Assembly: GCF_024713975.1 (NCBI RefSeq)
Contig: NC_091098.1
Location: forward strand, 23,906,316-23,970,315
DNA from: Paralichthys olivaceus
Taxonomy: Eukaryota > Chordata > Actinopteri > Pleuronectiformes > Paralichthyidae
Length of the DNA: 64,000 nt
Reading direction: 5' to 3'
Position 1 is the stretch's first letter; each line of letters starts with the position of its first letter. The position numbers and the translations under genes were made by a program. The notes beneath the pieces were generated by a model that was not told the DNA's origin, ran no database searches, and saw nothing but the letters and a program-made list of their open reading frames with translations. Positions 1 through 64,000 of the stretch are shown here, piece after piece.

Positions 1-51
1 ACGTATAGAAGCAAAAACAAAGACATTAAACACGGATGAGCGAGAACTCAC

Positions 52-3000
52 CTTCCCATTATGTCCCTCTTGTTTAAGTCGGTACCGCTACTTAAGAGCA
101 AGTTCAGACATTCAACATTTCTGTGAAGACAGACGACCATGACAGGAAATTAAGTTGGAGCAACTGACGACCTGTGCCAGCATAATATTGTAAGTCACTT
201 TAATATTCAGGTGTCCAAGCAGATTGTGCGTCTTACCCTCCAGAGGCAGCAGCGTGTAGACAGGTCCTCCCAAAGTTGTCAGGGGTGTTTATGTCAAACC
301 CAGCAGATAGTACATGCTCTTTACTCATAGATGAAACTATACTATACAGCTGACCTGTAGGAAAATGAGCAGTTGGCAGTAAGAGCTACGTCCAAGAATA
401 GAACATTACATTTTCCAAACGTAAACATTCATGGAACAAACCTGAGGAGAGTAACTTGCGACAACAGTCTGAAAACCCGTACAGCACAGCTAAGTGCAAG
501 GGGAACATTCCATGGATCCCACGTCTAGAAAAATCAAAATAGACACAGGACAAAACGTTAGAAACAATTAAAAAGATTTAACCCTGCTGTAACACAAACC
601 ATGAGGGACATACATTAACGCTTCTTTGTATTTACAACCTCATGGCACCATTATTCTCATCAGTGCTACCACTTAAAGCTTTTCTGATACCTGGCCGTGT
701 CTGCTCCATTGGTCATTAGAGTGCTGATCAGCAGTTCATGGCCATACTTAGCAGCAACGTGGAGAGGAGTATTGCCATACTTATCCACACAATCAATTTC
801 CCCACCTGATGGAAAACAGAAAAGAAGGACTCAATGAAACACACATGAGGAGGAGAGAAAAGCCAGCGGCGACATGTTCTCACAGACCAGTCACACAGCA
901 CAGTCATCGTTACCATTTTGGATGAGGATCTGAGAGCGTGTGAAGCGTCCGTGAATGGCTGCCATGTGCAGGGGGCTCTTCCCTTCTTTGCTCTATGAAA
1001 AAATACATTTCATTTAATATTTAACATGGACCAGAGATTAGAAAACAATTTTACTGCGGTGAGAGTCTTCAGAAAAGTGCTGCACGAGCAAATGAAGCTG
1101 ATTTTGACATTTTCTCCGATTCAGAGATCAAGTGTGACAAAGAATATCATGCACATGACAGGCTTTTACATTTTCTGTGCAGCGCAGGCAAGGGCTCTTT
1201 CTTCTCTTACTGGCATGTCTTTATCTACAAAAGGACAATTAATAAAAACCTGAAATATTAAATATATTACAAAATAGCAAACTACATTGTTTGCATTTTC
1301 TCTGACAGATTAGATAGACATCTATGTAAGATGAAAATACAATGATTACGTTTATACAAATCCGTTCTTCTATTATGACATTTTCATTCTCATGCACTCC
1401 AGTTTCACTTCTGACAGCTAAATGCGTGTATGAGAAAATCTCCACCCTTTCATATTTATACAAATTATTTCTAAAGGCGGGAATAGAGAGGTGTATCATC
1501 TTTAATTTTTCTCCAGGTCAACCTCCATATATATTTTATTACATTGAACCTGGGATATAACGGAAGCACACAACTTTCTTTTATTATTACCTTCTTTAAA
1601 ATCTGGTTTAAAAACTAATCTACGTATAAATGATCTTAACATTTGACAAAGGTCTGACAAAGATCTAGAAATCTACTGCACACACATCTGCACCTTTGAG
1701 TGAACTGGAAATGCTGTGACTTTACCATCACCAAAGCAAATGATTATTTCATGACAGTCATTTCCACTTCGAGACGTTTCAGCCTGTTTCGTACCTGCTG
1801 GTTGACATCTGCCCCATTGTTGACCAGCAACTCCAGACACAGGGCACCGTTGGTGGAGACGGCAGCCAGGTGCAGAGGTGTGTAGCCGCACTTGTTGGGC
1901 TGGTTAACATTAGCTCCATGGTTCACCAGCTCAGTAGCCACAGCCTCCTGCCCCATGTAGCAAGCCACATGGAGCGCAGTGTTTCCAAAGCCATTGGGCT
2001 CATCAATCTGACGGTGGCCGACAAATATGACACAAGATCAGACTATGATCGGAAATCCAGATTTCAACTGCCCAAGAGGACTATTGGTTTTATGTTTAGG
2101 CTTGTTTGACTACTTTAAAGAAACAATCAAAACAAAACAAAACTAAATGTAAAGCACTCACCTCTGTCCCCATCCTCAGTAGGTACTTTACAATTTCGAG
2201 GTGACCACTGGCAGCAGCAGCATGGAGAGGTGTGTAGCCCTGCTTATCCTTGCAGCTCTTGTCAGCACTGCGGGACACCAGCAACTTCACAACCTCCACA
2301 TGCCCTAAGAGAAACCACAAATGACGAGCACGTCAGTATTATAGATTGAGACTGAAGGACTTGTTGTCTGTTGCTGTCCATGGATAAAATATCTTTTACT
2401 GTGATTTTAAAAAAGAACACTGAGTGCTGTGCAGCACTGTTGAGAAAATGAAAGTCACTTACCCAGGTAAGCAGCACAATGGATAGGCTGTCTCTCCTTC
2501 TTATCAATGGCACTCAGGTTGGCCCCTTTATTCAGCAACAGCTTCACCATCTGTAAGTTAATTGGAAAGTTGAGGCAGCTATTTCAAATGATCATTAATT
2601 ATGACCTCAAAGAGGTTCACAAACAACTGAGCTCTCACCTCTTGGAACCCACTCTGAGCAGCGTGGTGCAAAGCAGTTCTGCCTGTGCGATCTGCCATGT
2701 TCAGGTTGCTCAGCTGGGTCAGCAGGGTCTCTGCGCAGCGTGTGGCACGGTTGGCAGTCGCCACATGCAGTGGCGTCTGCCAGAACTTGTCTCGTGCATT
2801 TGCTTCTGCTCCGCGCCTCAGCAGCAGACTCACTGCCCTCTGGGGAGGAGGACAGAATTACATAAACTTAAAGTATATATCATCTCTTTGGTTTGCCGCA
2901 TTTCCTTTACAGTTTTTTGGTGCATAAATTCTAATGAGTTCTTTAATCACTGTGGGTGAATATATAAGAGAATTATAGGATGATGTCACCTCGCTGCAAG

Positions 3001-4573
3001 ATAATTAGACTCTCTGAAATGAGAAAAGCATGTGAGTTGATCACTTACTTCATTCCTGGAAGCAGCTGCCCTGTGCAATGGGGTCAACCATATGTGGTCT
3101 TTAGCATTAACACTGGCACCTGGCAGACAAACAAACAAAACATCAATCATGTGTAAAGGTATCACATGTATATTGCAGCTGAAGCGTAAAGGTATCGCAC
3201 ACAAAGTCTGTATCTTCATCTGAAACTGTGGCATGTTCAAAAAATAAATACAACATTACTTTCATCATTTAAGTTTTCAGAACAGGTTTGATTCGCTGCT
3301 CTTCGGGATCAATTGGATCGCAGATTTCACATCCTGAAATGGACTTGGAAGCGATCGGGATCATTTTGCAGCTCGTTAATCAGAAGACAAAATTCTCCTT
3401 GTTCCCGGTGGCTTCTCAGGATTGGTCAGACCCAATGTTTTCTTTTGATCAAGAAGTGAGAGGTGCACACGCTCATCCTCGCTGCTGGACTCCATTTTAC
3501 CTCCTAGTTTACATTTTCAGATCAAATAATAACACACGAGACTCAGCGTGCAAGGGGTGTGTGTGTGTGTGTGTGACGATTCCCACTGGTGTAAAAATCC
3601 AGACTTGTTGTGCAAAGACCTTCATGCTGCTTCACAGGGACTTAACAATCAAAGCATACACTGTGCATCCTACTCCTGTGATGGAGGATGGCAAACGGAA
3701 AATGCATAACCAGATATCAGCAATGCATGCAGCTCACTCACCTGATTCAATGAGGAGGTCCATTATATGGACGTCACCCACGCAGGCAGCAGCATGAAGT
3801 GGCGTACGGCGCTCGTGGTCCTGGAGGAAGAAAAAAAAAAACACAATGACGTTTACCATGTTGGATATGTGTGGGGGGGTGGGGGTGCACGTCCTGCACA
3901 GTATGAACTACATGTACTTCACACGTACCAGTGCATTGACATCCTCCTTTTTGTGCAATAGTAGTTGAAGTTCTTCAGCATTACGGTTGAAGATGGCCTG
4001 GACCAGAGGAGGCTGCAAAACACACACCAGCCAAGTTAACGTTGCAGCGACGTTGCATGAAATGACGCTGATCGGTGACCGTCCATCACACTTTCCCTCT
4101 GAGCGGGTTAAATCCCCGCTACATCCACTGACTAGTCTGTGAAATTGCAGCGTTGCAAATGTTGTGTTTAATGCGTCTGTTGTGTGTAATTCTCGCTGAC
4201 CGCCCAGCAAATACTCGCAGCCCCGACCGAGGCCTACAGGCCCTTCGCTCGGTACGCGAGTTAGCCGCACGGCTTTAGCTAGCAGCCGCTCCAGGGGCTG
4301 GCCCGGACCCAGAGCACGGCCTAGACCGGAGCGGCTGCAACGGACGTGTGCATGCGGGGAAAGCGGCCGATCGCGCGGATTTTAATGCATCGCGATGCCG
4401 ACGTCGGCGAACTACGAAGCGTCGAGGAGCTACGGGCGAAAACAAGTCGTTCGACGAATGCGACGCAGCTGTGTTGCGCACAAGAAGCGGGTCCGTCCCA
4501 GCAAATAGACTGCGCCACAGCACAAACACGGGGCGCCTTGTTTCACCTGGTCTACGATGTTGAGGACTCCCAT
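52..4573 (-). CDS. ankrd52: ANKRD52, ankyrin-repeat regulatory subunit of protein phosphatase 6 (5' part, 13 exons)
   Basis: Thirteen coding exons read from right to left: 4547-4573, 3929-4012, 3742-3820, 3049-3119, 2639-2839, 2463-2550, 2162-2304, 1795-2007, 914-992, 691-805, 442-524, 237-354 and 52-120. They give about 456 residues, less than half of the roughly 1,070 expected; the rest lies left of the window. The protein starts [17 protein letters not shown], as in the ANKRD28/44/52 family, and from about residue 38 runs as 33-residue ankyrin repeats ([19 protein letters not shown] signatures). The exon at 237-354 carries the loop beginning [10 protein letters not shown] that I know from ANKRD52 but not from ANKRD28, so I choose ANKRD52; its neighbours coq10a and cs agree. 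Known role of the family: scaffold that recruits substrates to the PP6 catalytic subunit, for example in release of Argonaute from targets. The start codon sits in a CpG-rich region and is divergent from coq10a. Confidence 0.93.
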
Positions 4574-5435
4574 CTCCCAAACTCTCAGCCCGGACGGAGC
4601 TCCTTCATGAGGATTGAACTACGAGGTAAACTGCGGCAAGCTACTGGCTCCACCGGTCAGACGACACCCATCGCTGGAGGCGAACACAAGTGCGGGCTCG
4701 ATCTGTCACTGTTGTTGTCTCCGTATCCAGCGTCGGAGCTCACGATCCCGGCTACGACCGTGACGAGGGTCCGCCTACAGGCGTGGCGGCACCACAGCGA
4801 CACCGAGCGGCTGGGAACGGTCACGGCAGCCACAGCACAGAGAGGCAGACAGACTTTTGACAAAAGGACAAATCATAACCACAGACAGAGCATATATTAT
4901 ATATTATAATTAATATTATATATTAAAAAACATACAGTGTATGCGTTACGTATTTGTTGTGCCTGTTGAACTGCTTCCATGGCCAAGACTTTGAATCAGG
5001 TGAAACTCAATCCATCGGAGTTCTATGATAAAGCTGCAACAAAGATCGTCCTGATTATCAAGATTTTTAATAATCAATTGATTGTTCAATAAAATACCCT
5101 TCATCATTACCTGAAACCCACGAGTGCTTTCTAATAACTGTTGCTGTCTGTTCAAATGTCAAACACCCAGTTTGTTTTCTGTCAGAGAAAACTGGAACTC
5201 CAGCACATATTCAGATTTAAAAAGCTGGTCCAAGTGCATTGATCATTTGACTTTCCCATTTGATTTGGGTATTGAGTGGTTTCTAGTTAGTCATGATAGA
5301 TTGAAAATGTACATGCATGGCCATAGGTCAACAGGGGCCTGACAACAGACTGGAAAGGTGCCTCCTATGTCGCAGAGAGAGCTCAACGCACTGTAAACAC
5401 AAAATTGCAAAAAACAGAAAAGTGAAGAACTTGGC

Positions 5436-5528
5436 TGTAGTTCAATGTGAAGAGAAGTTATCGAAGTCTACAACTCGTCAGTGGTGATGAAACTTCACAA
5501 AGCATTGAACTACAACCAGGTTCATCAC
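5436..5528. repeat. Inverted repeat (fold-back element)
   Basis: The 12-base arm TGTAGTTCAATG at 5436-5447 is matched perfectly in reverse complement at 5503-5514. A second, interleaved pair (GTGATGAA near 5484 and TTCATCAC near 5521) lies in the same stretch. The arrangement suggests a degenerate foldback element or MITE, but no target-site duplication was identified. Confidence 0.45.
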
Positions 5529-5684
5529 TTTTTTTTTGGCTCCCCTGGAAACATTCCATTTTCGCAATTTGCAGCACGTACCTGTATTTGCATGTGTTGG
5601 AAGTTTTTTTTCTTCATTTGTGTTTTATCTGTTTGCGTGTTTTCTTAATTTGCAGTGCTTTGAGCTCTCATGTTCACCGTACGT

Positions 5685-5716
5685 ACCTAATAAAGTGAAC
5701 ACCAAGTGTATAAAGA
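5685..5716 (+). repeat. Fragment of a dispersed vertebrate repeat tail
   Basis: The stretch contains TACCTAATAAAGTG followed by a degraded version of the usual continuation. From memory this string recurs in interspersed repeats of fish and amphibian genomes. The fragment is too short to assign to a family. Confidence 0.4.
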
Positions 5717-6364
5717 CAGTATCAACCAGTGAATATTTTTTTTACGAAAATAATTACATCCATTTTTGAGCGTACACACATCTCAAGATAAAAATATATA
5801 TAGCAGGAAAAAATATTAAAATAAAAAAAGTATTTCTCTGTAGTTAACCTCCTTGCCAGTGCGGGGCAGTATTGCACCGCGGAGCCGTTGTGCTGACAGC
5901 CGATGGGCAGAAGAAAGGAACAGTTTGTCCCACCGGTGTTTGATGTCTCGGCAGAAGGTCGCGGACGAGCCGAGCGACGTTTCACAACAGACCGAACCAC
6001 AGCCGGCGTCGGTGATTCCACTCTTCTCTGGACCTCGTGGCTGGAGACGCCGAGTGATGTGAGTTTCGCAGAAGGCGCCGAGCAACGCGACCGTGCGTCG
6101 CGTTTGTTAGCGAGCTAACGTCGTGCTAGCTAGTGTTCGCTAACGCTAGCGGACGGAGGCGCAGCTCAGGCGAACTGGTTTCTTCCTTCAAGCCGAGCGG
6201 ACGCTTCGTGTCGCTTCTTACTCTACCGACTGAAGCGAGGGGGGTCTTTTTTTCGGACCAGAACCTCGAATCCCACCGGTCCTAGTCTCGGAGCCCCCAC
6301 CACCCCCCCCGGGTCCAGCCTCTCACTCCCACCCAGCATCTGTGCTCCGTGATCGGCTGCTCTG

Positions 6365-8679
6365 ATGGCAGCCACGGCCGCTGCCCGGCGGTTGCCCATG
6401 GGTGTGCGGACATTCAGCGACTTTCTCCAGATCGCCACGGTGGGATCCCCCCGCTCCTGCCGTGCAGCGGTGCCCAGAGGAGGGTGCACGCGACAGAACA
6501 TCAGGTGAGCCGCAGTGTGTTTATCATGTCGTGACGCGATGAGTCCAGTGGGACCAACACTGGCTCCTGTGGGTGTGATGGGATATAGTCGTGTGTGGAT
6601 GTTGCAGGTTTTAATCCCGGGGTAACTACCAGACCCGCGACAACCTCAAGTACCTTTACATCCTACTAATGCTTCGATGTTCCTCAGTAAATGATGTTTG
6701 GGTATAAAAAAGAAAGGGGTCACCCAGGGGCCACAGTTTACACATCATCATCTGTCCAACATCCACGCACAGTTCCTGATTCAGTTCGGTTCACATTCAA
6801 GTCAATCAATCAGGTTTTTTGTTTGTATAGCCCATATTCACAAATCACAATTTGTCTCATAGATCTTAACAAGGTGAGACGTCCTCTGTTCTTCACCCTC
6901 AACAAGACTATGGAAAAAAATACGACCCAAAAAACTGTAGACACCTCAGAGTGAGAGAGCGACATGTGAGGGATCCCTCTACCAGGACGGACAGAAGTGC
7001 AATAGATTCCACGTGTAACTAAGAATATAAACAAAATAACACACATAACATTGAAAATAGTGATTCAACAAACGGTGTACTAAAGTGTTGTTATTGCATA
7101 ACTATCCTGTAACCATGTGATATTGATTGATGGCAGTATTACCCAATCATGGCCAAGTTTCAGCCAACAGTCACCAAACGTTTGTCCTGATTCCACAGGT
7201 GACTTATTGGAAAAACTCATTGTTATGTGGTGACACAATTGTGAGTTGATGTAACAATACATTTGTGTTTTCACATAAGAGGACCTGCCCCACTGAGAAA
7301 ATACCAGCACACTCTCAGCACAGAGACCTTCCGTCCTGCTCCAGCACATTATCGCTGCACTCATTGGCTTCAGTAGCTGGGAACTGGGATGTGGTGGATG
7401 TTTGTTGTTGTGCACTGTGTTTTGTTGCAGTCTTTCCAGAATGAGGCTTACAGGACGTGTTTGTCTTACTATTTCAGACACCTGTCGTCATGTGGCATTT
7501 TGATGACGAGAACTCCCAGAGCACTTTGCCTTCAAGAGTGGGACACGATGACAACCGTTCCCCAAAGTAGAAACTTCATCAGCTTCACCAACAAAAGGAA
7601 GGAGTACTCCGAGCGTAGGATAATTGGGTAATTTTCTACTTTGATATTAATAACTTATATTTTGTAGTTTTTGTTTTGTTGAAGACCTTAACGTTGGAAT
7701 ACTTGCTCTCTTAGGTTTTCTATGCAGGAAATGTACGATGTAGTGGCTAATGTTGACGAGTACAAGCTCTTTGTGCCCTGGTGTAAGAAGTCCCAGACCA
7801 TCATGAAGAGAGCAGGCCACTCCAAAGCTCAGCTTGAAGTGGGATTCCCTCCAGTGGTGGAGAGATACACATCTATGATCACTTGTGTCCGGCCTCATCT
7901 AGTCAAAGTAAGTGTGAGCAGCTACTGTGAGTCCCTCAGTCCTGTGAATGAAAATATACATCAGATTTTATTTTATGCATGGAAATAGTTTTTGAGATTT
8001 CTGAAATACAAAATAAATGTCACTAACTCCCTGAAATCAAAGTGTAATTCACCGACGCGAGTTGTTGTTGCGTTCCCGCTCACAGAGTTTTTCTTCTGGT
8101 TGATTCTAGGCCGTGTGTACAGATGGAAAACTGTTCAATCATCTGGAGACAATATGGCGCTTCAGTCCCGGCATTCCCGGTTACCCTCGCACCTGCACCG
8201 TAGACTTTTCTGTAAGTAGCTTTTCATTATCGACCCTCTGATGCATTTTATGTCATTACCTTGAGTTAAATGACAAGATTGATACAACTCTCATAGACAA
8301 GAACTATGAAGCGCTTAGAATAAAGACTTGTTCCCACTGTTTTCACTCTTTATTCTATGCTAAGCTAGCTGTCTGAGGTTGTATTTATCACACAGACATG
8401 GTTGTGGTGTGGATCTTCTCATGTAACTTTTGATAAGAAAGCTAATAAGCATTTCTACAGTGGAGTCCAGAACTTTTTTTAATTCAAGTGAAATGTTTGT
8501 GTCTTCCTCAGATATCCTTCGAGTTCCGCTCGCTGCTGCACTCCCAGTTAGCCACCATGTTCTTCGATGAGGTTGTAAAGCAAAACGTCACCGCATTCGA
8601 GCGGCGAGCTTGCAAGCTGTACGGCCCAGAGACTCGAATCCCGCGGGAGTTGATGTTTCACGAGGTGCATCAGACGTGA
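6365..8679 (+). CDS. coq10a: COQ10A, coenzyme Q-binding START-domain protein, mitochondrial
   Basis: Five exons: 6365-6504, 7478-7627, 7715-7907, 8110-8211 and 8512-8679 (TGA at 8677-8679), giving 250 residues. The first 25 residues are rich in Arg and Ala with no acidic residue until Asp19, fitting a mitochondrial targeting peptide. Residues from about 80 onward match the COQ10 START/polyketide-cyclase fold: [60 protein letters not shown]. Known role: binds coenzyme Q in the inner membrane and supports its use in respiration and its biosynthesis. The pieces [26 protein letters not shown] and the ending MFHEVHQT fit COQ10A better than COQ10B, although CGILM in exon 2 and ACKLYGPET are COQ10B-like. 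A second in-frame ATG lies at codon 12. The neighbours ankrd52 and cs are the same as for human COQ10A. Confidence 0.95.
6800..7020 (+). repeat. Dispersed teleost repeat (SINE-like or LINE tail) in coq10a intron 1
   Basis: The segment reads as a decayed copy of a very common fish repeat: TTTGTATAGCCC at its left part, then GACGTCCTCTGT, a CCTCAACAAG-type block, and GGGATCCCTCT, CCAGGACGGACAGA, GTGCAATAGAT at the right. I recognise these blocks from memory of teleost genomic sequence and cannot name the family. It lies in sense orientation within the 973 bp intron 1 of coq10a. Confidence 0.55.
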
Positions 8680-9892
8680 TCTCATCAGCTCCGTGTTTTC
8701 ATCTGGCCTTAAACGACACCAACCTTTATTCCCTTTATCCCCACAAACCCGCATGATGCTGCATAGTCACCTCGCCCTCCAACTTCAAGTCTCTGCCGCT
8801 GCCTAGACATCACAGCGACTCCAGAAGACGTTAGACATCCCACTGTTGTAAGCATTATGTTGGAATATTAATCATTCTTGTTATTGCAGCCTCAACAGAT
8901 TCTTGCTCATTTCCATCCTCCTTGTCCACGTTCTGTCTACCTCCACTGAAGGGTTCCTTGTTTGGCAGAAGGAATCCACATTTGCTCTTGCTCCATGGCA
9001 GTTACATACTGGATTTATGTAAACAAAGCAGTCGATCATTGCAACGTCACGTCAGCAATGGAAGAAAGGCAACTTATATTTTAGAAGAGCAGCACAGTGA
9101 CACTGAACACAACACTGTTTAATTTATATTTTTCATTGAAGGCACAGAGGTCATTTGACTTCAGCTCAAGTCTTACAGTTCACTGTGACCTCAACGATAC
9201 TTGACACGCCGACACTTTAAGTTAAAGTGGGTCAACATTTTTACTTTAATCAGCTGATTATACTGTAATAGGGAAACACATTCTTTGCCCTTGCCACTTG
9301 TTTTTAATTCAAATGGGAGTTTTAAAATATCCTGACATATAGCAGTGAACTTAATTTCCCCAAAAAAAACCATTTCATTCTTTTAAAAACAAATGAATTC
9401 ATCTGTGGCTACATGCAAACTTGTATTGTTTTATTTGGATCCAAATTAAATGTGCCATGTGTGGGAGTGTTGTCACTGTTTGTTGTGACGAAATCGATGA
9501 AGTGCAACGTTTCGCGAAGGGGAGAGAAGAGTAGTTTTCCTCATCAGTTAGCTGTGGCCTCATTTAACCTTGACTTGTGGAAAATTTTGCTTTAACTTGG
9601 CTGTTGTGCTGTGATGCTTGGTTTTTTTGGACATTGAGATTTGGTCTGCCAGTTTTAATAATGCCTTATTTTACAGCCCAGCACTAGTAGTGAGTATTAG
9701 GTCATGAATGAGTGTTGGAGGCAGTTAAACTTTGCACAAACAAAAGCACCTGAATAATTCCATGGAGAAGCTGGAAAGAACTGATATAGTGTAAATGGGA
9801 TTACAACAAAAACAACTTTATATTTGATAAATACCTGTATTTACTTTAGGTTTGCAGATTCTCAAAGTTAAAGATAAAGACATGATACAAAA

Positions 9893-9898
9893 AATAAA
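9893..9898 (+). terminator. Candidate coq10a polyadenylation signal
   Basis: AATAAA 1.2 kb after the coq10a stop. No cDNA evidence is available and other AATAAA hexamers occur further right, so this is only a plausible site. Confidence 0.3.
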
Positions 9899-11029
9899 GG
9901 TGAATTTGTTGACAGTGGTCTGATATTATAATAATCACACTGCAGCGAAAACAAACCATTTGTACGGGACGTTGTAAAAGTTTCCCTTCTCTGCTTTCTG
10001 TGTTTTGTGGTCCATCTTCTGAAGGTCATCAGGAGGACGTTACTCCTGTTGTGTACATTGTTAGAATAAAAATAATACACTGGTGGGCTGTAGAATAAAA
10101 CATTATCATTTATCATCATCTGTGGGTTTAATGCTTATTTTTAAAAGGCTTTTATTTATATTTATTCTGATGCATGGATGTAACTAAGAGGCAACTGTTA
10201 GACACGTGTCTCGTGTTTATGTGTCAAGGTCAAAACTACATTTAAGTTTCATGTCGAAGTAGCCCGTCGCTTTATTCCACGATTAAGGGCTCTGAAGTTA
10301 AACTGATTGTATTTGCCACAGAGGTGACTGCGGCGTTCAGGTTGCCAAAGGTCAATGGAGGAAGTCATTTGTTGAGTAACCTTCTTGGTAACAGTCAGGT
10401 CATTTTGTCCACACGCTCCAAGTCTTATTCTCCCAACAGCTGAACTGTGGGTTCGGCGTTTTCACATCTGGATTTTGGCTTCAAACTTGATCTGTTTTCA
10501 TTTTCTCTGTGATTTAGAAATGAAGAGATATTTAATCATCAGTGCATGAAGAATTTAAAATCCAAGTGGGCATGTGAATCACAACAAAAAATAAATAGTT
10601 CTACTTATTACAAAGATGTTCAAATGCTGTGTTATATTTTAAAGCAATAAAATAGTCTATTTTATATCATATTGCCGTGCTTGCTATGCAGTGATCCGGC
10701 TTCACGTGGCACCGTTTATCTCCACCTAACATCTGTGTGTGTTAATACTGCTGCACGCAGACTGCATTTCAATACCAGCTCCTTTGATTGTAGATGCCAA
10801 TACTCTGAGTCAGAAACAAGGGAAATCAAAATGGCACTCAGTACAGTGCAAACCTTCACCGAGACCCGACAGTCCCTTTAAATTCAAGCTGCACCAATTT
10901 ACCCATATTTAAAGATATCAGTTCCCTAAATGTTCCTGATTTTGTTTCCATCAAGTCATAATGTTGGAAAATCTTTCAGAATTGAAATCCTGGATTCGTC
11001 CCCCAAAGTGAATGGCCCCTTCTCTGGCC

Positions 11030-11140
11030 CTGTTGCATCCCTCCACCGGTTTTCATGGAAATCCGTCCAGTTGCTTTTGTGTGATCTTGTTTACAAACAA
11101 AGGGACAGGGTTGAAAACATAACCTTCTTGGCGGATGTAA
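11030..11140 (+). mobile_element. RTE-type LINE 3' tail fragment
   Basis: The block containing TTTTCATGGAAATCCGTCCAG, a run of CAAACAAA, and AACATAACCTTCTTGGCGGA resembles the 3' end of a non-LTR element widespread in fish (I associate it with RTE/Expander elements). Only the tail is present and no coding part was seen upstream. Confidence 0.5.
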
Positions 11141-13041
11141 ATATTTTTGGACAGGAGGGTAACAAACTTCAGCCCGACGCTGAATTTCCTGAAAACGTAT
11201 CACGATTACATCAACTGGAACTTTCACGTTTCTCAGTATTATCACAGTTCTTTTCAAATGTGCTGTAAACGTTTCAAAGTTACTGCTACACCAACTACAG
11301 TCATTTCATCCAGATTTATATTGACAATTAATACCAATAAAATAATGATAGTATTGTCGTTATTTATCGAAGGTTGACGACTTATTACGTCGACTCCAAA
11401 TGTCAGTCGGGACAAAATATCTTAGCATTTGTTTCACACGTGAAATGTGGGGACTGGGTGTTTGCATTTGTTGATTGCACATTGATGATGATCACAGTAA
11501 ATATTTTAAATAAAGATAAAGAAATAGAACAAATTAACTGACGTTCTATCATGAGACCGGTGATCGTTTCATCCCTTGTATTTCCACATTAACTTGTCAA
11601 GTTGCGGGTGAATGAATGACCCTTGGTGTAACGGTGGTGGACTTGTATGTAAAGAAGGGTTTAGAGCATCACTACCACAGACTGGGGAGATCCTACGATA
11701 GAATATATTTAAAAATGTATCTGAAAATACTGTGCGTGTATTTTAAAGTATATTATTTAAATAAAAAAAAGCAGGTATAACTGTTTTTTGTGTGTGCAGT
11801 TTTTAAATAATGTGCATCTTGCTCTGCAGAATGACTCACGTTCTTCACCTGCAGCGACCTTTATCACAGGGTTGTGTTTTAATACATTTACACGAGGAGC
11901 CTGTGCCAGAAACTCAAACACTCCCTGGTCTTGTTGCTACAAAGTGCACGTAGGCAGAAGGAGGCCGGACACAGCTCTCTAAAGGTAGCTGACTGGAAAC
12001 CAGAGTGGGGTGGTGGTATGTGGGCCAGTTATTAATAACAGCACATAGGAGAGGTGGCTGTTCGGACCCATCTTCTTCCTTGATCCTGTCAATCGCCTTT
12101 ACTACGTTCAAGCTCAAGTCAGGCCTCGCCAGAATAATCTCACCACAGTGAAAGACAAGACTAGCTGTTTAAAATCTTGTTTCTAAAATTCAGTCGTCCA
12201 ACGCTGCGTTTCGGAAGAACATTTGAGAATGTGCTCACTCACAGAGCAGGTGAGTTATTACCTCGGCCAATGAGGTTGTGTTTTCAAACCCGCCCCTTTG
12301 TTTATTTTTGAGGCAGCGTTACACAAAAACTACTGATAGGTTGACAGTTGTCCACAGAACCTGGTGTGAGTCAGGAAAGAACCCGACGTTCACTACACTT
12401 TGGGAGCTGATGTCTTTGAGTCTGGGTAACCTGGTGCAACTTTACTGAATTGAAGACGACTGATTTGTTTCTAGCTCAAGGTTGAAACGATCTCTTAAAA
12501 TGTTTTAAAAGTTAATTTAAAAAAAAAAACTGTTTAGTCTGGCTTTTATGTAGTTTTATTATTTGTGTATTTTAACAGTTAAACTATCTATTGTTTTATA
12601 TCATCTTTTGTTTATTTTACAATTTAATTTCTCAACTTTCTTTTACTGTCGTCTGTGAGCCAGACACATTAACTTCAGCTGTTAGTAGTTTAATTATTTA
12701 CAGCTTTTACTGCCGTGACCTGTCAGAACGTCCTCTGTGAAAATGACCCTCATTACATAACGACCAACGAAAGAAAATCAGACCAAACAAGTGTTAATAA
12801 AAACCTTTATTTTTCTTTTTTTGTCAGGTTTTTCCAATATTTGCTCTTCAAGCTTTTCTCTCCCATTTGACCCATCCCCCACAGTGTTCCTCTTCATGAA
12901 TCCGTCCTGCTGTGAATTCACCGTTATCATGTACAACCTCTATATGCTCCTCTACGATCAAAATAACCTCATCTCTCGAACGACCCAACACACGGAACAA
13001 CACTATGATCAAAACACAAAACACCTGATGAAGCCACGAGG

Positions 13042-13188
13042 ATGGCGGCAGAGAGATTCACACATCTGAGCGAGCTACTGACTAACATGACGGGGAAGAA
13101 ATTAAAAAGATGCAAGAACTTCAACTACACAAAAAACGGAGTGCTGACAAACCCAGAGCTTAAGAGCAAGCTTGAAACACTGATGTGA
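13042..13188 (+). other. 48-codon open reading frame of unknown status
   Basis: ATG at 13042 opens a frame that ends with TGA at 13186-13188. It codes for a lysine-rich peptide starting MAAERFTHLSELLTNM. The ATG is preceded by CACGAGG, an unremarkable context. I recognise no family. It could be chance, a transposon scrap or a small gene; chance is likeliest. Confidence 0.15.
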
Positions 13189-14091
13189 AATAATTGAAAA
13201 AGACAGCACCGGCTTAGGCCCACTGAGCTAGGCAAGAAATTATATGCATACACGATAGCTGCAAGTTTTTTTTGTTCGTTGTTTAATTTTCACAGTGACC
13301 AGTGAAACGGAACACTGTGGATTAACTACGGTAATCGTTGTGGCTATGACAAGCATGTGATCGAGCTCATACATTCAAGCTATACATATACATATATATA
13401 CCTATGTACACAAAGTATAAATAAAACCACAAAATGAGAACTCAAAGATTATAGTTTTATACATATTCAACACCAAAAAAACGTTGAAAAAAGGGAAACA
13501 ATCAACCTGGGGGGTGTCTAAGTCTACGAATAAGGAAATCCTATCAAGCAAGTGCTCATTTTGGAGTATTTGATGTTTAAAGCGCTCTCCTGTGGGGATT
13601 AACAAACATACACTCAGACAAGACGGGACCTTTACCAAAGTCCCCATATCCTACTTTTCAGTCAAGCTTGCTCTTAAGGATTTACGACAGGCTTTCAATT
13701 ACAACACCCTTTGCTCAGAACTCTATCATCTTGATTTACTGTACATTAATCTGGATTCTCTAGCAGGGTCCATTTGAGCAGAGACCCGTCAAAACCACGG
13801 GGGCTTATCTATGAAAATAGACGAGGCAGTTATTTTGATCATAGAGGTGCTACAGGTCATCATTACAGAGAAAAAACGACTACAGTTGGTGAAAAGGGGG
13901 AGACTTAAGATTTAAAGGGGCAGTATCTTTCAACTGATTTCTTGTTTTTGAATGTTTGAGGTGATTGATATGTTCGTGGCCTGAGGCGGGAGGAGAGGAG
14001 TTCTACAGCTCGTGTTACATACCCGAGCAGTTTAGTTATTTGAGAGTTTACACACGACCTTTTCCGGCGTTTCTGTTTTGGCTGATTCAAA

Positions 14092-14330
14092 ATGGACATG
14101 GGCCACTGTGCAGTCACACACTACCTCCGTCTCAAGAGCCTGTCAGCTAAAGAGGTCCTCGAGGACATGGTGGTAACACCCCGGGAGGGTGCCCCTCCTT
14201 ACATCCTGGTGAAGAAGCGGACTGCTGAATTCAAATGTGGCAGGGAGCCTGGAGGATGGGCGCCATCCTGGGAGGCCGGTGACCGCTACCACGCTGGAGA
14301 TCATTGACTACAAAGGGATCCGTACGTTTT
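14092..14330 (+). pseudogene. mariner/Tc1-superfamily transposase N-terminal relic
   Basis: The frame from 14092 reads MDMGHCAVTHYLRLKSLSAK and continues with VVTPREGAP, VKKRTAEFKCGRE. This matches the start of mariner-family transposases found in animals and fused in SETMAR: helix-turn-helix DNA-binding region, then the VKKW-AEFKRGRE block. The frame slips near 14255-14270, after which another frame continues with a GRPVTATTLEII-like piece. The catalytic DDD region is missing, so the copy is dead and truncated to about its first 80 codons. It lies in the intergenic gap between coq10a and cs. Confidence 0.75.
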
Positions 14331-15113
14331 AATGTAGGAGAAAAATAAATGTGCTAGGTCTTGAAATCGACTCCTCCATCCTCAGGCCATGTACTTATCA
14401 ACCAGCCGTTGTTTATATCTTGTACAGCTTGTTAACTTTACGTGTGAGGACCTTCTTGTCTAAACTGGAGTGTTCATAAACGGGAGTGAAACGTGTTGAT
14501 AGACTGGTTGGGATGACGTCTGGGAAAATTGCATAGAAGGAAAAACTAAGTTGAGTCTTAAATTGGGGGAGAAAACATCTTTTTCTTTGGGACGTCCTCT
14601 AAAACAAATCACTGCATTAAGCCAGAAACAACAAAAGGTTGAGTCAGGTATTTGAACTTTTTAACAAATATAAACGAAGTGTAATTCACTCCCACAATTC
14701 CCTTTGAATGCCACTGCCTATTCATAGTTCAGACCCACAAGGTGCTCAATGACAAATGTGTGGGCACTGCAAAGGGGAAAATCTTAGCAATGCTAGCAGA
14801 CTTAGAATAGTACATAGTTTGAGCTTACTATGGGTTACATGTATGTGACTGAAGCCTTCACCTTACATGTTCCAAATATGGAGACACGGTGGGGAAAACC
14901 TCTCAGGGGTTAACTAAATACACTCAAACACTAATTGTGAGACGATTTAAAAGGCCCTTCTTTTGTGAAATGACATTAAAAGCGTACTGTCTCTTTGAAT
15001 CCCATTGAATCCCTGGGGTTGGAAATGACAGGGGGTCAACTTATGTCTGCCTTTTTGATATTTCCACCTCCTCCCACCCTTTACACTAACCCCCAGCTCC
15101 TTTCAGGTGGTTT

Positions 15114-18100
15114 TCAGCCTGACTTGACTCCCACCAGTCCCATCAGTCCATCTGTGCTCATGGACTTGGGGCGCTCCAAGGGGAAGCCCAAGGCTCTACT
15201 CCACACCAGCTGAGCCAGCACACCGAGGGCTCGGGAGACACCAAAGAGCACCGTGTAGTAATTCATCTCAGTCATTCCATAGTACTGTACACAGGGGGAA
15301 GGAGACACCATGTCAGGATTTGTATTTGGAACCAGAACATGACATTTACATTGAAGATTGAAGCGCATCACTTGCGTCTCACCTGCAGCAGCACTCCACT
15401 GTGAGCGTCCACGTTGGGCCAGGGGTTCTTGGCCTTACCCTGCTCCAACAGCACATTGGGGACAATCTTGTAAAGCTGGGCGACCAACTTGAACATGGGG
15501 TCATTGGGCAGATGCTTCAGAGCAAATTCACGCTGGCAGGCGTAACGTGGGTCCGTCTTCCTCAGGACAGCATGACCATAGCCTGGCACCACCTGCAGCC
15601 CATAGAGAGGAGACGGTTTCCTCAACATTTGAACTGTGCCAAGATCCAACTACAACCAATACTTGTAATCTGTGCCAAGCATTTTTAGAATAACCACAAC
15701 TGAGCGTGTAAGAGGAGTGTGTTTTTTACCCTTCCAGATTTGAGTGTGTTCCAGATGTAATCCCTCATCTGCTCATCAGACACCTCCCCTCCCATCTCCT
15801 TCTGCAGAGCAGTCAGCCACACCAGCACCTCCTGAAAGATAAAGACGACAATGCAAATTACATGAAAGACAATTACATAGAAGAACATGATCATGAAGGA
15901 ATTATAAATGTTTGCATCATAAAAAAGCCCAAATCATAAATATGTGAGGAAATAAATGTTTGATATAATCGTGATACTGATTTAAAGTCATATAGCGCAG
16001 CCCTAGCCTCAGTAATTAATGTCAGCGTGACGCAGCCAGCTCGGACGATACCAGGACCCAGAGAGTGTAGCAGCTAAGTGGAATTAGATTTATTAGTAGC
16101 AGCTGTGCCTCTCCAGCAGCAGCATGACAAAATGTCTTTCAGAAAAAAAAAAAAAACACTTTACTTCTGATGCCAGGAAAAAAAACTGAATCTTCCACGT
16201 GTGAGTAAAAAACAAAGGGAAATGGCGATTAGTTTTGTACAAACCTGATTGGCTAGACCGTGCAGAGGACCAGCCAGACCATTCATGGCGGCGCTGAAGG
16301 ACAGGTAGGGGTCAGACAGAGCACTTCCCACCAAGTGGCTGGTGTGGGCACTGACATTGCCTCCTTCATGATCACTGAAACATTGAAAAACAGATTAGAA
16401 CAGTGTTGTGGCCAAAGAAATAGTTTTTTTTCTTTCAAAGACATTTAATCTACATTAAATCTTGGATTTGGAAACGGAGCATACATCCTCAGAACCAATA
16501 ACAGAATCTAACAGAAAGTGGCACCTGTGGATGGTGAGGTAGAGTCTCATTAGCTCAGTGAACTGGGTATCACTGTAGCCCAGCATGTTGGTGAAGTTGT
16601 GGGACCAGTCCAGGTTGGAGTCGATGGCTCCGATACTGCTGCCTTCACGATACAGGTTGCGATAGATCTTGGCAGCAATGCATGGCAGCTTGGCGATCAA
16701 GTCCATGGAGTCTTCATAGACAAACTAAGAGAGGCAATGTAAAAGTACCAAATTCAATGGCAGTCCATTTTTGTTCATAAAGACATTTCACTCAGAAACA
16801 CCAGATGAATATTTCCATCCTAGATGACATGAAAAAGATAAACTCACCTCCCAGTACTTGGTCTTGTGGACGCCCTCAGAGTAAGCCCGTGCAAAGCTGC
16901 TCTCGCTGTTCAGAGCTGTGATGGCAGCACTGAACTGAGACATTGGGTGCAGGTTTGTGGGGAAGTTATCCAACATGGTGACAACGTGAGAGGGAAGTGC
17001 GGCTCTCTTCGCCCACTCTTTGGACACCCAGTTCACCTGGAGAGAAAGAATCACACAATATTAAGTGAGGGACCTGAAGGACTTGATTTTCTGCTACAGA
17101 CACAGTTAGTACAGTAGCTTTTCTTTGCCAGCAAATCTTGATCTGCAGAACTGTTGCAGATGATGGTCTAAAGTTATCTTCCTTTGCTGATTGATTAAAT
17201 AACAGATGCATTAACTCATACATCATGTCAGATCAAATAGGGTAAAGATGTGAAAGCTATTGATTCAGTGAATTGTGGTCAGCTAGAGAGATGAATGGTT
17301 TTCTTTACAACACTCTACCAGGACATGGCTGGCAGCAATGAAATGCTTATTTAAAGTACAAACAGCATCTTGTTTCCTAGTCGTAAGGGTTTTGTAGGAT
17401 TAAACATTCAACAATATGAGCATTTGGACAATTAGATGTTTTCTGTTCTTCATGCACTGAGCTTCAGCACATTTAATTTGAAATAAAACAGCGGAGACTA
17501 CATTAAAGTAAAAGTGCAGTAGCTCAGAGATCAATAAATGTGCAACTGTTTGAAATCATCTAACACTACATACTGATGAATCGTTTTAAATGCTTATGCT
17601 GCCAAACAGCTTCTGATCCACTTTTTCATGTTTATTCCAAAGTGACAGAATATTATGTCTCACGTGTTGCGGCTCAAGTCACCTTTATCTGACATTTGTC
17701 ATTCTGCAGGAGTAATCGGTTTTGATTATGCTGCTAGAGCTGTGACGGTATGGATTTTTTCACACTGACGCCTCTGACCCGCTACAGTTTAAACATTAAT
17801 TTGTTTGAAATGCCACAATATCAACACTAATCACCACAGACAATGGAGCCGTCCATGGCTCCCTGGGTGTCTGCCCATCACCTTCTGTGCTGACTCTTGA
17901 GTACAATGAACACACTAGCTTCAGCACTGCTCTCACTCTTACCTGCTCCTCGGTGGGCACCTGCCCTGTGACCAACAGCCAGAAGAGACCCTCGGGCAGC
18001 GGCTCCTCACCTCCTGGAGCTTTAGGCAGCAACTGCTGACACTCTGGAATGCTATAGCCCCTAAAACGGATGCCCTGTTTGTCAAAAGAGAGTGGGGGTT

Positions 18101-21100
18101 AAAACCTGAAAACCTAATATTGGCTTTGAAAATTCAGTGTGGTCAAGCTGTCCACATGAGCTCTAGTTCTACAGCTTCAGTGAGAAAGCAATCTGGTAAG
18201 TGCCTTTGAAGAAGGCTGGTCTCTAACAGCCAATTTAAACCAAAGCTTAAATTATAGCCACTTTAAGATTGTCTACAATCATGAAGCTCATACTTTGACT
18301 CTCAGCAGATTGAATAACACAGCATTTTCAAAGCTGATACTAATAAATATTTGCCAGCTAAGAAATTCAATATCAATACATCCACTAATATTGTTTTCTT
18401 CTTACATTTCACAGACTGTTAACAATCTATATGTATCTTGACAGAACTGTTTATTTCACAGTTGGAAAAAAAGAGGACCTGTCAGTGCTCACTGACAGAC
18501 ACTGTATTGTCCCTAGCCTGAAAGTTTTGTCTGAACACATTTGTTGGCCTTGCTTCAATACCGACCTCCTCAGGATCCAAAACAGAGGTCTCGTACACCA
18601 GACCCTTCATCCCCCTCATACCTCCATAGACCTGTGGATGAAAAAAATAGAAAACACAAGCCCATAAAGTTATGAGATACTGAAGTATTTTACTGAAACA
18701 AAGAAATAATCCAAAAGCCATTTAATTTAGCACCTGTAATAATACACAAAGGACGACAAGAAAATTAATCTGAGAATCTAAACAAAGCACTAACTGTTTA
18801 TTTGTTGTTTTAAAGTGAAAAGAAATTCCTCAAAGATCCACATGGCTACGAGGGAGAGGGGAAGTGACTGTTAAGCAGAAGATGACGCAGTCTTTGCAGT
18901 GGTGAGGTCAGTGTGTGTGTTTATGGCAACTGTACAAATCTGAAACTGGCAGCATGCAGTAGAGGTTTTAGTGACGCAGCTAAAATGTCTGTCGGCAGGA
19001 AGCAGTTCGTATTGTGATCTTTAAGGGAGTTCATCGGACAATGATACCTGACAGTAAATACTACCGGGCAGGCCTTGACGGATTGGGTGGGGTTGCCATA
19101 CCACAGCTATTATGCATCATGACTGGTGATCCACATGGCTTGATGTCTAACTGGTTTGGAATTGTTGTGAGATTCTGATTCATTATCTATTATTTATTTT
19201 GTCTCCCCTCCCCAGGTTTACTCACCATGTCAACAGTAACCTGTCCTATGTTGGTTTTGCCATACTGTTGTTTGAAGTTCTTGATCCTGGTCTGTTCTTT
19301 GGGGATGAGATCTGCCAGAATATCCTTCAGATTCTGTAAAGACACAATATCTAAATCAGTGAGGCACCAAATCAAACATCTACACACTACACTTTCAGAA
19401 ATAAATAATATATCTCAAGTGACAATGATCAGCATTATCTTCTCCAATTACTACACCCAAGTTACATAATTACATTTAAGAAAAAAAACCTGGGGAAAAA
19501 AACATAAGTAAGCAGACACCCGTGGAGTGAACTTACTGTTGTTGATACGCTGGCATTTCTGGCTGCCACAAGGAAGGTGGCATTCTGTGGAGTAGATAAA
19601 GAAATAATATTAGTAACATGACAAAAGGGGTTAAAAATGATTTCAAGATTGTTGCAGCATGTCTGGTTACCAAGGCTTGTTATGTATGAAACCAGACAAC
19701 CTTGTAGTGGCTCTAAACATCGAGTTCCTGTAAATTACCTTTTGACCTCATTCACATGGAAGATAAAAACAAATTTCAAAACTAATCCCTCTTCAGTAGA
19801 TTCTGAACAGTGAGAAACGCTGCACAAAAAGTCATCTTCAGACTCTTCATATTATTATAGGAGGTTCTTTGAAACAGTTTTACTTTGAGCATGAGTCCAG
19901 GATTTCAATTAAGCCTTTTATTGTTTTACTGCCAAACACTTAATTCCTGTGGGCGTCATGAAAAAAAATTCAACTTGTTTCTGTTTTTTTATCCCTGTTG
20001 TAGTGAATTGGCTCAGTTCTACAACTATTCTTACAAACATTACACTAAAATAAACATGGGTGAGGAGCTTGGGCTATTCACAACTAACAGGTGCAACAAG
20101 CCACTACTAGTAAGAATTGTTTGTAGACATTCCTCATCAGATGTATGAGGATTACCCTTTTAAAAGTGAGGGCTTGTGAGCATGTTGAGTGAGTCACAGA
20201 GATACAGCAGTGTGTGTTATTAAAATAACACCAGTTGATGCTGTCCTTGATACTTAAAGCTGTAAAATAAACCTTTGCTTTGTAGAAGGCAAATAAAATA
20301 CAAATCAGCTTAGTCACAACTTGAATGATTGATGCTACTTGAGGAAATATGTGGTATACAGAAAGTTTGTCTCCTTCATGCCTGCACATGAAAGGAAATT
20401 AATTCTAATATGAAAGAGTGTTCAAATTCAATAAGCTCTGAACAGCATTAAACTTGTATTCACATGAGGCCAAAGTAAATAAAGTGGTTTTTATAAATGT
20501 TTGGCTTGAATGAGACAAGCAACAGGCAGTTTAACAACCAGAGCAATGAGATGGACAAAGAGGGAACCATCGATCACCACCTATTTTGGGAAATAAGTCA
20601 AGGACAAGGCCAAATATTTGACAGTTCTATAGTTTCAAATGTGAGCATTTGCTCTTTTTTATTTGCTTATGTCATAGTCAACTGAATTTGGGGCAGATTT
20701 TCAATGGTTATTTAGTGTTAAGACATTTTGTGTTTTTATATTTTATAGACAAAGAAAATCAATTTGGCAAAAATACTTGTTGTATCCTCATGAGAAAAAA
20801 TACAGGCGATTTTCAGTGCTTCCAATTGAGTTGAAGTTCATGAGAGGTTAACGAAATAAGAAACCAAATTTTCTTGAGCAATTTCTGATGACTCTTAAGT
20901 CTTACACTGTTGCTGAAATTTGGATAAGACAATGTGATATCATTTTCTGTTTGACATAATGGGACTGTTCTCAAGTAAAGAAAATGTGAGAATAGTAAAT
21001 GGTGTTGGAAGTGCAGTAACAACGGTGAGAAGTTGAGCCTCCTGCTGCTGCTCATCATCGTAACAGGACTCCACTGACAGTTTATCAAAATCATCAATGC

Positions 21101-22996
21101 GTGAGGGGAGACAGGTGACAGCTCGCTCGGCTATGCATTGGATCCCCTCCCCACAACTACAAGTGGATAAGCGTCCAACAAGGCCAGCAGAGACAAAAGG
21201 TAGGCCCTTGCGTCACCACAGACACACACCACCCAGCTGAGAGTAGGATTATGTAACAGCTCCGGGTCTTAAACATAGAGTGTCCGATTTCCTTAGTCCC
21301 CAAGCAACCTCCAACGGCAGAACTCCCAACTTCTGGGAGAAAGGTTAGAGTAACAACACTACACAGAAAGGGTAAAGAAGTCAGCCCGCAGGCTCTTTGT
21401 TTAAGGAAACACATGACATACTCATTTACATGTTATCTAACAATTCACTAAGTCAACAAAAGTGAACATACAACTTAGCTGCAGGGAGAAAAGCTGAAAG
21501 TACACTAAGAAAACCAATTTCACTCAATTTTGTAACAAGCATTAGTTGAATCCACAATTTCTCCCCCTTTGCCCTAAACTTTTAAGAATCAAGTATTGAC
21601 GATATAACCTCTGTACACATAAAGGAAACTACATCTTTATCCATGTCTCAACATATGAATTGCATAACTTTCGGTAATAGTTCAGACACTTAACACTTTA
21701 TAGTCATGGAAAGTTGTGTAAAGTACAAAAACCAGCTGACTAATACTAATAAAAATCTCCTGACCAAAGATTACAACTGATAGGAGGGACAGGATGAGGG
21801 TGCCACTGGTTAAAAGCATGTATCACTAATTGCAAGACAGATAACAGGGAGTCATTTCCCCATAGATTGTACAGAGTTCAAGGATTTACACCACTCAGTC
21901 ACAGATTACTTGAAATGGAGGAGGAAGATCTGATAATAGACGCTCAGGTGGTGGATGACCCAAGCTGAGGGGGGTCACGTACTGTATGTAGTCTGGCCTG
22001 CGAGGTCAGCTGAGTAGGGCAGAGTGTGAGTCACAGAAAGGGGGCTTACTCTGTTGCTGATTGTCAGATAATATAGTATAATAACCCACATTGACTATTA
22101 GAACAACCCACCTCCTATTTATAATAAGATCGGGTGAATCTGCTTTTATCGCCAAGCAGGTTTACACATGAAAGGAATTTGCTGTGGTGCATTTGTGCAT
22201 GTGTGAATAAAACTAATTAAATATAACAAAATACCGTAAGCAGCAGGGGGTGGATTGTGCAATAAGGTGTATATATATATATATATATATAAAGAGAGAG
22301 AGAGAGAGAGAGGATGTTCATCATTTATGTGAGAGTTGCTCGCACTTGAACATCCAGAGTTGAATCTAAATGTTGAAATAACTTTAAAACTCAGAACACA
22401 ACACAGACGTAGAGGACCTCATGGAAAGATTTGCTTTTGGGTAAGTGTCTGAAATCTTTACGTGAAGGTCACCGGGGGTGGAGAGGAATAACCACGATGG
22501 GGTTGAGTCTGAAAGCAACTACGGTGACTTGAAATCGACGGAAAATATATATATATATCTTTAATAACCAATCAAAGATCATGTGAAGTGGCCACTGCTG
22601 CAGGAAGAAACTTGTCCAGGCTGTGACACCACCAGGCCGGCACGAAGAGCAGCGGGATTTAAGCTAATGTTAGCTAACAAGACTCATTCAAAGGCAAGCG
22701 GGACTCGAACATGTTAACATAGATACACATGTGAAGTCAAAGTGAATGAAAACTTAAAGCTGCGGCCCAGTGTTCGGTTATTAATAGTTATTATTAGCCG
22801 CGCGCTCTCTCGGCCCAACAGCATTTCACAATGTGGTTGGAAGCGGCTAAGCTAGCTGACGCCAGCTAGCATGCACGTTAGCTTCCCCGGGTAAAGTACT
22901 TGACAGAGGAGATATGGCGTCGAGCCGCCGAAGTAAGGCTCTTACCTTGGAGTTGAGGAGTCTGGGCGCCAGGCGGCTGAAGGTGAGGAGCGACAT
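15114..22996 (-). CDS. cs: Citrate synthase, mitochondrial
   Basis: Eleven exons read from right to left: 22946-22996, 19537-19584, 19226-19333, 18566-18631, 17943-18074, 16848-17036, 16525-16724, 16245-16374, 15730-15831, 15383-15592 and 15114-15284, giving 468 residues against 466 in human. Exons 1-2 code for an Arg/Leu-rich presequence ([17 protein letters not shown]), and mature protein starts near residue 30. All three catalytic residues are present: His303 in GPLHGLANQ, His349 in VPGYGHAVL and Asp404 in NVDAHSG, equal to His274, His320 and Asp375 of the mature pig enzyme. The enzyme condenses acetyl-CoA with oxaloacetate as a homodimer in the matrix. The stop is TGA at 15114-15116. The donor after exon 4 (GTCGGT, just left of 18566) is weaker than the rest. 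It is convergent with coq10a, as in human. Confidence 0.98.
19585..22945 (-). other. Large first intron of cs
   Basis: This 3.4 kb intron lies between the targeting-peptide exon and exon 2. It contains a TA/AG dinucleotide run at 22269-22312 and two groups of GCTAAC/GTTAGC/GCTAGC hexamers (22663-22678 and 22846-22882) near the promoter end. No further exon could be recognised. Confidence 0.7.
22269..22312. repeat. (TA)n-(AG)n compound dinucleotide repeat
   Basis: About eleven TA units run directly into about ten AG units, inside cs intron 1. Confidence 0.9.
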
Positions 22997-23117
22997 GTTG
23001 TCTGCGGTACTTCCACGTCTGTTCAGCTGAGGACGCCGCTGCCAGTTGCACCGCGGAGCTGGTTGAAGGTGCCCCTCCGGAAGGTTGAAGAGGGATTCAG
23101 GCCCGCAAGCAGCCGAC

Positions 23118-23205
23118 TCGTTGATTGGGCGAGGCGCCGGATCGCTGCCGCAGCGTAGAGGGATCTGATTGGCTAGAGCGTCACAGGGAGCGAGCCGATT
23201 GGCTG
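23118..23205 (-). promoter_or_regulatory. cs core promoter with three CCAAT boxes
   Basis: Upstream of the cs ATG (22996) three ATTGG pentamers on the plus strand (23124-23128, 23168-23172, 23198-23202) read as CCAAT on the strand of the gene. They are spaced 30-44 bp apart and lie 128-206 bp upstream of the ATG in GC-rich sequence without a TATA box. CCAAT boxes bind NF-Y, so a TATA-less, NF-Y-dependent housekeeping promoter is the likely reading. Confidence 0.6.
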
Positions 23206-23230
23206 GAGGCCCTCCCCCCTCCCTGTGTGT

Positions 23231-23285
23231 TACGATGGATTAGATAGATCGATAGATGGAGAGACAGATCGATCGATCGATATTT

Positions 23286-23359
<74 letters not shown>

Positions 23360-23820
23360 AAAATATATATTTTAGACCGATCGATAGGTCGACCAATAGA
23401 TAGAAAGAAAGATAGAAAGACCGGTAGCAAGAGATAGATAGATAGATAGATGGAGAGATCGATAGATAGAGAGATCGATAGCTGGACAAATCGATCGATA
23501 GACAGATAGATAGATAGATAGAAAGACAGATAGAAAGAATAGAAAGAAAGATAGAAAGACAGATAGATAGAATAAAAAGAAAGAAAGATAGACAGATAGA
23601 TAGATAGAAAGAAAGAAAGATAGACAGATAGATAGATAGAAAGACAGATAGATAGAATAAAAAGAAAGAAAGAAATATAGACAGATAGATAGAAAGACAG
23701 ATAGATAGATAGAATAGAAGGAAAGAAAGAAATATAGACAGATAGATAGAGAGATAGATAGAAAGAAAGAAAAGGATATATGTTAGACAGATCGATAGGT
23801 TGACCAATAGACAGAACGAT

Positions 23821-23856
<36 letters not shown>

Positions 23857-23885
23857 TGATTGATAGATTGATTGATAGATAGATA
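23231..23885. repeat. GATA-rich tetranucleotide microsatellite array, about 655 bp
   Basis: Mainly GATA units with blocks of GAAA, GACA and GATC variants. Pure GATA runs occur at both ends (about 23285-23330 and 23830-23885) and larger units of GATAGACAGATA/GAAAGAAAG repeat in the middle. On the minus strand it gives a spurious low-complexity open frame of 259 codons. The array starts only about 235 bp upstream of the cs ATG and directly abuts the CCAAT-box region. Confidence 0.97.
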
Positions 23886-24568
23886 GCCTCTAAATGTTAA
23901 AGGGAGTGATTGTAGTTTCACGGCAGCCACTGATTCATAATGTGTGATGCAGGAGTACATATGTATTTGCTTTGTTGTTTGGTTATATATTTTTAGTTTT
24001 TGTAGTCATTTATGTGAAACAGTGAACGTCTTGGGACGCAAGAGCTTTCTGATAATGAAGTGCAATCTTATCTCATCTTATCTCATCTTATCTTATTTTA
24101 GGGAAGCGTGGGTTTTGTATTGTCTACCCTAAATTATGTAAATTGGATGGACAGACTAATAGAAGAACCTGTCCATACAACACTATAGAATTACACTACA
24201 CACTGTATAACCGGAATAATCATACAGTTGACTCAACTTAAAACATTTTAACAAAAACTGAACATCAAAACCTTAATAAAAGGAGGATTAATGGCATTCA
24301 ATATAGGTTTCTCTATAAAGAACTCCCAACTGAGTGAATATGTAATGAGCAGTGTCATGTTTTTGGTGATCCATTTCAAACCCTGTGGACCTGATCTTCA
24401 GTCTTTTAGAGCAATAACAGCAGATATAAGTCGCTGTTAATGCCACCATCATTCTTCAGCAGATATCAACCACTATTAACCAAGCATTTCATAGTTATCC
24501 ATCCAGATGACTCTGTTAGGCTACAGCCATGATGAGAAGTAAACAAACCAAACTAATAATTTGCTGTA
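23886..24568. other. Intergenic sequence between the cs promoter region and the 3' end of the DPP gene
   Basis: About 680 bp of AT-rich sequence with a short run of TCTTATCTCA-type repeats (24065-24100). No gene or regulatory site was recognised. Confidence 0.5.
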
Positions 24569-24585
24569 AAACAAGAAGTTCAAAC

Positions 24586-24591
24586 TTTATT
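24586..24591 (-). terminator. Candidate polyadenylation signal of the DPP6/10-like gene
   Basis: TTTATT on the plus strand is AATAAA on the strand of the gene, 1.1 kb after its stop codon. A second candidate is at 24999-25004. The sequence between the stop (25684) and here, about 1.1 kb without other recognisable content, would be 3' UTR. Confidence 0.4.
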
Positions 24592-25683
24592 GTCAAGGGG
24601 AATAAAAGGAGTAAGGAGTAGCTGGTTGTTTCGTGTCGGGCATTCATTTTCAAACCAACTGCATGCAGTTTACTGGTATGGTTTGGTTGATAGCTTGATG
24701 GTCAAGCCCACAAGCTAAATGTATTTGTAACATAATGGCTCAACAGTTTGTCCAAAGAAATGACAGAATTCTGCAATATACAACAAATGATTCAAATGCC
24801 AAGACGTAGAAAAACAGAAAACTACAATACTGACCTGTACAGACCTTCTTGCACTATTTCTTGAATTGGAGCTTGTGGTGTAAATTGTTTCAGCCGTCGT
24901 TCTTAGTCACATAATGCAAATAACACTAATAAAACCAGTGGATAATGTACACAAACTGTATTTGGCACATTTAGAATGATACATATGCTTCATCTAACTT
25001 TATTTAAGCCAGGAATCCACTGTGCACAAGACCCAAAAATCCTTAGATTTTGCAGTGACATCTTGAGAGTCTGCACAGGAGGATTCCAAGATTCAAATCT
25101 CTTGTGTCAGAGTTATCTCACTTGTTTGAATTTCTCGTGACAGGAACCTGCGTAAATTTGAATATGCTTGTGTCGTCTGATCTGGTTTATTCAGAAATGT
25201 ATAGTAGGTTGAATGTTATGTAAGGTTTGCGTCTTCTCATAGCACCGCTAAGGATTTTCATGTCTTCTCAAGTGTTCCTGGCTCTTGGCAGAGTTTGTAC
25301 GTTCAAACCTGATGGGCATAATTCAAATATCTGCAAAACACAGAAAATGCAGTGTAAACTAATCCACATCATGCAGCCATTAAGACATGCATGTTTTCAA
25401 GTCTTTGTAAACGTTTGGTTGGAATCAGTAATCTTCTAGTCCACATCATCATTCAGTAAATCTTGTAAACAAACCGTGTCTCAATCATACAGTATAACAG
25501 AAATAATTATGTGCAACATGATATACAGTACATCAATTTTTCCAGAAGTTGTAGGAGGTGATCTGATGTGTTTGGTCCCCACTCCTCTGCTCTTGTGCCT
25601 GGTAAACCGACCCAAGGTAATGCATAAAACGGCATACAGTCCTAAGAGAGTCCTTCCAGACGGAGGAAAGGGAAACTCTCGGC

Positions 25684-28600
25684 TCAGTCATCGTCCTCCT
25701 CTTCGTCCTCTATGGGCTCGAGGAGAACGCTCTGCTTCAAGCAGGTTTGGAGGTAATTCACCACTGTCCGCTGGAAGTGCTGGACGCTGCGGGGCTCTCT
25801 CAGGACGTGACCCTCGTCTGGGTACAGCTGCAGCGAGTAGTTGGCTTCCACCTTCACCAGTCGGCTCAGGAGCTCAGCGCTGTGCTGGAAGTGCACCCTC
25901 GCTTTGGTGAGAAACACACAGACATTTAGAATAAGCATTATGAAAAACTATTAAATCCAAATGTCATCATGAAATTTAAAACAATCTTACCATCTGCAGT
26001 TCCATGTAGAATAAGGAAATTCTCATCTTTCAGCTTGTTAACCTCCTCCAGCAGAGAGGCAGTCTGAAAATACACAACATGACTTTATACCTGTCCAGTA
26101 AAAACTAATGCCGCCCTGCAACAAATCCTACCTTCATAAAAGTTTTAATACTACTGAGCTGTTTGCTAAAATCGTTACAGTCGACTCGGAGGCTGTAGGT
26201 TCTGTTGCGGCTGAACTGTACTGCATTATTACACCATATTACACCAACTCTGGTTACCTCTGAGAATAAGAATTGACTTTAAGATTTTACTGCTTGTTTT
26301 TAAAGCCTGGAACAGTCAGGCTCCAGCCTATATCTGCGATCTGCTATCCCCCTATGAGCCTGATCACTGCCAGCGCTTTTGCTGCTTGACTCTTCTTTTA
26401 AATATCCCTCTTTAATTGTATGGCATATTGTTAACTGTTGGTATACAGGAAATCGTATAAATAAAGTACAATTCATTTATACTACTTAGTATTGGATGAT
26501 ATCTTGGGACATGTGATGTTTTGGATTTTATTTCTTGCATAATCTTTACTGTAAAGTACAGACATTTTGCTTGTGTTTAAATCATTGCTTTAAACATATC
26601 TTTTAATGCCCGATTTTGTTTGTTTTGAATATTTTCTTCTGTTATTCTTCTTATTTTAGTTTTGCCTGGTTTTGTTCTGTGTTGTTTTATTCCCATGGAT
26701 TTTATAAAGCACCTTGTTCAGTATCTTCTAAACCCTCTGAAATGGAAACCTTGCTGTGAGGCAACAGTGCCATCCACCACACCATCGTGCTGCCAACACC
26801 GATATCATTAATTTATCTAAACTATTTAATAGGTGAGCACAGAGTACTAGAGGACAGCTTCCGAGCCTCACCGAGTAAGCATGCTCCTCCTTTGCTGGAA
26901 GCCCGAGATATCTCTCTGAGAATGCAGCACCTGAAAGCAGTGGAACAACTTTTACACCAACACATGAATTGTTTTGACATTTCACAGCATTTTTCAAAGC
27001 CTCACTCGATGAATAATATATTGATGACATGGCTGCAACTCACTGTAAAGCCTGAAGTCAGTTATTGGTGCCGCAGCGGCCGTGCACTGAAAGAGTTTAT
27101 CTGTTGCAGCCAACATCTTGAGTGTTAAATAACCACCAAACGCCTATAAAGGGAAATAGAAAAAGTGGCCAGTTTAAATCAAGTGAACACTTTGATGACT
27201 TCAATCGAGTTGAATTGAGTTTTCAGGTTTTAAAAATGCTGTAACCTTGCCATAGAGGGCCATCCGGCGATCATCAATGTAGGGCAGTTGCATCATCAAC
27301 CTGTAGAGACATCATAAAATGTAGTTTATCACTTGACTGGCTTTTCTCAATGAGAGAACCTTATGTTGTTTTATAACTGCACTGACTCAGCAACTCCAAG
27401 ATAATCTTTGACTCTCAGTGCTCCGAGCTTGCGTGTATCTAGAGCAGCGGTCTTCTGTCCACGGCCGACCCCGCTCCTGCCGTCCACCCAGGCCAAGGCC
27501 ACGCTCTGAGAGCTGGAGAGGACTTCAGGCCAGTCGAGGGAGAATTCCTCAGTCACCGACTGACTGCCTGGAACGCCGTCTCTGATTAACGAGACGAACA
27601 GGATCAGCTAGTGTGCTCACAGTTGGTGGGTTCAGACCAGTTGTCATTGATCATATGTTGCAAAACCGGTGACACAAACAGTCCAATTTTCTCGTGTGGT
27701 TGCTCAGCGACACTTACACAATGATGAGGAGAGGGTGCAGGTTGGCCTCGTAACCCTGAGGTAGAGAGAGCTTCAGGTGCAGATCTGAGGAGAGCAAGAA
27801 GTGTTAGAAGCAAGTCAACGCTTCATGAACATGCAGCCTGAAATACATCTGAACAAATCTCTTTACAAAGGTATTCCTTCATTTGAACAAAAAAAAAAGG
27901 AAAGAACATAATATTCACATGCATGTCCCTTGGGGCACTCATGACTCATACTGACCTCATCACACAGTACAAGAAATGTCTTCTTTGGTACTTCATATTT
28001 TTCCCTTCCAGACACAGACTGAGACTTGGTAAACATTGACTGAGACAGCGAGCGAGCCGTTACTTCGGCTGAATATAGTCTGAAGGTGATCTGTGAATGC
28101 TTTGTTTGTGCAGCCAGCATCATAAAAATCACCATAACAATTTAACTTAGCTCCTTACACACGTTAAGGACGATTTATATAATATATAGTGAATGGCTTC
28201 TTTGTTGTACCATGGTTGTCTGCAGGGAGAGTCCTGAACAGAGTCTCAGGGAGCCTCTTGTCCTCCAGGGCTTTAGACAGAGGGCTGTTGTCCTCCAGGA
28301 CGACGTATCCTACAGGAGATAAAACATCACTTTGTTAGATTTTTGATCCTTAACATCAAAAACACACACAGTAGTCTCCATGGAAACTGCTCTAACTGAG
28401 AGCCACAGACAGAGGGCAGTGTTGACAAGCTTAAACTGATATCGTTCAGTTTAAGCTATCGTTCTCTGCAGGCTGCAGTAGGACACTGCAGGCCGCCTGT
28501 GTGTGTGGATAAGTCTGTGTATATGTGTAAGCTGATGTAATACTCACTGGAGGGGTCCTTTGTACTGTGAACTGTCACTTTAGGGATGCCAGGGCCTGGG

Positions 28601-31600
28601 GGATTTTTTTTTTTTTACAAAAGAAAACATTATATAAACCAACTGTCTAAGCAGCATGGTGGGTTCACGTTCAAGGTGAGAATGTGCATGTGTCTCATTT
28701 ACCTAAGCAGTAGAGGGTGAAGTGGGTTTGATTTGGGCTGAATTCAGATTTAAAGAAGCTGCATCCATCTATGAGGTTACAGGAGATGCACTGTCGCTGG
28801 AAAACTCCGTCCAGGTCCACGCTGGAGAGGATAAACAACAAGGTTATTGACCACACTTAAGAAGAATACAGGACGGTTTAAAGCAACCTGATTTGCTCCA
28901 GGAGAGGGTCAATTGATCGCTAAGATCTTAGAGAGAAGTGTCAGCCTGGAGTCAAACTGCACCTGACTGCTCAGAAACAAACGTGGCTCGATAAGGTTAG
29001 ACACAAAAGCCGTGGAGCAGATCACTCTGTGGAGCCTCGGAATGTCCTTTTCCACTCTGCTGCTTACAAATTTCATACAGAATCAATCACTTGTCAGGTT
29101 TAAACAAGCCGTCTTCCCTCCTGCGTGATATTGAGCTGTCTCAATGAAGCACAGCTGATAAAAAAGATATGAAACCCAGGAGGTAGATGAGGGAACAGCC
29201 AAGTGTGTTTATCACCCATGGGACTGCAAGTCTCAGCGACTCGAGCCTCAGCAGCACACGCAGCCCTCGTCCACTGAGATTGGATTTTTTTGTTATGAAT
29301 GTGTCAATTCAGCTGTTGTCCTGGAGAATATACAGCACACGACAATAAAGATTCAAGCCAGTTACTCTTCCAATTGTTTTTTTTTTGGTTTGTGAGCGGG
29401 GTGGCTCACGGGCTGGTGATATCAGAAGGTTGGTTCGTTCATTAATCAGAAACAGAGGTTCAGACTAAATTATTTCTTCAGCTGTGGTGTAAATATCTTT
29501 ATAACACTGTAAGGAATCTGTATTCTGTGGCTGCGGTCAGGCTCACCTGTAAAGGTGTCGGCTTTGTCTGGATTCCTCTGTGCTCAGAAAATAGCTGATG
29601 ATGAGAAAAAAAACGAAGCACACACACAGCAAGTTATTCAACAAACCCTCCAAAGAGCCGCAGATCGCCTTTGGCTTTCTTTACTTCATCGTATTAATTA
29701 ATTATTAACGACAAGAACCTTTCTGCACATATTTACATACTTCAGCATGTTCATAAAATCAGCTGTCCACTTCTATACAAATGTAAGGAGACAAAACCAA
29801 AGAGCAGCATCAACCTGTGGGTTATAGAAGTGAAAATGTCTTAAGCTGCTATCGTCTTTCCATAATTATACGTGACGCTCCCACTTCAGAGTTAAGCACT
29901 AATCTGCTCTGATTCAATTCATTGCCAGACAGTGAGTCAAAGCTTATTTGGGGATTTTTTTAATATAAGATGTTAAAATGGTATTTTTGCTTATTTTTAA
30001 ATGGAAAACCTAATGTGTACCATTCACCCAGAGTCTGACTCAATCAGGGGATTTGCTCTCCGGCAGCCAAAATGTCTCTCTACAGCAGGAGATGATTATT
30101 TTCATGGTGGGCACTATTCTGCTCAACCCCTCCAGTCACTTGTATATTCATGGTGAGCATGGTGCAAGCTGATAAATGTGCTGAAGGGTGATTCAACCTG
30201 GCTCCACACACTGCGGCTCTCACATACATTTTTCCAGCCTTCTCGTCCAGGGCGCAGAGCAGGGTGACATCCCAGCTCCCTGATGTCAAGAAGCGAGGAG
30301 GGACGGACGGGATGGCAGGCTGGGTTACACAGAGAAACAGAGATGAGGAGGAAGGCTGAAGCAGAAGGCAGATATACAGAATAAAAATAGGCGCAGCGAT
30401 ACAGCAAGTGTGTGTCAGAGGGTGAGGAGAAGAAGAACAATTTGAGATACAGGAGAGAAAACTCTGATTTGATACCGAGCCACTAATGGTTTGCAAGAGG
30501 CCAAATGTATGAGGCTGCACTACCCTGCATCTATAAAACACTCTGCTCTTTACTGCCAAATTTGCTTGAGCCTTTATTGAGAACAGAGATAATTGCACAT
30601 CTATGGAGAAAATAAAATAACTCAAACTGCTCTGCTAAGAACAGAGGTGGAGGCGACTGCGAGGAAAACAGACTTCAGGCTGCGACCTGCCGCTGAGATG
30701 TAAAAACTCCCGCTGGTTTATTTGACCCTCATTGAAATGTTAAAAGCCGGTTCTGCCTGAAATTATTTGAGGATGACACGAAGGAGTAAAAGTTGACGGT
30801 GCAGAAACTGACCTGTGCAGAAAGACCGGCGATGTGGTGAAACTCTCCGCGAGCGCCTTGTTTGGCTGGCAGGATCGTATAAAACACAGAGCCGTCAGCT
30901 AAAAACAGTGGCACGTCCTGTTGATGAAAAGCTATTCAGTCAGAATAAAGACTTCAATGATAAATAGGTGTAACAACAGACTTAATGAGACATGATCAAA
31001 ACCTACCTGTCGTTGATTTTGCATGATGTCCATGGCCATTTTGTGTTTCTATGGATTTAAAATCAAATGCATCAGTCAGTTAATTTAAAACGCACTTGCT
31101 TCAACATCTACAGCTGATGTGAATATCATGTCATAAATAAAGCTTTTTATGTTCATTAATTATTAAGGGTTGCATTAATTAACTGTAATGTAATCCAAAG
31201 GGGAAGAAGCATATAAAATACTGCAGCACATCACTGAAAATTCCTCTCATGCAGCAAATGACCTTACATATTAATCCAGCCGGTGGAGATTTGAAAGTGT
31301 AAAGAAATCAGTCCCGGCTCCCAACACAGGGTAAAAGAAGCAAAAATTCTATTAAAGCTGTACACTGCAGAGAAGGCCATTTGGATTACTAATGTGGAAC
31401 GAGGGTTGACTGCTCACCTCTGAGCACGCCCCTGTGGTGGCCTCGCACACGCAGAGCACCGACTGGTTCTGGGCTCGATTCAGCCAGCGAACCGCGAGCC
31501 GAGTGGTGCTGATCCAAGTCACCATAGAGACGTAGCTTTCTCTGAAGAGGTGATGCAGAAAATTATACACGGGGAGAAGATTGAGAAGTGGTGCAAATGG

Positions 31601-34600
31601 ACGGAAAAAAAGAAGCAGTGATTCTTTACGTTCACGACGGAGTACTAACCTGGCCCTGAGGGAGTCGGGAGGAATCATCTCCAGAGTGTGAGCAGGACCA
31701 TAAAGATTCACCACAAACAGACTGACTGATGGGATACTGGATCCAGCCTTTGTGCAAAACCAGAACAATGATTTATCACATACATTTTTGGAAAAACACT
31801 AGTGACGAAGGCAATGTTGTTGAGTTAGTAACTTTGGTCCAGACTAGCATGACATATCAACTAAGTATGGAGGTATATCATAATTAATCTGCATCAGATT
31901 TGTTACATAGTTTGCTCTTAATCAAGTGTTTCTCATTCTCTGCTCATGGTTTTATTTGTATCAGCCAGAGACGAACATGGTGCTTTCCAGCATCCTTTTA
32001 TTAATTCAAACATAAATTCTCTAAACATAATCTTGTCAGCTATTCCAATGTTTTGCTTTCAGCTCAGCAGCGTCTCTTCCCTCGTGTGTCTCTCTGATCG
32101 GCTGCTCTGCTGCAGCCTTTTGTTCCAGAGGATCAATCAGCTAACAGCCCTCAGCTGAACTGATTCATCCTCTGCTCCAGGTGCGCTCTGACTTTGGAGA
32201 CCGTCTCCACACCACCAACAATTATCTCAACATTCTGGTGAAATATCTCAAAACCTCCTTGATGGACTAGAAGAAAATATTAATGGTGAACAAACAATGT
32301 ATTCTGAAGAAGAATTTGAAACCGTTTTTACCTTTGGGTAGTGGAAGAGCACGTTGGATGGGTAGAGACCTCCTAAGAACTGAGGTATTTCCATCACAGG
32401 AGTGGCGGAGTTGTTGATGCTGAGGTATGCCAGCCGGGCGCCGTCCATAGACCACCAGTGAGCGACATAGGTCAAGAGCACCTCCTCTGTTTTAAAAGAC
32501 AGGAACAGGTTTAAAATACATAATAAAGTGTAATTCTGCTTTCTGGGATTGCAGTATTCAAACTTTTCTGATTCGTCCGTGAAGCTGGACGATGTCCTAC
32601 CTTCATAGGTCCAGTCAGAGATCCCATTCACCACCTTCTGCCCCTGGTCTGTGGTTGTGAGACGCAGGGGTTTTCCGGCCACGCTCGGTTTGTAGTAGAT
32701 ATCTCCATCGAACACGTAGGCCTGGCATCAGCAGCACAGACAGACAGACAGACAGAGCAAATCCATTATCAAAGACGTGTGGCTGCAGGCTTGATCGCTG
32801 GCTTCCTGAATTGAGCCTCGGAGGCCGTCCAAGAGCGAATGAATCATCAGCCAGCACACACATGGGTGAGAGCCAATTCATCATTACTCGCCGGGTAATA
32901 TGGTGCATATGAGCACTGACAAAGCAGCAAAAGCCAATTACGTTACAAGGAAAGGTGGATGAATAATATTACGGGTGTAAAGCGAACCCCATAATAACAG
33001 CACATCACTGCAATAACCCCGTGAGCTGGAGGTCTCTTCGTAATTGCAAAAACATGGCCCCACTGATGTTATCATTAAGAAAATGATGTGGAATGAAGGC
33101 CATTCATACACAGACAGTATAATTATGGATCGAGAAGGTTGAGGGAATTGAAAGGCCCGGGTGATAGAGATGACAACAATATTGATCCAAGTGTCTGTCT
33201 CACCAGCTGGTTCCCCTGATGTCCCCAGGAAGCGTACTGCAGCGCTGTCTTCTCCCTCTCCGCATGCTTCAGGTCCAGCAGATCCCTGGAACACACACAT
33301 AAAAACTCAAACATAATCCCTCCATTAGGGAAAACTGTCCTGTTCAAAGCCCTCTGAGCTCCGTCCATGCCCCGGCCGTGGGAGAGTTACTGTATTGCGG
33401 AGGACAAAGGAGCAAGATGCAGCGAAGGGGAAAAACAATGGGGTTGGTTCATGCAAGAGTGCAGCATATTTCCACTTTTTTCTTTTTCTGGACAGGCAAA
33501 CATTTCCCTCAGAGGCATAATTTCAGGCAACGGTTAATACTGCAGGTCTCCTAAAACTCATCTTCAGAACGACTCATCGGAGGCTCCAGTGACAATCCAC
33601 AGCCACCACAGAGGTTTCCCACTGATATAATGCAGATTATGAAATCTCAGGCAGTGAAATCTGAATAAACTGTATGTTGGGATATGGAGCCTGGAGAGGA
33701 CTGACGAATGAATGCATGTCTGACAGCGATATGAGGTTCTGATTCGATGAGACACGCGTTGAAGGGAGGTTTGTTTTTGTTAAATTCGCAGGTCTGCTTG
33801 CATTGGTAACGCTCATGCCCAGTGCAGCCCATGCATTAGCATTCACGATCACCTACCCATTAGCCACATTGTAGATAGCATAGGAGGCTGTGAAGGACTG
33901 AGAGAACACCTGAAAGAGGTAGAGGATATCATGCATACAGTGTGCCACACTTAGATCACACCACAGTTATTTTAGTGCTCACACATGCTCATAAATATAA
34001 GTTAAATGTAAATGAAACACTGGTAAATGGTAAATGTGTGTGTGTATATATATATATATATATACATAGTTCACCCATTCAGAAACACATAACGATTCCA
34101 TACGCTGCACTATTTCTATCACACATCATTCACACACTGCCGGCACAGCAGTCAGGGGAAATTTGGGGTTCACTTCGGCATGCTGGGTGGAGGAGCTGCC
34201 CGACCGCTGCCACTCACACTGGTCAGACCGCACTTACAATTAATCACGAAGCTGTTTGCATTAACTTAAATGACTGCGAGCATCAAGTGGCTTGTTGCTT
34301 TTATAAAAAGGCAGCAGGACATTATGCTACAGAATTAGAAAGAAATATTAATTGATACCTCAATTCAATTATTGATAGTACAGATGTTCTGAGAACAATA
34401 CCAGCATCTGAAATGCCTCCGATCCTACATGCAAACATATACACCGATCTAATACAGCGTCTTTAAAGTATATATTTTTCACGCAGATAAAACTACACTT
34501 TTCTTTTCCTGCAAATCTCTTAAGATGCACTGCACTGCCACTGGCAAGTGTTGCTTTTAGAGCGGTGATTTTATAGTGATTTTGCTGTTGTGTAGCCACA

Positions 34601-37600
34601 GCTAGTAAAAATGTCTTTCACGCTGGAAATTCCCACAAGTAAAACGGCACGTGCACCATATTCAAGACTTCAGTTTCCAGCTTTTTAAAGGAAGCAAATG
34701 TCCGAGATTCATATATTTATTTGATTGGTCATCTGTATCTGCCGGGACGCAAAGTCGAGGTATCAGAATCTGTATCTGGAAGGGAAATATGATATCGGAA
34801 CATCTGTAATTGATAAATAGTTCTACAAAGCAGCAATAGCGATGAGCCTTGTGTCACTTTTATCAGACCAGTTATCTTAATATTGCTTTAATTGCTACTG
34901 AACCAATCACAGCTTAGTATATGATCCGTTTTAACGCTGGCAGCAAGTTCATCCAGAATACATCATTACTGTGATCACTAGTGAAGAGCGGAAATTTGGA
35001 TCGCAGAGGTCTTTACGTAAGACTGAGTAAAAGAGACAGTATCAGCGACATGAGAACAGAAAGAAAAATAAAGGCAGACGTTCTTATAAAATACCATCAT
35101 TACAGCTGATATCCTTCCCACTGAGACCTATTGAGGCTGGCAACTCAGTCGCAAACCTGAGCGCCAGCAGCTTGATGAATAATTAAATTAACACACTGAA
35201 GAAGACTAAGGGACCAGGATCGATGAATGTGCGCATGTGTATATATGTGTAGTGTTAATTGCTCACGGCATTACCTGATGACTTCCAGGTATTATATTGA
35301 TTTCTGGGATTTTCTCTTTTGTTTGGACCAAATGCTTGGAAGCAGGCTATTTGCCCTGTGGCCTCTGAAAGCCTCAGCCAGCTGGAAAACCAGTTCCTAA
35401 AGAAATTAAATGTCACATCCCCTATACGGCACACTTAGCAGTGAAATTGGATTCCTCCTTTGTGTTGTTTGCCTGTTGTTAGAAAATGCATGGATGGAGT
35501 GGCACAGGGGTAAAGCTGCTGGGGGGACAGGAGGGGAAATAAGTGCAAAGGCTGTATAAATGTGAATGAGGGTAAACAGGAAAGGAGCCGTGCTTCAACA
35601 GAAAACGACTGCAGGGGCAGCGAGGGAGGGAGGAATTGGTCAAACAGGAAAAAGGTGATGGACGGAGATAGAGAGAGGAGGAAACAAAGACAGGAAGGGA
35701 GGAGGAAAAGGATGAAGACAGGGCAGGCCGGAGCTGACGGGTGCTCGACGCCCAACGAGGACCGATGTTGAATTACGAGGGGGCATCACTCTTCGAGACC
35801 AAAGGGGGCAGCATTGCCACAAGCACAATGTCCGATCAGCTGTTCGCGATTTTTCAAGGAACCCGGTGATTCTGCTGATGATTTAGCGTCGTGAAGCCGG
35901 TGGAGGAGGCTGGAAGTTATGGTGTGTTTTCCTGCGTCTGCGTGTGACAAACAGCCACAAAGAGTGAGAGCATCTGTCTCCGGGAGGCAGCGTGAACTCT
36001 AGTGTGCTGCCAGCAACGTGTCATAAATCCTCCTGATAGCTCTGCTAGTCAACCCCCCCCCCCACCCCACCCACTGCCACCATCACCACCACCTTTTGCA
36101 CCCCGCCCCCTCGCTACGCCACTGCTGGGGGGGGGCACACCACACACACATACACACAGATTAAACACTCATAAGATAACATGACAGTGAAAACATATAG
36201 AGATTACAACGCCCTTTGCATGAGCACGTATCCTGTGTTCTGCTGTGCACTACAGAGATAAAAGCATCCTTCCCTCCCAACAGTGTTGCTTCCCCACAAG
36301 CAGCTCCACAATACATCGTCTTTGATACCAACACCCATCAGCGTTTGCTGCAGCGTGCACACGAATCTCTTGGCATTTTATCTGTTCCTAAACTGCACCG
36401 TCTTGGCAGGAACCGCTCTGTTTGGCTCCTGCTCATCAATCCCCCCAAAAACATCCATCTCCTCCGAGCTATCTCGCCATCACTCTTTTTTAATATAAGA
36501 AAAATGTAGGTCTTGGTCTTTCTGCTCCTTCTCCTCCTCGAACACGAGCCAACTCAAATCAAACATGCTCTGAGGAAATCTGCGTTCCCTTGTTGTCATG
36601 TGGCCGAATCCCCAACTCACATCTATGTATATCCTCGTCTCTAAAGCAGTTTATTTTCACCCACCAGGCACAAAACCCTCCCTAAAGCCTCCAGAGCTAA
36701 TATAAAATCCAGAGAAGCCTTTTAACATTGCACACACACACTGATCATCCACTTCCCTCCACTGCACCCCACTCCTCTTGGTATCTCTGCCACTCTTCGA
36801 TAACCATTCTGATTGATTTCAACCGGGCAGTGTATCTAAGGGCAAATGGTGCATATCCCATTATTCTTCTCCCCTCCATCACAAGAGGCTTCTCCCCACA
36901 GTTTTTCCCTCTCTCAGTTCTCTGCCACTCTCAGCAGCGAAACCGCTCCTCTTCCAAACAGCGGAGCCGCTGCCTGGTGCAAACTGCTTCAGTCAGCACA
37001 AATCCCCCCAGAGATAGACAGAGGAAAAGTGAGGGAGAGTGAGGAAGATGAAGCAGGAGAGAGAAGGAGGGACATAGAAGGGAGGGATGATTGGAGGAAT
37101 AGCCTTCATGCATGCAAAATGCCAACTACACACACACACACACACACACAAACACACACATATCCCTTCCTAAATACACAAATGATTCCAGGTGCCCACA
37201 GCCTCAGATTTCCTCGAGTGTGTGCACACACCGAGCATACAGATGAGAGCAGACAATCCCTGCTGATATCAAAGGAAGTATGCTAATGGCGTGGCATAAA
37301 TCAACCACAGCAACCCACAAACTGGGCAAAGCGTGGAGCCCGTTCCCCAACAGAGATATCTGAAAACTGATTAAATGTATGTTAACCGCTCAATTATTCA
37401 GTTGGGATGCTCTGTGTTTGTGACGAATGTCGTAACACAGCAACAGGCTCATCCGTCCCCCCCCCCCCCCCCCCACGCACAGAAAATATGATACGCAGTG
37501 ATTACAGCGGGTCTCTCTGAAGGAAATCCACAGAGGGAAGGAATGAGAGAGCGACTGGGCAGCAATATCTGCATCCAGGTTTTTAATAAAATTTGTCCCG

Positions 37601-37980
37601 AGGGCTTTAATTTCCCACAACACAACTTGCCTGATCTTTGCACGGTGCCAACGTAAAGTGTGTAAAAGACTTGGGCCTCGTCCACCTCAATCTGATCTGA
37701 AACCACCCGCGATTGTGATTCTTGTCAGCTTCTCATTAGAATTCTCCCACAGAAGAAGCAGGGCGATTTCATTACCGCAGCTCCAACTTTGCTGCCCCCC
37801 CCTCTCCCCTTCCCCCCCTTTCCCTTTGCCTCCCACGTCCCACTGATCACTCACTCTTTCCTCAACCCCCCTGCACCTTCCACCATCAGCCAGTTTAAAT
37901 ATTCAACTCCCCATATGTTACACCCGTCATTTGGCGGGCGGTGTTTCAGAGCTACAGACTGCTGCTGCAGCAGAAATCAG

Positions 37981-38012
<32 letters not shown>

Positions 38013-41000
38013 CACAAACACACACACAGACACACACTCGTGTTTCACTCCTCTCTGTTGCGCCGTTGAGGCTCTGACTTAGATTCATGGCACCATTGTT
38101 TCTCAGCCACTAGTGGCCTGCCATACATGGAGGTTTGTGAACAGGAGCAGATTGCCTTGATATTTATTAGTGCATGGGTTAATTTATGGCCCTGGATATT
38201 TACCTGGAGGTAAAAATGAAGATGGTGCTAAATATTGAGTCAACTCAGCATTCAAAGCAAACTTACTGGTTGAACGTTGTACGCCAGGAGGACAAACCTC
38301 TTGTCTGCGGACACTTGGAATTTGGTCGTGGTCAGATCCTGTCGAAAAACAAAGGAAGAAAATGAGATAAAACTTATTCGGAGACGTTTTGTCTCTCTCA
38401 CTGTGTGTGACTCACATATCCTCAGAACCGCTCATCTTATCGGCTTCACACTTGGACACATGATACATTCAATGTTACTCATCTTCAAATAATAACGTCA
38501 CCGGTGCTCTGTAGCAGCAGAAGCAACCGGGACTCATTGACCGAAGTGAGATCGTCGATCGTTGGGTTCTATATGAGGCAGGTTTAGAATGGCCACTGCA
38601 TTAGTTTATCCAATTGGAGTTCCTCAAGGGTCAATCCTGGGACCATGCTGCCTTTATGCCAGATTGTCTCTCTCCTATAACTGCTGTGCTGAAAATGTCC
38701 AGCTTCAGTTGTGAAACCTGGAAACGTTTCAAATCTGGCTATTGTACATAATGGTCTAGATCGTCTTTGTTATCAGTAACTACAGAGATTTATATGAAAC
38801 ATTTTAGATTTGATTGGATTGTGTGATTGACTGAATATGTAGTGTCTCAATAGAATGACTCTTTCAGATTATTGAATAAACATAAAGTCAGATTGAGAAT
38901 AAGAGATACTGAACTAAATGTAAGTAGGGTTTATACATTTTCTTTATAAAAAAACATTTTGGAGCCATAGCCACAAGCCTGAAATACTTGTGTCGTACGC
39001 TATTACAGTGATGTTAGGACCCTAAAATGCTTTGCACAGATAGAATCAGGACACAGCTTTCTAATGATGTATAATTTATCAGGGTTGTGTGAATATTGGA
39101 TGGAGTACAAACCAAAACCCAAAACATCCACAGTGACACTACAGGTAGGCCAAAGTGTCCCATGGGTGGGACAACACATTTTAAAAGGTTGAACAACAAA
39201 CTGTGTCCTTTGTGTTTTGTTTCTCAACATCCTAAATAGTATATTCTTCTGTGTTTCTGTTTTAAGCTGTAGCTGTAGCACCGTGACACCGGTGCTGGCT
39301 TCACTGCACTGTCCTCCTGTTAAATCCATGATGTTTGATTTGTGAATTCAAAATCCATTTTGTAAGCTGCTGCACAATTATCAGATACTATCAGATACTG
39401 TATCAGTGGGTTCCTCATCCCTTACACATCCATTAGTCCCCAGTCATCATGTTTTCATCTTTCATCTGTTAGTTTGCAGGATTACTCTTAAATCAGAGAA
39501 CAGCTCCAGGAATTGTATTTTCTTTTGTTTTACAATCGAGAGATTGGACATTTTTGTTAATTCAAACTCTTTGTTTGAATAATTACCAGATCGTGTTTAG
39601 GGGACTGCAATTTGGTGCAGATCCAAATAATTATCTGGATCTAGTTAATTTAAATTAGGCTTCATCATCATTTCTATTCTAATTAGAGCCATTCAACTAA
39701 ACCAATATTAACTCAGCATTTCTTTATTTGAGGAAAACCATTGTACTTCCTGGTATTCGTGACAGAAAATATATTTTTCTTATCAACAATGGCAGGGATG
39801 GCAGAGCCACATCACGACACAGAGGAGAGAGACTTCTTCTTAACCTGACAGCACAACCCTGCGTCAAGCTCCTCGGTGATGACCCATATAAGTCTGTCAG
39901 TGTCGTGCAGCAGAGGCGGCGTTCAAAATCATGCCCTTGCTTGGAAAATTCTCTTTGATGGCACATGTTGAGGACTCACAGAGCCGCCAGATTGGAGGGG
40001 GATGAGCCGATACTGTCTCTGTGCCAAATCTTTGTGGGATGTGGAACAGTGGGACTCATCAGCTTCTCTTTCCCTCCATCTGCAAGCTCCTTCCTTTGGG
40101 TTGGCCAGGTCTATCCGGCTGTCTGTGGTTATCAGCCAATCAATACTTAAAACCTGTCCTCCGCGCTCATAAGCTGTGTTGTTGCAACTCACCAGGGAGC
40201 TGTTGTCCAGCAGAGTGGAGGTGAGGTTGCTGGTGAGGCTGAACGACAGGACGTGTCCCTCTCGGGTGCGGACAGCCACTTCATTTTCTGAAGGGGTCAG
40301 GGGAGAGATAAAGTGCTGCGTTGAACGATGACTTAATTTAAACAAAGGCAGAGGTGCTCGCTGCGCCTGCAAACCAGCGGCTCAGTTTCAGGTGAGATCA
40401 TTAAAGGATCGTTTGGGAATTCTTACCACTCAACCAGGCTACACAGGGGTCGTGAACCTTGAAGTCCTCGCTCTCCAGATCCTCCATGGTGAGATGGGAG
40501 CGGAGTAACAAGTGAGATTCATCTTTAAGGGCAGAGAGACAGAGTTAGTTCATCAGAAGATCTTTCCTGTGTACAGAGGCAAAGCCTGAGCGGGTTTGCA
40601 GTTGGCCTATATTTCTGCTTCGGTCTTGGATTCTCTCTTTTTTTTTTTTTTTTGCATTTTAAGTGGCCCTGTTGATGTGTTTGTAGTTTGGAAGCACTCG
40701 TATTGACTGTTCAGTGGATAGTTACATTTTCATTAAACCGAGCTTAGCTGGAAGCAGGGGAACAAACCAACCTGACTCCGTCCAATGATTCCATCGTTAT
40801 ATCCCGTTTGTTTAATCTATAGAAACAACAAAGTGTAAAGACGTTTCTCCTTTTTAGGAGCGGTTCTTCAATCGAAGAGATTATTTTGTGGTTGCCTGGC
40901 AACTGCTCAGACCCAAGAGATAGTCAACAGGATTATAACATCCCATAAAATGTTGAATTGTTGTTTTTACAAAGATGATTTGAGAATGTATTACATTTCA

Positions 41001-41408
41001 CAAAGTCTCTGCAGTGAAACCACCTGAACCCTGACAGAGTCACCAGGAACAAGAGTCAGGTGAAAACTCTTTGTCACCTCTTAGGGATTTTTTTTTTCTA
41101 CTTTTACAAAGATGTGTTCATTTGTGAGATTTACACCTGTTCTCACCTGTTTCCATTCTTTGTGATATAAGATAAAAGTAAATATGAGTAAATAAACACA
41201 GTTCCTGTGATTCCACCACATTGCCACTCTGCTCTTCACAACCTCCACCCTCCCCTCCTCTCTTTCAGAGCTCTTACCAGGCGTGAGGAGGATGACCGAG
41301 AGAATGACCAGAGACATGACAGCCAGGATCACCACCATGGCAATTCCAATGCCCTTCCAGTTCCGCGGGGGACCGTCTGAACTCCCCAGGTCCTGAGAGT
41401 GACGGGGG

Positions 41409-41495
<87 letters not shown>

Positions 41496-44400
41496 ACAGT
41501 GATGAATGTGAGCAGGGATCGAGGAGGAGGAGGAGGAAGAACATTAGTGCTGCTTCATTTCCGCAGTCTCACAAAAATGTCCCCCTGACAGGCATCTCAG
41601 CGCAGTGAGTCTCAGGGGGGATTGAGACCAGCAGCGCTGAGACCTCGCTGAATTACACTCATTTTCCATTTGAGAGCTGTGTAAAATTGTTGCATGTGAG
41701 AAATCAGACTTTAATTGCAACAGCAGTTTTGGGTGCACCATCATTTTTCTTCATTATCACTCATTATCATTTCACTTGTTACGTGACCGATGGGACACGT
41801 GGCGCAGCTAAAACAGAGAGTGAAGTTATCAAGGAATTTGTGGTGCCTGAAACGACTTTTATAGAAAAAGCCGTTTCCTTCCTTAATCTGCAAGGAGCCG
41901 CTTCGGGGAGGATCAGGATTTATTCAAGAGCTTTGGATGAAGTTGTTAATGAGGGGAAAGGGGGAAAAAGACAGGGGCTGTATAAACAAAGAGTTATAGA
42001 CAAATGTGTCGTTGCCAAGAGAACCAAACTTCAAGTTGAGGCTCAAACCCTTACATAAACTCTGTAGTGTATATGGGATCTGGGGGAACTGATGGAATGA
42101 GCGGGCATCAGCATCAGTCACGATTAAACACAATTGCATTCTGTTCCCAGGCTGCGCTCCACTCCCTCATAATATGTGTCTGGCGCTGCTGGAGCCACAT
42201 GCCGGCTGGAGTGTGCGAGTTAAATCACACAGCAACCATAAAACTCAGCCTCCATTATGGCGGCTTCAGCCCTTTGGCATCACCCCTACATCAGCCTCGT
42301 CAGTCCCGGTCCAGCACACGTCTCACTAGGCCCCGGGGAGGACAACAGCGGAAGGAGGGCATCTCTGCGGTTCACTCCTCAACATATTGCGGCTCCTCCG
42401 TGCTCCCTCGGTGACGCCAGCTGTCCCTGAGTCTGGGCAGTCGGCCACAGTCGCCTTACAAACCCAACCTATAGCACTTCCTCTCCGCACACACACATCT
42501 ACCAGTACACAAACATACACTTCATTCTGCCCCAGGCCATCTGAATATCTTAAAGCTCCTTGCACTTGTGGTGTTGGAGTGCGGGAAACTGGCAGTGTAC
42601 TTAAATAACTGTCGTCAAGATGTCTTCAAAACCCATTTCAGGAAAGTGAACTTTGCAGAAAAACTGAAGATTAAAGGTGTGACAGTGGGATTTCTCATCC
42701 TATTTTATGACTCCATGTGTCTTTTATGTAAAAAAAAAAAGAAAATCCTTGTTACATTTACTCATGTCGTCGTTTTTAACAATTCATTTCAGAAGTTTCC
42801 ACGTCGTATTACGAGGGAGCGGGTCGACTGTATAAGACGAATGGAAGACATATGAGGTTTACTTTAACTGGAGTGGTTGCCAGTGCAGGACTCCCTGCCA
42901 AGGTCTCATCTTTAATAGATAGAGATCCTTGGCTGCAGTATCGCAACACGTTCAAATTAAAACCACCACCAGTTGCACCTGCAGGGACAACTTTTAAGTG
43001 ATGTTTGAACTCTGGCAGGTCAGCGCAGGCCAGAGCTGGGAGATTGATGTCCACAACTGTGAATCTACTCGCCTTTCTAACAGTCTGGTTTATCTCATTC
43101 TCGTGCCCCCTCTCAGCAACCAATCTCTCACTGAACCACTATTATCCCTCCATCAGATTAAGAAGCCTACAGTCGTCTATGAAGGCTTTGGTAGATTACA
43201 GTCAATGCTGCATCAGTGCACCTTTAACACTGTCTGCGTGACTGTACATGTACAATTTTGGAAAACGGACACCCTATGTATATGTTGTATATAACTATTT
43301 TAAATTTTACATAGAGAATTAAATAAATATTCTAATGTGGAAAGACACATTTCCAATTAAATTCCTCCACTTGACTGATTCTAACACAGTATTTTCATTT
43401 CTGAGTCCATCCTCAAATTACTGTGTGCAACATGAGAGCAGAACATCCTCCTAAATGGGATGCACGGCTCCTCTCGTTCCCCTGAGCCCAGGCATTATGT
43501 CCTACTTCCAATTAAGGTTAGCATCGTTGCAAAGACTGACAGGGAGAATCCCTTATTTGTGTAAATTAGTTTTTGTCACACACGCAAATGAGACGTGCAG
43601 AATCCCCCAGAGTGAGCGGAGGAAAAGCTGGTGGTGTCGACCGGCTGCTGGTCACGATGCACAAGGGACTTTAATGCAGCATAATCTGCTGGCACAGGTG
43701 AACAGAAGAGGAGCTGCAACATGTGACTGACCCCGCGTATCTCGCACAGCAGCCTGATGGACAAGCATATCTCCATCTATCAACATCGATACATCTCAGG
43801 GAAAGTTTTCTGCTGAGCCGAATGAAGAATTAATCACGCATTGACCTTCCTCAGCAAGCCGTCTTTTTTATTCCGCCCGCCTGATCCAGCAGGGGAGAGA
43901 GAGGAAGCCCGAGATGAGGTGTCAGTCAAACACCAAAGGGTGCGAGAATGCAAATCAAAGGTCTGTGTGTCTATGGATCCACCGCCTGAAGGTTTCCCCT
44001 CGAGGGGATTTTTATTCTGTCACACCACAGAACCCCTGCTTTAGAGTGAGGTCTTACATTCACTCATTCAAAATAAGAGAATCAATACGGTGTACAGTTT
44101 TATGAGGTCCAAAGGGAAACAATTAATCGTGGTAATACAGACGTACAAGGACTTTTAGACTGTTGAGCACTGTTTCTCTGTGTGACACCCCAACGTGGAA
44201 TATACGAGACCTACTCCGACCTATTCAAATTAAAAATCATAGCATCACAATGAACCATTTATTACGCCGCACACAAACTGATTCCAGCAAAGTGGCTCCC
44301 TTTTTCTCGGAGCACTGCACAACAAACAATTGCGTCTGTATTGATTGAGCTTGAACACTATAAAAGCAGGCCGTGCCTAACACAATTACTCAATCTGCAC

Positions 44401-47029
44401 AGCATGCACCACAGTTAGGTTCTGAGGAATCCAGGCAGCGCTAAGAATTCATAAATTGGGCTCAGGAGACCTCCCTGACTCCATCTTCTCTGTCTTTGAG
44501 ACAATAAATCACATGCAGAGGATTGAGGTAACCAGGCTGTTTGAGGATTCTGGTGCTGGATTTGCATACCTCTAACCCCCCCCCCCCAATTAACACGGGG
44601 AAATGATGTTTATTACACACATGACATTGGCAGCCACCATAAAAACAGGGGAGATCCATCGGCGGACACATGCAGGCTTCAATATAACCAATATGCTCGT
44701 GGTTTTAATGATTCACTGTAATTGCTCACGAGGGAACGCTCTAGATTAGCAAGTATCCCACGTACGTATTACCTTGTCAATATCTCTCACTGCCTCATTT
44801 CAAATGAAGGTCATCATTAGAGCAGGCTGTAACTTTAGCATGGTTGGAATAAATGGTTTCCAAGCATCTGTAGTAATGAGATACTTCAGCTCAGTATTGA
44901 TTCTTATCTTTTAGATCCAGAGAAATGTATGTGCTCCCTCTCGCTCCCCGCAGCACTGCTCCTCACTTTGTGTTTCTTATCTCAAAAAGCAGTAGTTACA
45001 CCATATGGGACTGATTTTTTTCTTTTTTGCCCTCGAGGCTTTTGCCAGACAATGCAGCGAAATGAAAGACCTGCAGCTTTAACCTCTGCTGCTGCAAGGC
45101 CGCCCTACACTGTCTCATTCTTTTCATGCTCCCCATCACGCGTAAGTAAATTACAGCATAAAAGGGTCGTGCATGAGACAGCTTCTCCCCCGGCACGTCC
45201 AGCCGCTCACAGTGACCGAGTTACTGCCTCTGCGAACAAGCAACATCTGTAAAAGACACGTGGGGGAGCGGTGATGACGTGTTAGTTACAGTAAGATACA
45301 ACAAAGGATGCTCGACTTATCGCCGTGGGACTTTACAGAAATACTGTCTCAGCACATGATATATGCTTAAATAAATACATAGATGGAACAACAATGAGCT
45401 CGCTGTATAAACTATGTACACAACATGAAACCACTGTGTTGAGAATGAACATCAAAACAATAACGATACAACAGATTTATCCCCTTTAATTTCTTCCTTA
45501 ACCCTGGAGACAAACTGAGCCAGAATCAAAGCTTGATGGTTTTGTGTGATATTTCTTTCGTAGTTAGACGTGTCCACGAGAGGTAAAGACTTATGTCATT
45601 AAACAAGGACGCACAAACACATGGCACAAGTGACAAACCACATTATTACTGGAAAACCCTGCTGCATCCTCTCACCGGCAGAGTGAAGTGAAGCAGTGAA
45701 AACCTTAATGAGAGTGTGCACATGTGATTTGTCTCATTATTAATTGTTTTTTCTGTGGAACGTCGATTATCGATTGGAGACAGTGACGTGAAATGTTGCA
45801 ACATATGCAGCTGATGGATTGTCTGTATACGCCCCTGCAGCCGTGTGTGTGTGTGGGCCCTTCTCAAGGAGACACTAACGCTGCAGGAGATGATTTCAGA
45901 CAAGTTTCCCAAAGATTTCATCTCATTAGCATTGTAAGGTTATTGTGTCACTTAACGTCAGACATCACCGTGCTCATATCACACAGCAATTAGACCTAAT
46001 TTCACTAATAACAGCTCCACGTAAAACTCTTGAACAGTTTTGCCACCAGGGCTGCGGCAGAGATTTTCATGGAGGGTGACAGTTTGATGAAATCAATTAA
46101 TGGGTCGACTTTGGCAGGATTTTTAAATGGTCTCGGTGCCCTGTGGATAAACAGAAGCACCACAATAACATGTCTGTGTGATGGTGCACTACAAAGTTTT
46201 ATCCATGGAGGGAAGCACTGCATTTAGTCCTGCATAGATATTCGTCGGGCATGTCCATCGGCAATATAAATAACTGATTATTAGATCAGAAATGGACACA
46301 CGTTACGCCATGAATATAAAATCCACCTACTCAACTGTAATTAGCCTTCATGAAATATCTCGCACTAAAACATAGTGAAATAAATGAGAAGACACAGGAA
46401 CTTGAACAAGAGATGTGCATTTAAAATGCAAGGATTATATTTGACTGTATGTCTATGTTATCGACTGGGAACATTAAACAGATGGCATTGTCTTCCTTCA
46501 CTGGCAATACCTCAGCACAAGCAGAGGGATAATCAATCATACACTGAGTGCAGCCTGTCAGCCCCTTTGTCACACATGCAGGTCCACACTGGAGGGGTGG
46601 GGGGGCAGTCTGCTGGGACACATCTGGATATTAGAGGAAAAGATTACAACTGTTCCTGGTGCAGATGTGATGCTAAAAGTCTGGATGGGACATGAAGGAG
46701 TGAGAGGATGTGGACGTCGGTGTTACTACAGCAGGCTGCCTGCACCGCAGTGCACGGTGTCAGGGGTGTCCAGTCCACAAGATTGATATTGACGAGCAGA
46801 AAAGTCTGAATGGGCGAAATGGCTGGAATCGATAGTCACAGTGTAGTGGGGGCACACACGAGGAATCCCTCTGCTGCACAACACACACACACACACACAC
46901 ACACACATCATGCACGCTGCACTCACATCTGCTCTGAATATGATGCAAAGTAAAGTCACAGCAACAAATAAATTAAACTCGTGCACGTACCAGCTCCGTG
47001 GTCATGTTTTGTTGAGTTGTTGCAATCAT
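25684..47029 (-). CDS. Inactive dipeptidyl peptidase, DPP10-like (DPP6/DPP10 family, Kv4 channel accessory subunit)
   Basis: Twenty-five coding exons: 46991-47029, 41278-41392, 40427-40522, 40193-40287, 38267-38338, 33857-33909, 33204-33285, 32601-32721, 32332-32486, 31650-31747, 31418-31541, 31007-31048, 30813-30917, 30228-30319, 29547-29594, 28703-28821, 28548-28595, 28211-28309, 27718-27784, 27387-27581, 27246-27300, 27044-27143, 26872-26930, 25991-26063 and 25684-25901. They give 789 residues (human DPP10 is 796). Order: 27-residue cytoplasmic tail, one membrane helix (28-49), beta-propeller (AHWWSMDG, VVNLYGPAHTLEMIPPDS, KQGARGEFHHIA), alpha/beta-hydrolase domain and acidic end (EDEEEDDD). 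The nucleophile motif reads YGKAFGGY, with Ala641 where active DPP4 has Ser, DPP6 Asp and DPP10 Gly; Asp717 (HGTAD) and His749 (YPDEGH) remain. The family is type II, enzymatically dead and modulates Kv4 channels. It resembles DPP10 more than DPP6, but its genomic place is not that of dpp10, so I give no symbol. The start codon and first exon are the least certain part. Confidence 0.92.
26220..26740 (+). mobile_element. LINE 3' remnant (reverse-transcriptase C-terminus and tail) in an intron of the DPP gene
   Basis: From about 26270 one frame reads RIDFKILLLVFKAWN, then QAPAYICDLLSPYEPD, matching the conserved end of fish LINE reverse-transcriptase proteins (the RxxFKxLLLxxKALN-GLAPxYLxDLL block of L2/Rex1-type elements). 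It stops at TAA near 26413. The following 300 bp end with a TTTATAAAGCACCTT string typical of such 3' tails. It is antisense to the host gene. Confidence 0.65.
28428..28457. repeat. Perfect 12-bp inverted repeat with 6-base loop
   Basis: AGCTTAAACTGA at 28428-28439 faces its exact reverse complement at 28446-28457 across the loop TATCGT. It lies in the intron between the exons 28548-28595 and 28211-28309 of the DPP gene, about 90 bp into that intron. Confidence 0.85.
33910..38266 (-). other. 4.4 kb intron of the DPP6/10-like gene
   Basis: It contains TG/TA dinucleotide runs (34035-34065), purine-rich sequence (35540-35740), C tracts (36053-36063; an unbroken C18 at 37457-37474), and CA repeats (37128-37160, 37989-38038). 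No alternative exon was recognised. Confidence 0.6.
37457..37474. repeat. C18 homopolymer (G18 in the sense strand of the DPP gene)
   Basis: Eighteen uninterrupted C bases on the plus strand, in an intron. The exact length may be affected by sequencing. Confidence 0.85.
38556..38700 (+). mobile_element. LINE reverse-transcriptase fragment
   Basis: At 38616-38645 the plus strand codes for GVPQGSILGP, the invariant block just before the catalytic YADD motif of non-LTR reverse transcriptases. It is flanked in the same frame by ALVYPI and CCLYA. The catalytic aspartates are not present. The fragment lies in an intron of the DPP gene, antisense to it. Confidence 0.7.
39560..39670 (+). repeat. Possible RTE-type repeat tail
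   Basis: The words GCAATTTGGTGCAGATCCAAATAA and ATCTGGATCTAG resemble a recurrent non-coding block of fish RTE-like repeats. Recognition is from memory only. Confidence 0.3.
41411..41492. repeat. (CA)41 microsatellite, (TG)41 in the sense strand
   Basis: Eighty-two bases of pure CA on the plus strand. It ends 18 bases from the acceptor of the membrane-helix exon (41278-41392). Confidence 0.97.
46881..46907. repeat. (AC)n microsatellite
   Basis: About thirteen AC units in DPP intron 1, about 85 bases downstream of the exon 1 donor in the direction of transcription. Confidence 0.9.
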
Positions 47030-47161
47030 TGTAATCCGCAACAAGCTCCGCAACGCTTGTGCCTCTGTCGCCTGAAAACCCGCCGAGCAGCTGCACTGGA
47101 ATCCTGCGGAGCTTCCTCTGCATGCTCCGCTCCCGCAAGTTTCCCTCACTGGAGCTGATGG

Positions 47162-47214
47162 TCTCTCTCTCTCTCTCTCTCTCTCCCTCTCTCTCTCTCT
47201 CTCCCCCTCTCTCC
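47162..47214. repeat. (TC)n tract at the 5' end of the DPP6/10-like gene
   Basis: TC units interrupted twice by CCC-type variants. Read along the gene it is (GA)n, in the promoter or 5' UTR. Confidence 0.9.
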
Positions 47215-48524
47215 AATCTGTTTATAGGCTATCGATTGGCTGAGAAATTAATCATGACAGGCAGTTGGATGTATAGATGAGCTACACTGGAAGACTTCAG
47301 CTGTTTCAGCATTTCTACAAACGCTTTAAAAAATGATGGTCTTGTTATTGTTTAATTTTACATTTAAATGTTATTAAAGATTTTCCATAACTGATAAGTG
47401 GACAACTAAAGAGACAGAGGGGGTGTTTCAGTGTTAATTGATTCTATAACTGTGTTTCTATTTGACACATAATGTGACCAGAGCACTTTGTTTTTTTTAA
47501 AGATCGTATTTCTCTTAACCATCAATAGACGAAATGGGACCAGGACTGAAATATTTCACGTTGAATTGTGTTGTAAGTACAGTCATGACCTTATTGTGAC
47601 CCGGAGGCCATCACCTCCTCTATCTGGATAAATCAGGGATGCTGATGCAGTTTCTTCCACACTTGAAAGCTTCAGGAAATTCTCCAGCCAATTATTTGGG
47701 TTAAAATAATCAATATCTCGTGGCTTTCACTTCATAAAGCTTCGGCGTTTTGTCATTTTTGTGTGTGCAGATGGTGAATACCTCTTTTTTATACAGTCTA
47801 TGATAAATACATGTAAAGATAATATATATATATATATATATATCTTTAGGATGAAATATCTCAACATCAATTGGATGGATTACAATTTAACTAAAATCAT
47901 CTGGTCTAATCATATATTATTGGCGATTAATCAAAATTAGATTAATTATTGAAAGTGACCAGATGATGGATCATTTTAACACCTCATGTGCACATGTTAA
48001 GTAATAAATACTAAATTTGACATAATCCTGATTTCTTTTCATTGCTCTCCTGTCATGTGTGAACTCACATTGAGTTTCCTCTCAGACCTTTTGCTTTAAT
48101 GCTATACCATACACATATACCGTAAAGATGAGGACTCACAGTAAAGAGATAACTTCCATTGAGAGGTGTGATGCAGAATCATAATAAATCTGTGCTCTTC
48201 ATGATCTTTAAGTGTTTTTAGCTAATTGGCGCGTACTGTCTTTACTTTGAAAGTTTAGACCGGAAGTTTGTTGTTTTCCCTCTCTGGATTCTCCAATCTT
48301 TTGATTCTTACATGTCACAAAACCAGAATATCTGTGTCCCGGGAACATTATCGCATCAGGTGTTTTTCAAACGGACATTAATCGGGATCTTTTACTCCAG
48401 TTTCTGTCTGTGATTGATCACAAAGAGCGAGCAGAGAGGAACGACGCGTTCGGTTTTATTTTGAAAGTTCCCTAAGTCGGAAGTCGCCTCTCGTTCCCTG
48501 ACGCCGGCTCAACGCTCGTCGCTG

Positions 48525-48547
48525 ATTGGCTGACGGCTGCATTTGAA
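48525..48547 (+). promoter_or_regulatory. racgap1 promoter: CCAAT box and CHR-like element
   Basis: ATTGG (inverted CCAAT) at 48525-48529 is followed by TTTGAA at 48542-48547. A second TTTGAA is at 48460-48465. There is no TATA box and the proposed first exon follows closely. CHR elements (TTTGAA) with nearby CCAAT boxes are the known signature of G2/M genes controlled by the DREAM/MuvB complex and NF-Y, which suits a cytokinesis gene. The spacing of 13 bases is shorter than the usual NF-Y to CHR distance. Confidence 0.5.
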
Positions 48548-48599
48548 TTACAACGCGCTGAAGGAAGCGGCGGCGGAACGAAGGACGAAGATTCAGTTC

Positions 48600-48699
48600 G
48601 TGTCTTAAAAAAAAAAAAAGAAAAAGAAACGGTGGAAACTTCTTCATCCACACAACAGACGCGGTCCTCGCTCCCCGGGGTCTCTCCACAGCGGACACG
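48600..48699 (+). other. Proposed non-coding first exon of racgap1
   Basis: GC-rich sequence ending in GACACG with a strong donor GTGAGTGG at 48700. It would splice to the acceptor TTTATAG at 49591-49597, seven bases before the racgap1 ATG. The 5' end is unknown; an A-rich run (48606-48628) lies at its start. Confidence 0.5.
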
Positions 48700-49603
48700 G
48701 TGAGTGGTTTAATCCCGGGTAATGTTTGCTAACGCGGGCTAACGGGCACCGAAGTCAACGGCAGCAGCGGATGCTAACAACCGCAGCATTGTTTTCCTGC
48801 GGATCAGTGGATGAACGTGTTTCCTGGAGCTTCAGGGCAGAAACAAAAGATTTTAACTTGAACTAATTATAAATAGACATGTTGGTGTAACAGAGCTATT
48901 GTTTATTTAGATTTGTTGATTTATTTGCCATTAAAACGTCCTAACGTTTGAGTTTGAACACTGCTCACTGTGCTTACTCTTCATGTGCCCTAACACTGCT
49001 CACGTTTTGTTCATCTGTTGATTGAATTTCATGTTGTGCAGAAAGGTCAGTAAATGGTATTAATCAAATCACTCCTTGTATTTAAAACATGTTGCACAGC
49101 TAAGTTAGATTTCATGTTCTCTGCCCTTTCATATGATCCAATAATATATTCATTACTTTACCTTCTTTGTTCTTATAATTCTCATTATCCTTTTCGTTAT
49201 TATTAATATGGGTTCTTGTTGGTTTTTGTTTATTGTGAGGAGCTCAGCGTGTTTTGATGCAGTTCAGGATTCACAGCTAAAAGCTTTTCATGCTGTTGTA
49301 TATTTCTGCCATGTCAAAATCTCGAAACCTGCCACAGTTCTGTGGATTTAGACTTTAGACGTCATGTCTCTGCACGTGTCAAACTATCTGTTGCACACGA
49401 CTCCTTGTTCTTTTGGTTGCTGAATATATATATAGCTGTTTTGGGTCATTCTCATGCTGCAGAATACATTTTGAACCCATCAGACGCCTTACTGAAAGTA
49501 TTGCAGGATGTATAAGAATATGAATATCTCAAGTGACTTGCCGAATTTAAATGTATTTATCTTACAATCCATCTGTTTCAAGGGTCCTGATTTATAGGAC
49601 ATC

Positions 49604-52600
49604 ATGGAGTCTGCTGTGATGAGCCTCCAAAGCTTATACGATAACCTGAGGACGCAAGTTGATCTCCTCAATGATAACATTGAACCCAGTAAGTGGTCTG
49701 TGTTTTATCTTTACTGTCAGTCATTTGACACAACTGCGACAGATCACCAACACTTTTCCATGTGCATCATTTTTTTCCCCCAGACTTCATTCAGATGGCA
49801 CAAAACTTTGACGACTGCCGACGCAAATGGCTGCGGGCAGAGCAGGATCTGGGGTCTTGCAAAGAGATTCTCACCAAAACAGAAACGGAGAGGGGATCCC
49901 TGGAGGTCAAACTGAAACATGCCCGCAACCAAGTCGATGTGGAGATCCGGCGCAGACAGAAGGCTGAGGCTGATTGCGAGAAGTTGGTATGTTGAGGGAA
50001 ATGGCAACCTCTGTTTGGTGATATGTTCTTTTACCTGGTTCGCGTAGTTTCTTATACATGTGCACTGCTTGTACAGGACCGCCAAATTCTGTTGATTCGT
50101 GACCTGCTGACCAGCGAAGGATCCAGCAACAGCATCCAGCTGAGTGCAGAGCAGCGCTCAGCTCTGGCCTTCCTGAACACCAACTCTCAGGCAGCAGCCA
50201 CTCTGAACACCAGCCGAAGGTGAGAAATCACCGATATAGAGCAGCTGTGTCCCAATCCAGGGGACGCCTCCTCTGTGGGCTGTGTAGACCACGACAGCTG
50301 AACCGAAATGAGACAAAGGATTTGCTAGATTTGCGTCACCAGCTTGTTCGACCCATACCACAGTCGTTTAGCAACATAGCTGCAGCTGTGGGAACTTTAT
50401 AATGTTGCATCTAAAATTTGAAGTATCGGACACCTTTTATCTTGTTGCTCGCCAACGCCGTTGATCCTGGAATAGGTTGGCCTGAGAAGGATCCCCCTAT
50501 TGGAGCCTGAGTTGCTCTGGGAGGGAAGGACACTTTTGTTAGCTGCTTTTGAAAGAGAACTGGAAAAGTACAGTCGTGCCGCTCTTGATGTGATTCGGAA
50601 GGATGTGGCTCCTGAATGAAGCCATAGCTAATGTAATAGTTCCCACAGCATTCAGTTCCTGTTTCTGGCTATTAAGAGCGTCTGTGTTATTTCATCAAAG
50701 TGCAGCATCAGTGGTGTTTCAGCTAATTAAGACAGATATAGAGTCCAGTATTCCCCTTGGTTTACCCTGTGGGGGGGTTCGTTTGCGTGTGACAACATCT
50801 GACACGCAAGAGACTGAAGCAGCACAAGGTTGTATTCACAAACCTACTTCGATGTGGGAAAGTTGTTTCTCTCATCTCTTATCATCTCATCCATCTATCA
50901 CATGAATGCTGAAGTCTGAGACTCTTCTCTAGTCTTCTCTTATCACTCTCGTCTTTCAGCTGCATTTCTGTTCAAGTATTATTAGAGAACGTAGTTGTAT
51001 GTAAAACAATTTGCAATAAATGTTTGTGTGGTGGCCAATAAATAAAAAAACTAAATATGGGAATCACTGCTGAAAACATTCTGTTTCTTCTTATAGACTG
51101 AAGACAATAGACGAGTCCGCCTCTATCTTGTCAGATATCAGCTATGACAAGACAGATGATTCTCTTGTAAGTACTTTTCTTTTCAGCATCATTTACACTT
51201 AAAGTAACTGATGTTCAGTAGAATAACCTCCTGTTATTCTGAAGTCTGATTCGGTTGTGCTTGATTTGTGACAGGACTGGGACTCCTCCACCGTGAAGAC
51301 GGTGCGTCTTAAGAAACGAGAAAAAAGGGTAAGTTAAATACCTGTGAACCTTTTTTAAATTCAGGATTCTGGAAGCATGACTTCCTGTTCACTGATAGAG
51401 TTATGATGTCATGTCTGCTACTTTTATTTCAGCGCTCTTCGAGAAACCGCGTGGATGGTCCTCCAATTGCCTCCAAAAGGTCTCGATCAACAGGCAGAAC
51501 TTCAGAGAGGGTAGAGTTTATTCCTCCACTCTGGATATCATTATTTTTTTATGACTCAGAAGATATGTGAAGCTATTACACATGAAACAAGCACTTAAAT
51601 GTCTACAGAGTTAAAAAAAAAAAAAAGGCAAATGCTCAACACTAAAAGCTAATTGGTTGTTGCAACCAGCTCTTGAAATGCACGTGTGGCCTCAACACAG
51701 ATAACATGGTGCATGTGGTTATTTTTACAGTTTATATTATTATGCATTTTATTTGTGACAGGCAAATGAGACTCTGGTAACAAAGACCACAGTGACTGTC
51801 CCTATAGACGGAGGACCTGTTGAGGCAATTTCTACGATTGAAACTGTTCCTTACTGGACTCGCAGCAGGAGAAAGACAGGTAAGATATTTATTATGATGC
51901 ATACATACATAAGCAAACTAATGTACGTCTGTTAAAATTATCTCATTTGTTCTCATCAATCCAACTGTTCTTGAATTCTTGCACTAAATTCTTTATAATC
52001 TTAGATGAAAGCATGATTTTATTTTTAAGTAAAGGCATTGTGATATATTTTGAAGTTATTTTGTAATGAACAGTTTAAGCTCACGTCAAATTATCATTCA
52101 CCAAATCAATGTAACTGTTATCAGGACTCGTCCTGTAGCCAGAATTAAACCAAAAGTGAATTCAGTCAGAAGAGACTCTGCTCACTTGTCTATTATTTGT
52201 GAATTATTTTCACATGTCTGAATATTCAGAAGCAATGATTCGACTTAACTGCAGACTGGTTGTGGAATGTAACTCGGGTATTGTTCTGCCATCCCTCCTG
52301 TTCAGCTGCCATGGAGTGGGACTCTGAATCTGTCACATCTGAGGATGTCTTCAAACAGCCGAGCATCCCTGAGGGAGAGCAAAGACACGCTCCCAGCACT
52401 CCTCAGAACAGCGGAGGTGTCCGTCATCACGAGTTTGTCTCCAAAACTGTAAGAATGCCAAGAGTGTGAGAAAACTGCAGAGTGAATGAATCTGACTTTT
52501 AGGGTTTAATGAAAGTTCTGCCAATGAGTTGGATCAACCCTGGCAGTGGATTTAATGTGTTTGTCAATCATCCATTTCCAGAATTTTAAATGCTGGTTTG

Positions 52601-55600
52601 TTTGCTAAATTATATCTGTTGTTGTCTCCACAGAGCAGCTCTGGCACCAGTATTTAACGATTTCAAACTGCTGCTGGTCCTAATGTGTGCAGCTCTGTTT
52701 ATGCAGTGCTTAAAAAAAGGAGGCGTTATTTATGGGTTTGTCTGAACGTGTTTACGCTGGCGACCGACAATCTTTACCAGCCTCTTAATTCCCTGTCTTA
52801 GGTCATTAAGCCCGAGTCCTGCGTGCCGTGTGGAAAGAGGATCAAGTTTGGCAAGATTTCACTGAAGTGCCGCGACTGCAGGGTCGTCTCGCACCCCGAG
52901 TGTTGCCAGCGTTGCCCTCTGCCATGCATCCCCACTCTGGCTGGCACACCGGTCAAAATTGGAGAGGTGTGTGAGAACTTTTTTTTAGTGCTTAGTTCTC
53001 TCTTGATGTGCACACACATGTGAAAGTTCCAATGCATTTCTCATCCATTCCCAGGGCGTGCTTGCAGACTACGTCCCCAACACATCGCCCAAGATTCCTC
53101 CTCTCGTGGTCCACTGTGTCAGTGAGATAGAGCAAAGAGGCCTGCATGAGGTTAGTGGCGTTTTCGTGTCTCAGTAACACGAAGAAGTCTGAAGGACGGC
53201 GATGCTTCACACCCCAGTCGTTATTTTTAATGTGGTCCCAATAAACGGAGACAGAGCTGTGACTAAGATTTTACAATCTGTTCCTGGGAGATTAAATTTG
53301 TAATTGGGCTGTGGAAAGCCTCCAAATCTGTTGAGCTGTTGTGCCGCTCGTCTCGTCTGTCTGATGTTTTATGTTTTCCCCGCGTCCTAATTTCTCACTT
53401 TCACCCTGTGGCATTCATTTTTTTCTGCGACGGTCTTGAAAGGTTTCCTCCAGTTTTCTCATCTTAAACAAATTAAGAAACCGTTTGTTCTGTTGCTTTT
53501 GTAAAAGATATCCTTTATTTCAGCGGCTCTTAACCATGCAAATGGTGTTGACAAATGTTGACTTACAAATATGGTTTGCACTATTAAGTGATGTGCTCAT
53601 TAGACTGAAGCTTCACCGACAAATCATCGAATTGATTGTGGAAACGAATCAGTCTTAGAAAAACTTGATTCAAAGCTTTTTCTCATCTCTTTTGATAATC
53701 AAAGTTATTTTTGGGGCCATGTTACAGTTTTATAAGATGATAAAAAAAACCAGAAGACCCATTCAACATGTGCACTTTACGTTTTTTGTTCGGAATCATA
53801 ATAATAATAAACTGAATATCTGTAGCCTCTTGAGTCGTGATAGAATAGAATAACCTTGGACTGTGGAACGCCATCACTGGTATTTTTTCAGATTTAATAT
53901 TAACCAGCGGATTGATCCTGATTTTTGCATCATCATCAGTTGTAGCCATAGTTCAGGGTTAAGTTCAAAATGTAAATGTTTTATATTTCTTCCCTCTCAG
54001 GCTGGACTGTATCGTCTGTCCGGGGCTGATCGCACAGTGAAGGAGCTGAAGGAGAAGTTTCTCCGCAGCAAAACTGTTCCCGTGCTGAGCAAGGTGGACG
54101 ACATCCACGCCGTCACCGGCCTCCTCAAGGACTTCCTGAGGAACCTGAAGGAGCCTCTGCTCACTTTCCGTTTGAACCATACCTTCATGGAGGCAGCTGG
54201 TATGTGTGTGTGTGTGTGTGTTAGAAAAGATGCTGGTGTTGGTAAAACCACCAGCATCGCAGGCTCCTCCAGAAAAAAAGCACTGGTGCGCTAATTAAAA
54301 GCTTTTATAAATAACTGCAGCTTTGTGTAACTTGTGAACGGACGACAGAACTGTACCCAGCAGACCCATTAAATTCAGGTTTCATAATTGTTTCTACTTT
54401 GTTCAGAACAAATTGCATGTTGTTGAATCCACAACCTCCAGTTTCTTGTCCTCTGCTGACAAAATAGTTGTCTTTGTTCTTCCTCAGAGGTTTCAGATGA
54501 CGACAACAGCATCGCTCTGATGTACCAAACCATTAGTGACCTGCCAAAGCCCAACAGAGACACGCTGGCTTTCTTAGCCCTTCACCTTCAGAGGTTGGCA
54601 GCTTCTCTCCTCTAACATAAGAAAACACTCTGAACAAATCTATGAATTTCTAGCAGCAGAACACGCCAAGCACGGGCGTTTGGATTTACAGATTCAATGA
54701 ATGGAAATGAATGTATCTGCCCTAACCTTAAGTCATTGAGGCCATTTGATTTCATATAACAAACATTTGTTTGTAATAACATCTTTCAGAGTTGCTGACA
54801 GTTTGGACACTAAGATGGACGTCAGTAACCTGGCTCGAGTTTTCGGACCAACTATCGTGGGTCATGCAGTTTCCAATCCGGATCCTATGACAATCCTTCA
54901 GGATACGAAACGTCAGCCAAGGGTAGGTCGCAACAATGTGGTGTGTCTCACGTACCGTGTGTTGTGTTTCTTCAGATGTTACTCGTACAATATAATATAT
55001 AGACAATTCTAAAGGTTATAAATAGGATAGTCACTGCCTCTTGCTCAAGCAGCGTCTCAGACCTAAACCAATGCTTGGTTGGCCTCTCTAAGTTTGTTCA
55101 TGTTCTCTTTATGTCGTTGTAAAGTCCATTAAAAGTGGCTCCAGACACAACGAGAAGCACAAATGAATAACGTCACACTGAGAGACAATGATGTAACAAA
55201 ACAATCCAGCTGCTGGGCAGGTTGGGACTCCTGTTTGTTTTTAAAACCTACAGCCCCAAGCACAGCAAACACTGCGCAGGACTTTATAGAGGCTAGCACT
55301 CACTATAATGCAAATAGCTTTGCTGTGTGTAATGACCATATTAAAATAAGGGCCAGCTGCCGTGTTTCTGATGTATTTCTTTTGTCTCTTTCACCACAAT
55401 AAAAGCCAGTGTTTTGTTTTTTTTATTTGAATAAACTAATGTAAACAGGGAGGCTGATGTGAGATTAGATTTCAAGCACTAACACTAGATAGCATTCAAC
55501 TTCAGTTTCCTGAGTACCTTGTGCTTGCAGAGTCAATCTGCATCCAGCACAGCCACGACTGAATCTCACCAACAATTCAAACTAATAGAGATGTATCATA

Positions 55601-56976
55601 ACCTGACAATCTAAGAAATAATATTTAATTATCTTTTATTCCACAAGTTTATCACGACAGGTCTCAAAATGGATCGTTTTAATATTTAAACTCAATGATT
55701 CGGGATCACAGTAAGTATTAGAAACATTTAGATTGAGACTGAACTCCCACAAAAATCTGTTAATGTAATTATAACACTCAGAGAAAACACTGCTTTTCTT
55801 TTTTATATATAATTGCTCTCCGCTTGCTCAAGTCATCTTCTTAACCAGTGATGCACTGTTGAAAGAGGATGAGGCAACACACTGAAATAACACTCTTTCT
55901 GCATTTCCACTCATCCCTTCCCGCTCAGGTGGTGGAGCGCCTGTTGTCTCTGCCGGTGGATTACTGGGCCACCTTTGTGATGGCGGAAAACGAGCAGCCA
56001 AACTTGGACCACCTGATCATCGAGAATGCAAACTGCTACGCCACCCCAGAGAGAGGTAAACCACTGTGTGCTGTTCTTCAGCGTCGGTGCGAGCGTGGGC
56101 GCTGTTATTTAGTGGCTGTCATCTCATCCTGATGTATTTGCTGTTGCAGTGAGCATGCTGGGACCTCTGACCACGCCAGAGCACCAGCTCAATAAAACCC
56201 CCTCCTCCAGCTCCTTGTCTCAGCGCATGAAGTCCTCCCTGACTCCCAGGTAAACACAGCAGCAGCGTCTCCTCCTGCTCAGCTTCAATCAATGAACTAA
56301 TGATTAACTGGCTCAAGAGTTACTGCCATGCACTGCTGATTTAAATATTTAGTAAAGCTCTAAAGTACATCCTTTCAAATGCAGGCAGAAGCAGATTTCT
56401 TTGAGCATCTTTCAAATAAGTTATTCTACTGTACCAATTCTCATTCAGTCATTCACCGACTACTAATATTATGATATTCACAATCTGAATAAGACACTGC
56501 CATCCAAACAGTATTTTCTGATCATCTCAAACTGAATAGGGTCAAGCTCAAAATAAACAATAAATGAATTAAGAGGGGGGGTGATCTGACCTTAGTCGCA
56601 TTATGTCGTCATGTATACGTCTCAATCATAGTACATACGACAGTTACCAACTGCTCGTGGATTCATGACAAGGGTGTAAACACGATGGAAAGATAAAGAG
56701 AAAACACCCAAAGTTTTTTTTTTTAACTGTCAGAATAACGTCAGTAGTAGTGGACGTGATGTCATGAGTCATATTCAAACTATGCTCTGTAAATATATTG
56801 TTCTATTTAACTCATGCAAACACTAGAGTCAAAACAATATCTTGTATATCTCAATATCTCATATTTCATCAACTGTTGAAATGTGCTCTCCTCGTTGCAG
56901 ATTTGGGAGCAAGAGCAAATCAGCAGTTGGCTTCGGTCGCCAAGGAAAGTTCTTTGCATCGCCGCTCCTCAAATAG
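49604..56976 (+). CDS. racgap1: Rac GTPase-activating protein 1 (MgcRacGAP/CYK4, centralspindlin subunit)
   Basis: Sixteen coding exons: 49604-49688, 49784-49986, 50077-50219, 51097-51166, 51275-51328, 51433-51510, 51762-51879, 52306-52448, 52802-52966, 53055-53150, 54001-54199, 54488-54593, 54790-54922, 55929-56055, 56150-56249 and 56901-56976 (TAG 56974-56976). The product is 631 residues (human 632). Domains: coiled coil to about residue 110 ([20 protein letters not shown]) that binds the kinesin KIF23; linker with [21 protein letters not shown]1 zinc domain about 292-340 with its Cys/His ligands intact (CVPC, CRDC, HPEC); RhoGAP domain about 355-540 with arginine finger Arg390 in GLYRLSG; C-terminal tail ending in FFASPLLK. 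It acts at the spindle midzone and midbody, controlling RhoA/Rac1 during cytokinesis. ATG chosen because it follows directly after the exon 2 acceptor and gives the expected length. Confidence 0.97.
54203..54221. repeat. (TG)n run at the donor of racgap1 exon 11
   Basis: The donor GTATG after 54199 passes directly into about nine TG units, so the repeat begins within the splice-site consensus. Confidence 0.85.
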
Positions 56977-59155
56977 AGCAGCTACGTAAAACCTTCATTC
57001 ATACAGCATTGATGAATAACTCATAGCCAGGTACTGCTTTATTAACAGCTATAATTAATGCCTCCATATTAGTCTTCCTCTTTAAACTCATAATCATTTT
57101 TAATGTTTCACAATGTTAAGAGCTGTAATCTGATGATTTTACATGTTTGTAAATTGATTTTTTTTTTTTTACCAAATAGTAGATTTTCCTATCTATGCAC
57201 ACTTGTGACTTTAGAGAATGCTTTGGCAAAATGTTTAACGAGACTTTCTCATGTCCCATCTTAACGCATGTGAATGTACTATATATATATATATTTGCTC
57301 TTTTTAAGAGGTGTGCTCATAGATGTGTACTGTATGTGCAGTTTTGTTGTGGCGTGCATCTAAACCTAAATCATTTCTCTTGAGCTCTTCGGCTCATGTG
57401 TCACTCAGAGGTTGAAGAGCTCATTTGTAGGCATTTCATTCTAGGTTTGTAATTGAATGTATGACTGCTTTGTAACATTATCTTTTCATTTTGATGTTTG
57501 TATTTTCATTTCTGTTTCCATCCAGTTTAAGTTGTCTCCACCCCCCTCCCCCAGTAATTTGTACTGCTCGTGTTCATAATTTAAGTACAAACACTACCTA
57601 CAAGAGCTCAGTGGGAATATCTCGCTCGTAATTTCCAAGTTTCTCCGAGCATGCTGTCGTTGTTCTCTTCACTAGGGGAGAAACTAAAAGAAGTTGCTGT
57701 CATTCAGTTTTACAGTGTCTCTTGCGCTGCGGGTGAACATCAGGAACGTTGTTCACTTGTTTATGTCTCACACTGTAAACTCTGTCAGATCCTTTAGCTC
57801 CTTCTATATTTAAAGCTCTGTTCAGTGTTTGTACCTTAGGAGGTTTCTAATGAACTATTCAGTGTAAAAGGCAATTACTTTGTAAGATTAGCCAGTTTAG
57901 TTACTGTGGCATTATATGATTAACCATCAGCACAGATTTTGTACTCAAATAGACTCTTTAAAATGTATGTTCACTTATAAAATACATTTATAACGTTTCC
58001 ACAAATGTCTACTGGTCTTTCTGTCGAATTCTCTGTGTTGTTTCCAAACCCTCTGAGTCGTGCTGCCCTGAGTTAGCAGCAGATTCAGAGGCTCCAAACA
58101 AAATTACAGGTCCTGTAGTGTGAAGCTCATCACGGCATGTTTGTGATATATAAACTTAAAATAGCTCAATTGTTGATGTAGAGGTACGATGTCAAAGGAA
58201 ACTAGATCTTGAGATTCTTGTAGAAGTTTCTCCTCACGTTGAAGACCTGGTATAAACATCTGTCCTGAGAGATCTGATCACAAGTGTTAACATCTGGCAT
58301 TGGAAGGAGCTCTGAACGTCTCCTGTGACGACTCATGATCCGATCTCACTTCCCTGCTCTGTATGCAAATAATCATGAACGTCATCTGCCCTCAAACAGA
58401 CCAAACATGTTTTATCACAGATGTGTCGGATGACTGTGAATCAATTGCTGCTGTGTGTAGATCTATGAAGAAAATAGAAATGTGCTGGTCAGTTTTCATA
58501 CTGTGGCAGCGAGCACAAAGAAATCAGTGTCTGGTCACTGAGACGTGTAACAAGCTAGTGGGTCAGAGACGTCAGCACGTAGCCCAGGAGGCATTCGCAT
58601 TCACTAGGTGAAAAGGATGTGTTCCAGATCAGCTCCGAGTGAGTAACACTATACAACCAGCTCAACTATACAACCAGCTGGTGAAAACTACATTCACCAC
58701 ATTTATTAGGGGCTGCACTTAAACACTAAGTCTCATTCTTCAGTCTCGGTTCATGTGCAATCTATTCACTGCACATATTCTCCCACTGCATATACTGTAT
58801 TTCTGAATTCTCTTATCTGAGGACCTCAGGGTGGATGTTAATTCTACGTCTGAACGGGGTCTTGGATGTCGGAGTCAACACTTACAATAACAATATGACC
58901 TGATTCATTCACACTGTGGGTGTTTCAGACCTTCCGTGCTCTCAGGTTGTGAAGGTGTGAAACTAACAAAGAAGCCTTTTTAAGACCCAGTCACACTTCG
59001 ACTTACAAGGTGCGATTCTAACAACTGTCACAAACAACTACACTTTTCTTTTAAAGATGCTTAACTTGTAAATTTCAGGGATTAAAAGCCGACAATAAAA
59101 GATGATGAAAGTGACACCACAGAATTTAATTATGGAAAGACTCATTTATAGCAGA
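56977..59155. other. 3' UTRs and intergenic sequence between convergent racgap1 and the DUF1295 gene
   Basis: The left part should be the racgap1 3' UTR; AATAAA at 59094-59099 is the only clear consensus signal I noted and would give a 2.1 kb UTR, although a non-consensus site nearer 57980 is possible. The segment about 58260-58620 (ATGATCCGATCTCACTTCC, TGCAAATAATCATGAACGTC) resembles a dispersed fish repeat. No exon was recognised. Confidence 0.5.
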
Positions 59156-59161
59156 TTTATT
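59156..59161 (-). terminator. Candidate polyadenylation signal of the DUF1295 gene
   Basis: TTTATT on the plus strand is AATAAA on the minus strand, 136 bases after the stop codon. It lies 57 bases from a plus-strand AATAAA (59094-59099), so the two convergent genes may end within the same short interval. Confidence 0.5.
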
Positions 59162-59296
59162 TTACACAATAACTATAAAGTGACACAAATACATTACAAC
59201 ACACTCAATTCAAAAATACTAGTTTTGTTGAGTTGCGTTGTAAGAAGAGTGTGTATAAGTATGTGTGTGTGTGTGAGGCAACGATTGACATCTACA

Positions 59297-61860
59297 TCAA
59301 AATTTAGGCCACGGCCAGAGGAGAGGCGTGTTCTTGATGTAGTTCATGAAGGCTGGGTCAGATCCCCACTTCCTTAGGGCCTGCTTCTCCAGGATGGGGA
59401 TACCGCTGACGTGACGAAGCAGGAACCAGACGAAGAGAGGCGACGCCACGCTCAGGTACTGCGGACCCTGCATCACCGACGAGGCTGAGAGCCACAGACC
59501 CGACCACTGCAGGATCTCTCCAAAATAGTTTGGGTGTCTGGTGTAGGCCCACAGTCCGCTCTGGATGAACTTCCCCTGGAGACAGAACAGCCGTCACTCA
59601 GTGGATGAGACATCTCAGCAGTTTAGAGCTGCACGTCGTGAGGTCTTTAAACTTACTGCATTATCCGGGTCGCTCTTAAAAAGCCATTTCTGCTGGTCAG
59701 CAACAGCCTCAGCAGCGAAGCCGAGGCCCCAAATCGTCCAGCCGATGTAGTCACGTGTTCCCAGAGGCACGTCTCGCTTCTCACTGTTCAGCATGAGGGT
59801 GGGCAGGAGGGTCATAAATACCCACGCGGCTGAAACAGGAACAGGTGAATCATCAACCAGGAGCAGGCTGTTCTTAATTCTCCCATTAACGTGATACATT
59901 TAACTCAGGCTGCATCCACACGACTACCATTTTGTTTAATTTTCCCTGAATCTGCAGCAGAGTTGACGTGTTTTCAAATGAAAATGCAGAAGTATGGATG
60001 TACCCTTACTGTAACCACCAGCTCCTACCTGGAATAAATGCATTTAGAAAGAGAAACTGGACAGTGATTTATACAAGGCACACCGGCCTTCAGGCTGCGG
60101 AGATGGTCAAGGACAATGGAAATGAGAGGAAGATTTTTTTTTTTTTTACATCACTTCCAGGTACCTTGAATAGTCCAGTATACAAAGAAAGTCCCTGGGC
60201 TGTCTCTGACATTGTTGAATCTGCGATCGTGACCGTCCTTCAAGATCCGCATGAAGAGGAATGTCCCCAGTCTGCAGGAGGAACATGGTTAACATCCGTT
60301 CACATTAACCGAGCCATTATTCATTAACCTGATTTTAGAGTTTCTCATTCTTCAGTCCCTCCTCTGACCTTGCCAAGGACCCTCTGTGACTGAGCTCACA
60401 CACAAACCTCTGTGGGTTTTACTGCACCAGGATTAAATCTCATGCCTCCGTTGCAGTTTTATTGAAGCGTGCAGGGGGTGTCGCTGCATTCAACACTGAG
60501 GTCCACGCCGCTTTGCCTACCTGAGTCCCCACGCCGTCACCAGCCCAGTCTGCACCTTCTGACGGACGTGAGTGGCTCCGCCCCAGATACGACTCAGGTG
60601 GGCAAGGAGTATAAATGTCCCAGAGCCTGCAAAAAAAGAAAAAGACAACTCAGGCCAGTTAGGACATGGGCATGGCAGTCACCTCTGCTTGTCACAGAGT
60701 AAGGCGTGTTCAATAAATCTTTTACCCGGAATACTGCAGACAATTGGTTCCAAAGTTCAAGGGTAAGAAAAACCAGGAGCACAGAGCGGAGGAGTGGAGC
60801 GCCAGAGGACGAGTGTCAGGGTGATTCATTTGGGAAATTAGAAAGAATTCAGTCATTGGTGTCGACAGGTAAGCCACGCTGTTGAAATGATTTTGATGAA
60901 TGACTGCATTTTACTCAAGTGGCACCGTGTCCTTCATTTAAAAAAATATTTTCCTTCCTCATTGGTTGTGTCCAAATCGCCATGTACGTCTGTGACCTGA
61001 TTAAAACTCACCTGCTAAGAGGTTCCACAGCGAGGACACAAGGGCTGAGACTCACAATAATTTAGTTTCTCACTATCAGTTAATCTGACAAGTATCAGCT
61101 CAAATAGTTGATTCGTCATTTGAAGGAGCCACAAATGGAGGGAAATATTAAAGTGAACGCTCCGTAACGAAAAAATCAAGAATAAGAAGCTGGGACGATG
61201 TTTTAGTAAATTCCACTGGAAAATGTAAGATAATAAAAGTTTAAAATTGTTTTCCCCAACGCACAAGCGAGATCAGGCTGCAACGGAATTACATTATGAC
61301 TTTCTCAGTGGTGGTATACGAGTTCACGATTGGGGCCGACAGAATTAGCCCCCTCTGTGGTTCACAGGCAGGGCCCCAGGGTTGCTGTGTACGGCCCTGC
61401 TGTCATTAAGTTAAGCTGACTGGATCTTAAGCTGAAGGAGGAGCTCTGAGGCTGTTTCACAACAAACCTGCCTTAGATAACTCTGCTTTTGTAACGATGA
61501 TGAATCAACAGTCCGAGGTCAAAGCAAACTTTTTCCTTTTAAACATCTGGTTTCCCCCCATCACATCTGGACCATGCTCCACTCACCTGCAGGCTCTGAT
61601 TCGAGTTTACATCAATGATTCCAGGTGAATAACAATCTCAGCACATGGCTTCACGACAACATTACCAAAGGTGGGGTGGGGGGGGATCCTCGTCGTGTTT
61701 TACCTGCCAGGTCATAAAACTTCTCGGTTTTAAAAGCTGCAGCCAGAGCCCAGCCGGTCCACTGGATGCCCAGGTCCGTCAGCGCACACTTCATCAGAGT
61801 GCTGCCCATGATCAGCTCCTGCAGCTCGGCCAGCAGCACAGAGAACTGCCGGTGTGTCAT
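59297..61860 (-). CDS. DUF1295 / steroid-reductase-like multipass membrane protein
   Basis: Five exons: 61704-61860, 60521-60626, 60165-60271, 59657-59829 and 59297-59575, giving 273 residues. The protein is hydrophobic with several likely membrane helices. Its C-terminal exon carries GLWAYTRHPNYFGEILQWSG; the RHPNYFGE block (His195 to Glu201) is the hallmark shared by the DUF1295 family, steroid 5-alpha-reductases, sterol reductases and isoprenylcysteine methyltransferase, where it sits at the cofactor site. Full length, family features and the ending PLLWPWPKF point to a DUF1295 protein rather than SRD5A, TECR or ICMT. Substrate and reaction are unknown; an NADPH-dependent reductase in the endoplasmic reticulum is a guess. 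The upstream frame stays open for 56 codons before the chosen ATG, and an ATG at 62028 would give a longer form with a non-conserved, Ser/Pro-rich extension; I prefer 61860. Confidence 0.85.
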
Positions 61861-62328
61861 TAGACCACTCCTCCTCCGACAGCCAGAGAAATAAAGAGAA
61901 GAGTCCGGGTAAAGTTCACAGCTGCCATTACTGCTGCTGGGAGGGGCCTGGCCGCAGGGAACTCTGGGTGTTGTAGTCTGCAGAGAGACGAGCAGGGAGA
62001 GTCTCCTTGGGTCTGAGTGCAAATACATATTCTGTAGTACTCATATATTATTATAATGTATTGTATTTTATTCCCAATCGTTGGCTGAGTAAATATTAAT
62101 GATGACCTCAGTGGAAGTAAAATCCTGGTTTAAAAACTGTTTTGAGAAGTTTAAAAACACATTAAAGTGTTACTATCATAATTAGATTATAATTACTGTT
62201 GAATACTAATAGGAAGTGTCACCTGTAACACACTAGCACTTCATATTAGATTATCATAATTATATTTCGTTATTTTTACTTCTCTAAATGATTCTGAACG
62301 CTTTGGTAAAACTAGATATATAAAGGAA

Positions 62329-62348
62329 TATAATATACGTATATTATA
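62329..62348. repeat. 20-bp perfect AT-rich palindrome
   Basis: The sequence centred on TATACGTATA equals its own reverse complement across 20 bases. In an AT-rich region this may be chance or a cruciform-prone site. Confidence 0.8.
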
Positions 62349-62439
62349 CATGATACGTTGGATTATATCAAATAATTATACAAATGTTTTTGTGAGGGAA
62401 ATCCAGAAATCCAATAGTAACACCATCTATGGACGTACA

Positions 62440-62640
62440 TAATGGTAAAGAAATAATAATACAACTTTATTTCGATAGCTCTTATTAAGGTTACACATTG
62501 CTTTACAAAGCACATGGGAACAAAACAACACAGAGCAAAGCAAGACAGAAAACATCCATTAAAACCAATTAAGGGCATTAAAGGCTTCCTTCATGATGGC
62601 AAAAACCTGGTCACCCTCAGTTGGTTGGACAATTTTGGAA
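62440..62640 (-). repeat. Dispersed fish repeat fragment (LINE/SINE tail type)
   Basis: It contains ACTTTATTTCGATAGCTCTT and TTGCTTTACAAAGCACATG, resembling the common fish repeat ending with a block of the type TTTATTTATATAGCAC and GTGCTTTACAAA. The family cannot be named. Confidence 0.45.
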
Positions 62641-62944
62641 ATTTAACTGAAGGGAGACAATATTATATGTAATATAATACACACAACATACGGCCATAAT
62701 TCAATACTATGAAATATAAATTGATTTATATTGAAAGGAATACAGAATGTTATATTAAAGCGGTTTTATTTATAGGGATGTGAGTAATATTTCACCTTCA
62801 TTTTGTTACGATAATCAAATGTCCCAACGTTGAAATATAAATCTGTATTCGATCCGTAAATTCTGGTGTCACAGGTGAGTTGTAACGTTTCCTGAGTTCT
62901 CTGCTTCCTGTCATCATCAGGAATCAAGGCAGTCAGGACAAAAC

Positions 62945-64000
62945 ATGGCAGACAGCACGAGTCCGAAAGGAAACTCTGGGGACTTTGCTAAGAAAGTCCA
63001 GAGACGGCTGAGCAGAGGCAAAGAAAAGGTGACACAGTCCGAGAGCAGAAGAAGAGAAACAGTTTTTTAATTCATTTTAACTGTTAACTGATCTGTGATC
63101 TGTGACTCGTGCTTTTTTTTCTGCAGGTTCTACAAAAGCTGGGAAAGACTGAGGAGACCAAAGATGACCAATTTGAAAATTATCAGCATATGTTTAGTGA
63201 CCAGCAGGTAATCATCCCTCCTGCTTAACAAATAAGATTTACAGGTTGGAACAACTGCTGTCTCAACATGTTTGACTGTAACCACAGGGGTGATTTATCA
63301 TCCTTTAGTCAACATTGTAAAAGTAAAGAATCTAAAGACAAACTCTTTTCTATTCACAGACTGATGGGAACCGGATACACAAAGACCTGAGGACCTACAT
63401 AAACGCAGTCAGAGGTCAAACCCTGTTGCTTTTCTTGCAGATTTTTAAATTTGTGTCTCCCCCAGCATCTAATTTAAACTAATCTGCGTCTTACAGACAT
63501 GCGCGAAGCATCGAGGCGTCTTTCCCAGTCTCTGTTTGATGCCTATGAAAACGACTGGGTCGGAGAGGAAGAATTGGGAGCCATTGTAGAGGTCAGATAA
63601 CACAGACTCTCACCGTGCACTCATCAAGAACAAAAGGGATTCATACGTGCACACAGGATCAAAACCTCCCATCCACCCTCCTGCTTCATACATATTTAAT
63701 GCAATATTTACGATTTGTCTTTTAATAAGGGGGAGGATCTCCTGTGGAACGACTACGAGGTGAAGCTGTTGGACCAGGCCGTCCGCACCATGGAGTCCTA
63801 CGTGAGCCAGTTCCCAGATGTCAAGGTAAGGCAAGAGGAACTGAGGAGGCAAAGCAAACATAATTAAATACACAGACACACTGTAGTGTTGAGAGCAACC
63901 ACACAAAAACCAACAGAGTAGTCCACACAGAGGACATGTACAAAGACACACACACACATCACATCTGGATCGTCTGTGTTTTTCGGCCTGCAGGAGAAAG
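62945..64000 (+). CDS. bin2: BIN2-like N-BAR domain protein (5' part)
   Basis: Exons 62945-63028, 63127-63207, 63360-63414, 63497-63591, 63730-63825 and the first 7 bases of a sixth at 63994-64000; the gene runs off the right edge. The 139 residues present are the N-terminal amphipathic helix and first part of the BAR domain: [72 protein letters not shown]. The same architecture occurs in amphiphysin, BIN1 and BIN2. The piece [14 protein letters not shown] is closest to BIN2 as I remember it ([14 protein letters not shown]), while BIN1 and amphiphysin differ there, and BIN2 lies on human 12q13 like racgap1. Role in the family: binding and bending of membranes in phagocytosis, migration and podosomes, mainly in leukocytes. 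Confidence 0.8.

What the first reader, a model, noticed from the sequence alone, without database searches (positions are those of the whole stretch)
25684..47029. A possible third DPP6/DPP10-type gene, retained on the HOXC-side chromosome
The gene codes for a full 789-residue DPP6/DPP10-like protein but sits between cs and racgap1, in a region that matches human 12q13, where no DPP gene is known to me. In human, DPP10 and BIN1 are close on 2q14 and DPP6 is on chromosome 7; COQ10B and ANKRD44 are on 2q33. This window has the matching set ankrd52, coq10a, DPP, bin2. The four HOX-bearing chromosomes (2, 7, 12, 17) come from the early vertebrate genome duplications, so this gene may be the 12q13 ohnolog of DPP6 and DPP10, lost in mammals and kept in fish. 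If so, fish have an extra class of Kv4 accessory subunit.
Basis: partly seen in the sequence, partly recalled or inferred. Interest (0 to 1): 0.8.

Follow-up and report, generated by a model that had tools for sequence, protein, structure and literature searches.

The report
Third DPP6/DPP10-type gene in a fish
This fish chromosome carries an intact extra relative of two brain potassium-channel helper proteins, DPP6 and DPP10, in a neighbourhood matching a human region where no such gene is known; it looks like an old third class of helper that mammals have lost, though its exact age is not settled.

Summary
On the minus strand, 25 coding exons (47029 to 25684) encode a 789-aa non-catalytic DPP6/DPP10-like protein ("dppX") between citrate synthase and racgap1-type genes, in a block that by recall of the human map is 12q13.

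The same genome holds three dpp10-type genes (two on C10, one on C24), two dpp6-type and two dpp4-type genes. dppX is 47% identical to human DPP10 and 43% to DPP6, which are 52% identical to each other. In the best-fitting trees it falls outside the human+fish DPP10 clade and the DPP6 clade. Placement beside any single fish dpp10 copy is rejected under LG+G4, LG+I+G4 and LG4X. Other nested placements are not rejected in every test, and LG+C20 resolves little.

Nearly all introns are shared with its relatives; dppX alone lost the last one. It keeps eight conserved cysteines and the transmembrane core.

Best reading: a third DPP-like lineage, probably the 12q13 2R ohnolog, acting as a Kv4 auxiliary subunit. 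Age and function are inferred. Gar, shark and expression tests could not be run; the paralogon search of this genome did not complete.

The parts
25684..47029 (-). dppX: third DPP6/DPP10-type gene, 25 coding exons, 789 aa, type II membrane pseudo-peptidase
   Evidence: gene model; reproduced over 715 residues by independent spliced alignment; PDB and Pfam hits
46991..47029 (-). exon 1 (tentative): short cytoplasmic N-terminus MIATTQQNMTTEL
   Evidence: one of 15 ATG-to-donor candidates, donor score 7.5; unproven
41278..41392 (-). exon 2: juxtamembrane and transmembrane helix (RNWKGIGIAMVVILAVMSLVILSVILLTP)
   Evidence: 20 of 29 residues identical to DPP6, 17 of 29 to the C24 dpp10
40427..40522 (-). 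exon 3
   Evidence: 40427-40499 again
40193..40287 (-). exon 4
38267..38338 (-). exon 5
33857..33909 (-). exon 6
33204..33285 (-). exon 7
32601..32721 (-). exon 8
32332..32486 (-). exon 9
31650..31747 (-). exon 10
31418..31541 (-). exon 11
31007..31048 (-). exon 12 (14 codons)
30813..30917 (-). exon 13
30228..30319 (-). exon 14
29547..29594 (-). exon 15
28703..28821 (-). exon 16, cysteine-rich segment
   Evidence: Cys columns
28548..28595 (-). exon 17
28211..28309 (-). exon 18
27718..27784 (-). exon 19
27387..27581 (-). exon 20
27246..27300 (-). exon 21, start of nucleophile elbow
27044..27143 (-). exon 22: GKAFGGY, catalytic Ser of DPP4 (GWSYGGY) replaced by Ala
   Evidence: DPP4 letters
26872..26930 (-). 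exon 23
25991..26063 (-). exon 24 (HGTAD, Asp retained)
25684..25901 (-). exon 25: fused last exon; the intron after YPDEGH kept by the 7 other family genes modelled in this genome is absent
   Evidence: 25732-25901 again
1747..4381 (-). context: ankyrin-repeat gene (ankrd52-type by recall), continues left of the window
   Evidence: one piece, 2582-2857, tested; other ORFs by eye
7692..8676 (+). context: COQ10-type gene, exon pieces
   Evidence: Polyketide_cyc E=5.6e-12 for 7692-7985; 8449-8676 no Pfam hit
14086..23000 (-). context: citrate synthase gene (approximate limits)
   Evidence: Citrate_synt E=7e-8 at 16791-17060; other exons seen as ORFs, by eye
49598..57000 (+). context: racgap1-type gene (approximate limits)
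   Evidence: C1 8.6e-6 (25.9 bits, cut-off 26.5) and RhoGAP 1e-16
59300..59899 (-). context: DUF1295 membrane protein gene, part
   Evidence: 59300-59593; the rest by eye
62900..64000 (+). context: N-BAR protein gene (bin2-type), 5' part, approximate start
   Evidence: continues in L109

Best explanation
dppX is an intact, non-enzymatic DPP-like gene forming a third deep lineage beside DPP6 and DPP10. It most probably descends from the early vertebrate genome duplications as the copy on the 12q13-type chromosome, kept in this fish and absent from the human 12q13 region (recalled). It most likely works as DPP6 and DPP10 do: a type II membrane protein whose transmembrane helix packs against S1-S2 of Kv4 channels, promotes surface expression and speeds A-type current gating, while its large beta-propeller/hydrolase ectodomain folds and dimerises but does not cleave. 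No MNQTA-type first exon was found in the 8.6 kb searched upstream, so it may not add the N-type pore-block component. Shown: gene, intactness, family, divergence, neighbours, intron pattern. Inferred: 2R age, membrane topology, Kv4 binding, gating effect.
For: Intact 25-exon reading frame. Three dpp10-type and two dpp6-type genes elsewhere in the same genome. Identity 47.1% to human DPP10, 47.4% to fish dpp10_C10p, 42.7% to DPP6, against 52.5% for DPP6-DPP10 and 65.8% for the C10/C24 dpp10 pair. Without DPP4/FAP, ML trees place dppX outside the human+fish DPP10 clade: aLRT 96.2/UFB 94 (LG+I+G4), 93.8/91 (LG4X). Under LG+G4, LG+I+G4 and LG4X, AU rejects a position beside dpp10_C10m, C24 or C10p singly (0.019 or less), and beside dpp6_C16, the one placement inside fish dpp6 that was tested (LG+G4, 5e-49). 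22 of 22 (C16) and 21 of 21 (C17) dppX introns in the covered part are shared with dpp6, so it is a DNA-level duplicate, not a retrocopy. Eight of eight cysteine columns invariant in the DPP6/DPP10 set are kept; the TM segment is 20/29 identical to DPP6 against 42.7% overall. Codon-position identity 0.618/0.683/0.417 against dpp10_C10p fits long purifying selection. Flanking genes form a 12q13-type block (human map recalled). HH, GLI and INHB show Hsa12/7/2 triplets (PMC2235844, passages). TM plus N-terminus of DPPs bind Kv4 S1-S2 (PMC8566240, PMC9409431, passages).
Against: dppX evolves fast: it differs at 39 of 175 sites invariant in the eight other DPP6/DPP10 sequences, against 2-14 of 138-150 for each of the others, so its deep position could be partly long-branch attraction. 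With DPP4/FAP as outgroup, its exact place is weak (sister of DPP6 70.8/69) and so is the human+fish DPP10 clade itself (84.2/50). In that rooted test 8 of 13 topologies are not rejected, among them X beside (C10p,C24) 0.222, X+C10m outside the others 0.070, X+human DPP10 0.194. With PDB chains alone dppX grouped with DPP10 (bootstrap 63). LG+C20+G4 (worse likelihood) gives the DPP10 clade 79.7/66, or 21.1/39 without C10m, and rejects only X+C10m (nine taxa) or only X+C24 and X+C10p (eight taxa, 0.049 each). Diagnostic sites are few: of 16 separating DPP10 from DPP6, dppX has the DPP10 state at 9, the DPP6 state at 4, neither at 3. No expression, binding or outgroup-fish data.
Confidence: 0.6

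Rival explanations
1. dppX is a duplicate of dpp10 that arose in the ray-finned lineage (before or near the teleost duplication), moved to the racgap1/cs block and then evolved fast, so that it only looks ancient.
For: AU does not reject X beside (C10p,C24) in the rooted set (0.222); LG+C20+G4 does not separate several nested placements; dppX shares the DPP10 state at 9 of 16 diagnostic sites; this genome already has one extra dpp10-type gene, tail-to-tail on C10.
Against: Without DPP4/FAP, LG+I+G4 and LG4X reject the five placements with fish dpp10 that were tested (AU 0.002-0.049), though not the sister of human DPP10 (0.075, 0.123); the landing site is where a 12q13 ohnolog would be expected.
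Confidence: 0.27
2. dppX is an ordinary teleost (3R) duplicate of dpp10 or dpp6.
For: Teleosts keep many 3R pairs (general knowledge); C10p/C24 dpp10 and C16/C17 dpp6 look like such pairs here (UFB 100 each).
Against: Both slots are already filled by those pairs; positions beside one fish dpp10 copy have AU 0.0185 or less, and beside dpp6_C16 5e-49 (rooted, LG+G4). Under LG+C20+G4 with nine taxa X+C24 and X+C10p are only at 0.078 and 0.077.
Confidence: 0.05
3. dppX is a third ohnolog that no longer serves Kv4 but has another role (adhesion or receptor). This differs from the best explanation in function only.
For: Highest divergence of the set; exon 1 unproven and no MNQTA-type exon found in the stretch searched; TM 20/29 and 17/29 to relatives, below DPP6 versus C24 dpp10 at 22/29.
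Against: The RNWKG...SVILLTP core and all eight conserved cysteines remain.
Confidence: 0.2
4. dppX is a decaying or silent copy.
For: No transcript evidence was available.
Against: No stop in 789 codons; GT donors and AG acceptors at all 24 introns of the model (part of the model was chosen on such sites); second codon positions conserved above third.
Confidence: 0.04

Closest known systems
DPP10 (DPPY), Kv4 auxiliary subunit
   Same: Fold by homology, domain order, lost catalytic Ser, kept Asp and His, 8 cysteines, intron positions of the fish dpp10s; best PDB hit
   Different: 47% identity only; last intron lost; Ala at the nucleophile instead of Gly; outside the human+fish DPP10 clade in the best trees; different chromosome
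DPP6 (DPPX), Kv4 auxiliary subunit
   Same: As above; TM 20/29 identical; exon 1 loosely resembles the short DPP6S type (recalled)
   Different: 43% identity; lacks a four-residue stretch present in the two DPP6 chains; nesting beside fish dpp6_C16 rejected
dpp10_C10m, extra dpp10-type gene of the same genome
   Same: Non-catalytic, Ala at the nucleophile (GKAYGGF), fast evolving
   Different: Tail-to-tail with dpp10 on C10; groups weakly with DPP10; sister relation to dppX inside fish dpp10 rejected by every model used, but X+C10m outside the other DPP10s is not (AU 0.070)
DPP4/FAP
   Same: Common S9B ancestry and fold
   Different: Catalytic; 28-31% identity to dppX

Membership tests
DPP-like proteins (DPP6/DPP10 group, S9B pseudo-peptidases) | DPPIV_N propeller plus Peptidase_S9 domain, full length | tested here: met
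   Pfam; PDB (775-aa model without exon 12)
DPP-like proteins (DPP6/DPP10 group, S9B pseudo-peptidases) | Catalytic serine missing | tested here: met
   GWSYGGY (DPP4) replaced by GKAFGGY
DPP-like proteins (DPP6/DPP10 group, S9B pseudo-peptidases) | Single TM helix with the RNWKG...SVILLTP core near the N-terminus | tested here: met
   sequence motif; no topology program run
DPP-like proteins (DPP6/DPP10 group, S9B pseudo-peptidases) | Closer to DPP6/DPP10 than to DPP4/FAP | tested here: met
DPP-like proteins (DPP6/DPP10 group, S9B pseudo-peptidases) | Core set of 25 exons for TM and ectodomain (PMC3973911, passage) | tested here: inconclusive
   24 core exons; all dpp6 introns in the covered part shared, one terminal intron lost
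DPP-like proteins (DPP6/DPP10 group, S9B pseudo-peptidases) | Binds Kv4 and changes its trafficking and gating | not testable with these tools
   inferred from the TM segment
DPP10 proper | Inside the clade of human and fish DPP10 | tested here: inconclusive
   Outside in the best trees; sister of human DPP10, and of (C10p,C24) in the rooted test, not rejected; nesting beside single fish copies rejected by LG+G4, LG+I+G4, LG4X
DPP6 proper | Inside the DPP6 clade | tested here: not met
   AU 5e-49 for the one nested placement tested (beside dpp6_C16); sister to DPP6 as a whole remains allowed (AU 0.798)
2R ohnolog of DPP6/DPP10 on the 12q13 chromosome | Lies in a 12q13-type gene block | tested here: met
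   gene names and the human map partly by recall
2R ohnolog of DPP6/DPP10 on the 12q13 chromosome | Same chromosome carries HOXC and other paralogon members (dhh, lmbr1l, smarcd1, asic1) | not tested
   searches for hedgehog, LMBR1 and SWIB families were sent but did not complete; HOXC and ASIC searches were not sent
2R ohnolog of DPP6/DPP10 on the 12q13 chromosome | Present at this locus in non-teleost fish | not testable with these tools
   no collection of vertebrate genomes is offered; G000 is the only fish genome reached

The most novel reading that the evidence does not exclude
Jawed vertebrates started with at least three DPP-like Kv4 auxiliary genes. The 12q13-type one survives in fish as a distinct third class, was lost on the way to mammals, and gives Kv4 channels an accessory subunit with its own kinetics and no N-terminal pore-blocking variant.
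Probability: 0.5. Interest if true: 0.62.

Novelty: new member of a known kind. Interest (0 to 1): 0.52.

Why it matters
A review seen here in passages states that the DPLPs consist of DPP6 and DPP10, two genes likely from a duplication early in vertebrate evolution (PMC3973911). A third old class would change the count of Kv4 auxiliary subunits in fish, matter for using fish neurons as models of A-type current, and give another triplet for the HOX-linked 2/7/12 paralogon, whose HH, GLI and INHB families show the chromosome-12 copy branching first (PMC2235844, passages). My literature searches listed no paper that by title or start of abstract is about such a gene; only 10 of 90 papers were listed. 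They cover only an open-licence library, and automatic database annotation such as 'inactive dipeptidyl peptidase 10-like' may well exist; I could not look.

Tried and rejected
Nucleophile residue as a class mark: rejected, because the five fish DPP-like paralogues modelled show Ala (two), Asp, Gly and Val there. Fast-inactivation exon (MNQTA type): no match among 15 phase-0 ATG-to-donor candidates with donor score over 5 between 41.4 and 50 kb; further upstream was not searched. Vertebrate relatives among bacterial genome contigs: 555 stretches matched, 328 relatives, of which 80 were kept and listed, all with bacterial or MAG titles; the other 248 were not seen. Viral contigs: 41 stretches matched, none a relative. 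Local synteny around the dpp6/dpp10/dpp4 genes: read only by eye from ORFs, in an output that was cut. Paralogon test in the own genome (PF01085 many times; PF04791 and PF02201 once each): not completed. Structure prediction was not tried: the protein is spliced, so it is not read letter for letter from the DNA, and homology already gives the fold. BIN2 versus BIN1 was not separated by the BAR pieces.

Limits of the trees: fish models C10p, C10m and C17 lack their 5' exons, and the first residues of C10p and C10m were trimmed as doubtful. The rooted topology tests used LG+G4, the rooted tree LG+I+G4. Sampling is thin: one fish, human, and two DPP6 chains; species labels of the PDB chains are recalled, except that DPP6 in the 7E8 entries is human by PMC8566240. 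In the unrooted sets, columns with more than two gaps were dropped (693 and 716 columns kept); in the rooted set those with more than three gaps (703 of 825 kept). Intron mismatches (C10m 1; C24 1 and one extra; dpp4s 2 each and extras) were not examined.
Full report
What is there. The finding is on the minus strand. Stop-to-stop frames showed a collinear series of DPP-like exons. Anchor peptides joined through scored splice sites gave first 24 exons and 775 residues, then, with a 14-codon exon at 31048-31007, 25 coding exons and 789 residues. A spliced aligner written here and guided by the PDB DPP10 chain returned an identical protein over all 715 residues it covers. Pfam finds DPPIV_N and Peptidase_S9. 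The nearest solved structures are DPP10, then DPP6, then DPP4/FAP. The serine nucleophile is replaced (GWSYGGY to GKAFGGY), while the HGTAD aspartate and the DEGH histidine remain (catalytic roles recalled). The first exon is uncertain: MIATTQQNMTTEL is one of 15 candidates.

Neighbours. Left to right: an ankyrin-repeat gene, a COQ10-type gene, citrate synthase, dppX, a C1/RhoGAP gene (racgap1 type), a DUF1295 gene and an N-BAR gene. Just right of the window the BAR gene continues, and a SMAGP-like ORF follows (by eye). By recall of the human map, ankrd52, coq10a, cs, racgap1, bin2 and smagp are 12q13 genes.

The rest of the family in the same genome. The window lies on contig C6 of a 588-Mb, 25-contig assembly. 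DPPIV_N and DPP10 searches found, besides dppX, dpp10-type genes on C10 plus, C10 minus and C24; dpp6-type genes on C16 and C17; DPP4/FAP-type genes on C10 and C24; and matches on C3 and C16 that I take for DPP8/9 (which type each is; the DPP8/9 label is recalled). Only the best candidates are scored by that tool, so the counts are lower bounds. Spliced models were built for seven of them, with no stop in any, though the aligner penalises stops. The two DPP4-type genes stand near proglucagon- and SLC4-like ORFs, and on C10 a helicase ORF (by eye, output cut), as in human 2q24 by recall. So C10 and C24 look like the teleost pair of human 2q.

Is dppX one of these? Over 703 aligned columns dppX is 47.1% identical to human DPP10, 47.4, 44.3 and 42.7% to the fish dpp10s C10p, C24 and C10m, and 42.7, 41.7 and 41.8% to DPP6 and the two fish dpp6s. 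DPP6 and DPP10 are 52.5% identical, and the C10p/C24 pair 65.8%. With PDB chains alone and no fish paralogues, dppX grouped with DPP10 at 63% bootstrap. Adding the fish genes moved it outside. In the rooted 13-sequence tree (LG+I+G4) it is a weak sister of DPP6 (70.8/69), and the human+fish DPP10 clade itself has 84.2/50. Of 13 topologies tested (LG+G4) the five with dppX outside all DPP10 have the best likelihoods. AU rejects five: dppX as sister of all fish dpp10s (0.024), of C10m (1.5e-36), of C24 (0.0185), of C10p (0.004), and of dpp6_C16 (5e-49). The other eight stand, among them dppX beside (C10p,C24) (0.222), beside C10m outside the others (0.070), and beside human DPP10 (0.194).

Without DPP4/FAP (nine sequences), the split of human+fish DPP10 from dppX+DPP6 has 96.2/94 (LG+I+G4) and 93.8/91 (LG4X). 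AU then rejects the five placements with fish dpp10 that were tested, under both models (0.002-0.049), leaving the sister of human DPP10 (0.075, 0.123). Under LG+C20+G4, whose likelihood is lower, support is 79.7/66 and only dppX+C10m is rejected at 5% (0.040). With C10m removed (eight sequences), LG+I+G4 gives 96.7/95 and again leaves only the sister of human DPP10 (0.069); LG+C20+G4 gives 21.1/39 and rejects only the two single-copy placements (0.0493, 0.0486) (all). I read this as good but not conclusive evidence for a third lineage.

Structure of the gene. Of the dppX introns in the part each model covers, 19 of 19, 20 of 21 and 21 of 22 are shared in position and phase with the dpp10s (C10p, C10m, C24), 22 of 22 and 21 of 21 with the dpp6s, 20 of 22 and 20 of 22 with the dpp4s. 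Only dppX lacks the last intron, which all 7 others have. A review gives 25 core exons for DPP6 and DPP10 (PMC3973911, passages); dppX has 24, as one loss predicts. This makes it a DNA-level copy with a private intron loss. Codon-position identities (0.618, 0.683, 0.417 against C10p) fit long selection on the protein.

Function. The Kv4.2-DPP6S structures show the DPP transmembrane helix against S1-S2 of the voltage sensor (PMC8566240, abstract and passages). Deletions and chimeras place binding in the N-terminus plus TM, and trafficking and membrane stability in the cysteine-rich ectodomain (PMC9409431, passages). dppX keeps the RNWKG...SVILLTP core: 20 of 29 identical to DPP6, 17 of 29 to C24 dpp10, those two 22 of 29. 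It also keeps all 8 cysteine columns invariant in the other eight sequences. That makes a Kv4 partner the best guess; it is not shown. The MNQTA first exon that gives DPP6a and DPP10a fast inactivation (PMC9409431) was not found between 41.4 and 50 kb.

Age. HH, GLI and INHB families have members on human 12, 7 and 2, with the chromosome-12 gene branching first (PMC2235844, passages); the same paper argues that the HOX-linked groups need not stem from one block duplicated twice. EN1/EN2 lie at 2q14.2/7q36.3 (PMC2211742, passages), and DPP6 at 7q36.2 (PMC9409431). A 12q13 sister of DPP6 and DPP10 is therefore the kind of gene one would expect, and the tree with dppX outside both is allowed (AU 0.203) though not preferred. 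The direct test, mapping paralogon genes in this genome, could not be run. A Solea paper lists dpp10 on a BAC with gpd2 and nr4a2 (PMC7915175, passage), consistent with ordinary dpp10 lying elsewhere in teleosts.

Verdict. The papers listed by my literature searches include none that by title or start of abstract describes a third DPP-like gene, 10 of 90 were listed.

Noticed in passing
G000 C10:21566152-21589314 (L104-L106): A second dpp10-type gene, tail-to-tail with dpp10 on the same chromosome, model of 681 residues without a stop (its first residues doubtful); it groups weakly with the C10/C24 dpp10 pair as their sister, so it may be a duplicate older than the teleost duplication.
   Followed up: partly
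G000 C10, C16, C17, C24 models: The lost-nucleophile motif varies among fish DPP-like genes: GKGYGAY, GKAYGGF, GEDYGGF, GKAYGGY, GQVYGGY, against GKGYGGY and GKDYGGY in the PDB DPP10 and DPP6 chains.
   Followed up: no
window 25684-25901: dppX alone has lost the last coding intron that the seven other family genes modelled keep.
   Followed up: yes
G000 C16:10333150-10338319 (L097): A RhoGAP-type ORF lies next to the C16 dpp6 gene (by eye); not the neighbour I would expect from human 7q36 (recalled).
   Followed up: no
window 23184-24005, minus: A 274-codon open frame, most of it Ser/Leu/Ile/Tyr/Phe repeats: an expanded simple repeat left of dppX, next to the citrate synthase gene, not a gene.
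   Followed up: no
window 59300-59899 and 61654-62040, minus: DUF1295 (steroid-reductase-like) gene between the racgap1-type and BIN-type genes; the second stretch looks related by eye but had no Pfam hit.
   Followed up: no
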